Below are positions 1 to 64,000 of a stretch of 64,000 bases of DNA, piece by piece. The DNA comes from Cricetomys ansorgei (Eukaryota; Chordata; Mammalia; Rodentia; Nesomyidae). Location: NCBI GenBank assembly GCA_026225945.1, contig JAMJFZ010000107.1, positions 63,763,501-63,827,500 on the forward strand, read 5' to 3'. Within the stretch, counting starts at the first letter, position 1; every line of letters begins with the position of its first letter. Under the pieces are notes generated by a model. It was not told where the DNA came from. It did not search any database and saw nothing but the letters and a program-made list of their open reading frames with translations. Position numbers and translations under genes: made by a program.

Positions 1-3000
1 TAATCTGACTTCTTCTTCTCCTATTTGTATCTCCAGGGGTTGTTTTTAATAGGATGTCTGACACAATCATGTAATCAGAACCGGTTATTGAAATTAAATG
101 GCTAATGGTGTAAGAGACTAGAGTAAAGCACTAAGCGTCTACAATGGCCCAGTAGTTGGAGCTTTATTTTTAGTTGAAACTTTAGTGCATTTTTTTCTGG
201 CCCAAATGGTATGAAGTTAGTATATAATCTATAGTGTAAGAATAAGAAAACCATAATTTTCTAGGTCAAGTTTGGGGTCTAAACCATCTGACTGACAGAT
301 TTTACGCTAAAGTCCCTTTCTGCTACTTGGGCTCAGCGTGATTATTTTTATGATGACTGTTTTCAAAGGTTCAGAAGTTTAGTATCTCAGTGGGAGGATC
401 AATCAGTGACAGTAAGTGGTGGAATATGAATGAAAGAGATTTAAGGAACATATTCGATATAAGCCACAGAACCACTCTGGTTTGGGGAATTTACAGCTAA
501 CTACCTTAGGAAAGTGCAGGCTCTGTGGCATCTGCGGTGCTGGTGCTGAAGAAGAATCCAGTCACATCATCTCAGTCCTCTCCTATATTCTTCAGAGTTT
601 TTTGATTAGATCTATCAGAAGTCAGAAGGCTGGACAGTAAGTACTTTAAGGTTCTGATAGCCACACAGATTCTGTCGCAGCTACTCAACTTTGCAGGGGC
701 AGCACAAAATGTATCAGAAACAATGAGCAAACTCCTATTATGGCTTTGCCCCAACGAAACACTGTCTACATAAGCAGGTAGCAGCTGGATTTAGCTGGTT
801 AGGCTGTTTTGTTTTTGTTTGTCTTTTTGTAAGATTCACTAGCTGAAATGCATGCTCTTTTCCAGGTCCTCTCCTCCATCTTTGTGTAAGGATTTATCAG
901 TAGGATCGAACTTTTGGTGACTGGAATCTTGGCTTTAATCCCCACACATTACATTTTGTTAACTAAATCAAATGCAAACGTGTCCCAAATCTTAGCCACT
1001 ATTCACTGTTTCCCCAACTGCTTCTATGTTTCCCTTCTCTGCAGTCTTGCTTCTGGGGACAAAATGTGTCTGCCCGTGCTATTGAATCTGCCATTATTTG
1101 AATTCTGTGAATCAGGATGACTCAGGGATCCTATGTGTGGTACATTTTAATTCTTGATTTGGACACTTTGCCCTGACCTTCTCTCCGTCTCTCTCCCCCG
1201 ATACAGTTTATGGGGTATAGAGAATAGAAAACAATATCAAAGAGTGTTCAAAATTCAGTGATATTTAAGCCATAAGGGCAGCAGTGTGTACTCCTTCATT
1301 CTCTGAAAAGCCCGTGGTCTGAAAATGGCGGGGGATGTCGGTGCACATGCAGTGGCCCAGCGTTGATACACACCTCAGTTATCCAGTGTGAAATGAAGCC
1401 AATGCTTCCCCTGGTCTGCTTCTGCTACGATGGGGTAGCTTTCTGAATTTGCCTTAGAGGGAGGACAGTGTCTTCTAGAGCAGCAATCATATCAGAGATG
1501 GCATAGAGAGATACAGGACCATGAGAATGCCTGAGGCAGAACGAACAGAACTTGCAAAGTCATTAGCAAGGAAATGTGACTTTTATCCCTAATGAACCTC
1601 TTTCAAGATGCTGATGGTGCCCGAGAAAGATCTCTCTGCCTCTGAAGGCACATGTCATAGCCAAAGGTTCACCTGTGAATCTGTTCTCTCTATGGAAAAG
1701 TGAGTCCTCTCCAGTGACAGAATGACCAGTGAGTCTGGTTATGCCCATGAGGCTGGGAAATGATCATCCCCTGACGCCCACATCAGCCCTTGTATCTTTT
1801 GTAGTACATAGATGCAAAAAACTCACCAAGCCAACACCCAGACCTCTCCACACTGATCTACTTCCTCCATTTCAAAATATTCCCCACTGTCTGCAATCAC
1901 AGATGTAGGAGGAAAACTTGATTTTTAAAAAGACAGTGGTTGTAGTTCCAAAGTATTCTTAAATCTACAGATCTGAACCAACTCTTCTGCATGAGCTGCT
2001 ATTTTTTATGTTTCTGTAGCACTGTTTTTAGATATATGCCCATCTCTCTTGTCAGTACCTGTAATATATTTGAATCCTGTCTGCTCCGGAGCCTGAGCCC
2101 ACTTTGAGCTCCTTGAGATAAAAAACAAATCAAGCTTTGTCTTTCTTCCTATCTTGTGGCTTTGCCCTGCATCCCCACCATGGAGCACATGGACTAGTCT
2201 GAATTTATGAGTTTGTTTACTAATCTTGCTAGGTATTCCAATATTTTGAACCCCTTGTATTCAAGAACTAACATTGGATCCACTATAGTTTCATTGACAG
2301 AATGTAACAGCTGGACTCTGTGTGGTGAGTGGATCTCCTGACCGAATAGACTACCAATAAACATAACGCGATAGTTGGATTCGTCAGCATTTAAGTGTAT
2401 TAGTTAAGAAATCCATTGACTCTTCAGCTACTGAATTTATACCTAATGGAATTAACTGAACATTGGCCTTCTTTAAAAGCTCAGGAGCCAAGAATACCTA
2501 AATGTCTTTAGTATTGTCTTTGAAGCTTCTCTAGCATAGGAAGAAGATGCCAGTCCATCATGTGTGCCTGTGAGATATATATAGATAGATAGATAGATAT
2601 AGATAGATATAGATATATAGATATGCATGTATATCACCATGGCATTCTCTGATAAAGTGAAATGCACTTATGAATCTGGGTAGTTTTCAACAATGATGAA
2701 GTACAAGACAAGTTTCATTTACCCAAGAGTACTCCCCTGGCAAAGGGTTTTCAGTATAGCCCAAGTTTCTTTTTGTCTTCACTACCTAAATTCTAGTTCT
2801 GTCTCTCAATTCTGAATATATCCAAAGCTTAACCGATTCGGTTCCCAGAAGACTCTCAAATGTCTTCTAGGCTCCTCTTTAAGTAGACACAGAAGCACAA
2901 GATTACATTCAAAAGTGATCCAGCCTTAAGCTACATTGTCCTGGGGCCACCCCTAAAACAGATAGCTCCTCCGTATTAGTTCTAGCTGTACTCACAGCCA

Positions 3001-3200
3001 GAAATTGATCTGGAAGCGTGCCCAAGGCCCGAAGGATCTCAAGAGAGTCTCACCAAGCTTGATCACACCCATCAGGTTTGTAAGCTCCTGGGAGAGTGGG
3101 TGTGTTCTTTGCAGAGAGAAACACTGGAAAGACATGTCAGGAGCTATGTCATACTGTCGTCACTGTGACATTACAAGAATTACAACCATGGCTTACCTTG
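1..3200. other. Intergenic, no gene seen
   Basis: I see no defensin exon, splice-framed signal peptide or RNA gene here on either strand. The only clear structure is an (ATAG)n-like microsatellite at about 2573-2630. The open frames present are short (about 60-75 codons) and none looks like a conserved protein. The last 100 bases lead into the Defb14 promoter. Confidence 0.6.
2573..2630. repeat. (ATAG)n / (AT)n microsatellite
   Basis: Imperfect runs of atag and atagat units, about 58 bases long. The minus-strand open frame through it (a run of Ile, Tyr and Ser) is a repeat artefact. Confidence 0.85.
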
Positions 3201-3208
3201 TTATATAG
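3201..3208 (+). promoter_or_regulatory. TATA box of Defb14
   Basis: The sequence ttatatag lies about 55-60 bases before the Defb14 start codon, which fits transcription starting near 3230 with a short 5' UTR. I did not find a convincing NF-kB site close by. Confidence 0.6.
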
Positions 3209-3261
3209 GTGGGCAAGCACACCCTTTGGCCTAGTCTCAGCTTGTTGGGAAGCAGTCAGCT

Positions 3262-4264
3262 ATGAAGCTCCATTATCTGCTATTTGCATTCCTTGTCTTG
3301 TTCTTGGTGCCTGCTCCAGGTAAGTTGGGTTGGGAAATAAGGGGTGGAAAGGGTTGAGAATATGTCATTTACTCAGCCCTTCTCTGTCCTTCTGGGTGAA
3401 CATGAGATCAAGTGGATTTGTTGAATGAAAACCAAACATCACCAGTGTTTTCTTTCAACAACAATCATTAAGAGCCAGGTGGTGGCACACGCCTTTAATC
3501 CCAGCACTCGGGAGGCAGAGGCAGGCGGAGCTCTGTGAGTTCGAGGCCAGCCTGGTCTACAGAGTGAGCTCCAGGACAGCCAGAGTCACAACAGAGAAAC
3601 CCTGTCTGGGGGGAGGGGGGAGCCTTAAAGCTTCCGAGTCTGTCCTGTTCTGCTCTTAAAGTGCTGAAAACGCCGACTCCCCACCCACCCCATCCCTGAA
3701 ATACTGTTAATGAGATATGAGAAAGCTGATGTGAAAATTTTAATTCTGACAGAAGAGAAAGCTCTATCCTGAGACTCAAACCCACAGATATCCACTCCAA
3801 TGCGCGTAGTGACTGGAAGGAGTGAGGGGAGGGGCGGGACACAATGGACTGCTTGAAAAGCAGTTGAGACTGCGATGACTCCAACCCCCATTTCTCATGG
3901 TAGGGCTCAGAGACCAGGCCACTGTGCCTGCACAGCTGAGACACAGCCCAGAGGAACACTGCTTGCTTGCTGCGTAGGCCTCCCTTAACTTTACTCCTGA
4001 TTTTATAGGAAAAGAGAAAAGAAACAAAAGAGTTTGCTGAATACAATGTCTTTCTAACATTCTATTTCTAAATGTCCTTTTTGGGTTTTTTTCCCTCTTG
4101 CAGGGAATGGGTTCATCCCTAAAAGCATCCGAAGACTGTTATGCAGAATAAGAGGAGGCCGGTGTACTGTGATTAGCTGCCTTGAAAGGGAAGAACAAAT
4201 AGGCCGATGTTCTAATAGCGGTCGGAAATGCTGCCGGAAGACGAGGAAGTATTCAGGACCCTGA
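3262..4264 (+). CDS. Defb14: Beta-defensin 14 (ortholog of human DEFB103)
   Basis: Two coding exons, 3262-3319 and 4104-4264, with a 784-base intron (donor GTAAGT, acceptor CTCTTGCAG, phase 1), encode 72 residues. Residues 1-20 are a hydrophobic signal peptide beginning [10 protein letters not shown]. The mature part has six cysteines at 33, 40, 45, 55, 62 and 63, the classical C-x6-C-x4-C-x9-C-x6-CC beta-defensin spacing. The blocks [23 protein letters not shown] are the hallmark of the human beta-defensin 3 / rodent Defb14 family. The mature peptide has 14 Lys/Arg against 3 Glu (about +11). The family is a secreted, salt-tolerant epithelial antimicrobial peptide that also engages chemokine and melanocortin receptors; that is family knowledge. 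Oddity: it ends in TRKYSGP after the CC-RK, longer than the Lys-rich end I recall in mouse. A TATA box and AATAAA frame it. Identity is very secure. Confidence 0.94.
3474..3608 (+). mobile_element. B1 SINE in Defb14 intron
   Basis: Typical B1 text: gccaggtggtggcacacgcc, ttaatcccagcac, gaggcagaggcaggcggag, then gttcgaggccagcctggtct and a gagaaaccctgtct tail. It accounts for the antisense open frames in the Defb14 intron. Confidence 0.95.
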
Positions 4265-4316
4265 TTCATGATGAGAATGTCACCATGTAGAGAGATTCCT
4301 CTTGGAAGTGTATAAA

Positions 4317-4322
4317 AATAAA
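4317..4322 (+). terminator. Polyadenylation signal of Defb14
   Basis: AATAAA 53 bases after the Defb14 stop codon, giving a short 3' UTR typical of defensins. Confidence 0.8.
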
Positions 4323-4539
4323 ATGAAATTTTATAATTTTTTTTAAAAAGCTAGTAGCTTAATCTCTGTACACTCTTGTCACCGCGGTCCTTGTTAACAA
4401 ACAGGCAACGAAGAAAGTCATTAGACTCAGTTTGAGTTGAATGAAGCAACATCTCCAGAGTGGTCTACAGAGTATACCTAAGCTTACTTTCCAAGGACCA
4501 AGGGACTAGGTGTGTGTGTGTGTGTGCGCACGACATATG

Positions 4540-4629
4540 TTTGAACATGTGTGTATGTGTATTCTATCAAAATAGAATATTTGATAGAAAATTCTATTTT
4601 GATAGAATACACATACACACATGTTCAAA
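4540..4629. repeat. Long near-perfect inverted repeat (hairpin)
   Basis: Bases 4540-4578 are the exact reverse complement of 4591-4629 (39 bases each arm), separated by a 12-base loop (4579-4590). With one mismatch the arms extend about 5 bases further. A third partial copy (agaatacacatacacaca) follows near 4652. It sits 220 bases past the Defb14 poly(A) signal. Confidence 0.9.
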
Positions 4630-5556
4630 TATATGTATAGTACATATATAGTAGAATACACATACACACAGACATTTTATATTTTGTACATAGTATACTC
4701 CATTGGCAGTGGAGTCATTATCTTTAAAAACACACTATTGGGTCTTACTGTAGATATTTTGAGCTTTCTAGCCTTCTCCTCCAGGGTTGTGTTTCCCTAA
4801 ATCTAAAAATGTTAGTGCACCCCAGAGGTCAACCTTAAACCCTTCTGAAAACTTTGTCCAGAGAAAAGGGAACCCCATCCTTCCTAGTGTTCTCCCTGTT
4901 TTTCCCCACCTCAAGCCTTTGCCCTGCTGCTTCCCTCCTGGTGCACCCACTCATTTCTCAACTCCAGTGCACCCCTCGGGGCCTGTCCTGCTGCCTCTTC
5001 TTCTGCAATGGGAGTCCTGCTTCCTTTGATGTGCCACAAGTTCTGCCTTGACTCCTCCCCCTACTACTCTGCTTGTTTGTCGATCTGTGAACATTCACAC
5101 ACTGCTACTCTCCACATCTGGCTGCACAATTCTTAATTCTTAAGAGCAGGGCCCTCGTCTTCATTTTTGCACTGTTTCGTACCCTGACTGTGGAACTGGT
5201 TAATAATTGTCTGAGTTGAAGGACATTCATACGGCTTAAAGGTGCTTTCATCTTATTTGGTGTTCTCTAGATATTGATACGGGGCAATCCCAGCACACAG
5301 AACTGATGGTCCTACCTGACAACAGCACCCAGTTAGAGGGGTACACAGATAGGATAACCAGCTCTCAGCAAGGGGGGAAGAACCACTCTGCCTCACAAAG
5401 TTTATGGAACTCATCTTCCACCAAAAGAGACCGTTTCCAGATACTAAATAGCAATCAGTGCAGACCGATTATGAGAGAAAGAAAGAATAGATAGGAGCTT
5501 CATGAATACAACTGTACTGCAATACACAACAGTTCCTGCAGGGGCATTTTCTAAGC

Positions 5557-5789
5557 CAGTGGTTCTCAACCTTCCTAATGCCATGACCCTTGAATACAGT
5601 TCCTTTTATTGTTTTGTAGTTTTGTTGACCCCCAAACCATAAGATTATTTTCATTTCTACTTCATAACTGCAATTCTGCTCCTGCTATGAATCACAATGT
5701 AATATCTGACATGCAGATGGTTTTTGGTGACCTCTATGAAAGGGTCATTTGATCCCCAAAGGGGGTCACCCAGAGGTTGAGAACCCTTG
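5557..5789 (+). mobile_element. URR1-type hAT DNA transposon
   Basis: Starts with agtggttctcaaccttccta and ends with ggttgagaaccc, forming terminal inverted repeats. The body (atgaccctt, cttcataactg, atctgacatgcagatgg, gacccc) is the non-autonomous rodent URR1 element of the hAT-Charlie group. Confidence 0.85.
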
Positions 5790-6574
5790 TTCGAAGCCAA
5801 GGCACAGGGAGGCAAGGCAGATTCACAAGACCAGCCAGCAATGCTGCAGCTTGAAGTCATTGTGACCACAATTCAAACAGTATAATATACCCCCAGTTCC
5901 CTCTATAGCTGAGCAAAGGGCCGGGTCTCAAATGGAGACAGTGCTTAAGAGTTGCACTGGAGGGGTACAGGGGACCTCAGTTCTGGGGCTAGTGATGGCA
6001 CAAGGATGCTTGCAACAAAACATCACGTGTCTAGAGGAAAACAAGAACACCAGAAAGGAACCACGTGGATGTTTCAGGATAACACAGGGTTGGAAACACA
6101 TTCCCACCAGCAAAGTAGAGACTATTCCACCTTCAAAAAGTAGCACGGTGCCTTCTTTGCAAAGATTTCCGCAGCTCACCAAGACAAGTTTTCAGAACAA
6201 TTTTTGAAAGGATCATCTGAGAAAACCCTAAATCTGACCCAGAATGCAGCCCAACTTAAAGCTTTCCTTTAAAAGAGCTGTTCAAATCCATCACTCAACA
6301 ATTTAAGTCTCCAGTGTGCTGGATCCCATAGAAAGTACCAGACAGGCAGAGAAGCAGATGGATACAGTCCACTGCCTGAAGAAAGGGCATGCAGTCAGAT
6401 GGACCCACTGAGGCTAAGGGTACTAGAAGTAGCCAGTGTAAAAGAGTCATTGTAAGCATGCCCAAGGCCCAGGGTAAAACTGTTCATGGGGACAGAGATG
6501 AAGCATATGAAGGATCAAGTAGAACTTCCAGAGATGAATAATAAGTACCTGAATAAAAATATGCCGAATTTCAG

Positions 6575-6790
6575 CTGGAGATGTAGGTCCATTGGTAGTG
6601 TTTATCCAGAACGGATGCAGCCCTGGGTTTGATCCCCAGCAAGATGCATGAAACTAGGCATATTGGCTCATGCTTGTAATCCTAGCTCGTGGGCGGGGTC
6701 GAGGGCAGAAGGATCTGAAGTTGACGCTTATCCTTGGCTCTGTAGCAAGCTGAATCAAGCAAGGTTTCTGAGCTGTCTCAGGTTTTTACA
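6575..6790 (+). mobile_element. B4/ID-like SINE
   Basis: A tRNA-like head (ctggagatgtaggtccattg, gtttgatccccagca) is followed by a B1-like part (ttggctcatgcttgtaatcc). This head-to-body order fits the B4 family, which joins ID and B1. It is diverged. Confidence 0.6.
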
Positions 6791-6835
6791 TGCTTCAAGC
6801 AAGCAGGGAAGTGATAAAGCTTGAACATCTCAAGG

Positions 6836-7064
6836 CAGTGGTTCTCAATCTTCCTAATGCTGTGACCCTTTAATACGGTTCCTCATGTCAGGTGACCCGC
6901 CCTCCCCGACCATAGTTATTTTTGTTCCTACTTCATGACTGTAATTTTGCTAGCGTTATGGATTACAATGTAAATATCTGATATGCAGATGGTCTTAGGC
7001 AACCCTTGTCAAAAGGGTCGCTCAACCACCAAAGAGGTCATGACCCACAGGTTTGGAACCTCTG
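6836..7064 (+). mobile_element. URR1-type hAT DNA transposon, second copy
   Basis: Same element and orientation as the copy at 5557-5789, about 1 kb away, with more degenerate ends (cagtggttctcaatcttcct to aggtttggaacctctg). Confidence 0.85.
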
Positions 7065-7869
7065 TCTTAAGGAGTCACGCACAAATGCTCACCACAAGGT
7101 GGCAGTAGCCTGCAATCTGATTTCTGGCAAGTTCTTCCCTGCTCTGGCCATCCTCACAGGGGGCTGGAGGGGTCGAAGGCAGTGCCGGGAAAGGCTGGTG
7201 TACAATACCCATCTGGTTTTGTGCTGTAGAAAAATGAAGCGGTAAAGTTGTCAGGACACACTGGTTATTGGATAGGGGGTTGGCGGAGAAGACCGGCTGT
7301 TTTTGTTTTCAAATGATACCCCTGTCACTTAGTAGGGGGGGGGGGGGAACCTTGGGTGTCTCTTAACTGTCTCAGATCCTGGGGTTGTAAAACTGAGTCA
7401 TCCTTCCCTGGCAGGTTTGTGAAGGAGGATCAAATGACATGACTCATATTCAAATGACCAAACAGAGACTGTCAAACATTTACAAAGCTCAGTGCTGAAT
7501 GAAGAAAGGAAGTTATGTTGAGAACAAGAAGATAGAAAGCTGTCTTCTTTGACAACACTTTATAATTTGCAACATGTAGTAAGAGTAAGAGCTCTGGCAA
7601 GTAACAGCACAGGCTTATAATGGCAAAAGGATATTATAAGTGCTATAAATTGGGAAAACAATAATCTATCACTGAAATATGTTAATTGATTATGTAATTT
7701 TTCTGGCAAATATTTTTACAGATTTATTTCTTAGATCATTTAGAAATACTTTGAGCATCTCAGTTGCTGTTCTTTGTTTAGGAATCAGGGATGTGCTGTG
7801 TGGGAGTAAACGGTGTTTTGCAGGCTATGCAAATATTGGGATAAGTTAATAAGAAATAAAGATATTTCA

Positions 7870-8420
7870 ACGTCTAGAGATGTTGATTTTTCTTTTCCTA
7901 ATTATAAATCTTCTTGCTAATTTTATGTGTAAGTACTCTTTTTACATCATCTCCATTTTTTCCTCTCTCTGTCTAACCGTTCCTGTGTCCCCTCCTCAAA
8001 TTCATGACCCCTTCTTTAATTTTTATTGTTACATAAATAGTCTGCTGAGCTCATTTAATTCCTTGTGTATACGTGTTTAGAGCAAACCACTTGGAACTGG
8101 ATAACCTATGAGGAGCCTCATCCTGGGAGAGGACTGAATCTCCCTCTCTCAGCAGCCGTTGTCTGTACTCTTCACCTAGGGGCGGGGTGGACTTGTGAGT
8201 TTTCCCCATCCATGTTGAAACGCCAATTGGTATCGTCACTGTGCCGGTCTTGTTTAGGCCATCATACCTCTAAAATTTCCTGGGTGCAGCTTCCCTGCTC
8301 TATATAGAAGACACAATGCTGCAGCCAATGTCCTGGTCCTCGAGCTCTAGCGATCTTATCACATCTTCGGTGGTGTTTCCTGAGTCTTAGGTGTAGGAGT
8401 TGTATTGCAGAGGTATCAAC
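7870..8420 (-). mobile_element. L1 (Lx-type) 3' UTR fragment
   Basis: The plus strand reads ggataacctatgaggagcct, ctctcagcagccgttgtctg, gtcttgtttaggccatcata and gagtcttaggtgtaggagtt, the antisense of a rodent L1 3' UTR. Open frames here are artefacts. Confidence 0.7.
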
Positions 8421-8554
8421 TTGGTGTGCAAAAGTGGCACATATGTCATTCTTACAAATGTGATTCTTACAAAGATCCTAATATTTAATTATTTAAGTGT
8501 CTCAGTTTCCTGTAGATCTGAATTTAATTTTACCTATCTTAAAGCTTATTTGCT

Positions 8555-8722
8555 TTTATTTTATGCCTATGTGTTTTGCCCACATGTCTGTCTGTGTACC
8601 GTGTGCCCACGAAGAGTCATGGATGGTTGTAAGTCATCATATTGGTGCTCGGAACCAAACCTGGGTCCTCTGTAAGAGTAATAAGGACCCTTATGCACGG
8701 AGCCATCTCTTCAGCTCCTGAA
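8555..8722 (-). mobile_element. B3/B2-type SINE
   Basis: The plus strand ends in the characteristic antisense text acctgggtcctctg ... gagccatctcttcagctcc, with a cctatgtgttttgcccacat tail. Confidence 0.75.
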
Positions 8723-10082
8723 TTTAGTTTTGAGTGGAAGTGAGGTTATAAAGCTTTTGCTCATGTTTTGTGTAGGTCAGGTGGTGGACCCAGCTCCGTG
8801 TTTCACAGTTTCTTTCATACTGCTACTGCTGCATTGATTGCTACATCTTCACTATGAAGGGAAGGGGAAAGTTAAGATCATCGTTCTTGTCAACAGTTGA
8901 CTTATCTGAGGCTCCATATGAAAACAACATTCTTCTCTGGCGGACCTGACTCTTCATACATTTAATCCCCATTTCTGAGACTGAAGTTTCTAAGCTCCGG
9001 TAAGAGTTCTAAGAGCTCTGGTGTTGTTGTTGTTGTCATTTGCCTTTCTACGTGGCTATATCTAGTTTGAGATCACTCCTTGATTGTTGCTGGGACCCCT
9101 AGAGTTCCAGCCCAGACCTTGGGTCACAGTTAACATTTGTGCACCTATTGCTGGATATTCCCATTGATGGATAAATGCACTTTCCAGTGTTGGCCCACAT
9201 GGAGTCTGTCTTGTCTCCCCAGGGCTCTGGTCCAAGCCACCATCACTATCATGAGTCTGGACCCTAAGGTACCCAGGCTGCTTCCCAGATGCTCACGATG
9301 GCCAGGTCAACTTTGCCCTCCGGGCCTAAGCCTGTGTGCTCTGCTTTAGAAATATCCAGTCTTCGAAGTGTATGCCCCGTTGTCTCATTGACTTCACTTA
9401 CAAAATGCCAAGTCCAGAGAAAAGAAAAACATTAAGATAATGGCAAGACAGTGTTACACCAAGCACCAGTCTCCTCTTGTGCTGAGGGCTGGCCCTGTTT
9501 GACACCCCACAGCATTCAAGCCCTGAATCCCAACCCCTACTCCATCCAGGAGAAAAGGGAAGGTGAAAAACTACTTTCTAAAAGAAACACTGAAACCATC
9601 CTGCTGAGAAATCTTACTTTCCAGAAATTACATCTGTGAAATACTCTGCTTTTTGAAAGCCTATCAGTAGGCTTTCTCTTTGCCTAGAAGACTGAGGCAC
9701 TTCCTATGGAGATACAGACTCTACTTACTTTCTCCTGGTGTAGGTGAGAGATGGGGGGTACAGTCTTTATCTCCCCTTAAAAGAGCAGGACTGAGTCTAC
9801 TCCCCTTAAGCCCCCAGCTTTGTGAGTTAGCATTATACCCACAGCATGAAGCTCATACAAAACTAAACCTCTTTAACTTTACAACTGAACTCATTCCAAA
9901 AACTAAGCAATCTCATCGCTGGGATTTGGTAAGGGGTCCTTATTTGTGATGGCATGTGGTTTCTCAGGCTGAGGCAGAATAGTCACTCTGCCTTTGAGGG
10001 AAAATATTTCTTTCTGGAGGTTCCTTCCAAATAAGCTTTGCCAGTAGGATGAATACAGCCACAAGAACGTTGTCCCCCACTC

Positions 10083-10086
<4 letters not shown>

Positions 10087-10127
<41 letters not shown>
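10087..10127. repeat. (TG)n microsatellite
   Basis: About 20 uninterrupted TG units. The open frame with a Cys-Val run is the repeat translated. Confidence 0.95.
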
Positions 10128-10129
<2 letters not shown>

Positions 10130-10849
10130 CAGATCAACTTTACTTCATTTTTAGCAAAGCCTCACTCATTCACTGGGTTCAAAATAGCATCCAGGAAAGT
10201 GCTGCACGATGCTCCCTGGGATTGCAACAGGACTTTATGGGAAATTCACACTTGTCTGGGTGGATCTTTGAATGACAGCACAGTGTTTGAAAAGTCATTG
10301 GAAGCACATGAGTCACCAAGAAAGGGTGAACTGCAGTTAATGATAAGCACGCTAATGTAGGAACTACTAACTTCATTCAATCTCTAATCCCAATAAACCC
10401 TCTCCCTCCATTATAAGAATTCCTTAAGATTGCTTGCTTAAAAGCAAAACAGAACAAAAGTCTACACACACACACACACAATAGTCACACTAACCTAATA
10501 ATCAAAGGGGTGTGTTTAGATTGAAAATGATCCAGGAAAAAAAAATGCCAATAATTATTGAGATCCTATTTGTAAAAATGGGAATTATATGACTGTTGAC
10601 CAGATTCTAAACTATATTAAGTAGTACTACTTCATGTATATAAATACGACTGTGATGTGCGAGGGAATTTTCCCTAAAGACACATGTACTGGAATAATCA
10701 GGGCAAAGTTTAGTGAATTTCTGTGGTTCAAGATTAAAAAAAAAAAAAAAACAACCATCAAAAACTTTCTATGATACTAGGGGGTGAACCCTGAGCTCCC
10801 TGTGTGTTAGGCAAGTGCTCTTCAGCAGAAGTTCCTCTTCCACAACTCC

Positions 10850-11010
10850 TTTTTCTCCACTCCAGTTTGAGACAGTTTCTCTGACTTGCTTAGGCTGACC
10901 TTAAAAGTCTTTATGTAACTCAAATGGGCTTTGAACTTCTGCCCCCTCCCCTACCTCAGCCTACTGGGTATGTGGGATTACAGGGATTACAGGATTACAG
11001 GATTATACTG
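10850..11010 (-). mobile_element. Old B1-like SINE, antisense
   Basis: The plus strand has gagacagtttctctgacttg, gctttgaacttctg and cagcctactggg ... gggattacaggg, in B1 antisense order. It is strongly diverged. Confidence 0.5.
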
Positions 11011-12624
11011 CCATATCTGACTTGGCTGAGATCCTAAATGTCCTCAAAAAGCCATGTGCTAAAGTCTCAGTGACCCTGAGGCTTCTCTGGGATACAGTGG
11101 GCCCTTCTGCAAGTGAGCCTGCTAGAAGGGAGCTGGGTCTCCGGACACACACCCAGCAATGGATGCTGCAATTCCAAATGAGTCCATTGTGCTTCCCGGT
11201 TGTCAGGAGATGAGTGATTTAACCTCGTGGATACTCTTTGCCATGATGTTCTGCCTTGTGATGGACCACGGAACAGTGGAACTGACTGTGGACTGAATCT
11301 CTGAACTCCGAGTCAAAATAACCTTTCTTTCCCCAAAGTTGATTTCTCAAAACTATTTTGGCCCATGAAATAAGGCAAATAGAGACATGAGTCTATTAAT
11401 TAAGGCTGAGCATTATAGTCATTAATCTCTTCACATTTAGCTTTTGTATGTGCTGCCTTTGCCTAGAAGAAATACTCTCAGTGTTGGGGATAAGGAGACT
11501 GCTTCTCAGTGCAAGCCAAAACACACAGGGAAACAAAGTCCGCAAGGAGGGATGTGATGTCACATGGCTATCCTCCAGCCCCAGACAGGAATTTGTTTAT
11601 ACTATGCAACAGCACCCTAACCCAGCCCTGCCTTCCCTGATCCACCAGAAACTAACTTCCTCTTTGGACCAAATCGTAATTACAGCTAAATCACCAGCTA
11701 CTTTTAAGAATGCCTCTAACTACAGAGTAGGTTAATAATTACCAGAGAAAATCAGGGTGAGGGGGATGAAGAGAAGTTAACATGTTTATTTTTTAAAAAG
11801 AAGAAGAAAACAAAGAATTAAGTCCTGTGTAGTTGTACTCCTACTGTGGCAGCTCACTAAGGAAGACATGAGGCATATTCATACATACAAACCCTGTCAG
11901 ACCTCAGCAGAGGGAACCTCTGTCATGGCCAGAGCCATACCAGACAGTGGAACCCCACATATCCATGCTCAGGAGTTTTTATTGACACAGATCTTCTCAG
12001 GTGTTCTACTGACAGCAGGTGCAGATCATGAGCAATCAAGCATTCCTCACATAAATCCAACACCTGCAGACAGTTCAACATGCCAAGGCCTAGGCAGCCC
12101 TTTTCCTAATGGTGCACAAAGCAATTATTTTATACATAACTAAAAATAAACGTCCACCAGTCCTGATCTCCACTGTGTCTCTTGTATAGCAGTAACACTG
12201 AAGCTAATGAGCTACTGCTTGTTTCAAAATAGCTACAAAGGGGACTGGGGCTATTCTTAGTATAGCAAAATTATACAATTTGAAGAGATGAAGGAATATG
12301 CTAATTATCCTGATTTGATCATTGTATACTGATTTCTTATATTGAAATAGTACACAGTACTCAATAAGTATGCATACTTACCAAGTATGATTTAAAAAAA
12401 TCTCTAATGTATAACAATTTTAAAAATCTCTACCCAGCCCAATACCATAGGTTTTCACTAAATTCTTCATTCTCCAGCCAAATCTCTGCTGGGACCTCCA
12501 TCACAGCCTCTGTCAAAACTAACCCTAAATTACAGATTTCTGCCTATGTGGTTGTTTGTTTAAACTTCTTATAGACAGAAAGAGGAAGAAATCATGATTA
12601 ATGTAATGTAACTCCATTTCCCTT

Positions 12625-12648
12625 AAAAAAAAAAAAAAAAAAAAAAAA
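12625..12648. repeat. Poly(A) tract
   Basis: A run of about 24 A following ccctt. No convincing element is attached. Confidence 0.9.
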
Positions 12649-13620
12649 GCCTCATCTCTTAGTTCTTGGCATGGGATCTGTCCTGATTACCATCAATAAT
12701 TTTCTGGGTTAAAAATGAACAACTTGGAAGATACTAGACATCTCTCTCACTCAGCCACGAGCCACACGGCCTCCCTCAGAACAGGTCCCACCAAGAGTAA
12801 CAGGGACATTGTGGGAGAGACTGGAGTACCATAATAACTGAATTCTCATAATAAACTCAGAAAAGCAAGTCAACGCCTCACACTGATATTCACATCATCT
12901 CAGAATTCTGAGAACCACAGACCCAAAGGCTGTCAAGTCCCAAGTAGTTGCACATCACATGGTGAGCAGAACCAGCCACCCACTGGCTGTTTCTAGGTGG
13001 GCACAGGGAGACAGGTTCCAGTAAAAGGTTATCAGCTCTCTGCTTTCCCTGTGAGAGGAAACGGCACAGCTACCTGATCCATGTCCATCGCATTGGGTAG
13101 GTGGTGAATTGCTGGAAGCTATCTAGTAGGAAATGAATCTGAGCATTCTACAGAAAGCTGTAAGACGAGGCCCATGTTCTGACCTGGAAAAGCTTGGGGA
13201 ACAGTGGCTTGATTTCAGTCCTGTTGCATCTAGCAGATGAGTGTGCTCAAGACCAAATGAATCTGTGTAGATTTAGGTCCCATTGGGGCTTAAGCCTGTT
13301 GCCAGACTCTGAGAGAGGGTAGAAAGATGACTGAGTTAAAGCACCAAGGGTCAGGCAAGGAAGGTACAGTTGTAAGTGGTAAGCCTGTGTCCCTTGGCGG
13401 CCTGGGTCCCTCACTCCTAAAGGAAAAAGGCAGGAAGCTGCTCTTGGTGTCCAGTACAGGGAGAAATTCTCGTTGGCTTTCCACATTTGCATAAAAGCCA
13501 CTGGGTGTTATCTCAAAGGGCCTCTCCTAGGCAAGAATGGTAAGGTGCTCTGTGTTTCACAACTGTAATTACTGGGGTTCTAGTCACTGTAGAATTCTAC
13601 CCAGAAGCCAGCACTTGGAC

Positions 13621-13628
13621 GTATATAA
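13621..13628 (+). promoter_or_regulatory. TATA box of the Defb3-type gene
   Basis: gtatataagg lies 52-59 bases before the start codon at 13680, giving an expected transcript start near 13650 and a roughly 30-base 5' UTR ending in the cag-gcttcggtc leader. Confidence 0.75.
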
Positions 13629-13679
13629 GGCACTGAGCTCAGCTCCCTCTGCATCCCTGCAACTCACCAGGCTTCGGTC

Positions 13680-14915
13680 ATGAAGATCCATTTCCTTCTG
13701 TTTGCCTTTCTCCTGGTGCTCCTGTCACCTCTCACAGGTAAGACAGGGGACAGGGTGGTTCCAAAGGAAAATGAAAGACAGCCCCCTCTCTCTCCTATCT
13801 ATCTATCATCTATCTATCATCTGTCTGTCAATCAATCAATCAATCTAATATCTATCTATCATCTATCATCTACATCTGTCAATCTATCGATCTATTATCT
13901 ACATCTGTCTATCATCTGTCTGTCTATCTATCATCTATCTATCATCTATCTATCAATCTATCGATCTATCATCTACATCTGTCTATCTATCATCTGTCTG
14001 TCTATCTATCATCTATCTATCGATCTATCATCTATCTATCATCTATCTCCTTTTCACCTTGCCTCCCTTCCTCCCTCTTCCTCTCCTCTCCCTCCCTCCC
14101 CCACCCTGCCTTCTCTCACTCTCTGACACCATCTGTCTCTGTTCTTTATCCCTCCTCTTCTCTCCTGACTTCCCTTTCTCACGCCACCACTTTTCCTCCC
14201 GCTCTTTTCTATTCTCTCTCTCATCTCTCTCCCTTCTTCCCTTATTTTCATCCTATTCCCTTTTCCTTTTCCTCCTTTTTTCTTCCTTCTAATAGCTTTT
14301 TAGAGAGTGTGAGTCGTGTGACTGCTAACATGAACCAAGCATCATTTCTTTTTGTCTCCGGAGGACCCTACGACAAACCTGGCCTTCAGCACTTGACTTC
14401 CACCTCCTAACTCCTTCTGCTGAGGTTAGGATTATGGAATAAGTCTTTTCTAGGTGACTTTACAAATAATAACATGAAGAAAGTTTATTGATTAATTGAT
14501 TTTTGGTTTCCCTGTTGTAACTCTGGCTGTCCTGGAACTCACTCTGTAGACCAGACTGGCCTCAAACTCACAGAGATCCTCCTGCCTCTGCCTCCCGAGT
14601 ACTGGGATTAAAGGTGTGCACCACCACTGCCCAGCCTGAAAGTCTAATTATTATTTGAAGAAAAAGTGTTAATTTAGAAATATTCACATTTAAAGGTAGA
14701 GTCTCTGTTTGCCTTAGAGAATCCCACAGAATAACCAGCATAGCCTCTATTTGAGAACTTCGGTCCCCTTGCTCTTCGATCCACTGGTGGAAGACCCGTA
14801 AGCACACATTCTCTTCAGAGGCAAGAAAGTGCACAGCTCAGGGGTGGCCACTGAAAGCAGCTTCACAAACTCTGTCCTAATTGCATTTTGTGGGAAAAAG
14901 TTTATTTTCTTTTAA

Positions 14916-14956
<41 letters not shown>

Positions 14957-16160
14957 CGCGCATGCGCGCGCGCGTGCGAGCACACATGGATGGGTGCCCA
15001 GAAGATAAAACCCACAGAGATCAGAAGAAGGCATTGAATCTCTCAGAGTTCACAAGCAGCTGTGGCTCCCTGATGTAGGTAATGATCTCAGGTCTTCTGC
15101 AGGAGCAGTACGCACGCTCAGCTGCTGAGCCATCTTTCCAGCCCCCCAGATTGCATTTCACACTTTACTTTATGCAAACTGAATAAAAGAGATAGCCAGC
15201 TTACGAGAAGGGATGAAAATGAGTAAGAGAGAAAATGAAAGGAACGAAGCAAAGACCTGAAACTGCATCAGACAGAAATTAGAGAGAGAAAAACCTAACG
15301 CCATTCATCCCGTGAATGGATTCTGGTTTACAGAGGAGCATCTGGGTTCTGAGAAATATACAAGTACCTGTTATGTCTGACATTTGGATGAGTGTGAAGA
15401 AGGGAGGGAGGAAGGAAAGAAAAGAAGATGAGAATAAGACATAATTTTAGACACTAGAAACTATCCAAAAAGCCTATTTTTACTTTTAATTATTGTTTTC
15501 CATTGTAAGTTACATAGGCATCAAGTTATCATTAAACAAGTCTTATACTTTGAGCTACACATGCTTTGGGTCAAGTACTAAGTTAAAAATTGGTGCCCGG
15601 ATTGGGAAGTTGGCTCGGTGTATAAAGTGCTTGCTGTACAAGTAGGAGAATCTGAGTCTGGATCCCCTGGAGCTATGTAGAAGCAGAGCAAGCCGGTGCA
15701 ATCTTAGCACTGGGGAGGATCCTAGGGCACACTGACCAGTGAGCCACAACTACTCAGTGAGTTCTTGGTTCAGTGAGAGATCCTGTCTCAGAAAATGAGT
15801 GTTCTGGTCTCTGTATGTTGTGCGTACCTGCTGGCTGTTTCTGACACTAGAGCAAGGGGCTTGTGTGGGGAAGCAGAGGCAGGACTGCTGCAAAGCATCT
15901 GGTGACACACACAGAATCTCGGGAAAGAAGCCTACTGGGGTTTATTCAGGATAATAGCACATGGGTATGAATTTCTGACATGGGGCTTTCAACTCTAACA
16001 TGAGATTTCTCTTACTCGTCTTTCAGCTTTCTCTAAAAAAGTCAACAATTCTTTAACTTGCGCCAGCAAAAGAGGGACATGCTGGATACGATGCCCTAGA
16101 AATTTTCTACAGGTAGGCCGCTGTGGCTCTTCTAACTTCAAGTGCTGCAAGAAAAGATAA
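13680..16160 (+). CDS. Defb3: Beta-defensin of the Defb3/Defb4 (human DEFB4) group
   Basis: Exons 13680-13737 and 16027-16160 with a 2289-base phase-1 intron (donor GTAAGA, acceptor GTCTTTCAG) encode 63 residues. The signal peptide MKIHFLLFAFLLVLLSPLT is nearly the mouse Defb3/4/8 leader. The mature peptide begins AFSKKVNN, matching the AFSKKINN start I recall for mouse Defb3. Cysteines lie at 31, 38, 42, 52, 59 and 60: C-x6-C-x3-C-x9-C-x6-CC, classical spacing. It has 11 Lys/Arg and no acidic residue (+11). Family knowledge: inducible epithelial antimicrobial peptides, orthologous as a group to human beta-defensin 2. The exact symbol is uncertain, because Defb3, 4, 5, 6 and 8 are rodent-specific duplicates; only one such copy is in this window. 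Oddity: the intron opens with 250 bases of (ATCT)n and a pyrimidine tract. Confidence 0.92.
13795..14050. repeat. (ATCT)n-rich minisatellite in the Defb3-type intron
   Basis: About 255 bases of atct, atc, gtct and aatc units with higher-order blocks, starting about 60 bases after the exon-1 donor. A frame stays open through it from the defensin start codon, an artefact of the repeat. Confidence 0.92.
14050..14290. repeat. Polypyrimidine tract (CT-rich, 240 bases)
   Basis: Almost pure C/T on the plus strand (purine-rich on the minus strand), directly after the (ATCT)n block. Capable of mirror-repeat/triplex structure. Confidence 0.9.
14505..14635 (-). mobile_element. B1 SINE, antisense
   Basis: The plus strand reads gtaactctggctgtcctgga, ctgtagaccagactggcctc, ctgcctcccgagtactggga and aaaggtgtgcaccaccactg, the B1 complement. 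Lies in the Defb3-type intron. Confidence 0.92.
14916..14978. repeat. (TG)n-(CG)n strictly alternating purine-pyrimidine tract
   Basis: 63 bases alternate without a break, with the last third rich in CG (cgcgcacgcgcatgcgcgcg). It is the classic sequence for left-handed Z-DNA. Lies in the Defb3-type intron, at the tail of the SINE that follows. Confidence 0.9.
14985..15150 (-). mobile_element. B3/B2-type SINE, antisense
   Basis: The plus strand ends gctgagccatctttccagcc after gtgctgg-like and aggtcttctgcaggagcagt text, the antisense of a B2/B3 head. Confidence 0.75.
15590..15795 (+). mobile_element. Diverged tRNA-derived SINE (B2/B4-like)
   Basis: It begins gggaagttggctcggtgtat, then ctgagtctggatcccctgga and a tail with gagagatcctgtctcag. 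The tRNA-like head is visible but the family is unsure. Confidence 0.55.
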
Positions 16161-16239
16161 TTAGGAAGCCCAAGAACCAGTGAGACAAATAAGAAGCCGG
16201 AACCTGCTCCTCCATGAAGATGCACAAAACTTAAACCAA

Positions 16240-16245
16240 ATTAAA
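16240..16245 (+). terminator. Polyadenylation signal (ATTAAA) of the Defb3-type gene
   Basis: ATTAAA 80 bases after the stop; no AATAAA is closer. ATTAAA is the common variant signal. Confidence 0.55.
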
Positions 16246-16589
16246 GCACTTGGCTTAAAGAATTGCTTCCTAGACTCTTGTTGTTTGTTTTCTCCAGGGC
16301 TGAATTCTAAAATGCTTGAGGAAGCAAGGAAAGTACAGGGTTCTCCTGTACTTTCCAACTTTATGGATATCTGTCTCTGTCACGGATATGACTGAGTGAT
16401 TTCCTGTAGCCAGAGCCTTTCCTGCCCCTCCCTCTGCATCCCTTTGCCTCCTCTAACCTCTTGGCTTCAACCATCCAGTTCCAACACTGTTGTTTCCGTG
16501 TCTCCCCCCCCCCCACACACACACACACACACTGCCTGGTCTTTCGCTCTGGCCAGGGGTGGAAGACTTAAGCTGAAAGGGTCGTGAGA

Positions 16590-16900
16590 ATGTGCAGGGA
16601 GGTGGGACGTGGGTTTCTTGGACTGGCCGTGGACTCTGATCCCAGCGCCAAGAACGAAGGAATGAGACGAAATAAGTCTCAGGAAATCGAGGTCTGGTGG
16701 ACATGAAAACTCTCTCTTATTGAAAGGGCTCCCCCCAATAAATATCTTCTTGGGGAAGGCAGGATTTCTCCCTCGGGCGGGGAAGCCTTAATTAGCATGG
16801 CAGGGTGGGCGCTCCTAAGCAAGGGACCCGCCCAAATGCAGATAAACATGTTCCTTTAGCTTCTGTGAAGCAAGCAAGTTATAACTAACACACAACACAA
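16590..16900 (-). mobile_element. ERVK-like LTR, antisense
   Basis: Reading the minus strand, it has the same order of blocks as the LTR at 41380-41680: ttagctt-type start, cttaatt, aataag-gagagttt, catgtccaccagac, a gagact block and a gtccaagaaacccacgt block. No retroviral gene is attached, so it is a solo LTR or fragment. Confidence 0.65.
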
Positions 16901-17699
16901 GCCAAAGAAGGCAGCCTCAGCTCCCCTTTGGCTTGTGACTCTTAGTTAATTGCACCTTGGGCGGTTGTACTTAAAACTTTGATACAATCTTTGGCTATGA
17001 GATCTCTAGGGTGTGGATTTTGTCTTACTCGTTATGTGCTGGCCACTAAAGGGAAAGATTGCATCATATGTTACTATAAATTGAATGACCAAGTCAGTAA
17101 GGGACTTTCTTATATGTAGACATAAGATACAAAGAACTTGCAAAGGAAGCAAGACCATACTGAAAGCACCAAGAAGGAAGAGCAGAGTGAAGATGGAAAA
17201 TGAGACTCTTGTTGGTATGGGAAAGAGGCCAGATCCTGACCCAGGCCTTCCCACTGGGGCTCTCGCAGGAAGATGGGCTCTGTTTCCTACTTGCCCGAAG
17301 TTCTCTATTTAGTTACCTTCAGTGTTCAGTTAAAGTGCTATAATCTGTGCTTGGATAAGTTCAGTTCAGCTCAGAATGATGGCTTAGATTGTCTAAATTC
17401 CCAGACTAAAATAAGAAATGAGGCTCTGGGGGAAAGGTATTTCATCTGGAAAGATGTAACTGAGAAAGGAAGCATTGGTCAGATAATTGGCATGTAGCGA
17501 GAGATTATTTGCTAAAGATAAATAGTATGCAATGCATCTTTAAATTAAAAATAGGAGTCTGAAGACAGGGCACAATCCATACAGTGGCTGCTATGCAAGC
17601 TTGCAGACTAGTTTGATCCCTGGGGACCCATGTAATAAGACAGGGGTGGCAGCCTTTCTGTAATGTTAGCACTGGGGTGGGTGGGTGGAGATATATGGT

Positions 17700-17935
17700 T
17701 TCCCCAGAACTAAGGGCCACAGTCAAGAGCACTTGCTGTTCTAGAGGACCTGGGTTGGATTTCCAGCACCCACGTGGTGTCCTATAATCTTCTGTAACTC
17801 CAGTTCCATGGGATCCAATGCCCTTTTTTGGCCTTTGTGGGTAGCGTGCAATCATATTGTGCGCAGACATACATGCAGGAAAAACTCTATACACTTCAAC
17901 TAACTAAATAAATAAATAATGATAATAAATAATAA
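17700..17935 (+). mobile_element. B2-type SINE
   Basis: Contains gagcacttgctgttctagag, gacctgggttggatttccag, cacccacgtggtgtcc, and a tail of gcagacatacatgcaggaaa followed by an aaat-rich end. Confidence 0.8.
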
Positions 17936-17989
17936 TATAATTTAAAAATTCCCTCTCGCTGGGTTGCCTCATCCAAACTTGATGTGGGG

Positions 17990-18200
17990 TCTCAAGCCCG
18001 GATCTGCCACTATTCATTATACTCTGTTTGACTAATACCCTGGGGGGCCTGCTCTTGTCTAAGGGGAACAGGGGGAGGTAGGGGGTAGACCTAAGAGAGA
18101 GGGAAGCAGGGAGGAGTCTGGGGGGGGTGGAAGACTGCACCCAGGATGTATTGTATGAGCGATGAAAAATAATAAATAAATAAATAAATAAGGTAGAGAG
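17990..18200 (+). mobile_element. L1 3' end
   Basis: A G-rich rodent L1 3' UTR with ggaggagtctggggggg-like text and ggatgtattgtatgagcgat, ending in (aaat)n. Plus-strand sense. Confidence 0.7.
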
Positions 18201-21200
18201 TGGCTGAGGAAAACACTTGGCCTCTTGCCTTCAAATGCATGTACGCACGCGCATACCATACGAACACATGCGTACACAGTGTACATGTGTGTAAGCAAGT
18301 GAAAATTATTTAAAATACCCACAAATAACAAAATATTTTAATTTTGTATAAGGACACTATCTGACCTTATGATTGCCTTACCAAACCACACACCTCGCTT
18401 TGATGCTGAGCTGCTCAGAGTCTGTCCTCCAATAATTACTTACTTTCGATAATTCATATTTTTATCTGTAGCAAACTTGTTGTCTTACTGATACTCAAAG
18501 TCACTGCCTTAGGTAGCAGACTTGATATGACTTTTATTGCAGTAAATGAAGCCGTTATTCGGGACCTACAAATTTCACCTGAGAAAAAACTTTAATAGCT
18601 ATTTTTTTTTTGAAGGGCGATTACCCTCGTCCTTGAATACATGGGTAAAATGGGTAGATGTGAGAAAATGCTAAATAGCTTTGCAGTTCTAAAAATTAAA
18701 GGACTCTGGTTTTCTGACAGAACCAGAGCTAGGGGGTGCACAGGTGGAAGCCCACCACTGGGCTTCTGAGACTAAATACAGACCTGTGTTCCTGAAAGAA
18801 CACCAGTACCCCTCCCACCCCCGGTGAGAGGCTGCGTTGGAGGATGCGGACCTGCTCAGAGAACTTAACTTAAATCAGACTATAAAATCCATTTCCTTAA
18901 ATGTAATATGGAAAAATAGTAGCTCCATAATGGGCCAGAAGAAAAATCAACGCAGCTTGCCATCCCCAGACAGTAGGCAGAGTATTCACTTTCATGTAGC
19001 CATTTGCCTTTGCCTCTCGAAATCCTATAAAATATAGAGGTGAAGGAGAACAAGGACTCCAAACAGTTCTACAGATTGCACTGCACTTGTTTACTGTGAG
19101 GTTGTTGCAGAGGCTGCCAGAGACTGGGACCATGAGGGAAGTTTCTCCTGTCTTCTCGGAATCCCTGGCCCTGCTCACTGAATTAAAATGACAAAGGGCA
19201 AAGAGCAGGAGCATGTTTTAAGAATGTAGGTGTCATCCTCTGAGAGGAAGCTGGGTGGGACACGGAGTTAGGCTGAGTCTCAGTGAAGGCCACATTAGCA
19301 GGCTAGGGAAGGGAATCCATGCTCAGCCTTCCAGGCAGTAAGATGGGAATGAAACTTATGGAAGATGAGAATTAGCTTAGTACATTTGTTGGCAGATTCT
19401 TCTCAGTGCTCCTGGGGAGACGGATGCTTCTAGAGTTAGCCCTGGTGGTTCAGATCTCTTTTAGGCAAACGCTGTTGTTTCCAATTCAAAATAATCCGCA
19501 CAGAAAAAGTAGCATATTTGGGGAAAGCTGATCTACTACAGGAGACAAGGAAGAGACATTCTCTTTCGGGGTATTTTGTAGATGAGGAATAAGAGAAGAT
19601 GCCAGGGTCCCAAGGTGAGGGAGAATGTTCCTCTCCTCGGCTAATTTCTGATCGTCTATGCTGTGACCAACACGGAGCCTCCTGCACTCTCTCCAGAGGT
19701 CCACAGGATCCTGTCACATACACTGGTCTGCTATGTAGACTATGTCAGGGATTCTACTACAGTGGGTGTCTGCAAAGAGGAGGAGGCTGCTCAAGGAGAG
19801 ATGTCCCTGGTGCTGAGGAGACTCTGATGGCGCAGGGATGGAGACGTCAGGGGCAGAGCTGGCTGGGTGCAGATGCCCTTGGGAACTTTTCAGAAACATT
19901 AGACGTTTGCCCACATTCATCATTAGGATTTTTAGCTGTGTGGCTGGGAGAGAAAACTGGTCCCTGGAGGCTGGAGAATGTGGATTCACACTAGTTATGG
20001 GAATTATTGAAACAATATCTAGAAAATGTTTAGTTCCAGGGACAGTAAGTGACCCAAAACCAAAGATATGTTTTCATTACTATCATGGTCAGGAGGACAG
20101 ATGTGGATTGGTTATTTCAAAATTCTTAAAAGTTTGTGTGCTTATGCAGAAAAAAAAAATGGCTTAGCACATTAGATCCACATGGTGCAGACAAAGGAAG
20201 AACTATGTAGATTATTAAGACTTGCTCTCATTTGACTCCTATTTAAGAATGAGTATTCTAAGCTAAACCTTTCAGAATTTGGCCCCAAATAAGGAAGATC
20301 CTCATCAGGATTGACAGGAAACTGTAACTTTGCCATTTGCCTGTTGCACAAGAGGAGAAGCAAACACTGACATCTTTCCTTGTATGAGGCCAGAATCTTG
20401 AAATGGATGGAAGGGAAATGTCTGCCAAATGCATCTACAGCACAGATATCATTTGTGAATAACTCTGACCTATTAGATCCAGGGTGGTCGGTCCTGACTT
20501 TAGACTCTCCTTAGTTGTGTGTTGAGGAAGGTTAGTTAAGTGCTTTGAGTCTCATTTTTAATGAGCTTCTGTGTGGCACACATGCTTGCACTCTTTCTCC
20601 ATGCAAGATATTATATTTCTAAATGTTCCCCAAACAGCCCACTCTTCCATCAAGAGGTAGCTTTTAGAAGCCTCCCCTTACTTCGCAAATAGGCTATTGA
20701 GTTGTCGCTACTGAGGAGGTGATTTCTTTGTTGCTAAAGAGCTTCTGATGTCATAAATGACAGGAATCTTCCACATGGCTCTCTGGGTGCCAGAATCCAT
20801 GATCTATGATGTGAATCTTTAAACATGGCATGCAGGCCCATTGAAATCTTTATGTTTGAGAACCCATCTGGAGAAACCAGGAGGAAGGGAAGGTTGCCCA
20901 ATGACAACCCCCAGCTTCTCAAGCCCTCTCAGCTCAGTCATGAACATGCTTGTGAGTTTTGAGAACTCTAGGCTCAGCTTCTGTCAGTTCACGAACATCC
21001 GTCCCACCAGACACCTAGTTAAGCTCTATGTAACTCAAAGACCATGACAGATTTTTAAAAGATCCAGATTTGGGGGTGATTTGGTCTTTTGTAAAAGTCT
21101 CCAATATCAAGCTTGGGGTTCATTAGGCAGGAGTTTCCCTTTGGGCTGACTGTAACTAATAAAACATTAAATATCCTGTGTGACCATTGTTTATTGCAGT

Positions 21201-22648
21201 GGACAGGGAAAACTTAGATATAACTGCAAGATGGTTATAACCTCAAGACTGACATTTCCTGGCCTCTGATTAGACTGTTTTTTAATTCTTGCTGCCTGTC
21301 AGGCATGTGGTGTTGGTGGAACTCATGAATTCATGGAAGCCATTTTGTTGATTATTCTTGTATTTCCTATTTCTCCGTGGTTTGTGGGTTGATTAGTCTT
21401 CCTGAGAATCACCAATCTAATAGAATAACAGAGTTGGAAGACACACTAGAGATGTGTAGTCCAAGAAAATGAGAGGAGCTTGGCTCTTTGACCATAAGGC
21501 TGTACCTTGTGTACCCTTCTACTGAGTATATCAATCTAAAAATGTCTTTGATATTACATCCCACCCCCACCCCCCCGCAGTTGTTACACACTGCTTTGCT
21601 TAGTTTTTCAGTGAAACAATTTGAAACAGGTATCACAAAAGCCCCACTTCCTTCCCCTTCCTTTTCCCACTCAGATCTCACTAGTCAGCAGGGTCATGGT
21701 TCATGATTGTGAAGCCCTCCCTCTGCACATGGTTTTCATGACTCCTAATTATATCATAATGGGCACCTGTTCCCTGCCTCCAAGGGCAGGCAGCCCGTTG
21801 CCTGTGGGGGACAGAGGGAAGTCACTTCTAGGTAAGTTATTGGGAGAGGCATCTTGTGGCGAAGAGGAGGTCAGGAAACAATGGGGAGTATTGCTTTTCA
21901 CTTGCAAGTGCAAGAGAAAGGAGTATGGGAAAAGCCTTAGACACACACACCCTTTCCCTTCTTGCCTTGTTTGCTGTCATCTTGCTGCTCCAGATTTGCG
22001 TGCTGAAATATCATCTCCAGTGCAGCGGTATTGGGAAGAGACTCTGGGGACTTGGTTAGACATTGAGGGCAGCCCTCAGGAGTAGAATTCGTTTTCTTAT
22101 GAGTGAGGAAGGCTGAGGAGGAGAGGCCAGGGAGGAAGTAAATGTTTTCCCACAGAGACCCTGAGGAGAAAGGGTAATGAATCCCCTCCAGATCTCTCAA
22201 AACCCGGTGGGCATGTGAAGGTAGTCTTTTATCAATGCTCCAGCCTAGCTCTAAGAACAACTCAGTTATACCCTACTGTGTTGAAGATTTTCAAAGAGAA
22301 AACAAATGTATTCTTACGGTTAAGAACAGGTAGACAGGAAAGACCTCTTCAGAGTCTCCTTTGAGATTAAGGAAGAGCTGCATCAGCACTGTTTGGGGGA
22401 TGCTCCGTGAAGAGTAATTCAAAGTGAAGGTTGTTTGACTTTACTGTAATTTTGGAGATGCATTCTAAACTGAGGAGATGACCTCCAAGTAGGGTCCAGG
22501 TGATCACTACTGACAGTTTTTTCATCTTACCCTCCCTTAATTTTTAGGCTGAGAAGGGATAGGGACAAATAATAAGTTGGAAAAATATGCCAGTACCATC
22601 AATAATCACCATGCCCAGAAAACCATTGTGGTCAGTCACTGCTTTTGA

Positions 22649-22754
22649 TCATGTCCAGGGGTTAGGGATGGACAGGAGAGAGCATTACACTGCAGTGTTG
22701 GTCATGTCCAGGGGTTAGGGATGGACAGGAGAGAGCATTACACTGCAGTGTTGG
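22649..22754. repeat. Perfect 53-base tandem duplication
   Basis: Bases 22649-22701 and 22702-22754 are identical (each begins tcatgtccaggggttaggga). No further copies. Confidence 0.95.
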
Positions 22755-23063
22755 AATATGCTTCCTAAATGAGAGGTTTCCCTAGAGATGAGGCAGGTAT
22801 GTGTTCAGTTTCCAAGCTTGTCTTTTGTCCCCCAGCAACTATGAATAATAAAACCTTGAAATCCAGGATGTACTTCTCTTTAGATGACTACTTATTTGGT
22901 AAGCATTGCTTTAGTATCTGAACCCATCACAATCCACTCTGCCATGACCTTTCCCTCCAATAGGAAGGATAGCTAGACCTTTGGTGATCCCTACTCATTC
23001 TCTAATCTTATACTCTAGTTCTTAGGTGTGTGAGCTCACAGGTGCACATGGGATGTGCGTGCA

Positions 23064-23072
23064 CACACACAT

Positions 23073-23106
<34 letters not shown>
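23064..23106. repeat. (AC)n microsatellite
   Basis: About 20 AC units with a few interruptions at the left. Confidence 0.9.
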
Positions 23107-23107
<1 letters not shown>

Positions 23108-24631
23108 ATCTTCCTGTAGTAGTGTCCTTCATTCTTCAAATCTTAGTTTAGAAAAAAAGTCTGTAGAATAAGTCTAAGTTTCTAAATGGATCTAGGCTCT
23201 GTATGACCTGCCTTATCTTGCTTGAAGAAAGTACCTATATCACATGACTGCTATATGAGCTAAGAGTAACTTTTAAGACTCTGAAGTATAAAGTTATTTT
23301 GAAAATTCTCTTATTGGAGTGATGGGTGAAGTTCAATATTGTTTTATTAAATGATAAAGCCATTAAGTTATGGTAATATTTAGGAGTGAACTCTAGGTGG
23401 GAATTATGTTTACAATTCCAAGACCTTTATTCCATATGGCCAGTTTCCCTACTGACTTAAGGACTGAAAGAGACACAGATTATTTAGTTTTACATTTCCC
23501 CCCTCCCTCACCACCATTTTCTGAGACTGCTTAGATTTCATTTGAGGAAACACACTGAGGGTTTCTTAATCCCTTTGCAGTTTATTCTGAAATTCTAGCC
23601 ATGATTGCAGGTAAAGCTAAATACTGTTTATGAAGTGGTGTAAGTCTGTCATTGACTCTCCCCAAGTTTCCATTCCTGGGATGTAGAGAAGGAAGGTGGC
23701 AATATAATCGCCACCAACGGGCAGAGGAACTGAGTGCTTAAGAGACTTCATTTGCACGTTATCACTCAACTGTGTGGCAAGAACAGAGGAAGAACTCTAA
23801 AACATTAAAAGGTCAAAATTATTTGCAAAAGATCAAACAATGAGAAAGCAAACTCTGAACCCCCGGGGTTATCTAACTGCACAGCTCATTTAACTAGCAC
23901 ACCTGGAACGTGAGATTCCTTTTTGTCTATCCTGATGATCACAGCCTACTTCAGAGGTGGAGTGATTTATTCAGTATCTATACCTCAAAGCACCATCTAC
24001 CATTGACTCCTCCACAAGAGTGCCACTTATCAGTATAGGCCGACCACTAGTAAGTGAGTAGGAATATCTGAGTCTCCGAATTCCCTCTCTAGTTCCTATC
24101 CTCTTTACTTCCACTCCATTCTGCCTTTACTTTCTTTTTGTCTTAAAGTACATTCAAGATGCTATGACTAACTACAACAAATTGGGAAGCACACTCACAC
24201 ACACACACATATATACATACATACATATATATGTACACACACATACACACATATACCCTCGGTAAAGGTATGGGCAGATCTGATTTGTATGGCTCTCTCT
24301 TATGAGTGCCCTGAATATCCCACTTTTAGGATTGACATTTCAACATGGAGCTTTTCTGCTGACACGAACTTGGAGACTATAACTTCTTTACTTCCTTTCC
24401 GCCCTCTTCCACTTGCCCATCCGTTTATTCAGCCATGTACTGATGCAGCATCAGTATTAAGGCATCTTCTGGGCCCAATTGCCTGACCAGCTGTGGGCTA
24501 TGCAAGAGCCTGCCATGGAAAGAGCTTAACGTGCATAGGACTAGCCTTTCTCAATTAGTTAGCACAAAATATTGAAACTGAGTAAGGAAAGAAGGGAGTT
24601 TCCATTCACAAAATCTCTTCTCATTTTTAGC

Positions 24632-24792
24632 TTCTGAAGCAGGGGAGATGTATCCCTATAATCTCAGTACCTGAAAGATAGAGGCAGGCAAATCGCTGCA
24701 AGTTCAAGGCCAGCCTGGTCTACACAGCAATGTTACATAGAAAGACCCTGTCTCAACAAACAAAATAAAGCAAACAAAAAAAAAACAAACAT
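24632..24792 (+). mobile_element. B1-like SINE
   Basis: cctataatctcagtacctga, gaggcaggcaaatcgctgca, gttcaaggccagcctggtct, gaccctgtctcaacaaaca with an A-rich tail. Confidence 0.8.
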
Positions 24793-24869
24793 AAGTCTTT
24801 CAAATCACAAGAAAAAGGGAAACCCGCTGGGGAATCCTAACTTGCCATAAAGCTCATGTAGGGTTTTTT

Positions 24870-25036
24870 TTGCTCGCTTTTGTGTTTTTGTTATTGTTGT
24901 TTTAAGACAGGTTTTCACCATGTAGCCCCTGTGTCCTGTCACTCACTGTTTATGTGTCCTGGCTTCAACTCATAATCCTCCTGCCTTTTTACTTCCTAAG
25001 TAATGGAATTACAAGTGTGTACTGCTAATGCTCAGC
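24870..25036 (-). mobile_element. B1-like SINE, antisense
   Basis: Antisense text tttaagacaggttttcacca, ccctgtgtcctgtcactcac, aatcctcctgcc, aattacaagtgtgtactgct. It ends about 100 bases before the TATA-like box of the next gene, facing the preceding B1. Confidence 0.65.
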
Positions 25037-25137
25037 TACATACTCCTGGTTTTGACAGAGGGCAGCTTGGTAATCATGTGCTCATAGGTACGACCTTCCC
25101 AGTCACACCTTGGTCCTATCTGAACATCTGTACTAAG

Positions 25138-25145
25138 AATATAAG
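25138..25145 (+). promoter_or_regulatory. TATA-like box of the Defb33-like gene
   Basis: aatataag about 120 bases before the start codon at 25264, implying a 5' UTR of about 90 bases. Weaker than the other two TATA boxes. Confidence 0.45.
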
Positions 25146-25263
25146 CTTGCCTTCTAGCTGAATCATCCAGCTCTCTGAAATCCGTTACCACTGATGTGCA
25201 CCAAAGAAGTTGCCCGCAGAGACTGCCGCTTCCTCCCTTCACCCCAAGAACTTATTTCTCGCC

Positions 25264-27548
25264 ATGAGGCTTCTGTTTCTTCTCTTTCTCCTTCTTATAT
25301 GTCTTGCTCAGACAGCATCAGGTAAGCTGTGAACCCACCTGGATCAGTGAGATGGTAGATGATTTTGGAGCCTTGAGTAAGCCAGACAAATTAATAACTC
25401 AATCATGAAGTGAAATCTATAATAATAAAATAATATCATGACATGGCTACAAGAAGCATAATGTATCTGGTTGCTGCTACAGTCAACTTGACAGAATAAG
25501 TATCACATGGATGAAGGACCTCTAGGTACATCTACAGGGGACTCTAGGGCATTATCTTGCTCGTGTTCTTTGATCCGGGAAGACCTGTGTACTTCCGGGG
25601 CGATCTGTGGAGGAGGCACTGGATTCTCCTGGACCTAGAGTTACAGGTGGCTGGGGGCAGCCTGATGTGGGTGCTGGGAATCAAACTGATGTCCTCTGAG
25701 GAGTACTTAGCGTTTTGAGTTCTTGCCGGCCTGGAACTCACTATGTAGACCTCAAACTCAGATGACCCTGCTTCTTGAATTCTAGGATTAAGAATGTACA
25801 TCACCATGTCTGGCCACAACGCAGGGTTCTAACATACGATAGCAACTTAATTCTTTGCAGCAATAGTTATAAAGTGGGTATTAGCTGTGATGTAGAAATG
25901 ACGTAACTTGCTTCCAAGCCACACAGACTATTCCATAGTGAAATTCACAAGTAAAATTAGTTCAATTCTGCAGATAATACTATTAAATACCCAACAATCT
26001 TAGTGAGTTTAAACAGGGATGCTTTTCAGTGTGAATATGACCCATGCAATTTGAGGTATGTTTATTCTAAAAGTTTAATTCTTATTTACCTGAAAATTCA
26101 GTTTTGATGAGGTGGTCTCACATTTTACCTGGTGATCTTGTATGAAAAAAAAAATAATAATGTTCCAATCTTCAAATCTTAAAGAGCAAAGCGATTCATC
26201 TTCGCTGAGGTGAAAATCCCCTCAGGCCACGGGGCTGCTCTCCTCACTGCAATCCATCGGTCCAGGTGTGGCTGGCCACTGCAAAAGGGAAGGACCTCCA
26301 AGGAGTTCCACACTAGCAGTTATAAGGACTTGAGTCCCCAGAAAGCATAATTTCTGTTCAAAATTTCCTGGCAGGGCTCATAGCTATATGTACTTAGGCA
26401 AAATATAAGATAATCATATTTTTGTGTCAAAACGACAGAGAGCCATACGTATTTGTTGAACAACTTAATGGAAGAGAGAGTGAGGAGGGGAAGATGGATA
26501 GATGATTGGTAGCTTACAGATGATAGCAACGATGGGCATATTCATAGACGAGGAATGTGGTTGTGGAGTAGACTACAGATAGAAGCATATGTCTATATCT
26601 GCGTGTTTTCTGCTGGAAAAGCCTACTTGCCTCTACTGGCAGGGCAGCTATATTTAGAAACAGGGCCTCATTCCCAGGTTGTGCTTTCCATCTCAACACA
26701 GCTCCTCAAAAAACCTCAAGCTTTGATAGAAACAATATCCAGCGATTCCTCGTGGCTCTCTTTCATTCTTTGGCTTTCTTGGCTTTGGAAGGGATTTGGG
26801 TTCTCTCTACATGCACCCTACTCTCTCTACGGCTTCATAGCTTCCTAGTCTGACTCACTGGGGCATACGACCACCGACACTCATTACTTACAGAGGCCCC
26901 TTAGTGTATGACATCACTCCAAACAGGATGGGGTGCACACCAATCCTGTTGTTCACTCACTGGGTGTTGCCTGGTGTTCGCTGCACACTTGTAAAGTTTC
27001 GCACCGTCTAGGTGGAAGGCACTTCAGGAAGGCTTTATGAGGGACACGCGCGAGGAAGGGGATTACAGTCACAGTCTCGGAACTCAGTCATGTGAGGTGC
27101 TCTCTCTGATCTCATGAAAATGAAACTAAGCTGCACACACTACCAGCTTTCTGAAGGACCAGGAAATAGAAACAGAGCTCGTTCTGAGTGCTACGTGGCC
27201 TCGGCTCCCACAGGCTACCTCTGCCTTGATTTCCTTTCTAATAGTCTGCCAATAAGAAAATGGTTACCGGTCAGGCCACACGCGTGAGCCATCAGAGAGT
27301 TAGTGCGGGGCTTGTGGACTGTCTTGCTCACCCTTGCTAAGCACAAGCAATTATAGTATCTCTGGTTTAATGAAGTTTTACGTGTGTCTTCTCCACTCCT
27401 TTCCCTTTTCCTTACAGGACGTAGAAGAAATTTGAGATTTCGTCTGTGTGAGAAAAAGGGTGGCATGTGCAAGTCTCAGAAAACCCACGGGTGCTCCATC
27501 CTCCCTGCAGAATGCAAAAGTCGATACAAACACTGCTGTCGGCTTTAA
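25264..27548 (+). CDS. Defb33: Beta-defensin, Defb33-like, atypical cysteine spacing
   Basis: Exons 25264-25321 and 27418-27548, 2096-base phase-1 intron (donor GTAAGC, acceptor CCTTACAG), encode 62 residues. Residues 1-19 are a signal peptide (MRLLFLLFLLLICLAQTAS). The mature peptide starts with a basic stretch, GRRRNLRFR. Cysteines lie at 30, 37, 45, 52, 59 and 60, giving C-x6-C-x7-C-x6-C-x6-CC. In classical beta-defensins the second and third loops are x3-4 and x9; here they are x7 and x6, the same total. The core KSQKTHGCSILPAECKSRYK matches what I recall of rodent Defb33, and the length agrees; I could not check this. There are 13 Lys/Arg and 2 Glu (+11). Family knowledge: a secreted host-defence peptide; Defb33 has no firmly known function. 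It is the last plus-strand gene before the cluster reverses direction. Confidence 0.88.
25590..25815 (-). mobile_element. B3-type and B1 SINE fragments in the Defb33-like intron
   Basis: gttacaggtggctggggg ... gtgctgggaatcaaactgat is B3 antisense; it is followed at about 25728 by a B1 antisense fragment (gcctggaactcactatgtag to accatgtctggc). Confidence 0.65.
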
Positions 27549-27609
27549 CCTCAGCTTCCTGACATGCGCAGTACACTGTGAGAGTAGGTGCCTGCTTTGA
27601 CTTCCGCGT

Positions 27610-27615
27610 AATAAA
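27610..27615 (+). terminator. Polyadenylation signal of the Defb33-like gene
   Basis: AATAAA 61 bases after the stop codon. Confidence 0.8.
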
Positions 27616-28059
27616 GACATCATCGTGGACGCCTATCCTTTCCGAGGGTGTAAATTTTCGGTGAAATGCTAGCGAGCTGGGGAAGGAAGAATATGTTGGG
27701 TTCAGGGCCCTGTGTTCCCAGGTTCGTAGCCTTGTATTCAAGAAACTGAAGTAAAGCCTCACACATTTGTAAAAGCAGCAAGAAAACTCTGCTGAAGAGT
27801 TTTGGGCTAAAAGCAGGGGAGGCTGATATTGAAAATGCCCAATTTCTGTCTTGTCTTTCCCATCTCAGTGAAGGCGAGTAGTTCCGTTTGGGGAAAGAGT
27901 AAGTCAGAAAATGGATGGAATGAAAACACGAGGCAAATCTGTCGATGAGACTCAAAAGTTGAAACAGATGAGGGCGGTGGTTTGGGATGGCCCCTGTCAG
28001 CTCGTATGTTTGGCTGCTTGGTCCTCAGTGGAACTGCGTGGAAAGGATTGGGAGGTGTG

Positions 28060-28330
28060 TCCTTGTTGGGCTTCACTAGAGATGGGCTTTGGGGTTTCAA
28101 AAGCCCAGTTGAGGTCCAGTTTGATTTCCCCTCTCTCTCTGCCTATAGTTTGTGAATTCTGTGAGCCTCTGCTCCAGAGCCATGCCTGCCTAACTGCTGC
28201 CATGCCCCCTACCACGATGGTCATGGATAACCCTCTGAAAGCATAGACAAGCCCCCCAGTTCAATACTTTCTTCTATCTATTGCATTGGTCATGGTGTTC
28301 CACCACAGCAGTAGAACAGTAACTAAGAAA
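28060..28330 (+). mobile_element. ERVL/MaLR-like LTR fragment
   Basis: Its end, ggtcatggtgttccaccaca-gcagtagaacagtaactaag, is the 3' part of a common rodent ERVL-type LTR; compare 46223-46650, which ends catagcaatagaaccctaac. Confidence 0.5.
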
Positions 28331-28584
28331 ATGAGTTAAATGAACAGCTGTAAAGTTGAGATGGAGTCACCAGTGACTTCACAGAAAGCTGGCAGAGCTG
28401 CCTCTGAGAAACGAATCTTGCTCCTTCCCATGTAGAAATGTCTGATTAAAAAGGAAGTCACTGATACATTAAATGAGGCAGAGGTTTTGGAATACATAAA
28501 ATGCCCCCCCACACACACACACATATTAGAGGAAATAATCTAAAGACAGTCAATAATGATACAACTGATTTGTTTTCATTGTTT

Positions 28585-28905
28585 GTGGGGGGATTCATAT
28601 GTGTACATGTGTACTCAGTTGTGTGTGAGTGTGTGGAAGCCAGAGGCTGGTTTAGGTATCTTCCTCTAGCACTCTCTGCATTACTCTTTGAGATAAGGTG
28701 TCTTGACTATACCTAGGCCTTCCGTTTCAGCTAAACTGGCTGGCTAGAGAACCCTGGAGATCTTGATCTCTCCTCTGACTTTGCCTAGAACTACTCACTA
28801 CATCCAGCTTTAAATCGGTGGGTGCCAGTGATTCAAACTCAGGGCTTCATAATTGTTCAATGAGGCTATCTACTCCACTGAACCATTTCCCTATTAGTAT
28901 AAATT
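28585..28905 (-). mobile_element. B3-type SINE, antisense
   Basis: gtgtggaagccagaggctgg, gcttcataattgt and gaaccatttccc in the usual antisense order; diverged. Confidence 0.5.
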
Positions 28906-29694
28906 ATTTTCCACAGCTCACTGAACTACACTATGCCTGGTGACCTGAGAAGATTTGGAACTCTCTCCTTTTAGGAGAACATTAATAATTCACCAAAGAT
29001 TATCAATAAGGCTTGTGAACCGTTTTGGGAGTATCCGTTCTTCATAATCCAGGGACAGTAAGAAAAATTCTACCCTCTAAAAACCCACTGATGCCACAAA
29101 GAACATGGATTCTCAAAGGCCAAATTCAATACTCAGTGATCTAGATTCAAGTTGGGCATGGCTATTGTAGGCGTCGTCAGAATTGAAGATACAACTAAGA
29201 TAGTTTCGACCTCATATCTACGGCAATTTTGTGTTGCTGCTAAAATGGACAGAGGACACTTCACTAGAATGGCTACAAGCAAGCAAAGCTCCCACAGGCT
29301 GCACCTTAGTCCCCTAGATGACTTGTTTGGCACCTTTGAGATCTGGAACTTGTGCTCTCATCTTAATGCTTACAGTGTCTTCTTGGTGTCTACCCTGTGT
29401 CCCACACCTTGAATGTTTGGTGTTCACATCAACCTCTGCCCCACCCAATACTCTCTGCTACTCTAGTGTTCCCGTGAACTCATACTACATTATCTGCCAC
29501 ACAAAATGAGTCCCAACGTCTCTTAATAACCCCCTCCTTTCTAAATCACACACTTTCAAACCTCTGAGAAGCTATAATTTAAGTGTCCATCATTCAACTA
29601 GTCCAAAATGGAAGTCTTCCTCCAGATTCTACATCTCCATGGACAAATCCTCATGCTTCCATTTCTTGCTTGTCTTTTATTTTCCATTTATTTG

Positions 29695-29832
29695 TTTGTT
29701 TTAATGCAGGGTCTCATGTGGCCTGGGTTGACTTGAAACTATGTTGCTGCGGATGACATTAAGCCGCCTGATCCTACTGCCTCTGCCTCTCACACACTAG
29801 GATTACTGTCATGTATCACCATGTTTCTCTAA
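29695..29832 (-). mobile_element. Old B1-like SINE, antisense
   Basis: tgcagggtctcatgtggcct, gacttgaaactatgttg, tgcctctgcctctcacacac, aggattactgtcatg. Diverged B1 complement. Confidence 0.55.
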
Positions 29833-29883
29833 GCACAACTGCATGCCCCTGACACCGTCTTAACACCCGAACACCCAAAAACA

Positions 29884-29939
29884 CCCGTGTGTGTCTCTGT
29901 GTGTGTGTCTGTGTGTGTGTGTATATATATATATATATG
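29884..29939. repeat. (TG)n(TA)n microsatellite
   Basis: Imperfect TG repeats passing into (ta)n, 56 bases. Confidence 0.9.
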
Positions 29940-30469
29940 GATAATATACTAACTGGCTTCTATATTTCTACCTTCTGCCTTCCAGTTCTTCTCCAGATCA
30001 TTGGAATTCCTTGTGTTCCTTTACAGTACAAAAGACAAATTAAATGCATTTAATGTCTAAAGTGCCCCACATGTCAACTATTCCTACACAGGCTTTGTGT
30101 CTCATGTTTTAATTTCTGAATTCTCCCATGACGGCAGTGAAAATTCTAGCATGAAAGTCGTGCATATTTTTCCTTCCCATCAGAAAATATTTAGATCACA
30201 TCTACTTTGCCTGAATAGTTCTTAACTTTTAAGGCTCTGCTGAGACATGACCCTAGCAGATAGATCATTTTGATTTACCTGTAGATACAATTTCCATGAC
30301 TCTGAGTTTCCTTATAAAGCTGACTTGGCTTATACCTCCAGCTCACCAGCACAGGTCTGATATACAGAAGATACTCAGGAGTTAAAAATTAGTAAATAAA
30401 TGAAGAGAATGACACAATGAGGTCTCAGTGTTCTGATATAATTCAGGAAGGACAGGAAACGTAAATTCC

Positions 30470-32735
30470 TCAGGTCATGGTTCTCACACAGCAGAAGCTC
30501 CTGCCAGGACATAACCCTGGCATACGAGTACAATTTGTCTTCCTCCTCAGGCACACACTTGATTGAGAGTCACAGTAATGGTGTTCGTAATCTGTAGAAG
30601 GAACATAAGCTGTTTTAGGCAGAAATCCTTGAGCTTCCTGAGCAGGAACTGATACCACTCAGTAGGATCAGGAGCCCATAGACTCACTGTTGAAGAAGGT
30701 GCTTTCCTTCTGTTCTGAGTCTTTCCACTTGGTCTCGCCTTCCTGTTTACAGCCTTGAGGAGCTGGTTATAAATGAAAGTATTTGTGTTGTAATTTGAAG
30801 AGTAAGAATCTTCAAATATCATGAAACTTGCCTATTTAGTTACTGGAGCCCTGTCAGGGAGCTGCTCAAAAATGCTGTCTTGAAGCAATGTGTTAAAACT
30901 TTATGCTTTCCTCTTTTTGGGACAGGATACCATTGAGAACATAATCCAATAGCTTGTTTCCCTAGAAGGATTATATGAACAGGATTATATTTAATATATT
31001 ATTAAAATGAATGAAGAAACACTCCAAAATCTATGATTTCCAGGGTTACAGACCCATGTTTAATAATGTATGCATCATAATAAAATGAGATTGTAGATCT
31101 AAATTTCTAATTTTGTAAGCTAAAGGACTTAGAATGGGAGACACTATGAAAGGTAGAGGTTTCCTAGCCAGAAAAACAACTTTGCCCCTTACTTAAGGCT
31201 GAGTCTAGCTTCTCGCCTGCCTCTCACTTGGAGGAAAAGGAAAGCTCATACTGAGCACAGAGGCTGTGGTGCTCCCTGTGGTCTGGCTTGTCTATTATGA
31301 ACCATCAGTGGAGGTTACCAACTTCAGAGCTCAGACTGCAGACGTCCCAGAGGTGACCCTCGGCATCACCGGAGAAGCTTTCTGGACCATGTCCATTATG
31401 TGTAAAACCAAGACCAGGGTTGAACGCAAGATCTACCCATCCCATGTTTATCCTAACCTGGCTTCAGCCCTGCTTCCATGGACCAGTTTGGCACCATCCT
31501 ATTCACTGAAAGGGAAGTGCCTAGATGTAGGCTCGTAGCAGAGACACTCTACAGACTGGCCTTTCACGGGATCCTGTGTGGTCTTCATCACTCCAGTGTA
31601 GCTTGGGAACTTTGTCATCTAACATCCCTCTTCCTGGACCCAGCTTACACTTACCCAAATGCTGTAAGCAGGTGTCACCATGGAAACTTCTAGGAGCTCT
31701 CCCTGTTCCTCCTCCGGAGAGCCCCTTATAGTTTATCATCTATCTACTTGACTGAAAATTAGCTCAACAAAGAAATTGGATCCAGATCATTATTTTGAAT
31801 GATACAGTATTGCTACTTATTCCCAGTGGCCATTATTTATAAACTGTTGCCAAATAAAGGGAGGACCATGGATGAAGGAGAGAACTGTTCTAACCCGTTC
31901 CCTACCTCTGAGCTCATTGTCTATTGGTCTTTTGAATTGGTACTCTGGAAAGCACAACGAGCCCTTAACAGACGCAGGAAGTAAATATTTAATATTTAAT
32001 ATATTTAATTTTAACATATTTTATATGTTTATATAAAGAGCTAGTATTAGGGGGAAAGCGTGAGCCGGCAGGAAGACTAAAGTGGGCAGATGACACCTAA
32101 ATTGCTGTGTCAGGTTGCAAGGTGGAAATTTTCATGACCTCCCAAATGAAGGAATCAAAGTTCTCTGAAGCCCATTAAACACCACTGTGACTCACAGCCC
32201 TATGCCGGGATGTAAGGGATGAACACTAGAAAGTTAAACCACATCCCCCCCTCGTTCTTTACCCGGCATTCTTTCCTCAAGATAGGGAACACAATTTAAG
32301 TGTCTACAAAAGTGCCATGGTTCCAATTGTGCAGAAAACTTCTTTAAAAAAAAATTTAAAAAGCTTTAAGCTTTGTCTTCCTGGATTTCCAGCCAGTCCT
32401 TAAACATGCTGTCTCCAGACCATGGCAAATGGGAATGATTGCTATCACTCAAGGTCACATCAGTAAAGGGAGTGGGTAGTGAGGCTGAGAAAAGTCCCTT
32501 TCTCTCCTTCATAGGTTTCAGTTTTCTTCAAAGTTCAAGGTTTGTGTGGAATCATGGTTTTTAAGACTCTCCCTTTAACATATTTCCACTCTACACTGAT
32601 TGTTGCTCCCTAGAAGCATCTTTTTGGAAGCTGAACTCATTGGAACTCAGATAAGAACGATGCTGGATAGGACTTACCTGCCATGACTTGAGAAATAAAG
32701 AGGACAACTATGATGAGAAAGTAAAATAACTTCAT
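30470..32735 (-). CDS. Unassigned beta-defensin-like gene, atypical spacing
   Basis: Read on the minus strand: exon 1 is 32735-32678, exon 2 is 30591-30470, with a 2086-base phase-1 intron (donor GTAAGT, acceptor CCTTCTACAG). They encode 59 residues. Residues 1-19 (MKLFYFLIIVVLFISQVMA) form a clear signal peptide. The mature part begins DYEHHYC; cysteines lie at 26, 33, 40, 47, 53 and 54, giving C-x6-C-x6-C-x6-C-x5-CC. The cysteine count, CC ending, exon structure and neighbourhood say defensin; the spacing is not classical. Charge is low (6 Lys/Arg, 3 acidic, plus His23 and His24). Exon 1 is too short to show up as an open frame, so the gene is easy to miss. I do not recognise a named ortholog. 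The open reading frame, splice sites and leader are all intact. No AATAAA is obvious soon after the stop on this strand, a weakness. Confidence 0.82.
31180..31700. other. Unassigned stretch in the intron of the minus-strand gene
   Basis: A plus-strand frame at 31266-31538 (90 codons) overlaps another at 31478-31693. Neither has a recognisable domain, signal peptide or splice framing. I treat them as chance frames or remains of an unidentified repeat. Confidence 0.4.
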
Positions 32736-34269
32736 GGCACCAACTTCAGTGGGCAATGCCTTGAAGTCCCTGGAAGAGATCAAGAAATGGCACACAATAC
32801 TGAACAAAATATAATATCCTCTTTTACAGGAAATGTCTGATTGTGTTGAGACTGCCAGTTAAAATATACAACAAACTGGATAGCCAGGAGTTAAACAATA
32901 CTTAACAACTTTTGATGCAGAGCTGAGTGCATTTCTTTTGTGAGTACCTAATGGGCCAAGGATTAGGGAAGAACAGAAACAAAGATAGTAGAAGTGAAAC
33001 TGACGAAATGGTCTGTTATGTGAAGAACCTCTGTTAGTCTGTGGCCCTGTTTTGTTTGATTTACTCTCATGTAACTATTACAATATCCTACCTCCACTCA
33101 AAACCTGTTTCACAGAAATCACAGAAGTGCCCACAGAGAATGCCACATGCCTAATGAAAGAGGAAAAAAAAAATGTTGCCTACTGCTTACCTCTTAAGAT
33201 CTTCCTTATGGGGTCTCTACTCTCTCAGGATACAGTCACTCGTGTCTCCAGAAATATATGACATCCATTCCACACCCAGTCACCATTGGCTCCCTTTCCA
33301 TTCGTTGTCAGTGAGGGCTGGCTCCACCCACCTGGACCAATAAGAGCTGTCAAATATGTTGGGATGACCCTGCTGATTCAGGTCTCTCATTAGATGATGG
33401 TGGAGTCCCATGACTGACAGAACCTTATGCTCTTGGCTCTTGCATTGCTAAGCCCAACACGGTCCTTGGGTACATGAAAGCTGAGGGGCTTTCCTCAATG
33501 AATCATTATAAGAAATGCCTCGAGAAGTGGCTGACTTGAAATTTTTGTGCTTTTCCACTTCTCCCTTGATTGGTGATCCATTTTCTTCAGTTATATATTA
33601 GGACCAATTACAGGGAACATATTGTGACTATTGTAACTTTTCTTATAGTTAAAAGGAAATTATTCTTAGCATACCTAGGCACTGATGCTAATCACAAGGA
33701 ATTAAGATAAAAAATTAATTTAGAAGTATTAATTATGGTGGTAGGGCTTGTGTATGGTGAAACCAGAGCTACATTCAGCAGTGTGCCTCTGGATTCTGAA
33801 TTCTTCACTATACTAGATATTTTACTATTATTTCACAAGAATTGGCATCAAGTTCTTACTAATAATAACTTTCTATAGACTAGTGACAATTTAGGAGGCA
33901 CCCATCTTTGAATAATTCAAAAAAAAGGTGACAAGCTAAAAAATCAACTCTACTCTTCTCAATGGGTGTTGCTGTTTGAAAACAGTTACTATTCATAAGT
34001 TTATACCAAAAACACAAAATGCCTTTATTATTTGTAATCACGTAATTACTTCTGACTTTATTTAAATTTTAAATATCAGTGCAGACAACCTAAGAATGTA
34101 AGGTTTTTCAAGTTTTTATACATTTTTAAAAGAATAAGATGTCCAGGGGTTAAAAAGTTGGATAATGTAATCAAAATGTATTAGATACATTTATAAAATA
34201 GTCAAAAGACAAAATACATTGTATAAATGTATTTTCAAAAAATAAAAGTTTTATCTTTAAAAAGTACTA

Positions 34270-35650
34270 ATTTCTTAAAACAAGCACAAATGAAGATGTC
34301 TCCAACAAACAAAAACTGGGGGGGGGGGGGATTTGTCACACAAGATTGTTAAAGAGAGTTCTTCAAAGTGAAATGAAAACAAATTAGACATGAAAAGATA
34401 TGGAAGAATAAAAGCTACTGGTGGAGTCGGCACACAGGAGAATGTGTTTGGCCAGTGTAACGGAAGAGTGACAGGTACATCAGTTTTAATTTTGGTATAA
34501 AAGTTAAAGGACAAAAATATTAAAACCGTGACTACAAAAATACTCATAGAAACACATTATAAAATATATAAATTGTAAAGTCAACACCAAGTGTCAGAGA
34601 AGAAGTCCAAGTATAGAATCTTAGAAGACATTTGAAGTTTAACTTTATCAGCTTATTAGACTGTTAGTGATATTTATAACCACATAGAAAATATTTCAAG
34701 GATGTGCAGGAACAGAAAATGATCAAAGTCACACGGCACATCAAAGCAAGAAAGAAAAGGGGACAGAAGAATGACAAGAACCCCCCCTCCAAATGAACAA
34801 AGTGGCAATATGTAGTCCCCCCTCTCTATAATTACTCTAGAAGTAGATGAATTAGACTTCACAATCTAGGTGCGAAGAAGCTAAATGTATAGAAAAATAT
34901 TCGGATACATCATGGACAGAGCCTCACTTTGTAGTTTGAACATTTGTTGGCTGATAGGTGAACGATACTCCATGAAAGTGGCAATAAAAATATCAAAGCA
35001 AAATGGCTATGCTCATATTGGACCAGCTGAAAAACTATCACAAAATGCAGAGAAGGCTGTTATAAAATGACAAAATGACTGGTGAAAGAAGATTTGATAA
35101 TAGTTTTGAGCAGCTATACAACCAACATCAGAGAAAGCATATAAAGCATACACTGAAACTAAAGGGAAAAGTACACAGCCATCTGCTAACAGTAGCAGAG
35201 TCCAGTACCCTGCTTTTAATAACACACAGATCAAGATAGAAAAGACATTTTTTTTAAAAGTTGGGCTTAGAGAACACTGGAGAAGAGATGGACCCAAAAG
35301 ACACTGCCGGCACGACACATGCTTCTCAAGTATAGGCAAATCATTTTTCCAGCACAGACCACATGTTGGCTGACAAGTTTCAGCATTAAAAAGAGTGAAA
35401 TAATAACCTTTATCTTTTCCCATCACAATGAATGAAGATTAGAAACCAGTAGCAAAAGGAACAATGGAAGAATAACAGATATATAGAAACTAACATACAC
35501 TTGAACAATTCATAGGTCAAAGAAATTAGAAAATGTGTGTGGACAATCAAGAATGATAAAACATCCTTTTTTTTTTTCTTTTTGGAATATAAAAAAAGTT
35601 TCAAGTGGAAAAAAATACAACTTACACCTACCTTATCCATGAGAGATATC
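34270..35650 (+). mobile_element. Possible old L1/HAL1-like remnant
   Basis: A-rich on the plus strand. The piece around 35200-35520 reads like a decayed L1 ORF2 endonuclease part (an FPAQTTCWLTSFS stretch followed by SHHNE, where L1 has SDHN). Many stops and frameshifts. Low certainty. Confidence 0.35.
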
Positions 35651-35699
35651 ATTACTATTATTATTATATTGTTTTAGTTAGTATATTAAACAATATTTA

Positions 35700-35905
35700 T
35701 GAGTACATACATGTGTCTGTGAGTGCCTGCCGAGGCCAGAAGGGGGCGGTGGATGCCCTGGTGCTGGAGTTACAAGCAGCTGGGAGCCCCAGACACGGAT
35801 GCAGTGAACCGGACTTGGGCCTCACTCCTGAGCCATTGCTCCAGCCGCCAGCTCTCTTGCTGTTCAGGTTTTCTGCTCTTCATTTATTGCCTGTGTGTTC
35901 ATGAG
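35700..35905 (-). mobile_element. B3-type SINE, antisense
   Basis: gccgaggccagaagggggcg, ggtgctggagttacaagcag, cctgagccattgctccagcc: B3 complement. Confidence 0.8.
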
Positions 35906-36581
35906 TCTCACTGAAGATTTTAATTTTTTTTTTCATTTTTTGCAACTTGACTTTAACACCCATGATGTCTGGTGTTCTTCCAAACTATGATTGTCTTGTT
36001 TCTGTGCATGACAGGCGATGTTTTCATTGTGTCCTGGCACCTTGGCTATTGTGTAGTTCAGACAATTCCTGTTTAGCATTCTTTCCTCGACAGACAGCGT
36101 CTGTGTTCATGCATTCCTAGAAGTCCAGGTTTGAGCATGCTCTGCTACCAGCTTTGTCCTTCTTATTTCTTATTTTTATTCTTTTCTTCAATCTCGTTTC
36201 TCCGTGCTGCTATCTGAATGGCTTCCCCAGCTCCATCAAACATTCCCTAGCTGTGTTGAGTGTGCGTTTCACTGATCAGCTGAATTTCTGATCCACAATT
36301 GTGCCCGTGGGTACCATCTGTTCAAACACTATAGATCAGTTTCATCATCACTTGTGGGGTTTTCAAATTGAAGGCTTGTGTTTTACAAATTTAAACAGTT
36401 GTTACATTATCAATCTTTACCTTTTGTGGTACAATTTTATAGTATTATCTCGTGTGATTTCAAACTAGAATTTGTTCTTATCAGCTCCTGTTTTTTGTGA
36501 TTTCTTTCTGTTTGACAATTTGGGGATAGTAAATCATATTTAATTTAATTAATTTTGGGGTTTTGCGTGGGTTTTTTTGTT

Positions 36582-36662
36582 TGTTTTTTTTTAAACAGGG
36601 TTTCTCTATTGTAACTTTGGCTAGCTGTCCTTGAACTCACTCTGTAGACCAGGCTGGCCTTA
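36582..36662 (-). mobile_element. Truncated B1 SINE, antisense
   Basis: aaacagggtttctctattgt to ctgtagaccaggctggcct, then it stops abruptly and taatttaattaattttaatc follows. The same atttaattaatttt text also precedes the element near 36540, probably a target-site duplication. Confidence 0.8.
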
Positions 36663-37339
36663 ATTTAATTAATTTTAATCTGCTAAAATCTGTGTCCTGA
36701 AATTGAGCATTAACAGTTGGTGACTACCTAAAATTTTTCCAATTTCACACTATCTGAACTTAGGGATCTTGACTGGAGCCATTTCCTGCATCTGCACAGG
36801 CTTAGGTCAAATAAGAAAAGTCACTTCACTTTTCTGTTATGCTAATCATGGTGCCTGACTTCCTGTAATATCCCACATTTATAATGTGCACTATTGACCC
36901 CTTCGCCTGCCTCGGGACTTTCCCATAAGTCCTTCAGTCTGCCAAACAGTGTGCTTTGCTTCCTGATGACACTCTGGCTTTCGCAAAGTCCCTCTCCAAG
37001 TGACCTAATTTAACAACCCATCAGTGGCAAAGCCTTCATACATAAGCCAAGCCTACACCAGCCACAAAGGGTTGCCCAGGCTCTGTTATAGGGATTTAGC
37101 AAGCACTTTGACCGAGTTGTTTGTTTTAGTCTTTTAGGCTTTGGAAAAGAACAGTTTAAATTTGCACTAGAATTAGAAAATGGAGGATTTAATCCAGTTG
37201 ACAGATGGATGACAATGTCTCAAGAAATATGCAGGAAAGAAATTTTATGATGGGCAAACTGCAGTTTTCTATAGAAAAATTCTTTATTCATAGTAGGGTT
37301 GATTTTTTTATAAAATTATGATAATTTTGTTGTGCCCAG

Positions 37340-37690
37340 TTTTCAAAATCCCCCTCCCCAAGTACCACCAGGAGACCACCAGTTCTGATGCAAAAGCAAG
37401 GAGTCTTTATTCTGCAGAGCAAACCAGCACACTGAGGTCTGGCACCTCCATGCAAGATGGTCTACCCTGAGCAGCTTCCTACAAGGGTTTTTAAAGGGAG
37501 CAGGGGATCTCTCTGATTGGTCAGAACCCAGGCAGTGGATTGGCTTGTTAAACGTTATGCAGCAACAAGGATTTCTGGGAAAGTGAGTACTTGCCATTAA
37601 ACAGAGAGGTTTATGAGAAAGCAAGTACTTGACATTAAATCGAGGAGAGGTTAGTGCCTTTACCACTAGGAGCGCAGGGTTTTTCAATCT
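37340..37690 (-). mobile_element. ERV1 (gammaretrovirus-like) solo LTR
   Basis: On the minus strand there is a CCAAT box (gaccaatcagagag, 37512-37525), then tttaaaaacc as TATA, then AATAAA (37411-37406), then ttttgcatcagaactggtgg and cctggtggtacttgggg, the usual U3-R-U5 order. No gag, pol or env is attached. The long minus-strand frame here is an artefact of the LTR. Confidence 0.7.
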
Positions 37691-37813
37691 CATTAAATCT
37701 GAACTGATAATTTATGTAAGTATAGCAGTAATAGAATCTATTCACATTTTAAAATATTATTTTAGTCAAAGTTTTGATAATATCTAAGGTGCCTTACTAG
37801 CTCCAGTAAGCCA

Positions 37814-37980
37814 AATATATATAAATATATGTATGTATATATATATATGTGTGTGTGTGTGTAAATATATGTATATATGTGTATATATATGTGTGTGTAA
37901 AAATATGTGTATATATACATATATGAATATATGTGTATATATGTGGGTGTACATATATGTATATATACACACACACACAT
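37814..37980. repeat. TA/TG alternating repeat
   Basis: About 165 bases of ta, tg and tatg units. The Tyr/Ile/His-rich frames over it are artefacts. Confidence 0.92.
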
Positions 37981-39389
37981 AAGGTTCACACTGCTAAACT
38001 TGATGCTCTCAGGAAAGCGACAGGATAAAATACAGGTCTGTGGAAGACAGAAGGCAGTACAGCCATGGAAAAGGACAGGGTAAGAGTTAAGGAGAAAGAG
38101 TTAAGGAGATACCATCTGTGTTTGAAAAGGTGCACCCTGCAATTCAGAATGTTAGGTAAGCCTAACTAATTTAACATTCCTCTTTCTTAAAGAAGATCAA
38201 ACAAATCTGGAGAAATCCTTGGAAGACTATTTAACAGATACGGTAAAGCTTTTTCTACGTGATGTCTTAAACCAATAATTCAGAAGAATGCTGAAAGGAA
38301 ATTCTAGCATTGCTCTGTCCAGAATGAGACCCTCTGCTTAAAGCTCTGTCTAAATCCATTTAACCAAAGCAGCTTAGTCATCCGTGAACTTTCTCTCTCT
38401 ACTTAATTTAACTCTTATTCTTGTTCTTTTTTTGTTCTACAATGATCTGTAATTGTATTTCTTCTAAGACAAAACTATTTTTTTCTCCTTAATGAAAACA
38501 TATGCCTGGCATGGTTTTTCTTTAAAAGATAGTACTATTTTATTTATTTCCCATATGTAATTGTTTCCTTTCATCCTATGGATCCTTCCAGTGGATTCCA
38601 TCACACATGTTAATTAGAATTTTTAACTTTAGCAACCTTAATTTCTAGTAAAAACTAGGAAAAGGGATCTTGTAATCTTTAATTTTTGAAAGGATTTCAT
38701 AATCTTTAAAAAGTATGTTTCCTCATAACATATTTTATATGTGATTCAGGAAATTCTTACCAGCAGACCCCAGTTCCCCTTCTGTAAGAAAATAAGAATA
38801 GACATTGAGCTATCTAAAAAAAAGAAAAAAAAAAAAGGTATTCTTTGTGTGGGACACTGGGAACTGTATGACATCATTGTGTTGTAGATTGTCTTCTTGT
38901 CAGTAATGTTCACTGTTAGCAACTGACACTGTTAGTAATAAGCATTCAGGCCAGGAGCTTTCCATTTGTTTGTTTGTTTGTTTGTTTAAAGAAATCAATG
39001 GTATTACTCTAGAGCACATTAAAAACAAAAAAAAGCCATCAGCAAAGGACATGGTTTGGGTTTTCATAGGATCCCAATTCTTTTGTCACTTTAATGCATG
39101 GGGACGATTTGCAAATTAGGATTAAGCTAATCTCTTGGTTGGGTAGAAAAGGCTTGAGACCTGGTGTTATAGGGAACCCCCTTGATGAGAATCCACCTTC
39201 ATTGAGAAAGCACAGCTGAGGGCAGAGGCTGAGAGTCTGTGCTGTGTAAAGGGTGTCCGCGTTCCTCACAAACACTGAAGAGCGGGTGGCGGAATCTTCA
39301 GAGGTCCGGGTGAATCAGAACAGAAAGGATAAGTCGAATGTGTTTTTAAAAGAGTGTTCATTAGCCAAGCTTTCTCTTGGCTTAAAAGG

Positions 39390-39592
39390 CTCTCTTCTTT
39401 TCTTTTTCTTTTTCTTTTTTTCTTTTTTTATTTGTTTGTTTTTGTTTTTTTGGGACAGAGTTTCTCTGTTGTAACTCTGGCTGTCCTGGAACTCACTCTG
39501 TAGACCAGGATGGCTTCGAACTCACAGAGATCCACCTGCTTCTGCCTCCCAAGTGCTGGGATTAAAGACGTGTGCCACCACCATCCAGTGAA
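39390..39592 (-). mobile_element. B1 SINE, antisense
   Basis: Begins with a long T-rich tail (39395-39450), then gggacagagtttctctgttg, ctgtagaccaggatggcttc, gtgctgggattaaagacgtg. Young-looking. Confidence 0.95.
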
Positions 39593-39597
39593 ACTTT

Positions 39598-39830
39598 TAA
39601 AATGCGTATTTATTTTGTTTTATTTTTACGTGTATGAGTGTTTTACCTTTCCGTGTGTGTATGCACCACATATGTCCCTGCTGCCCTTGGAGGCCAGAGA
39701 GGGTGCCAGATCCTCTGGAACCCAAGTGACCTCGTGAATGTGGTCTGTGAGCTACCATGTGGGTGCTGGTAGCTAAATGTAGTTCTTTTGCAATAGCAAT
39801 GCTTTTAACTGTTGAGCCATCTGTGACGAT
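39598..39830 (-). mobile_element. B3/B2-type SINE, antisense
   Basis: ggaggccagagagggtgcca, accatgtgggtgctggtagc, aactgttgagccatctgtga. Directly abuts the B1 at 39390-39592. Confidence 0.8.
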
Positions 39831-40731
39831 CAATGTTGGATTTTTTTTTCATGGTGTTTAATTTTTGGTATTTGAGTGATACCAACAAAGCATATCACCC
39901 TTGAAAACAGCTGGTTTTGTAGCCGGACATGATTAACCCTTTAGGAGTCAGAGGTCCAGGCCAGCTTGGGCTACAGAATGAGACCCATCTGAAAACAAAT
40001 TTTAAAAGCAAAACTTAAACCAAACCACTTTTTCATATATAGCATTGAAAGAAGATATGATAAGTGCTAATATCTACACAAAGCTTTTGGATTTGTCAAG
40101 CTCTTTCTGGCACACATCTTGAAAAATTATCAAGCCTTTTCAGAATTTTATAAGAATCAATCTAACTGGTTTTTTGCACCCCCAGACAGACTGAAAGAGG
40201 AAGTTCACTTGTGGCTGCAGAACCACAAGGTGGCTCAATAAGGCCAGTTCCTTCACTTCCATCATCTGCACACTCTGGTAGTTCCCCTTATGAGAAGCCA
40301 GGGTGGGTCTCATATGTATTTATTTGTTTAATTAAAGTGCATTGCATTGGAATACATCTACTAGAAAGTAAAAATATAGAAGTCTTAGAATGATTTGCTA
40401 CCACAAGATACACATGAAGCCCATGCAGACGATTATATTTAAAAGAAAAAGAAATTAACAGAGTCAGTGCGGCTGTGGAAAAACTACGGAAAGAGTATGA
40501 AGATTCCTCAAAGGGGGCAGAATGGCACCACCACGTGACCTAGCCAAAAAAAAAAAAAAAACCTAGTTTTATTTTTTATTTGGATTTGATTTTTTTAATT
40601 GAATTATATACTTAGTATATAACCAACAGAAATGGAAGTACAGACTAGAAAGGATAGTTGTTCACACATGTGCACAGCAATTTAGTCACAATAGCCTAGG
40701 TGTGCTCTGGACCTGTCTGTCTGCTTGTCTG

Positions 40732-40990
40732 TGATGGCTAATCTTGCTTGTCAATTTGACTACATCTGGAATCAACTAAAACCCAAGCAGCTGGACAGAT
40801 TTATAAGGGATTTTTTTTTTTTTCTTGATTGAATCATTTGAAATGGGAAGGCCCTCCCTAAATCTGTCCGGTGGATGGTCTCTCCTTCTCACTCCCTGGT
40901 GGGCCTATCTGTCCGCTGCAGACCTCTCTCCTGAAATAACCCCTACATCACCCTGTGAAGAGTCTACTTCATGAGTGGCGTGCAGGAGAG
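40732..40990 (+). mobile_element. ERVL-like LTR, 5' part
   Basis: tgatggctaatcttgcttgt-caatttgactacatctggaa, aaacccaagcagctggacag, gattgaatcatttgaaatgg: start of a common rodent ERVL-type LTR. A short later block of it (ataaatccagatcttttaag) appears at about 41950, beyond the ERVK-like LTR. Confidence 0.55.
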
Positions 40991-41379
40991 GGGGTGTGGG
41001 TCTTTAGGTCGCTATCAGGAACCCGGGGGATCTAATAACTGAACAGGATAAAGAGTTCCCGGATCTGTCAGGCAGTGGTGGCTAAAATGTCATTTAATTC
41101 AAGGGCTTGAGTGAATTCATTGGGGTTACGGGAGTGGGGGAATGCGTAGGTTTAAAACAGGTAATCAATTCTGCCTATTGCTGCTGGCCCTCTCAAAGGG
41201 GCTAGGGCTGAGTGGACCCATCTGTGACACAGGAGGGTGTGGGACTCCTTGGACTGGAGGGTTGCAGGAGAGAGGCCAAAAGTGCCCCCGCACTCTGGAA
41301 GAAGAGATGCGGGCTGTGACACTGGGGGCAGCCTTCTCCCCTCCTAATCCACGGAGGTCCCTGGTCAAAAATATTAGTT

Positions 41380-41680
41380 ATAACTTACTTGCTTCACAGA
41401 AGCTAAAGGAACATGTTTATCTGCATTAGGGCGGGTCCCTTGCTTAGGTGCGCCCCGCCCTGCCATGCTAATTAAGGCTTCCCCGCCTGAGGGAGAAGCC
41501 CCACCTTCCCGGAAGGATATTTAATAAGGAAAAAGGTTTTGAATAAAGAGTTTCGTGTCCATCAGACTTCGCACTCCCGAGACTTCTTTTGAGTTTCATC
41601 CCTTTGTTCTCAGCAGCAAGCAGGGATCACAGTCCATTCCCGGTCCAAGGAACCCACGTGTCCATGTCCCGTCCTGTCTG
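41380..41680 (+). mobile_element. ERVK-like LTR
   Basis: Same family as 16590-16900 but in the opposite orientation. Blocks: gcttcacagaagctaaagga, catgctaattaaggcttccc, aataaagagtttcgtgtcca, gacttcgcactcccgagact and gtccaaggaacccacgtgtc. AATAAA at about 41542. No viral gene visible. Confidence 0.65.
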
Positions 41681-42879
41681 TCGGTGTCTCCCCCCCCCTT
41701 CCCTGTGCTTTCCTGTGGCACGCTCGCTTGTTCAGCTTGAGTTCCTTCCCCCCTACCCCCCTGCCCGGCCAGGGTGGGAAACTGGGCAGCTTCCCAGCTA
41801 ACTGCAGGCTGGGGCAGAGCTGTGGCAAAGGCGCGGGAGGACCAAGCCAACAGGAGGGAAGGGCCCGTGTTTCTTTTCTTTTCCAGGAGCAGAGACACTA
41901 GTGCCCTCAACCCGCCATGCGAGGTTTCACCCGTTTCCATAGGGTACCACATAAATCCAGATCTTTTAAGGTGGGGACATCCAACTTAAACTTAAACTTA
42001 AACTTCTAAAGGCCATAGAAGAAGAAAAGGGTAAATGAGGTGTTATTAATGAACAGACTTTAAATTTTGCAAAATTAAGCAGCACTGGAGCTGAATTGAG
42101 GTGGCAATTGGTCAGCAATATAAATGTACTTAAAATAGAAAATTTAATATTACAATAAAAATCAGTTTAAAAAATCAATAGAAAGGTGTATTCAGATATA
42201 TCTTATTTTCTACTTCGGGGAGCACATGCACTGTCTAGGTTGCTGCCTTCGATGAGCAAGACCTTTGACTTCTCTGCGTGCTTCACTGTACAGAAGTAAG
42301 CTTGCAATGCATCTTCTGTTCAGATAGTACCCTGCTGCATAATGAGAATACGAGAGCTGCACCAACCAGTTGGAACTCAAGGAAGTCCTGGAGCACTGTG
42401 GTCAAGCTCCGCTCCTCCGTTCTGCCAGCCCTAGTTCATAACATCTTGTCGCCCATGGCCCCTGTTGTCCTGAACAAATATAACATCTAATTGCCTCCTC
42501 CTTTTTTGGAGGTTTGCAACACCTGTTTCATAGTTCTGCTGTCTCCATTATTTATTAACATAAGGTTCGCATATGTTTTTAAAATAACTGTTTAGCTCGG
42601 GCTTGTTTGCTCCCTTTCACTGGGATCTCAGAATAGATAACACACCTCCTATTTTGTCCTTTCCCTCAGCATTTGCCCAACTACTTCACCTCTGAGGACC
42701 TTATTTGCATCTATGAAATGTGGACTTAGATATGTCCACTTAAACTTGTTTCTCAAATAAACCGTGAATTTCTTATCATTGCAAGAATTCCTCAGCTATC
42801 ATAAATATAGATGATGCTTGATCTTTGAGATTCTTTGTGGGTGCATAAACCCGAGATCCTACTAAGAGTACCAAATTGT

Positions 42880-42892
42880 CCAGCAGGTGGCG
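42880..42892 (+). promoter_or_regulatory. Candidate CTCF site
   Basis: ccagcaggtggcg matches the CTCF core consensus at all core positions, plus orientation. Occupancy cannot be judged from sequence. Confidence 0.45.
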
Positions 42893-43435
42893 ACAGCCTG
42901 TCTCCCTGCATCGTCTTTATTTCCTGCACTTTGTACATAGGATGTCAGGGGCTGGAAGAGAGAGCAAAGCGCTTTGCACGCTGTAGAGGTACTTAACTGA
43001 GATGCCTATGGAAATCTCCAGATCCTTTGATTTTTAAGGTGACATGGTTACCATATTTCTTATCAAAATCAAGCTGAAGAAGTGATGGCAATGAACTAAG
43101 AACTTAGATTCTCACTATTCTGTCCCCTGAACACCAGCCTTCCTTGACCCTAAAATATTAGAGCCTAGCATTTCTCACCTTTGATGACCATCTGCCTGCC
43201 ATCTGCAGAAGTGGAACGTGTCTGAGTTTCTCCATATCAGTGGGCATTACAGACAGCCCATCAAGTGCTTCCTACTCAGAGTTGCCCTTTTGTTCAGGAC
43301 AGGGAACACATGAGAGACATCTTGCATTCACTAGGAAGATGGAGACTTCAGAAAAGAGAACCTTCTTCAAGAATTAAATTTAAATAGTTCCAAAGGAAAG
43401 TGCATTTTCAATAGTAGTTATTCAAATTAAAACAT

Positions 43436-43475
43436 TTTAGCAGAGTGGTGGTGGTGCACACCTTTAATCCCAGAC
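43436..43475 (+). mobile_element. B1 5' fragment, abruptly cut
   Basis: gtggtggtgcacacctttaa-tcccag is a B1 start, ending after 35-40 bases at the junction with the inverted 23-base copy described in the findings. Confidence 0.7.
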
Positions 43476-46222
43476 TCAGACACGTTCCACTTCTGCCCCT
43501 GTTTCTCCAAGATGTTCCCTGGGATCCAGTCATTCCCCTCAGAGAAGAGTCATGTCAAACAACGTTAATATGATAGAGAAGCCAGGCATTGAGACTGCAA
43601 TATACTGCACACATGGCTTCTAGGCAACAGTCATAGTCTCGTCTCTTGTGGGTACAATGAAGTTAAGAATGTCAGCTTTGCCTGGTATCACTGTAACTAT
43701 CTACCTGCTAACTACTCCATGATGCAAGTGGGACACGTCCTTCCTGAGACAGAACTAGAGCAACCTTGTACTGGGAGGCAAGTCCTTGTTGCTTTAAGTC
43801 CTACCTCTGCTCTTCTCCATGTGTAGAAAAAGACTTTGCATGTGATCTAGTTTGAGTCTATGAATTGTACATGTTTGTTTAGTGTGACTAACTAAAAGCA
43901 ATGGGTGATCTTCTGGTTTCTATCTTCTTGAAAACTCAATTCTAGCTCTCACAGTATGGGTTTCTGGACCTCTGCATGGAGAAAGATTAAGTTATGGGTT
44001 GCACATGAGTGCCTGCCTTAAAGGTTTCAGGGCAGTGGAGGGAGCCCTGGTGCCATCTTTGATGTGTTAAAGAAATTCTTGTAGTGTTTTCTGTGTGGCT
44101 TGTTCCAGCATGTTTCAGGAGGACTGAGCTAAAAATAGCAATATAGTTTTTTTTTTTTAAACCTGAAACCCTCAAGGTAGGACATCTATAAATTCTTTTA
44201 AGCAATTGGTTCTGAGATTGAAAATACATACAAGAATTACCATAGGAGACTGACTGAACAGCAGGCAGGTTTCACAGACTTCTGTCAATCAATGAATTTA
44301 TTTTAAAGTAGGAAAAGTATGTGTAAGAATATGCATGGGTAAATAGCTTCATCTAGTAATTTCATCATGTGTCCTTATGTCAACGTGTCATAATACATAA
44401 TAAATATATGTAACTTTACTTTCTAGCTAATATAAACATATGACTTGCAACAAATAAATGATTCAGTTAACGGTGTGAATAACAGAGCTAGCTAGTGAGG
44501 AATGAATGAAATGGACCTGGATCTCACATCTGCAGAGTCTGTGATCTGGCCCTTTACTTCAGAAGATCTAATAATTCCCAGGGATGCCCATGATTGAACA
44601 CAGCTTCCGAGTCAGAAGAACAAAAGAGTAGCCAAACTGTAAGCCAGATGTCGTTAGGTACTGAAGAACAGCCACTCCTTTATGTATTATTCAGTGTCAA
44701 GGTCCTTTGTACAGACCCAGAGACAGAACCTTCTATACTTCCTATATCTCCCCTTGATATCTTTTGAAATCTTCCATTTGTAAATACATAATATACTGAA
44801 TGTTATTTATTTATTACTGTTTTTAAGCTCAAGGACAATTTTAGCAGAATTTTGGAGAAAAGCTGTGAAGAATCCTGGCTGTAAATCCAGCCAGGCATTT
44901 GGCAGCTGCTCAAAGGAGGGAGACAGAGAAAAGAAAAAATTGTACCATCTGAGTTAGGTTGGCATCAAGGAGAGCCACTCGGCAGATAAGCAGCTACACA
45001 GAGGGGAGGGGAACATTAAGAAAGAATGAAGAGGCCCAAGTTACCAGAGAAAGCACACTTAGGCTCTGGCCAACATCTGAAAGAAAAACACAGAAGAGGA
45101 AAGAAAGAAAAAGTCAATTAGATCGTATAGAACCTCAAGGGAGATCTGGAGCTATTATGTTAAGGGACAGTGATTCTGGGAAGGAAAGATACATTAGCTC
45201 ATTAAAGGACTAATTAGCCCTACTATCTCTTTAGCATGACTGAAGATAGAACCACCTTCCTGAGGATTGGTCCTTTGGCCAAGTGATTGACACACCCAAC
45301 TGGAAAGTTAGGTCTCCATCAAGTCAGAGATTCGATTCCCTTGACCATAAGGAATTTTCCCATAATCCTTTGTATCAGTGGCCCTTATTGCATCTGCAAC
45401 ATTCTCACCTCTGAAAAGGACAATCCTAAAATCATTTGGGATACAGGTTGAGACTGGAGAATAGGTATAATCTATTTTTACCATGAAAACCTAGAGATTT
45501 TCAAAACTGTTCGCCAGAAGGAACTAACGTTTGGATTGGAGTTTTAGTTTCCCATCCTCATGTACCGCCTCTAGGATTTAGTGTTGTCTCACGAGAATGC
45601 AAACATCAAAAAGATGGGAACCCATGATCCTGTGGTAATCCCTCCGAATATACTGTAAAGGACATTGATGCCAATGACAACATCTTTACAAACCCTTTGC
45701 AACCGTCTGCAAACATCGGCTTGCAGCTGGTGATAACTCGTGCTGACCTGCAAATTTGCACTGTTTCCATTGTTTATTCATTGAGCAGGATCTACTGCAC
45801 AGCTGGTCTTCTTGTCACATGGTGAGACCAGTTGGGAGCTCACTCTTTCCATGAAATTGCATCTGGTAAAAATGTTGGCATATCTGGCGTTTTCTCTGTG
45901 CCTTAAAATTCCCTGACCACTCTGTAGTATTTCCTACCTCCGTCTCCTCTCCATTCTAACTTGACATTGTAAAATCTCAGCTAGGAGCAGGTACATCTAG
46001 GCCAAGTCCCTCACTAAGACAAAACATGGAATATCAGGACACTACAATTAATGTCCAGATGAGGACAAGACACATGACCAAAGAAAATACAAAATAGTCA
46101 CATCTACTCCAAGATTCCAGCCCTGCAGGGAAAACCTTCCAGTTGTGATTTGAATTCCTGTATTTCCTCAGGTTTCTGACCACATTTCTACATGGAGCAG
46201 ACTCTTATAGGCAGTGTATGAA

Positions 46223-46650
46223 TACTGGGGCTGTGCTGGCTAGTTTTAAACCAAGGTGACATAGGCTAGAGTTATTTGGGAAGAGTGACCCTCAGTTAAG
46301 AAAATAAATCCCATCAGACTGGCCTATGGACAAGACTTGTGTGGCATTTTCTTGATTGATGATTGGTGTGGGAAGGCCCAGCCCACTGTGGGTAATGCTA
46401 CCCCTGGGGGGGGGGTTAATCCTGGGTTTTATAAGAAAGAAGTCTAAGCAAGCCATGAGAAACAAGTCAGACAGTAAGCAGCACCCCTTCAAGGCCTCTT
46501 CATCAGTTCCTGCCTTCAGGTTCCTTCCTTGAGTTCTTCCCCTGACTTCCCTGGATGATGGACTATAAGCTGTAAGATAAAATAAACCCTTTCCTTCACA
46601 AGCTGTTTTGGCTGTGATGTTTATCATAGCAATAGAACCCTAACTAAGAC
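46223..46650 (+). mobile_element. ERVL-type LTR (near complete)
   Basis: gtgctggctagttttaaacc, gggcattttcttgattgat-like text, ggaaggcccagcccactgtg, ttttataagaaagaagtcta, caagccatgagaaacaagtc, aataaaccctttccttcaca and atagcaatagaaccctaact, the full order of a common rodent ERVL-type LTR. Confidence 0.7.
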
Positions 46651-47177
46651 TTCCTCCTCAGGCCCAGCACCAGGATGCCATGTGCTCACCGCCTCCTCCT
46701 CCTCCGAGAGCTTTTGTACAATACTTTCACTTCTGCAGTGGCTGGTCTCAGGCTGTACTCCGCATCCACCTCACACTAGAAAATTCTTTCACATCCAACT
46801 GCCTTCCCTATAGGCAGAATATCTTTGGGAAGTTGAAAGAAGAGTCTTAGACTTTGCATTTATATTTATTGTCAGTGATTTTTGGCAAGTTATTCAACCT
46901 GGTTAAACTTTAGTGTCTACATCTATACAACGTGATGAGTAAGCCAGAATGTTTTCAGAGATTGTATACATGAATAAAAATCTTTGCAAATGTTAACATA
47001 TAAAATAAATGAATTTCTTATAGTTTCCCCTCCCTCTGCCTACTTCTTCATTGGCAACAAACCTTCCTTTAATCAATAGTAATGACAGAGCAATGTGTGA
47101 TTTAGACTTGAACATGTCTAAACTCAGGCAACAGGAGCCACGCTCAGATGCATGCCAGGCTCCTTGACTGTCTTGTG

Positions 47178-47823
47178 TCAATTTCTTATTTTGCAGCAAA
47201 CAGTAAAAGCTCTGCAGGGTCCCCGGAAAGGTTCACAGTTTGGTGTTCCCTGCTTCAGGCAGATGCCTCCTCGGAGATAGCAAGGTCTTTCGAAATTGAG
47301 CGCGGTGCTGATAGCTAAAAAGCAAAAGAGAATGTTTGCATAGAATCTGGTAATCTTGAGGTCGTTACTACGGTAGAAATGCTTAGAGATGTCTATTCGG
47401 GGCCTGGGGAAAGAATCTTTGCTGTCATACAATTCACAGTAGCCTAGTGAGTGAGTTTGGTTGTCAACTCGCGTGCCTGTTCGGTAGAGAGACAGTTGAA
47501 GATGACTGTCCTAAGAAGCCTGGAGTGTTGTAAAGACACAATGACCGTCCACCAAAGGAACATTGGCAGCTATCTTCCTCCTTCCTATTTCACTCCCTCT
47601 TCCTCTTTCCTTCCCCTCTTCCGGCAGTACACGGGATAGAGTCCTGTGTCGTGCAAGTGATTTGGGGCCCAGAGGTGATTTCCAAGTCATCCTTAGTTTT
47701 ACTATGGTCATTAATTTGGGGAAAGGAAAAAAGCAAAAATAATAAGAAAGGCCATGATATGTATTTACCATGCAGTACCTGGAAGATGGCAAAGAGAGCC
47801 AGGAGGAAACCATGGAGTCTCAT
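47178..47823 (-). CDS. Unassigned beta-defensin-like gene, atypical spacing, short intron
   Basis: Read on the minus strand: exon 1 is 47823-47769, exon 2 is 47314-47178, with a 454-base phase-1 intron (donor GTAAATAC, acceptor TTTGCTTTTTAG). They encode 63 residues. The leader is MRLHGFLLALFAIFQVLH. The mature peptide begins around AISTALNFERP. Cysteines lie at 30, 37, 45, 52, 58 and 59: C-x6-C-x7-C-x6-C-x5-CC. It shares a Gly-Gly pair in the first loop (RGG before Cys37) and the long second loop with the Defb33-like gene, so the two may be related. Charge about +5 (7 Lys/Arg, 2 Glu). An alternative donor inside CAG-GTACTG would shift the frame, so I prefer GTAAAT. I see no TATA box near the start; an upstream non-coding exon is possible. 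No symbol can be assigned. Splice sites and frame are intact. Confidence 0.85.
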
Positions 47824-49917
47824 TGTTGTGCAGTTTAGTCCTGAGGACCTGGTGACGACAATCACGAGGACAACGTTAGGAGGAACTTGTGGTGGCCCAC
47901 GGGTCCCTACCGAGACCAGCCTTCTCCTCCATGGCCCTCAGGGACGGCAAGGTCCTCCTGGCACATTTCCCAGAACCCATCGATAGCTGCCTGTTCCTTC
48001 CCTCCACACTTCTCTACAGCATCATGGGAAGATGGGGTTGAACTGAGTCTGAGATCTGAATGTCACAGGCCACCGTGACATGGAGGCTGGCTATTTCGAA
48101 GGGAGATTGAGAATGGTCCCTCACAATCCAGGCCAGGAATCTGAAAATATTTTGAGGTCAGCTGCTATATATTTCAAGTCTCCTTAAAAGGAAAATCCAC
48201 TGTGGTTTGGGACTGGGTCTATCTTGGTAGATATCTACGCTAAGGACATCACGGTTGTCAAGAAATAGTGAAAAGAATACATCCATTTACTTCTGAAACG
48301 TGAATGCCATTATGTACTTGCACTTAAATCTACCATTTTTAAAATTAAAAAAAACATATATTATAAAATCCCAAATGATAGAGAAATATTAAAAAGGAAG
48401 GTTGAAAAATCCCTCACAGCTTCCCTTTTCAAACATGAACATTATTTACAGTTCAGAGTCTTTTGATTATTTTTCTTTGCTAATAAAATCATGCAAATAT
48501 TGTTTTAAAATTAGAATATATGATCAGACTTCAAAGCCAGGTCACTTATATTTTCCATTTAAAAGTTATATTAGAAATCTTTAATATTTGCTTAAATACA
48601 TGCATGTTAAACATGTATATATCTTTAGAAGTTTATGTGACTATGACTTTGCATAAATTCTTAGAAGTGGAATATTGCAGTGAAACATATTTCAAGATTT
48701 AGTGCAGACTGTCAAGTGCTCATTTGGAAACTGTAATGTTCTCCTTGCTCTCTCACTAATTTATTATTCTTATTTACTACATTCTTTACATATATTTACA
48801 ATATATTCCTTACAATTCTTTACAATGTGTGTACATATATTCTTTATTCTCTAACTAACATTTAGTCAACTATTCACATTATTACTGGGACTGGCCGGTT
48901 ATCATTAATTATTTTTTATCTTAGTGAGATGAATGAATAACATTTCTGTTTATATTACATTTTAAATTTTTCTGAGATTGAATAGCTTTAATGCTCATTA
49001 GCTACTCTTGGTCACTTCCACTCTTTCTTCTGATCTTTCTCAGTGACTTCGAAGGACCCCACGTGTGTTTAAAGTCGCTAATTTTTTTTTTTTTTTTTTG
49101 TCATATGTATCCTAGAAAGGGTTTCGGCTTTGTTTTTAACTGGCATTTCTCATCCAGTAGCTGACATTCATGTGCTCGATACTCCCCTCTATATTGTTCA
49201 TGTTTGTTTTCTCTTAAAGGTCTTTATTTTGTTTTTAGTTCTATCTAAGTCTCTCTGCATTTCTGGTCAACGCCATCCTTAGTTATTTCAGCCCTGGATC
49301 GGGGGCAGTTCTAAAATCTGTGGTAGACTTCTATTCCTAGTAAGGATGTGAAGAGTGGTTTTTTGCCCAGTTCAGAGATACAGACTTCCCACACCCACAG
49401 CAATCCCATCACTGAGTGTGGAATCTCATACGAAAAACGTGAGTATGGCTTCATGCTAGTTTTCTAAGGAACTGAGACTGACAGACGTTGACAAATAAAC
49501 CACCCAGTATTCTGAGCAATGAAGATGTTGAGGGTGCTCACACGTGGGGTGCATCAGGGCATTGTGGCAGGACATCCCTCGTGCTCACTGGCTACAAAAT
49601 TTCAGAGCTCCGAACGCCAGCCTGGCTGTGTGTACAATGCTTAGATACACCGGTAGCTTGGGGATTCCATGCTGCTCATCCTCCAGGCTGTCTCTCCCGG
49701 CGCCAGCCTGCATGGTTTAACTCAAACAGGGTACAGCAGGGATTCTTGGAATTCGTGATTACTATCCACGATTTACTCTTACAAAATAACTTCTAAATTA
49801 CTTTATCAAATTGGAAGCCCCGGGATTGCTTTTTTAATGCATTCAATTGAAATTGTAGGTTTTGTTGAAGGAAAAAAATCACAAGCGAAGAGCCTGATAA
49901 TAAGAGTTTGCCTTAAA

Positions 49918-50078
49918 GTCAGGTGGTGGTGGTGGTGGTGGCTCATGCCTTTAATCTCAGCACTCAGGAAGCAGAAGCAAGGGGATCTCTGTGAGTTCGA
50001 GGCCAGCCTGGGCTACAGAATGAGTTCTAGGACAGCCAGAGTTACAACAGAGAAACCCTGTCTCTACAAAACAAAACG
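49918..50078 (+). mobile_element. B1 SINE with expanded (GGT)n head
   Basis: caggtggtggtggtggtggt-ggctcatgcctttaat, then gttcgaggccagcctgggct, and gagaaaccctgtctctacaa. Confidence 0.95.
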
Positions 50079-52779
50079 AGTTTGCCTTAAATGCATTTGT
50101 CTTATTTTAGCATGCCTCCTTAATTTCACGTAATAAAATTTTCTTATAGATCCGGAATGCTTTACCAACATTGTTGACAGCTATTGTGAATGATTATATT
50201 TTATAATGTCTCTGCGTGTCTTTCCTTGTTATATGATTGGCAAGTTTCTTTCTCTCCATTTCTTTTGTAGAGAAAGCTGTTGAATTTGCATTCTAATTTT
50301 CTCACTAACTCATGGCTGGCCTCTTACAGTTCTTTACCTTTTTATAGTTATTCCTTTTGTTACTTTTAGCATTTCTGTGAGAATGCCTGTATAAAGCCAT
50401 TTAGGTTAGGAAGGATTTAATTTGGCGCATCCTTTGATGGACATAAGCCATTACAGCAGAGAAGACATGGTCACAGGAGATTCCACGGCAGCAGAGGGAT
50501 GTGGCTGGGACTACTCACCTTCTCACAGCCCAGTGCAAGCAGAAGCAAAGAACTCACCAGAAACAGGTCCGAGCAAACCACAGGAGGCGCTGACACTGAC
50601 CCCACCTACCAAAGGCTCCACAGCCTCTCCCAAATGCCGTCAGCTGGGGGATCTAAGCATTCAAATACAAGTCCTAGTGGGGGTATTACAGCTGTAACAC
50701 TTCTCAGCAGTTTTTCAAACATAAATGCCTAACTATGTAAAGAATTGTCATCTGTGCCTCCTCCTCTAATAGCATAGCCTAACAATTACTACAACCTTCA
50801 GAGATTACCCACCCAACCTACCATCTTACCCATGTGCAGTCAGACTACAGGCAGACGAGAAACAAAAAAACAAAAAACCTTACCAAGCAAGCTTGCGCTA
50901 GACACTCCTTCACTCTGAGGAATTTTCTCTCGGTTAGCAGAACATGGGGAATTGCCTTATTTCTTCTCCATTTTCTTTCCTGACCTTCAATACTTCACAG
51001 GAGAGGTATCAACTTCTTTAATATCCAAAAGCCAAAGGGGAGAAAATCAGATTTTTAAAAATAGATGTTTCGGCAGTTTTTTTTTTTTTTTGACGTGTGT
51101 GATACCTTCCGTAAAAGCCTTTGATTTTTCTTCCAGGACGTGATTAAGAATTCCAACTCATGCATTAAGCACAGGCTGCAGTCTTAACTCAGAGATCATA
51201 AATGAGTCTGTGTCTGGTAAAGAAACTGGAAGAATTTTAATGACTGCACAAATGCCCAGTGTCTCTGTGATCCTTCAGCAGAGGATGCTCCCTTCAGGGT
51301 CCAAAATTGTCATGACTCTGTTCAACTCAAGAATTTTATTGAATAAGGTAGAACCAAGGGAATACTGGGAATTATCACTGTTTGAAGCCCTGAAAACAGT
51401 CCTGAAGAAGGGCAGGGAAAGTGAGGAAAACATTAAACATAACCCTTGATTTTAGGAAAGCAAAGTGAGGAGGAAGAGACTGTGGAAGATGAAGCAGGTG
51501 AGGCGGGGGAGGAGGAAGAACTGGGGGCAGGAGGAACAGAAGGAGAATGATGAGAGGAAGACTTCATGAGAGTCTTTAAAAATTCTTCAAGTTCTCCTGG
51601 CAGTGCCTCTCTGGAAAGCCAGCCTCTGAGCAGACAGCCTAAGACTCAGAGCACTGCCTATCTCGTCCCTCTTGTGTGTGGGTGGGTGAATGGGTGAGAG
51701 GGGAGCTTGCTACTGTCTTCTCACCTGTAGACTCCTAAGCCCCCGGCATCACCTGTGTCAGGTAGGTGTACTGAACCAACTTCCTCTCTCGCTAGAAAAT
51801 GCAATTGCTTCCCTGTCACCCAGAGCCATCGTTCAGAGGCCAGCTCTATTCCTCGTTGTCTTCTTGGCACTGAGCTACTTGGCATGCAGCGCGTCGACAG
51901 TGATGCCTTTCTAAAACAGTGAGGCAGCTTTCAGAAAGATGTAGAATCCTTCTGCTCGTTCCTGACTGTATGCTGAGCTCACAAATCTGGACATCAATTA
52001 TGTACCCCGAACCTCCATTCAGCTAAGAACTTCCATCCCCCAGATCCCTCAGTGGCATCTCTATCCACATCAGGGTGTTCTGGCTCTCATTTGCCAATGC
52101 CATCCTTGAGGTGATAAAATAGGAAGGTTTATTTTCCTTTGTTTCTGAAAATAAAATATGTCTTTTCTGTGCAGAGACAGCGTTCTTCTTGGAGTCTAAC
52201 TGATGTGAGAACAGGATCTGGCATGCCCCAGGATGAGTACCTGGCCTTGAGCTTTCTCAGATTGTAATATCCAATGCACATCATCCTTTCACATAACCTT
52301 CAAAGCCATTTTCAGAGGCAGCTTTGAAGAAAGCTTTTTCCAGAGAGGAGAAAATAGACTTAGTCAAGCGGTCAAGTGGAACTCAGTTCAAATTCAAGTC
52401 ACACTCACTCATTCTCATAAATATTACACACCGGCTCAGATTCAACTCAAACTCATGATCATCCGCTTTGCTTTTCTGTGTATTAAATTATCCCATGTGA
52501 CTAGGACCAGGGACTGCAAGTATACTGAGCAGAAAATTCAAACATGAATGCATAAAGATTTGGAGTGCGTGGGCCTCGATTCTAGCTCTGCTTTGGTTAA
52601 GAACTGTGGAAAGAGGAAGAAATGTGAGAAAGAATAAAAATGTTTGCTTGAGCTAACCGGATCTTCTGGAAAGATATAGTAACTACAACTAGGTAATCAG
52701 GAACATACAGCCCGTCCAGCTCCAGGCTCCCTCAGAATCACAAGGTCCTGTGACACATTTCAGAGTCAATGCTGGTGTC

Positions 52780-53110
52780 CTAGCTCTCTCTCCTCACTTC
52801 CTTCCCTAACCTAAACTTCTCCAGCTCACGGACTCCCCTTCCCTTTATAACCCTGCTCTTCCAGCTACCATCTCTCTCTTCTCTCTTTTGCGGGCACTTT
52901 CCTCTTCATCTCTCACCGACACCCCCCCCCTCACTGTCTGCCTGTATCCCTCCATCTTTCTGCTCTGCTCCTGCTTATCTAATGGCAGGATAATCCAACC
53001 TGCTGGCCATGCTCAGTCTACTACTCTCTCTTTCTGCTCTGGCTCTTCCAGATGTCTCTGGGAGTTTTCTCTCTCATAAATTCAATAAAAACCTTCCCCT
53101 TAACCACACC
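52780..53110 (+). mobile_element. LTR-like element
   Basis: A CT-rich region with TATA-like tttataaccc (52854-52863) followed by CT-rich sequence, AATAAA at about 53085 and a ccatggagcggtcatg end. The order resembles U3-R-U5 of a rodent ERV; the family is not assigned. Confidence 0.4.
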
Positions 53111-54392
53111 ATGGAGCGGTCATGTCATCAGTTTATACACCAACAGACTTATTTTGCCTTAATCACCTCTTTGAAACCCTGCCTTCAAACGCAGTTGCAG
53201 AGACTGAACTATTTCTAACTCTGACTTTTCCTGCATGCTTCACAGGTTTGGGTGGGTGGAGAGTCCTCACCATTTACTGTGCCCATAAGCCTGACTTTTC
53301 CAAGAACTGTTCCTGTCATGGGTCACCTGATCATCCAGATGCCAGATTCTAATGACAGAGTCAGTTGCAACCCTGACATCTACAACTGGATCCACTAATG
53401 TTACCAGAAGACACAGTGTTTCCTGTCCCATTTGGCAAGTTCTGGAGCTGCCCAGACGCACCTAAGGCATGCTGCCATCTGTCACTCATTCTTCCCTTTA
53501 AGGAAGCCATTGTCAGATTGTCACAGGCTTCACCGGTGTGTGCTCACCAAGAGAGTGTGGAGAACACTGTGATTCTTGTGGGTCTTCACTCTGCCCCTCT
53601 GCTTTCCCTGTCACCCCAGGCCTTTGGAGTTAGCTCTGCCCCTTTTCAGGGCACAGAGGGATCCCACTCCTGGTGCATCCTGGTGCCTTCCCAGAGAATG
53701 TAGACCTCTTTCTTTTCCAATGTTGTAGAGGGCATTTCTAGGTCCCTCCAGGGCCTCTAAATCTAAAAAGAGTGGGAGGGGCAGTTCTTTTTATGAAAGG
53801 ACAAATATCACTGGGACAAAGATTTATTCTAAGAGCAACAACAAAATAATATCGACAGAAGGACAGAGCAGAAAGATGAAGCAGAGTAAATAGAAGGATG
53901 GATCCTCTTGGTCTTGGAAAGGCAGGTCCTTATCTGTCACAGGAGATGAGGTTTCTCATTCTGCAGTCAGAGAGTCACAACTGAAGAAGAAAAATGGCTC
54001 TGCCATCTGGAGCCAGATAATACATGTTTTAAAATCAAAATAAATAGATATAAGGCTATTGTTACCTAATTGACTAGAATCACAAGTCAGAAATGAGAAT
54101 ATCCAAACTCTGCCTTGTCTGGGTTTATTTATTTTTGGTGCATTGTTGATTGGTTTTACAGTTATCTAGATTTTTAACTGTATTTGTCAGGTTTTTTTTT
54201 CAGAATTTTGAGATGTTATACTGTTTTTCTTTTATTTCTCATTTAATGTTAGTCATTAGGCAATTCTTAGAATTGTTACAATTCTTAGAAATCCTACAAA
54301 CCATATGTCCAATAAGAGAAGACATAGTAAATAAATCACTATTGGTTATAAAACAGTATATCTAGTGTGCTGTCACTTTCACTAAATATAAT

Positions 54393-54433
<41 letters not shown>
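54393..54433. repeat. (TG)n microsatellite
   Basis: About 20 uninterrupted TG units. Confidence 0.95.
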
Positions 54434-54436
<3 letters not shown>

Positions 54437-56049
54437 ATTCAAAATAGTGAGGAAAATCATAAAATTTAGTTTGTATTACCAGCATGCAAAGGAAAAAATT
54501 CTAATGACAAATACGTATTTAGCCACATAATTTTCTTGGTAATCATACCAGAAGCAGCAGGAGACACAGCCCAGCACTGCTGTCAGCATCTTGAGGAGTT
54601 CTGCCTTAAGGAGTCTCACTCAGATAAAGCAAGATCTTTGACTATTATAACACAGAAAATAATTTCAGGACCAGTGCATACGAAGCAGAGTTTTATTAAG
54701 AAAGGGTTTTAACATTTATTTAAGCATGGGTATTGGTGGTAACCCAGGAAAATGACAGCCATACACTAGACATGGGTATGGGTTTCTCAAGAGTCATGCA
54801 TTATGTTTTTGCAATAGCCCTATAGATGGTCTTAATAGCTTCTGAAGTCATATTGTTCAAAAGAACTATTTCTTTTTCTTTTTTCAAATGAAATCATAGA
54901 CTTACTGCAGTGGTATACTGGAGCACAGACTACTGAGATAAAACCATATGTCATAAGATTTAAAGGAGTTCTTTCTATACTAGGTTACAAGAGAGTTGAA
55001 ATATATGTTGACTGTTAACAAAATTCAGCATTTTGTTTATGAACTTCTCCAAAAATTGCAGACTTAAAGCTGAGAAAGGAGTAACGCCAAATGCAAAAGG
55101 TCACATGCACTCAGGCCTTAGGCTGATTCACGCTCTTCTATCATTCTCATTTGAAATGACTTTTAAAAATATTCTCTCCATGTAGGGGATCCTCACTGTA
55201 AATTCTGTCAATTGTATCAAAATTCTTGACTCTTAACTGGCAAGGAACTCAAGCAGACACTTGAGTGAGGGGCTCATTTCTTTCCTATGTCTCCTTAATG
55301 TTTTCTATTTCATGATAGGCGTTTAAAGAGAGTCTGAGCTACAGGATGAATGTGCCTCTCTCAGTGACAGGAAAGACACACACACAGAAAGAGAGGGGGC
55401 ATATTTGAAAAAAAAATAGTGGTATAAACTGTAACAAATGGGTTAAAATTACAGAGATAAAATAAAAATGAGTTTATAAGCAAAAAGAGCTGTGTCATAT
55501 CAGGAAGGAACAGTCTTCCCTTTGCTGGGCTCTGATAAGCAATGCAAACAACGCGTTGCCAAATTCAGCTCCCTGTGTCCAGGTCTAAACAGCCTTTGCT
55601 ATTTACAAAGCACTTCAAGTTCCAGGGAGAGAGATTCAGTGATACTTCCTCATTCCTTTACCTGTTAATCATTTTTTTTTTTCATTTGAAAACGACTGTG
55701 TTAACGGGGACAGAAGGAGTTGATATATTTCAAGGAAGGATGAAGAGTATTCCCAAATCCATGAAAAGCCCAGAGGCATTCCTCCAGTTAAAAGTCTGGA
55801 GACGGTTTTATGTAAAAGTCTCTGTCCCACTTCGTGCTCAGACTTGAATCAAGCAACCGCTGTCTCCCAGTTTGTTTTTGTAGAAGAGGCAGTCGGTGGG
55901 ACCTGGCGACCTGATAATAAAACTTTGCCCAAGCAACCAGCGTCTAGCTATAGTAAGCACTGAAATCTGTATTCAAACTCAGTTCGGAGAGAAGTTTCCT
56001 TTCTGAACACAATAAGACTGTTAAAAAAAAAAACCGTTAAAAATCAAGG

Positions 56050-56395
56050 ACATAGGCTGGAGAGATGGCTCGGTGGGTAAATGCTCTTGCCATGCAAGCA
56101 TGAGAACCCGGGTAGGAAGCACAGGACCCGAGTGAAGCTGAAGCAGAGGTTCATGGGTATAGTCTGTTCGTCTTGCAGAAAGATGGGAGGTGAAGGCAGG
56201 AGACTTGCTGGAATCCCATGGGCCCCTTTTAGAACCTCTTGATGTCTCACTGTCTCACACAAGGTGGAAGGGCAAGACTGACACGCAAGCTTTGACCTCT
56301 GACCTCCGTGTGGGCACTGCTGCATGCCTGTGTCCATGTTCACAAACATGAATGCATGCCTGCAACAGAAAACACACAAGTTTGTTTTTTAATCA
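56050..56395 (+). mobile_element. B2/B3-type SINE
   Basis: Begins ggctggagagatggctcggt-gggtaaatgctcttgcca, then tgagaacccgggtaggaagc and a tail with cctgcaacagaaaacacaca. Confidence 0.8.
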
Positions 56396-56764
56396 AGGAC
56401 AAAACAGTTACAAGAAAGTCAATACAAAAGTTGACAAATGTATCAGATCCGAAAGAGTCCCAGACAGATTCAATGTTATACTATCAAATTCAGTCAAGAG
56501 AGCTACTTATGGGTGCCTGAAAGGCTCCCAAGATAATAAAGAACCAAAGCAAAGTACTTCTTCCAGATGTGCCTACAAAGCATACTTTATGGACAGTATC
56601 AGGTTCTAAGTAGCTTCAAGGAAACCCAAGAGATTGCATGAAGACACTGTTGAGAAACTGTGGTATTCATTATGTTTCTGGGAAACACAACATTCCTAGG
56701 GTTTCCAGAGAGTTGCGATAGTAAGCCATAATCAATCAAGAGCAGAGAGAATGTGTTCTTATTC

Positions 56765-58130
56765 TCTGATACTGTGGTGGCTAAAGAGAAAACTCTATCT
56801 TAGGTCTGAGGCCAGCCCTGAGAGCAACCTGAGGCTGTTAAAATAATAACAGGCATTCCAGGAACACAAAAGTTCGTGGTTGCTGTCTCACACCTGCCGA
56901 GTACATGTCCACAAGAGTAAATTGTGGCTTCTGCCTTTTATCTCCATTCCTCTTTATTCCACACACACCTAGTTACAAGTTTCACAAATCATTTATTTTT
57001 ATAAAGGCGGGGAAGGGTAGAGCAAAGCGTCTTTTGCAATGTGGGAGCGGGAGAAGGGACAGAGTTGGAAACTAGCCGGTGTCTTTCACAGCCCTGATAG
57101 GACACTGGCATCTGCAGTGGGGCTCTGAGGAAGAGGTGGGCGAGGGTCCATGGGAGTTGAGGGACCTAAACCCAGAGCTTGCCCCCAAAGACCCTTAAAT
57201 GCAGGGGACAGGCTCAGGGGACGACGAGATGGCTTGGAGACGGAGCAGGAAATGAAAACTCAAGTTAGTGGATACAAGACGAGTGACGTCATCGTGGTGA
57301 GGGGGTAAGAGATGGAAAAGGTAGGTAAAGGGGCAGTAAAGGGTCTCCCGGAGACCCCAGGGAGAGGTGGGGGCCAGCCTGCGTGTTAATTTAATATTAA
57401 ACTGGGATGGAAATTGGAAAGGACAAAGTTATTTCAAGGGATGATTTCTTAGCCTCCCAGCCTGTACAAGAGAGGCTGAGAGCCTGGGGCTGACACCAGT
57501 CATAGCAAAGGGACTGTTGGGAGATGGGAGTCCTCTGGCCCTTGAGTAGCCAGGCAGGGAGGCCCCTCAGCCCTTCATCCCCCACCCACAGATGCCTCAA
57601 GCCATCAAAATTCCAGAGATCATTGCTGCTGAATTGGGATGTCTCCCTTATCAATCATCATCAAATGCTACCATCTCCCTCTTTTTCCTGGGCCCCTGTG
57701 TGGTGGTTTGGGGAGTGCTGGAGGATGTGAGCCCTATCCGGAATGTGATGACCACTGTCTGAATTCTGAACAGTCTTACTAATGCTTTGTAATGTCAAAC
57801 ACTATAAATACCAGGGGCCTTAAAATTAAGTTCCCCAGATTCAACTCATTCTCCTAGAGGCAGTGAGACTATAATAGGTTAATAAACTGTAATTATGCCA
57901 TCTCAAAAAAAAATCAACTCGGTTAAAATATTAGCCCTACTGTCTTGGTATCAATCTGACCCTCAACATAAATCAATGATTTGATTCATGTGATCCAGAA
58001 CCAGTGGGGGGTGTGATGGCTAAGAAAAATTCTACCTTAGGTCTGAGCCAGCCCTAGGAGCAACCCAGGGCTAAGACAATACCAGGCATTCCAGGAATGC
58101 AAAAGGTCCCAGATGTTCTCACACCTGCCT
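56765..58130 (+). repeat. Pair of direct repeat blocks about 1.25 kb apart
   Basis: 56765-56900 and 58015-58130 share ctta-ggtctgag, ccagccct, gagcaac, aggcattccaggaa and tctcacacctgcc in the same order and direction. They may be two fragments of one LTR family flanking unidentified sequence. Confidence 0.6.
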
Positions 58131-60009
58131 CTTGATATACACGGAAAATTTGGAGTTTGCTGGTTTTCTGCTTTTTTTCACACAATATAGAGATAAATTT
58201 CATCCTGTGACACATACAAGTCTTTAAGTTATGTCTTCTGGTGGGGGGTATCTTTGTATGAAGAAATGTTCCTTCTGCTGGTGGACTAAAGACACAGAGA
58301 ACATTAGACACTGAAACTAGGCCCACTACACACTAGCAGAGCATCTGTAAGAAGTTCCATGCTGAGATGGGAGGGTTTGTTAGCTGGCTACACCAGAGCA
58401 AGCAGCTTGAACAGCTCTGCTTGTAAAAATCGATATCCACAGGAGTTGTTTGTCTTTCCAAGATGTGAGATTCTTCTTACTGCCCTCCCTTGTAGGTGAC
58501 CCTGGAACTCGCCCACTACCTCTATGCTTGTACACATTCTCACGCACATCTTCGATTTCTACAATCTCTTCTAACAGGTAGAGTAAAATTCTCTGTAATT
58601 AAACCTAAATATTTAAATGTAGTAGTAGTTACTCTGTTTGTGTTTGCTTTTCTCTATCTTATAGTCAGTGCATTTTAAATGTATCTTGGAAGCAAACGTT
58701 TGTGGCAGAAGAAAATCTATATTTATTTAGTTCCCATATCTGAACATGTAGATGAAAATCTAGATAGGGCCAGGATTGTTCTGTGCACCGTATATGTCGT
58801 CCCTCCTCTAGATATCAGATCTCTCTCCTGTCATGGCTCTCTGAAGAGCAGATGGTTTCATATTTGCATCAAAGGTGACCATGTACTGGTTCTCTATACA
58901 AGATGTCCCTAGTATAGAAATGTCTCAGGTTTTTCTCAGGTCTATTCTGGGTCCCTGAGGACTCGCAGGGGAGCTGCAGTGAAGAGGGTAAGAGTCCCCT
59001 GCAGGGCAAGAGAGCCTGAGCTAAGTCTCTGTGCAGAGTGTGGGCTAACTGTATGTACAGGACTGTTATGGCCTCATCAACCAAAGGATTTCATTAAGAA
59101 GTTTCCTGTTTGAGTTTCAATAAAAACTTGGAGAGTTCAAGTCTCTTACTCAAAGTCACTGAAGATTAAGCAACATGGCTATTGCACAGCCGGTGTACTT
59201 TCCTACTGCTCTACATTGTCTATTAATGGTTCAACATTTTACAGAACTAGCTATTCTCAATATCAAGAATAATTGTGTTCTGTGCCCAGAACCCAAAAGC
59301 TGACTGATCACCTCATACGAGTTCATGCTTTATACGTTGCTACCTTTGAAACTTAATGAGAAGACTTACTCTTTTATCTATAAATAGTTGAAGTAAAGCT
59401 AATTATCAGGCATTGTACAACATAATTTACATATATGACTATGACCATAATTTAGTAAACGGATGTGGTCTCTCCAGAAAATAGTGGCTGGGAGTTCTAT
59501 TGACTTTCCGCACTGGTCTATGGCACAAAACAGGGAGGGGAACAATTGGCCCATCGAAGGCTCTGGGATGCAGACAGTTGTAAGAAGAAACAAGTTCTCA
59601 AAACTGTGGCCCATCTTGTGGTTCAGTACCGTACATTTAGTGGAAGTGCAAAAGCCCCTGTCTAAGGGTCCATTTCCTCTGACCTACACTTGACTTAAGA
59701 GCTTGCTCGAGACTGATTTCTTTATGCCCCTCATTGATGCTAGGTCCCTGCCACTCATAGCGGATGCTGAGCAAGACATTCGTTTGAGAGACAAAGAAAA
59801 CTGCTTAAATGACAAAAAAGTTGGGCACTAAAAATAGAAAATACTTATGAGACACTAGGGAAGGAATAGCCTCAATTTAAAAAAACAACACTGAAAAAAG
59901 TATTTATGTGCAGATTTTCCAGTTTTCTAATTCAGAGGGAATGAGTAGAAAATACCGTCAGAAACAATGGAAATGTGTTTGTCCATTTGTCGAGTTAAGA
60001 GTGGAATGA

Positions 60010-60160
60010 GAGCCAGACGGTGGCTGGTGCACTCCTTTAATGCCGGCCCTCGGGAGGCAGAGGCAGGAGGATCTCTGTGAGTTCGAGGCCAGCCTGATCT
60101 ACAGAGGGAGTTCCAGGACAGCCAGAGTTACACGGAGAAAGCCCATCTCAACAAAACAAG
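60010..60160 (+). mobile_element. B1 SINE
   Basis: gagccagacggtggctggtg, ggaggcagaggcaggaggat, gttcgaggccagcctgatct, gccagagttacacggagaaa. Confidence 0.93.
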
Positions 60161-60769
60161 AGTGGAATGAGAGGCAAGGAGAAAGGGAATTTATTTGTCA
60201 GAGATATATCAGGAAAAAATTGTGAAGGTGGCGAGATGGCTCAGCAGGAGCACAGACCTGAGCTGCTGCTCACAAGGGTTTCCAGGCTTCTCTTTTGGAT
60301 GTGTCTGAAGATTCCCTTCTTTCAGTCTCTCCTTGGGGTATCTCTGCAAATTCCTTCCTTTGGGTTTTACAGCCTCTCCTTAAGGTGTATCTGCAAATTC
60401 CCTCTTCTGGAGTTTTATGTGAAGACAGTGGACCCTGACTTTGTGTAAGCTCTAGAAATAGTTAAAATAATGTGCATTATTATATAATACCACCAATAAT
60501 CCAAACGTCCTATGAGAGTTGAGTACAGAAAATCATTCCTTAAGGAATATTGACATTAACTAACCTAAAGGTATTTTTGTCTCCTATTACTTTGACCAGT
60601 TTTTTAAAAACTTACTGGTCTTTGGATTGTATATTATGGTTTCTGATTTTGTGTTTTTTATGAGTTTTGTTTGTGTGTGTGTATGTGTCTCTGCATGTGT
60701 ATGAATATGCTTTCTCACTGTGCTGTTTGTTTTATTCTTGTCTATTTGTTTGTTTGCCTACTTGTTTTC

Positions 60770-60905
60770 TAAAGAGATAGAAAGAAGGCATGGTGTGGGA
60801 CTGGAGAGGCTCTGGGAGGAGGTAAGAGAGGGGAAACCATAATCAATATATTACATGAAAAAAAAATATTTTCAGTAAAAAAAATAAAATCCGAAAAAAA
60901 GAAGT
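60770..60905 (+). mobile_element. L1 3' end
   Basis: ggactggagaggctctggga, aaaccataatcaatatatta, then A-rich ends: a rodent L1 3' UTR tail. Confidence 0.55.
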
Positions 60906-61231
60906 GTGGTGTGTATATACAAGGTGACTGGAAGAAAAAACAAGTACTGAAATCTATGGTCCATCTTGGGTTCAGCACTGAGGTGCAACAACCGGTCTGA
61001 AGGTCTTTGAAGCAGAGGGGAAAAATATTGTCATACTGAGTGCACAAATTGGTCAGATTCAAGGTTAGAAGTAATAGTTCAGGATCAGCTCTGGATCATC
61101 AATTAGAATGCTTGCGTGCTGGCTGAGGATGTGAAGAAAACCGTCACACAGTAGGACAGCAAGGAAGTAGGAACAGCCCAGGAAGATTTCCCTGGTGTCA
61201 CCGAAGTCACTTTGCTATCTCTGACTCAGCA

Positions 61232-61245
61232 GCGCCATCTGCTGT
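61232..61245 (-). promoter_or_regulatory. Candidate CTCF site
   Basis: The minus strand reads acagcagatggcgc, a good match to the CTCF core, pointing toward the plus-oriented candidate at 42880. Confidence 0.4.
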
Positions 61246-62469
61246 CCTGTTTCCTCTGCTCCTGCTGGGCAAATGCATGTCCTGTTTATGTCAAAATGAC
61301 AAGGTTCCTGAAAAACAATATCTGAGAGAAAGACCTTGACTCAGGAACAGGACATAGAAGGCATGTGTTTATACCAGGAAATCGCTAACACAGGAAGTCC
61401 AGGATTTACAAAAGTCAGAGGGAATGACAGAGGACTTATGAACTACAAAACTAATGGCAGAGAGAATTATAAACTTTCAGAGCTATCAACACTACATAAT
61501 AAAATAAATATGACAAAATGAGCTATAATGAGAGTACACTAGAAACTACAAATTTCATGCAATGCATCCCTAATTCATAAGAAAAGAAAAATGCAAATAG
61601 CACTTCAATAGAATATCAATTTATGCCTATCAGCTTAGAAAATATACTTTTTTAAATATTAAGAGTACATTGACTGTTTTTCATCCCCAAACACTGGAGG
61701 AACCCAGTGAAACAACAATCATATTATAGAGACCCAACAAATCCCTGCATGTGCAGGACAGAGTGTGGATGAACTGGCTGCGATTGTGCCCTTGGGGACA
61801 CAAAGATTCCACCTCAGTCTGGTCCTCCAAGCCTATTGAGCAACTGGCTCATCCATAGTGAAGATAGCTGGCAAAGGGCTCCTGACTCCACAACACAGGA
61901 AGGGATAGAGCAGAAAATGTAAAGCCATAGCAAAATGAAGACATGGAAAGTAGAATGTGTTTTATTGTTAAAAAGGATACCCTCATTATTATCTTTATAA
62001 AAGCTTTCGTTTTGCTGGTAAGAATTCTGTTTATTGTATATTCCAGGCAGGAAGGTCTTCCAGGTCATCAGGTATCAGGAGTGGCCAGTACTACACTAAA
62101 CACTTGCTAGAGAAGAAGAGATTGAAAAAGAGATTGGGTGATACCAAGGCTTCTGGAGACATTCTATTGGGCACAGTCTCTATTATGCATGTGGAGGTTG
62201 ATGAGGTTTCTAACAGAAGCCATGAGGGATATGATGTTAATTGCAGTTTCATTTATAACATTTTCCTGAGAACCACATGTGTGAACAGCGCTGCATCTAC
62301 TCCACATCTGCCATTCCTTCAACTCCACAAATATCTGCCTCCCCAATTCATGATCTCTCCTTTACTTATAATTGTTAAATGTACACATATGCACACATGT
62401 ATATATAACCAACTGATTACATTTAACATTACTAATATGAAGATATGCCCAGGGCTAGCCATTTAGAAT

Positions 62470-63490
62470 TGAGGCAAACTACCGACAAATGGGACCTTAT
62501 AAAACTAAAAAGCCTCCCTATAGCAAAGGAAATAATCAATTCAGGAAAGAGGAAGCTCACAGAGTGGTAAAGGCTCTTTGCAAGCTATTCATCTGATAAG
62601 AAATATTATACAGCATATACCAAAAACTAAAGGAAATAAAACAGTTAAGAAAGGAACCCAATTAAAAACGAGCTCTGTGTTTGAAAGAGTTCTGAAAAGG
62701 AGAAATGAAAATGACTGAAATGAGATCAGGCATGTTCATGATATGGTCATACTATGCAGACCCAAGCCAGATCAAATCCCAGCATGGAGATGAGAACTGG
62801 GTACAAAATTCCCACCTCTGACCACAGAGGTATTGCCAATTATTAGCTGCTGGGAGGAGTCAGATTTCTCTGAGTGCATTCCCTGGTAAGTGGACCATGT
62901 TCCTGTGGAGGACCACAAATCCAAAAACATTCGAGCAATATAAATGGGTCTAGATGGGTTTAAAAAAAATACACAAAATTGGACGGGTGGACAAGTGGGT
63001 GGGTCTGGAAAGAGCTGGGAGAGGGGTGAATATTATCCAAACAAGTTAAGAGGTTGTTGGAAACTTTCAAAGAACTAATAAAAATGGCTGAGAAGTGTTC
63101 TTTAAAAGTGTTCAATGTCCTTACCACTAAGATAAGGGCAAATTAAAAGTACTCTGAGGTTTCATCTAACCCTGACTAGAACGGCTAAGATGAGGAAAAC
63201 CACTGACAGCACATATGGTGAGGGTACAGGCACAGGGGAGCCCTCACTTACTGTTGGTGAGATTGCAAACTGGCACAGGAACTACAGCAATCAGGGAATC
63301 AGGGACTCTAAGGAAATATCCATGTCACGGCTGTACACTCCTTAGCAAAGGAGTGCCCAAAGGACTCAGCATACTATCCACAAATACTTGCTCAACCATG
63401 CTCATTGCTGCTGTGTTCATAGTACCTAGGAAATGGGAACAGCCTGAATGTCCTTCAGCTGATGGATGGATAATGAAAACGTAGGACATG
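62470..63490 (+). mobile_element. L1 ORF2 3' part interrupted by another L1 tail
   Basis: 62470-62690 (gacaaatgggaccttataaa, gctattcatctgat) and 63080-63490 (atggctgagaag, ttcaatgtccttaccac, ggtgagattgcaaactggca, atgttca-like text, gatggatggataatgaaaac) are consecutive parts of L1 ORF2. Between them, about 62690-63080, is a younger L1 3' UTR ending caaagaactaataaaa. Both are dead, with frameshifts. Confidence 0.75.
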
Positions 63491-63734
63491 TTTGTTTTTT
63501 TTAGGGTGAGTCCATTTTAAATGGCAGTAGAGCTTACAGACAAGAGAAGTAGCTAGAGCAGAACCACTGAGCTACCTTCTCATTTTGTATCCAGTCTCCT
63601 GTTCATCCTTCCTGTGACTACTAAAATGTAACTGCTATTTCTTTTATAAGGAATTCATTGAAGATTCTGCACATAGTTCCAAAAATTTCTGACTAAGCCA
63701 CATAGAAAGCATCAAAGAAACTCAAAAACAGATT

Positions 63735-63959
63735 ATTTTTTCTGCAAGGAATTTATTGGCCAAGGAAAAACAACTGAGGCTGAGCACAGGCGTAATGATG
63801 GAACACAAAGTCTCAGAGCACATGGTGATCTTGTCTCTGGTCTCAGTCCTCAGCGGGAGCAGAAGATATAGCAGATTGGACCCTGGCTGCAAATCCCAGT
63901 GACACGTTCCAAAGTTTTGGAGGATTATGAGCAGTAGCATTTCAGTATCTTTCTTGAGC
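63735..63959 (-). pseudogene. Alpha-defensin exon 2 and 3' UTR, broken
   Basis: Minus strand: acceptor ctctgtgtcctcag, then a 110-base coding-like exon (63959-63850) with 36 codons including the final stop. It starts with a Lys-rich stretch and a C-Y-C pair, then ERVTGIC, then CYIFCSR and the stop. In alpha-defensins this exon has C-x-C-x4-C-x9-C-x9-CC; here the first pair and the fourth cysteine are recognisable, the third is Lys, the last CC has become CS, a new Cys appears, and codon 11 is a TAA stop (63927-63925). The 3' UTR after it (gagaccagagacaagatcac-catg) resembles rodent cryptdin UTRs, with AATAAA at 63757-63752. Exon 1 would lie beyond 64000. Functional product is excluded unless the stop is a sequencing error. 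Confidence 0.78.
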
Positions 63960-64000
63960 CTGAGGACACAGAGAGAGTACCAGGCATTAACTAAGGATGC

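Follow-up and report, generated by a model that had tools for sequence, protein, structure and literature searches.

Three neighboring genes with non-classical cysteine spacing are very probably orthologues of Defb33, Defb52 and Defb51

The three neighboring genes with non-classical cysteine spacing in the window (the whole 64-kb stretch of DNA analyzed here) are very probably the local orthologues of Defb33, Defb52 (Gm15056/DEFB139) and Defb51 (Gm6040), members of a chromosome-8-type beta-defensin cluster whose unusual spacing is old and conserved. Because named homologues in many mammals keep this spacing, we regard the three as an old set of named genes rather than a new rodent sub-lineage.

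Results

A six-frame scan of the 64 kb for the pattern C-x-C-x-C-x-C-x-CC returned five matches, two classical and three non-classical (Table 1). The scan exactly reproduced the spacings given for the three genes in an earlier note on this DNA, 6-7-6-6, 6-6-6-5 and 6-7-6-5, as well as the classical 6-3/4-9-6 pattern that it had assigned to two other defensins in the window (6-4-9-6 and 6-3-9-6). The scan showed no further six-cysteine core between the three genes, in agreement with their claimed adjacency. Joining exons at GT-AG sites with phase-1 introns gave complete precursors of 62 residues for Defb33, 84 for Defb52 (59 if its extra exon is skipped) and 63 for Defb51, and all three have the beta-defensin features of a short secreted precursor, a signal exon and six cysteines ending in CC. 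Since all three genes form complete GT-AG precursors and have homologues in public databases, the motif matches are not due to chance. Each core lies wholly within one exon, so its spacing is independent of splice choice; the use of other splice sites giving 6-4-9-6, which the earlier note had named as a threat to its claim, is thereby ruled out.

Table 1. Defensin features in the window
Feature	Position	Strand	Basis
Classical core, 6-4-9-6	4142-4234	+	Six-frame motif scan
Classical core, 6-3-9-6	16059-16148	+	Six-frame motif scan
Defb33 exon 1, signal peptide, phase-1 end, donor GTAAGC	25264..25321	+	Splice sites and frame; mouse Defb33 85% identical over whole query
Defb33 exon 2, entire core 27447-27539 (6-7-6-6) and stop	27418..27548	+	Motif scan; splice sites and frame
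AATAAA 3' of Defb33 stop, possible poly(A) signal	27610..27615	+	Sequence
Defb52 last coding exon, entire core 30488-30574 (6-6-6-5) and stop	30470..30591	-	Motif scan; splice sites and frame
Defb52 extra exon, 75 bases, phase 1-1, one additional cysteine	30688..30762	-	tblastn with rodent Defb52 segment, E 8.8e-15; splice sites and frame
Defb52 exon 1, signal peptide, phase-1 end	32678..32735	-	Splice sites and frame; database homologues
Defb51 exon 2, entire core 47193-47282 (6-7-6-5) and stop	47178..47314	-	Motif scan; splice sites and frame
Defb51 exon 1, signal peptide, phase-1 end	47769..47823	-	Splice sites and frame; mouse Defb51 94% identical

The two-exon model previously proposed for the second gene (30470-32735) turned out to be incomplete, as it lacks the 75-base exon listed in Table 1. 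This exon is bordered by AG and GT, and skipping it keeps the reading frame. The corresponding segment, with a seventh cysteine between the signal and the core, is present in Defb52 of a vole, two hamsters, rat, woodrat and cotton rat, and absent from three canid homologues. Because the exon lies upstream of the core, it has no effect on the spacing. Amid et al. (PMC2807441) report that mouse Defb33 and Defb51 have three exons each and mouse Defb52 has four, one more in each case than in our models; untranslated exons may also be present in the window genes.

Among some 5.8 billion protein sequences searched, 24 homologues of Defb33, 9 of Defb52 and 44 of Defb51 reached E 10 or better. The first gene had Defb33 as its best match (85% identity to the mouse protein over its whole length), and the third matched Defb51/Gm6040 (94% identity in mouse). 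For the second gene, searched as the 59-residue form without the extra exon, the matches were to Defb52/Gm15056, with identities of 57 to 63% over 97 to 100% of the query in hamsters, vole, woodrat and rat, 86% over 71% of the query in cotton rat, and 75% for the dog homologue, which is named beta-defensin 139 (DEFB139). Rodents, primates, carnivores and bats are represented among the homologues of both Defb33 and Defb51, joined by ungulates, a whale and a manatee for Defb51 and by pika and tree shrew for Defb33; the nine Defb52 homologues come from rodents and canids only. The mouse matches suggest that Defb33 and Defb51 lie on one chromosome in that species, and a koala gene is termed an orthologue of mouse Defb33 in PMC11711154.

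Spacing was well preserved among these homologues. All 24 Defb33 homologues have 6-7-6-6. For Defb51, 34 of 44 have 6-7-6-5, two have 6-5-6-5, one has 6-7-6-4 and seven have lost the motif, while for Defb52 five of nine have 6-6-6-5, three, all canid, have 6-6-7-5, and one is truncated. The earlier note had proposed a search of other muroids, and homologues were found in vole, hamsters, rat and woodrat. A reading of the spacing as new or peculiar to rodents is not supported and was rejected, since homologues with these spacings also occur in carnivores, primates, bats, ungulates and others. Every homologue of suitable length and motif was closer in identity to the window protein across the core than across the N-terminal part: 25/25 for Defb51 (25 of 44 homologues qualifying; median identity 0.93 versus 0.62), 4/4 for Defb52 (4 of 9; 0.91 versus 0.76) and 23/23 for Defb33 (23 of 24; 0.84 versus 0.66). 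At the level of sequence, this conservation of the core suggests constraint rather than adaptive change.

The beta-defensin motif is given in PMC6716921 as C-x6-C-x3-5-C-x8-10-C-x6-CC, with variants said to occur. The Defb33, Defb52 and Defb51 cores do not fit it, and we file the genes as beta-defensins because they are orthologous to named genes, not by motif. The Pfam model PF00711 matched the two classical neighbors in the window (E 3.2e-9 and 6.5e-10), while neither PF00711 nor PF13841 matched Defb33, Defb51, Defb52 or their alignment members at E 1 or better. Motif-based surveys may therefore overlook such genes.

One other Pfam family, PF08131 (defensin-like peptides), which is built on platypus venom peptides, resembled Defb33. 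Of 25 Defb33 alignment members, 23 matched it with an E value of 1 or lower (best, 4.4e-5), although window Defb33 scored 14.9 bits as a precursor and 16.4 bits as the last exon against a Pfam cut-off of 18 bits, and 3 of the 10 homologues scanned singly (10 out of 24) passed that cut-off. Conotoxin Pfam matches were also seen for these genes, some of which were better than that to PF08131; we set them aside, as a matter of judgment, as likeness in signal peptide and cysteines. DLP-1 was the one defensin that Defb33 retrieved from the PDB, at E 0.22 with the sequence and 0.0014 with the profile; as two cyanovirin constructs scored slightly better with that profile (E 8.2e-4 and 9.4e-4), an E near 1e-3 in this search is not proof. 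The Defb51 profile matched nothing in the PDB and its sequence alone only one unrelated chain (E 1.9), the Defb52 profile matched only four adamalysin chains (E 0.8-1), and of two lizard domains searched, one matched a carboxypeptidase inhibitor (E 0.81) and the other nothing. The likeness to platypus defensin-like peptides that had been claimed for all three genes is thus seen weakly in Defb33, in its PF08131 and DLP-1 scores, but not in Defb51 or Defb52. Crotamine, named alongside, has a long third loop and would not fit a likeness based on a short one.

We also ranked 70 Komodo dragon domains, drawn from PMC6716921, together with four classical mammalian sequences (74 in all) against profiles of the three genes. 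With the Defb33 profile, seven lizard long-loop domains (VkBD7a, 7b, 8, 9, 10, 11 and 15) ranked 1, 3, 4, 5, 6, 7 and 9 of 74; a further seven long-loop domains of the lizard ranked 24 to 66, and the four classical sequences ranked 36 to 48. As the group was picked once the likeness had been noticed by eye, and its members are related to one another, the p value of 0.0003 for its difference from the seven other long-loop domains is descriptive only. The best lizard domain scored 14.6 bits, a score reached by 0 of 100 of its own shuffles, but the best of 7400 cysteine-preserving shuffles scored 21.8 bits; because the scores are low and a few of the 7400 shuffles score higher, the lizard preference is a rank signal and not proof. 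There was no such preference with the Defb52 profile and hardly any with the Defb51 profile, whose best lizard matches were 6-4-9-5 genes.

Structure prediction, which the earlier note had proposed, gave a model for Defb33 and a poor one for Defb51 (pLDDT 54.6). The predicted Defb33 model (pLDDT 78.5) keeps the beta-defensin fold, with a helix and a three-stranded sheet, and has Cys3 where strand 2 begins. Its top structural matches were vertebrate defensins (best Foldseek E, 0.043), and no Foldseek match reached E 0.001. In this model the changed segment falls between the first and second strands, not between strands 2 and 3 as had been suggested. Because the Cys2-Cys3 and Cys3-Cys4 loops total 13 residues in Defb33 (7+6), as in classical 6-4-9-6 (4+9), the Defb33 sheet would be kept while Cys3 moves beside strand 2; the sum is also 13 in Defb51 and is 12 in Defb52. 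By analogy with AvBD11, the usual C1-C5, C2-C4 and C3-C6 disulfides would still form: the second domain of that protein, with 6-6-7-6, has the usual fold and disulfides according to PMC9138766, which shows that spacing of this type is compatible with the usual pairing there.

In the phylogenies built here, the grouping of the three genes changed with the alignment. The main tree (88 rows, 39 columns, with unsettled bootstraps) contained 8 of 24 Defb33, 8 of 44 Defb51 and 4 of 9 Defb52 homologues along with the window rows and one panda peptide; 10 of the 70 Komodo domains were left out of the trees because of an ill-fitting pattern or first loop, VkBD80b had been left out earlier as a near-copy, and alignment A1 omitted 10 of 44 Defb51 homologues. 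In the main tree, six lizard domains grouped with Defb33 (82/89; 96/83 for Defb33 plus four of these), and the tree, under long-branch warnings, nested Defb52 within Defb51 along with three lizard genes. This topology favors a history in which the shifted spacing arose more than once, in Defb33 from an old long-loop amniote lineage and in Defb51 and Defb52 separately from classical-type genes. The high ranks of the seven lizard domains with the Defb33 profile but not with the others, and the 6-4-9-5 matches of the Defb51 profile, point the same way, while the low scores, the higher-scoring decoys and the dependence of the tree on the alignment count against it, so we hold repeated origin tentatively, at somewhat under an even chance.

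A second history, in which one ancestor gained the shifted Cys3 and local duplication then produced Defb33, Defb51 and Defb52 before placental mammals diversified, is in our view slightly less likely still. Consistent with it, the genes are adjacent, and quick trees from two other alignments (two of four in all) unite the three (59 and 65); the quick tree from the MAFFT alignment joins Defb33, Defb51 and six lizard domains (67). The AU test rejected neither a three-gene clade (p 0.244) nor a Defb51 plus Defb52 clade (p 0.368). Profile comparison gave 59.5% for Defb33 and Defb51, and in the window Defb51 and Defb52 are the only pair of the three to detect each other by tblastn (E 0.004-0.005). 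Against it stand the separation of Defb33 from Defb51/52 in the main tree, the confinement of the lizard long-loop preference to Defb33, and weak profile comparisons for Defb33 with Defb52 (13%) and for Defb51 with Defb52 (6%). This history is the single distinct sub-lineage of the earlier note moved back in time: two alignments recover it, the AU test does not reject it, and the main tree does not show it. Finally, although the first model of Defb52 did omit an exon and some Defb51-like copies elsewhere are damaged, the notion that wrong splicing or gene decay produced the odd spacing is extremely improbable given that every core sits in an open exon and that homologous proteins of many species have identical spacing.

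Discussion

Our data support orthology of the three genes to Defb33, Defb52 and Defb51, and with it a non-textbook spacing that has stayed stable in these named genes across placental mammals. Literature searches by gene name, spacing and platypus peptides, which covered mainly openly available papers, returned no statement of a spacing common to Defb33, Defb51 and Defb52, nor one linking Defb33 to platypus peptides; both negatives are weak. If the link of Defb33 to lizard and platypus peptides holds, the three genes would amount to a natural experiment in which one disulfide is shifted within a fixed fold.

The likeliest role of the three genes is that of secreted cationic peptides of the male tract, where they would act on sperm and microbes. 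Lysine plus arginine outnumber aspartate plus glutamate by 13 to 2, 6 to 2 and 7 to 2 in the last coding exons of Defb33, Defb52 and Defb51, respectively. Published expression data place mouse Defb33 in late round spermatids (PMC11092205) and in epididymis (PMC3812073), cattle DEFB33 at higher levels in adult than in calf testis (PMC11521603), and sheep DEFB33 as one of the genes whose levels in caput and corpus epididymis are raised after puberty (PMC10177108); a compilation of 23 genes expressed in the caput includes mouse Defb51 and Defb52 (PMC4127520). Giant panda DEFB139, tested as a linear peptide with blocked cysteines, was reported to be antibacterial only at high dose, above 30 mg/L (PMC6098084), and male mice were reported sterile after nine other genes of the cluster, Defb33, Defb51 and Defb52 not among them, had been deleted (PMC3812073).

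A broader proposal, which we consider unlikely, is that Defb33, lizard VkBD7-11/15, the platypus venom defensin-like peptides and possibly the AvBD11 second domain form one old amniote lineage with a long second loop, in which the mammalian third loop shrank and brought Cys3 beside strand 2. If this were so, a Defb33-like gene, and not a classical beta-defensin, would be the ancestor of the platypus venom peptides, Defb33 would be a non-venom relative retained in placental mammals and marsupials, and the origin of the platypus venom defensins would become testable.

Among known systems, the closest are mouse Defb33, Defb51 and Defb52 and dog beta-defensin 139, which agree with the window genes in sequence and spacing, rodent Defb52 also in the extra segment, and differ from them only by species variation. 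Classical beta-defensins (the two at 4142 and 16059 in the window and human beta-defensins 2 and 3) share the six cysteines ending in CC, the signal exon, the phase-1 intron and the cluster position, as well as, by prediction, the fold of Defb33, but differ from all three genes in their 6-3/4-9-6 spacing and PF00711 match. The AvBD11 second domain (6qet) has a second loop of 6, near the 6-7 of the three genes, with low overall identity. Lizard VkBD7-11 and VkBD15 likewise have a long second loop of 6-7 residues, but their third loops have 8-9 residues and overall identity is low. Platypus DLP-1 (1b8w; PF08131) combines, like Defb33, a long second with a short third loop, the latter one residue longer than in Defb33; because Defb33 has 6-7-6-6 and not 6-7-7-6, we liken it to the PF08131 family rather than file it there.

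Homologues of the non-classical genes

Outside rodents, the sequences of Defb51-like copies in cattle, yak and gibbon point to decay and duplication of these genes. Within this set of database homologues (P0023, P0026, P0038, P0041, P0043 and P0044), the cysteines are shifted or missing in the cattle and yak copies, and the gibbon copy lacks the Cys1 region. Two dog proteins bear the name beta-defensin 139, the Defb51-like P0022 (named as a CBD139 isoform) and the Defb52-like P0049; this double use would reflect either a shared transcription unit or a naming clash.

The additional exon of Defb52 (30688-30762, minus strand), which encodes a seventh cysteine, occurs in each of the six rodent homologues found and is missing from all three canid ones, and it may represent a gain in rodents. 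A search within the window for a close repeat of this exon found none. Among the Komodo dragon defensins used for comparison, the spacings listed in Tables 2 and 3 of PMC6716921 for VkBD8, VkBD10 and VkBD58 disagree with their printed sequences.

Classical defensin genes

Classical defensin genes in the window
Cysteine spacing	Span	Exons	Strand	Signal exon at
6-4-9-6	3262-4249	3262-3321 and 4136-4249	+	3262
6-3-9-6	13680-16157	13680-13739 and 16047-16157	+	13680

The top PDB match of the 6-3-9-6 gene was human beta-defensin 2 (E 6.6e-6), and that of the 6-4-9-6 gene was human beta-defensin 3 (E 2.4e-14), the counterpart of Defb14/DEFB103. On the basis of this match, the 6-4-9-6 gene is therefore probably the Defb14/DEFB103 orthologue.
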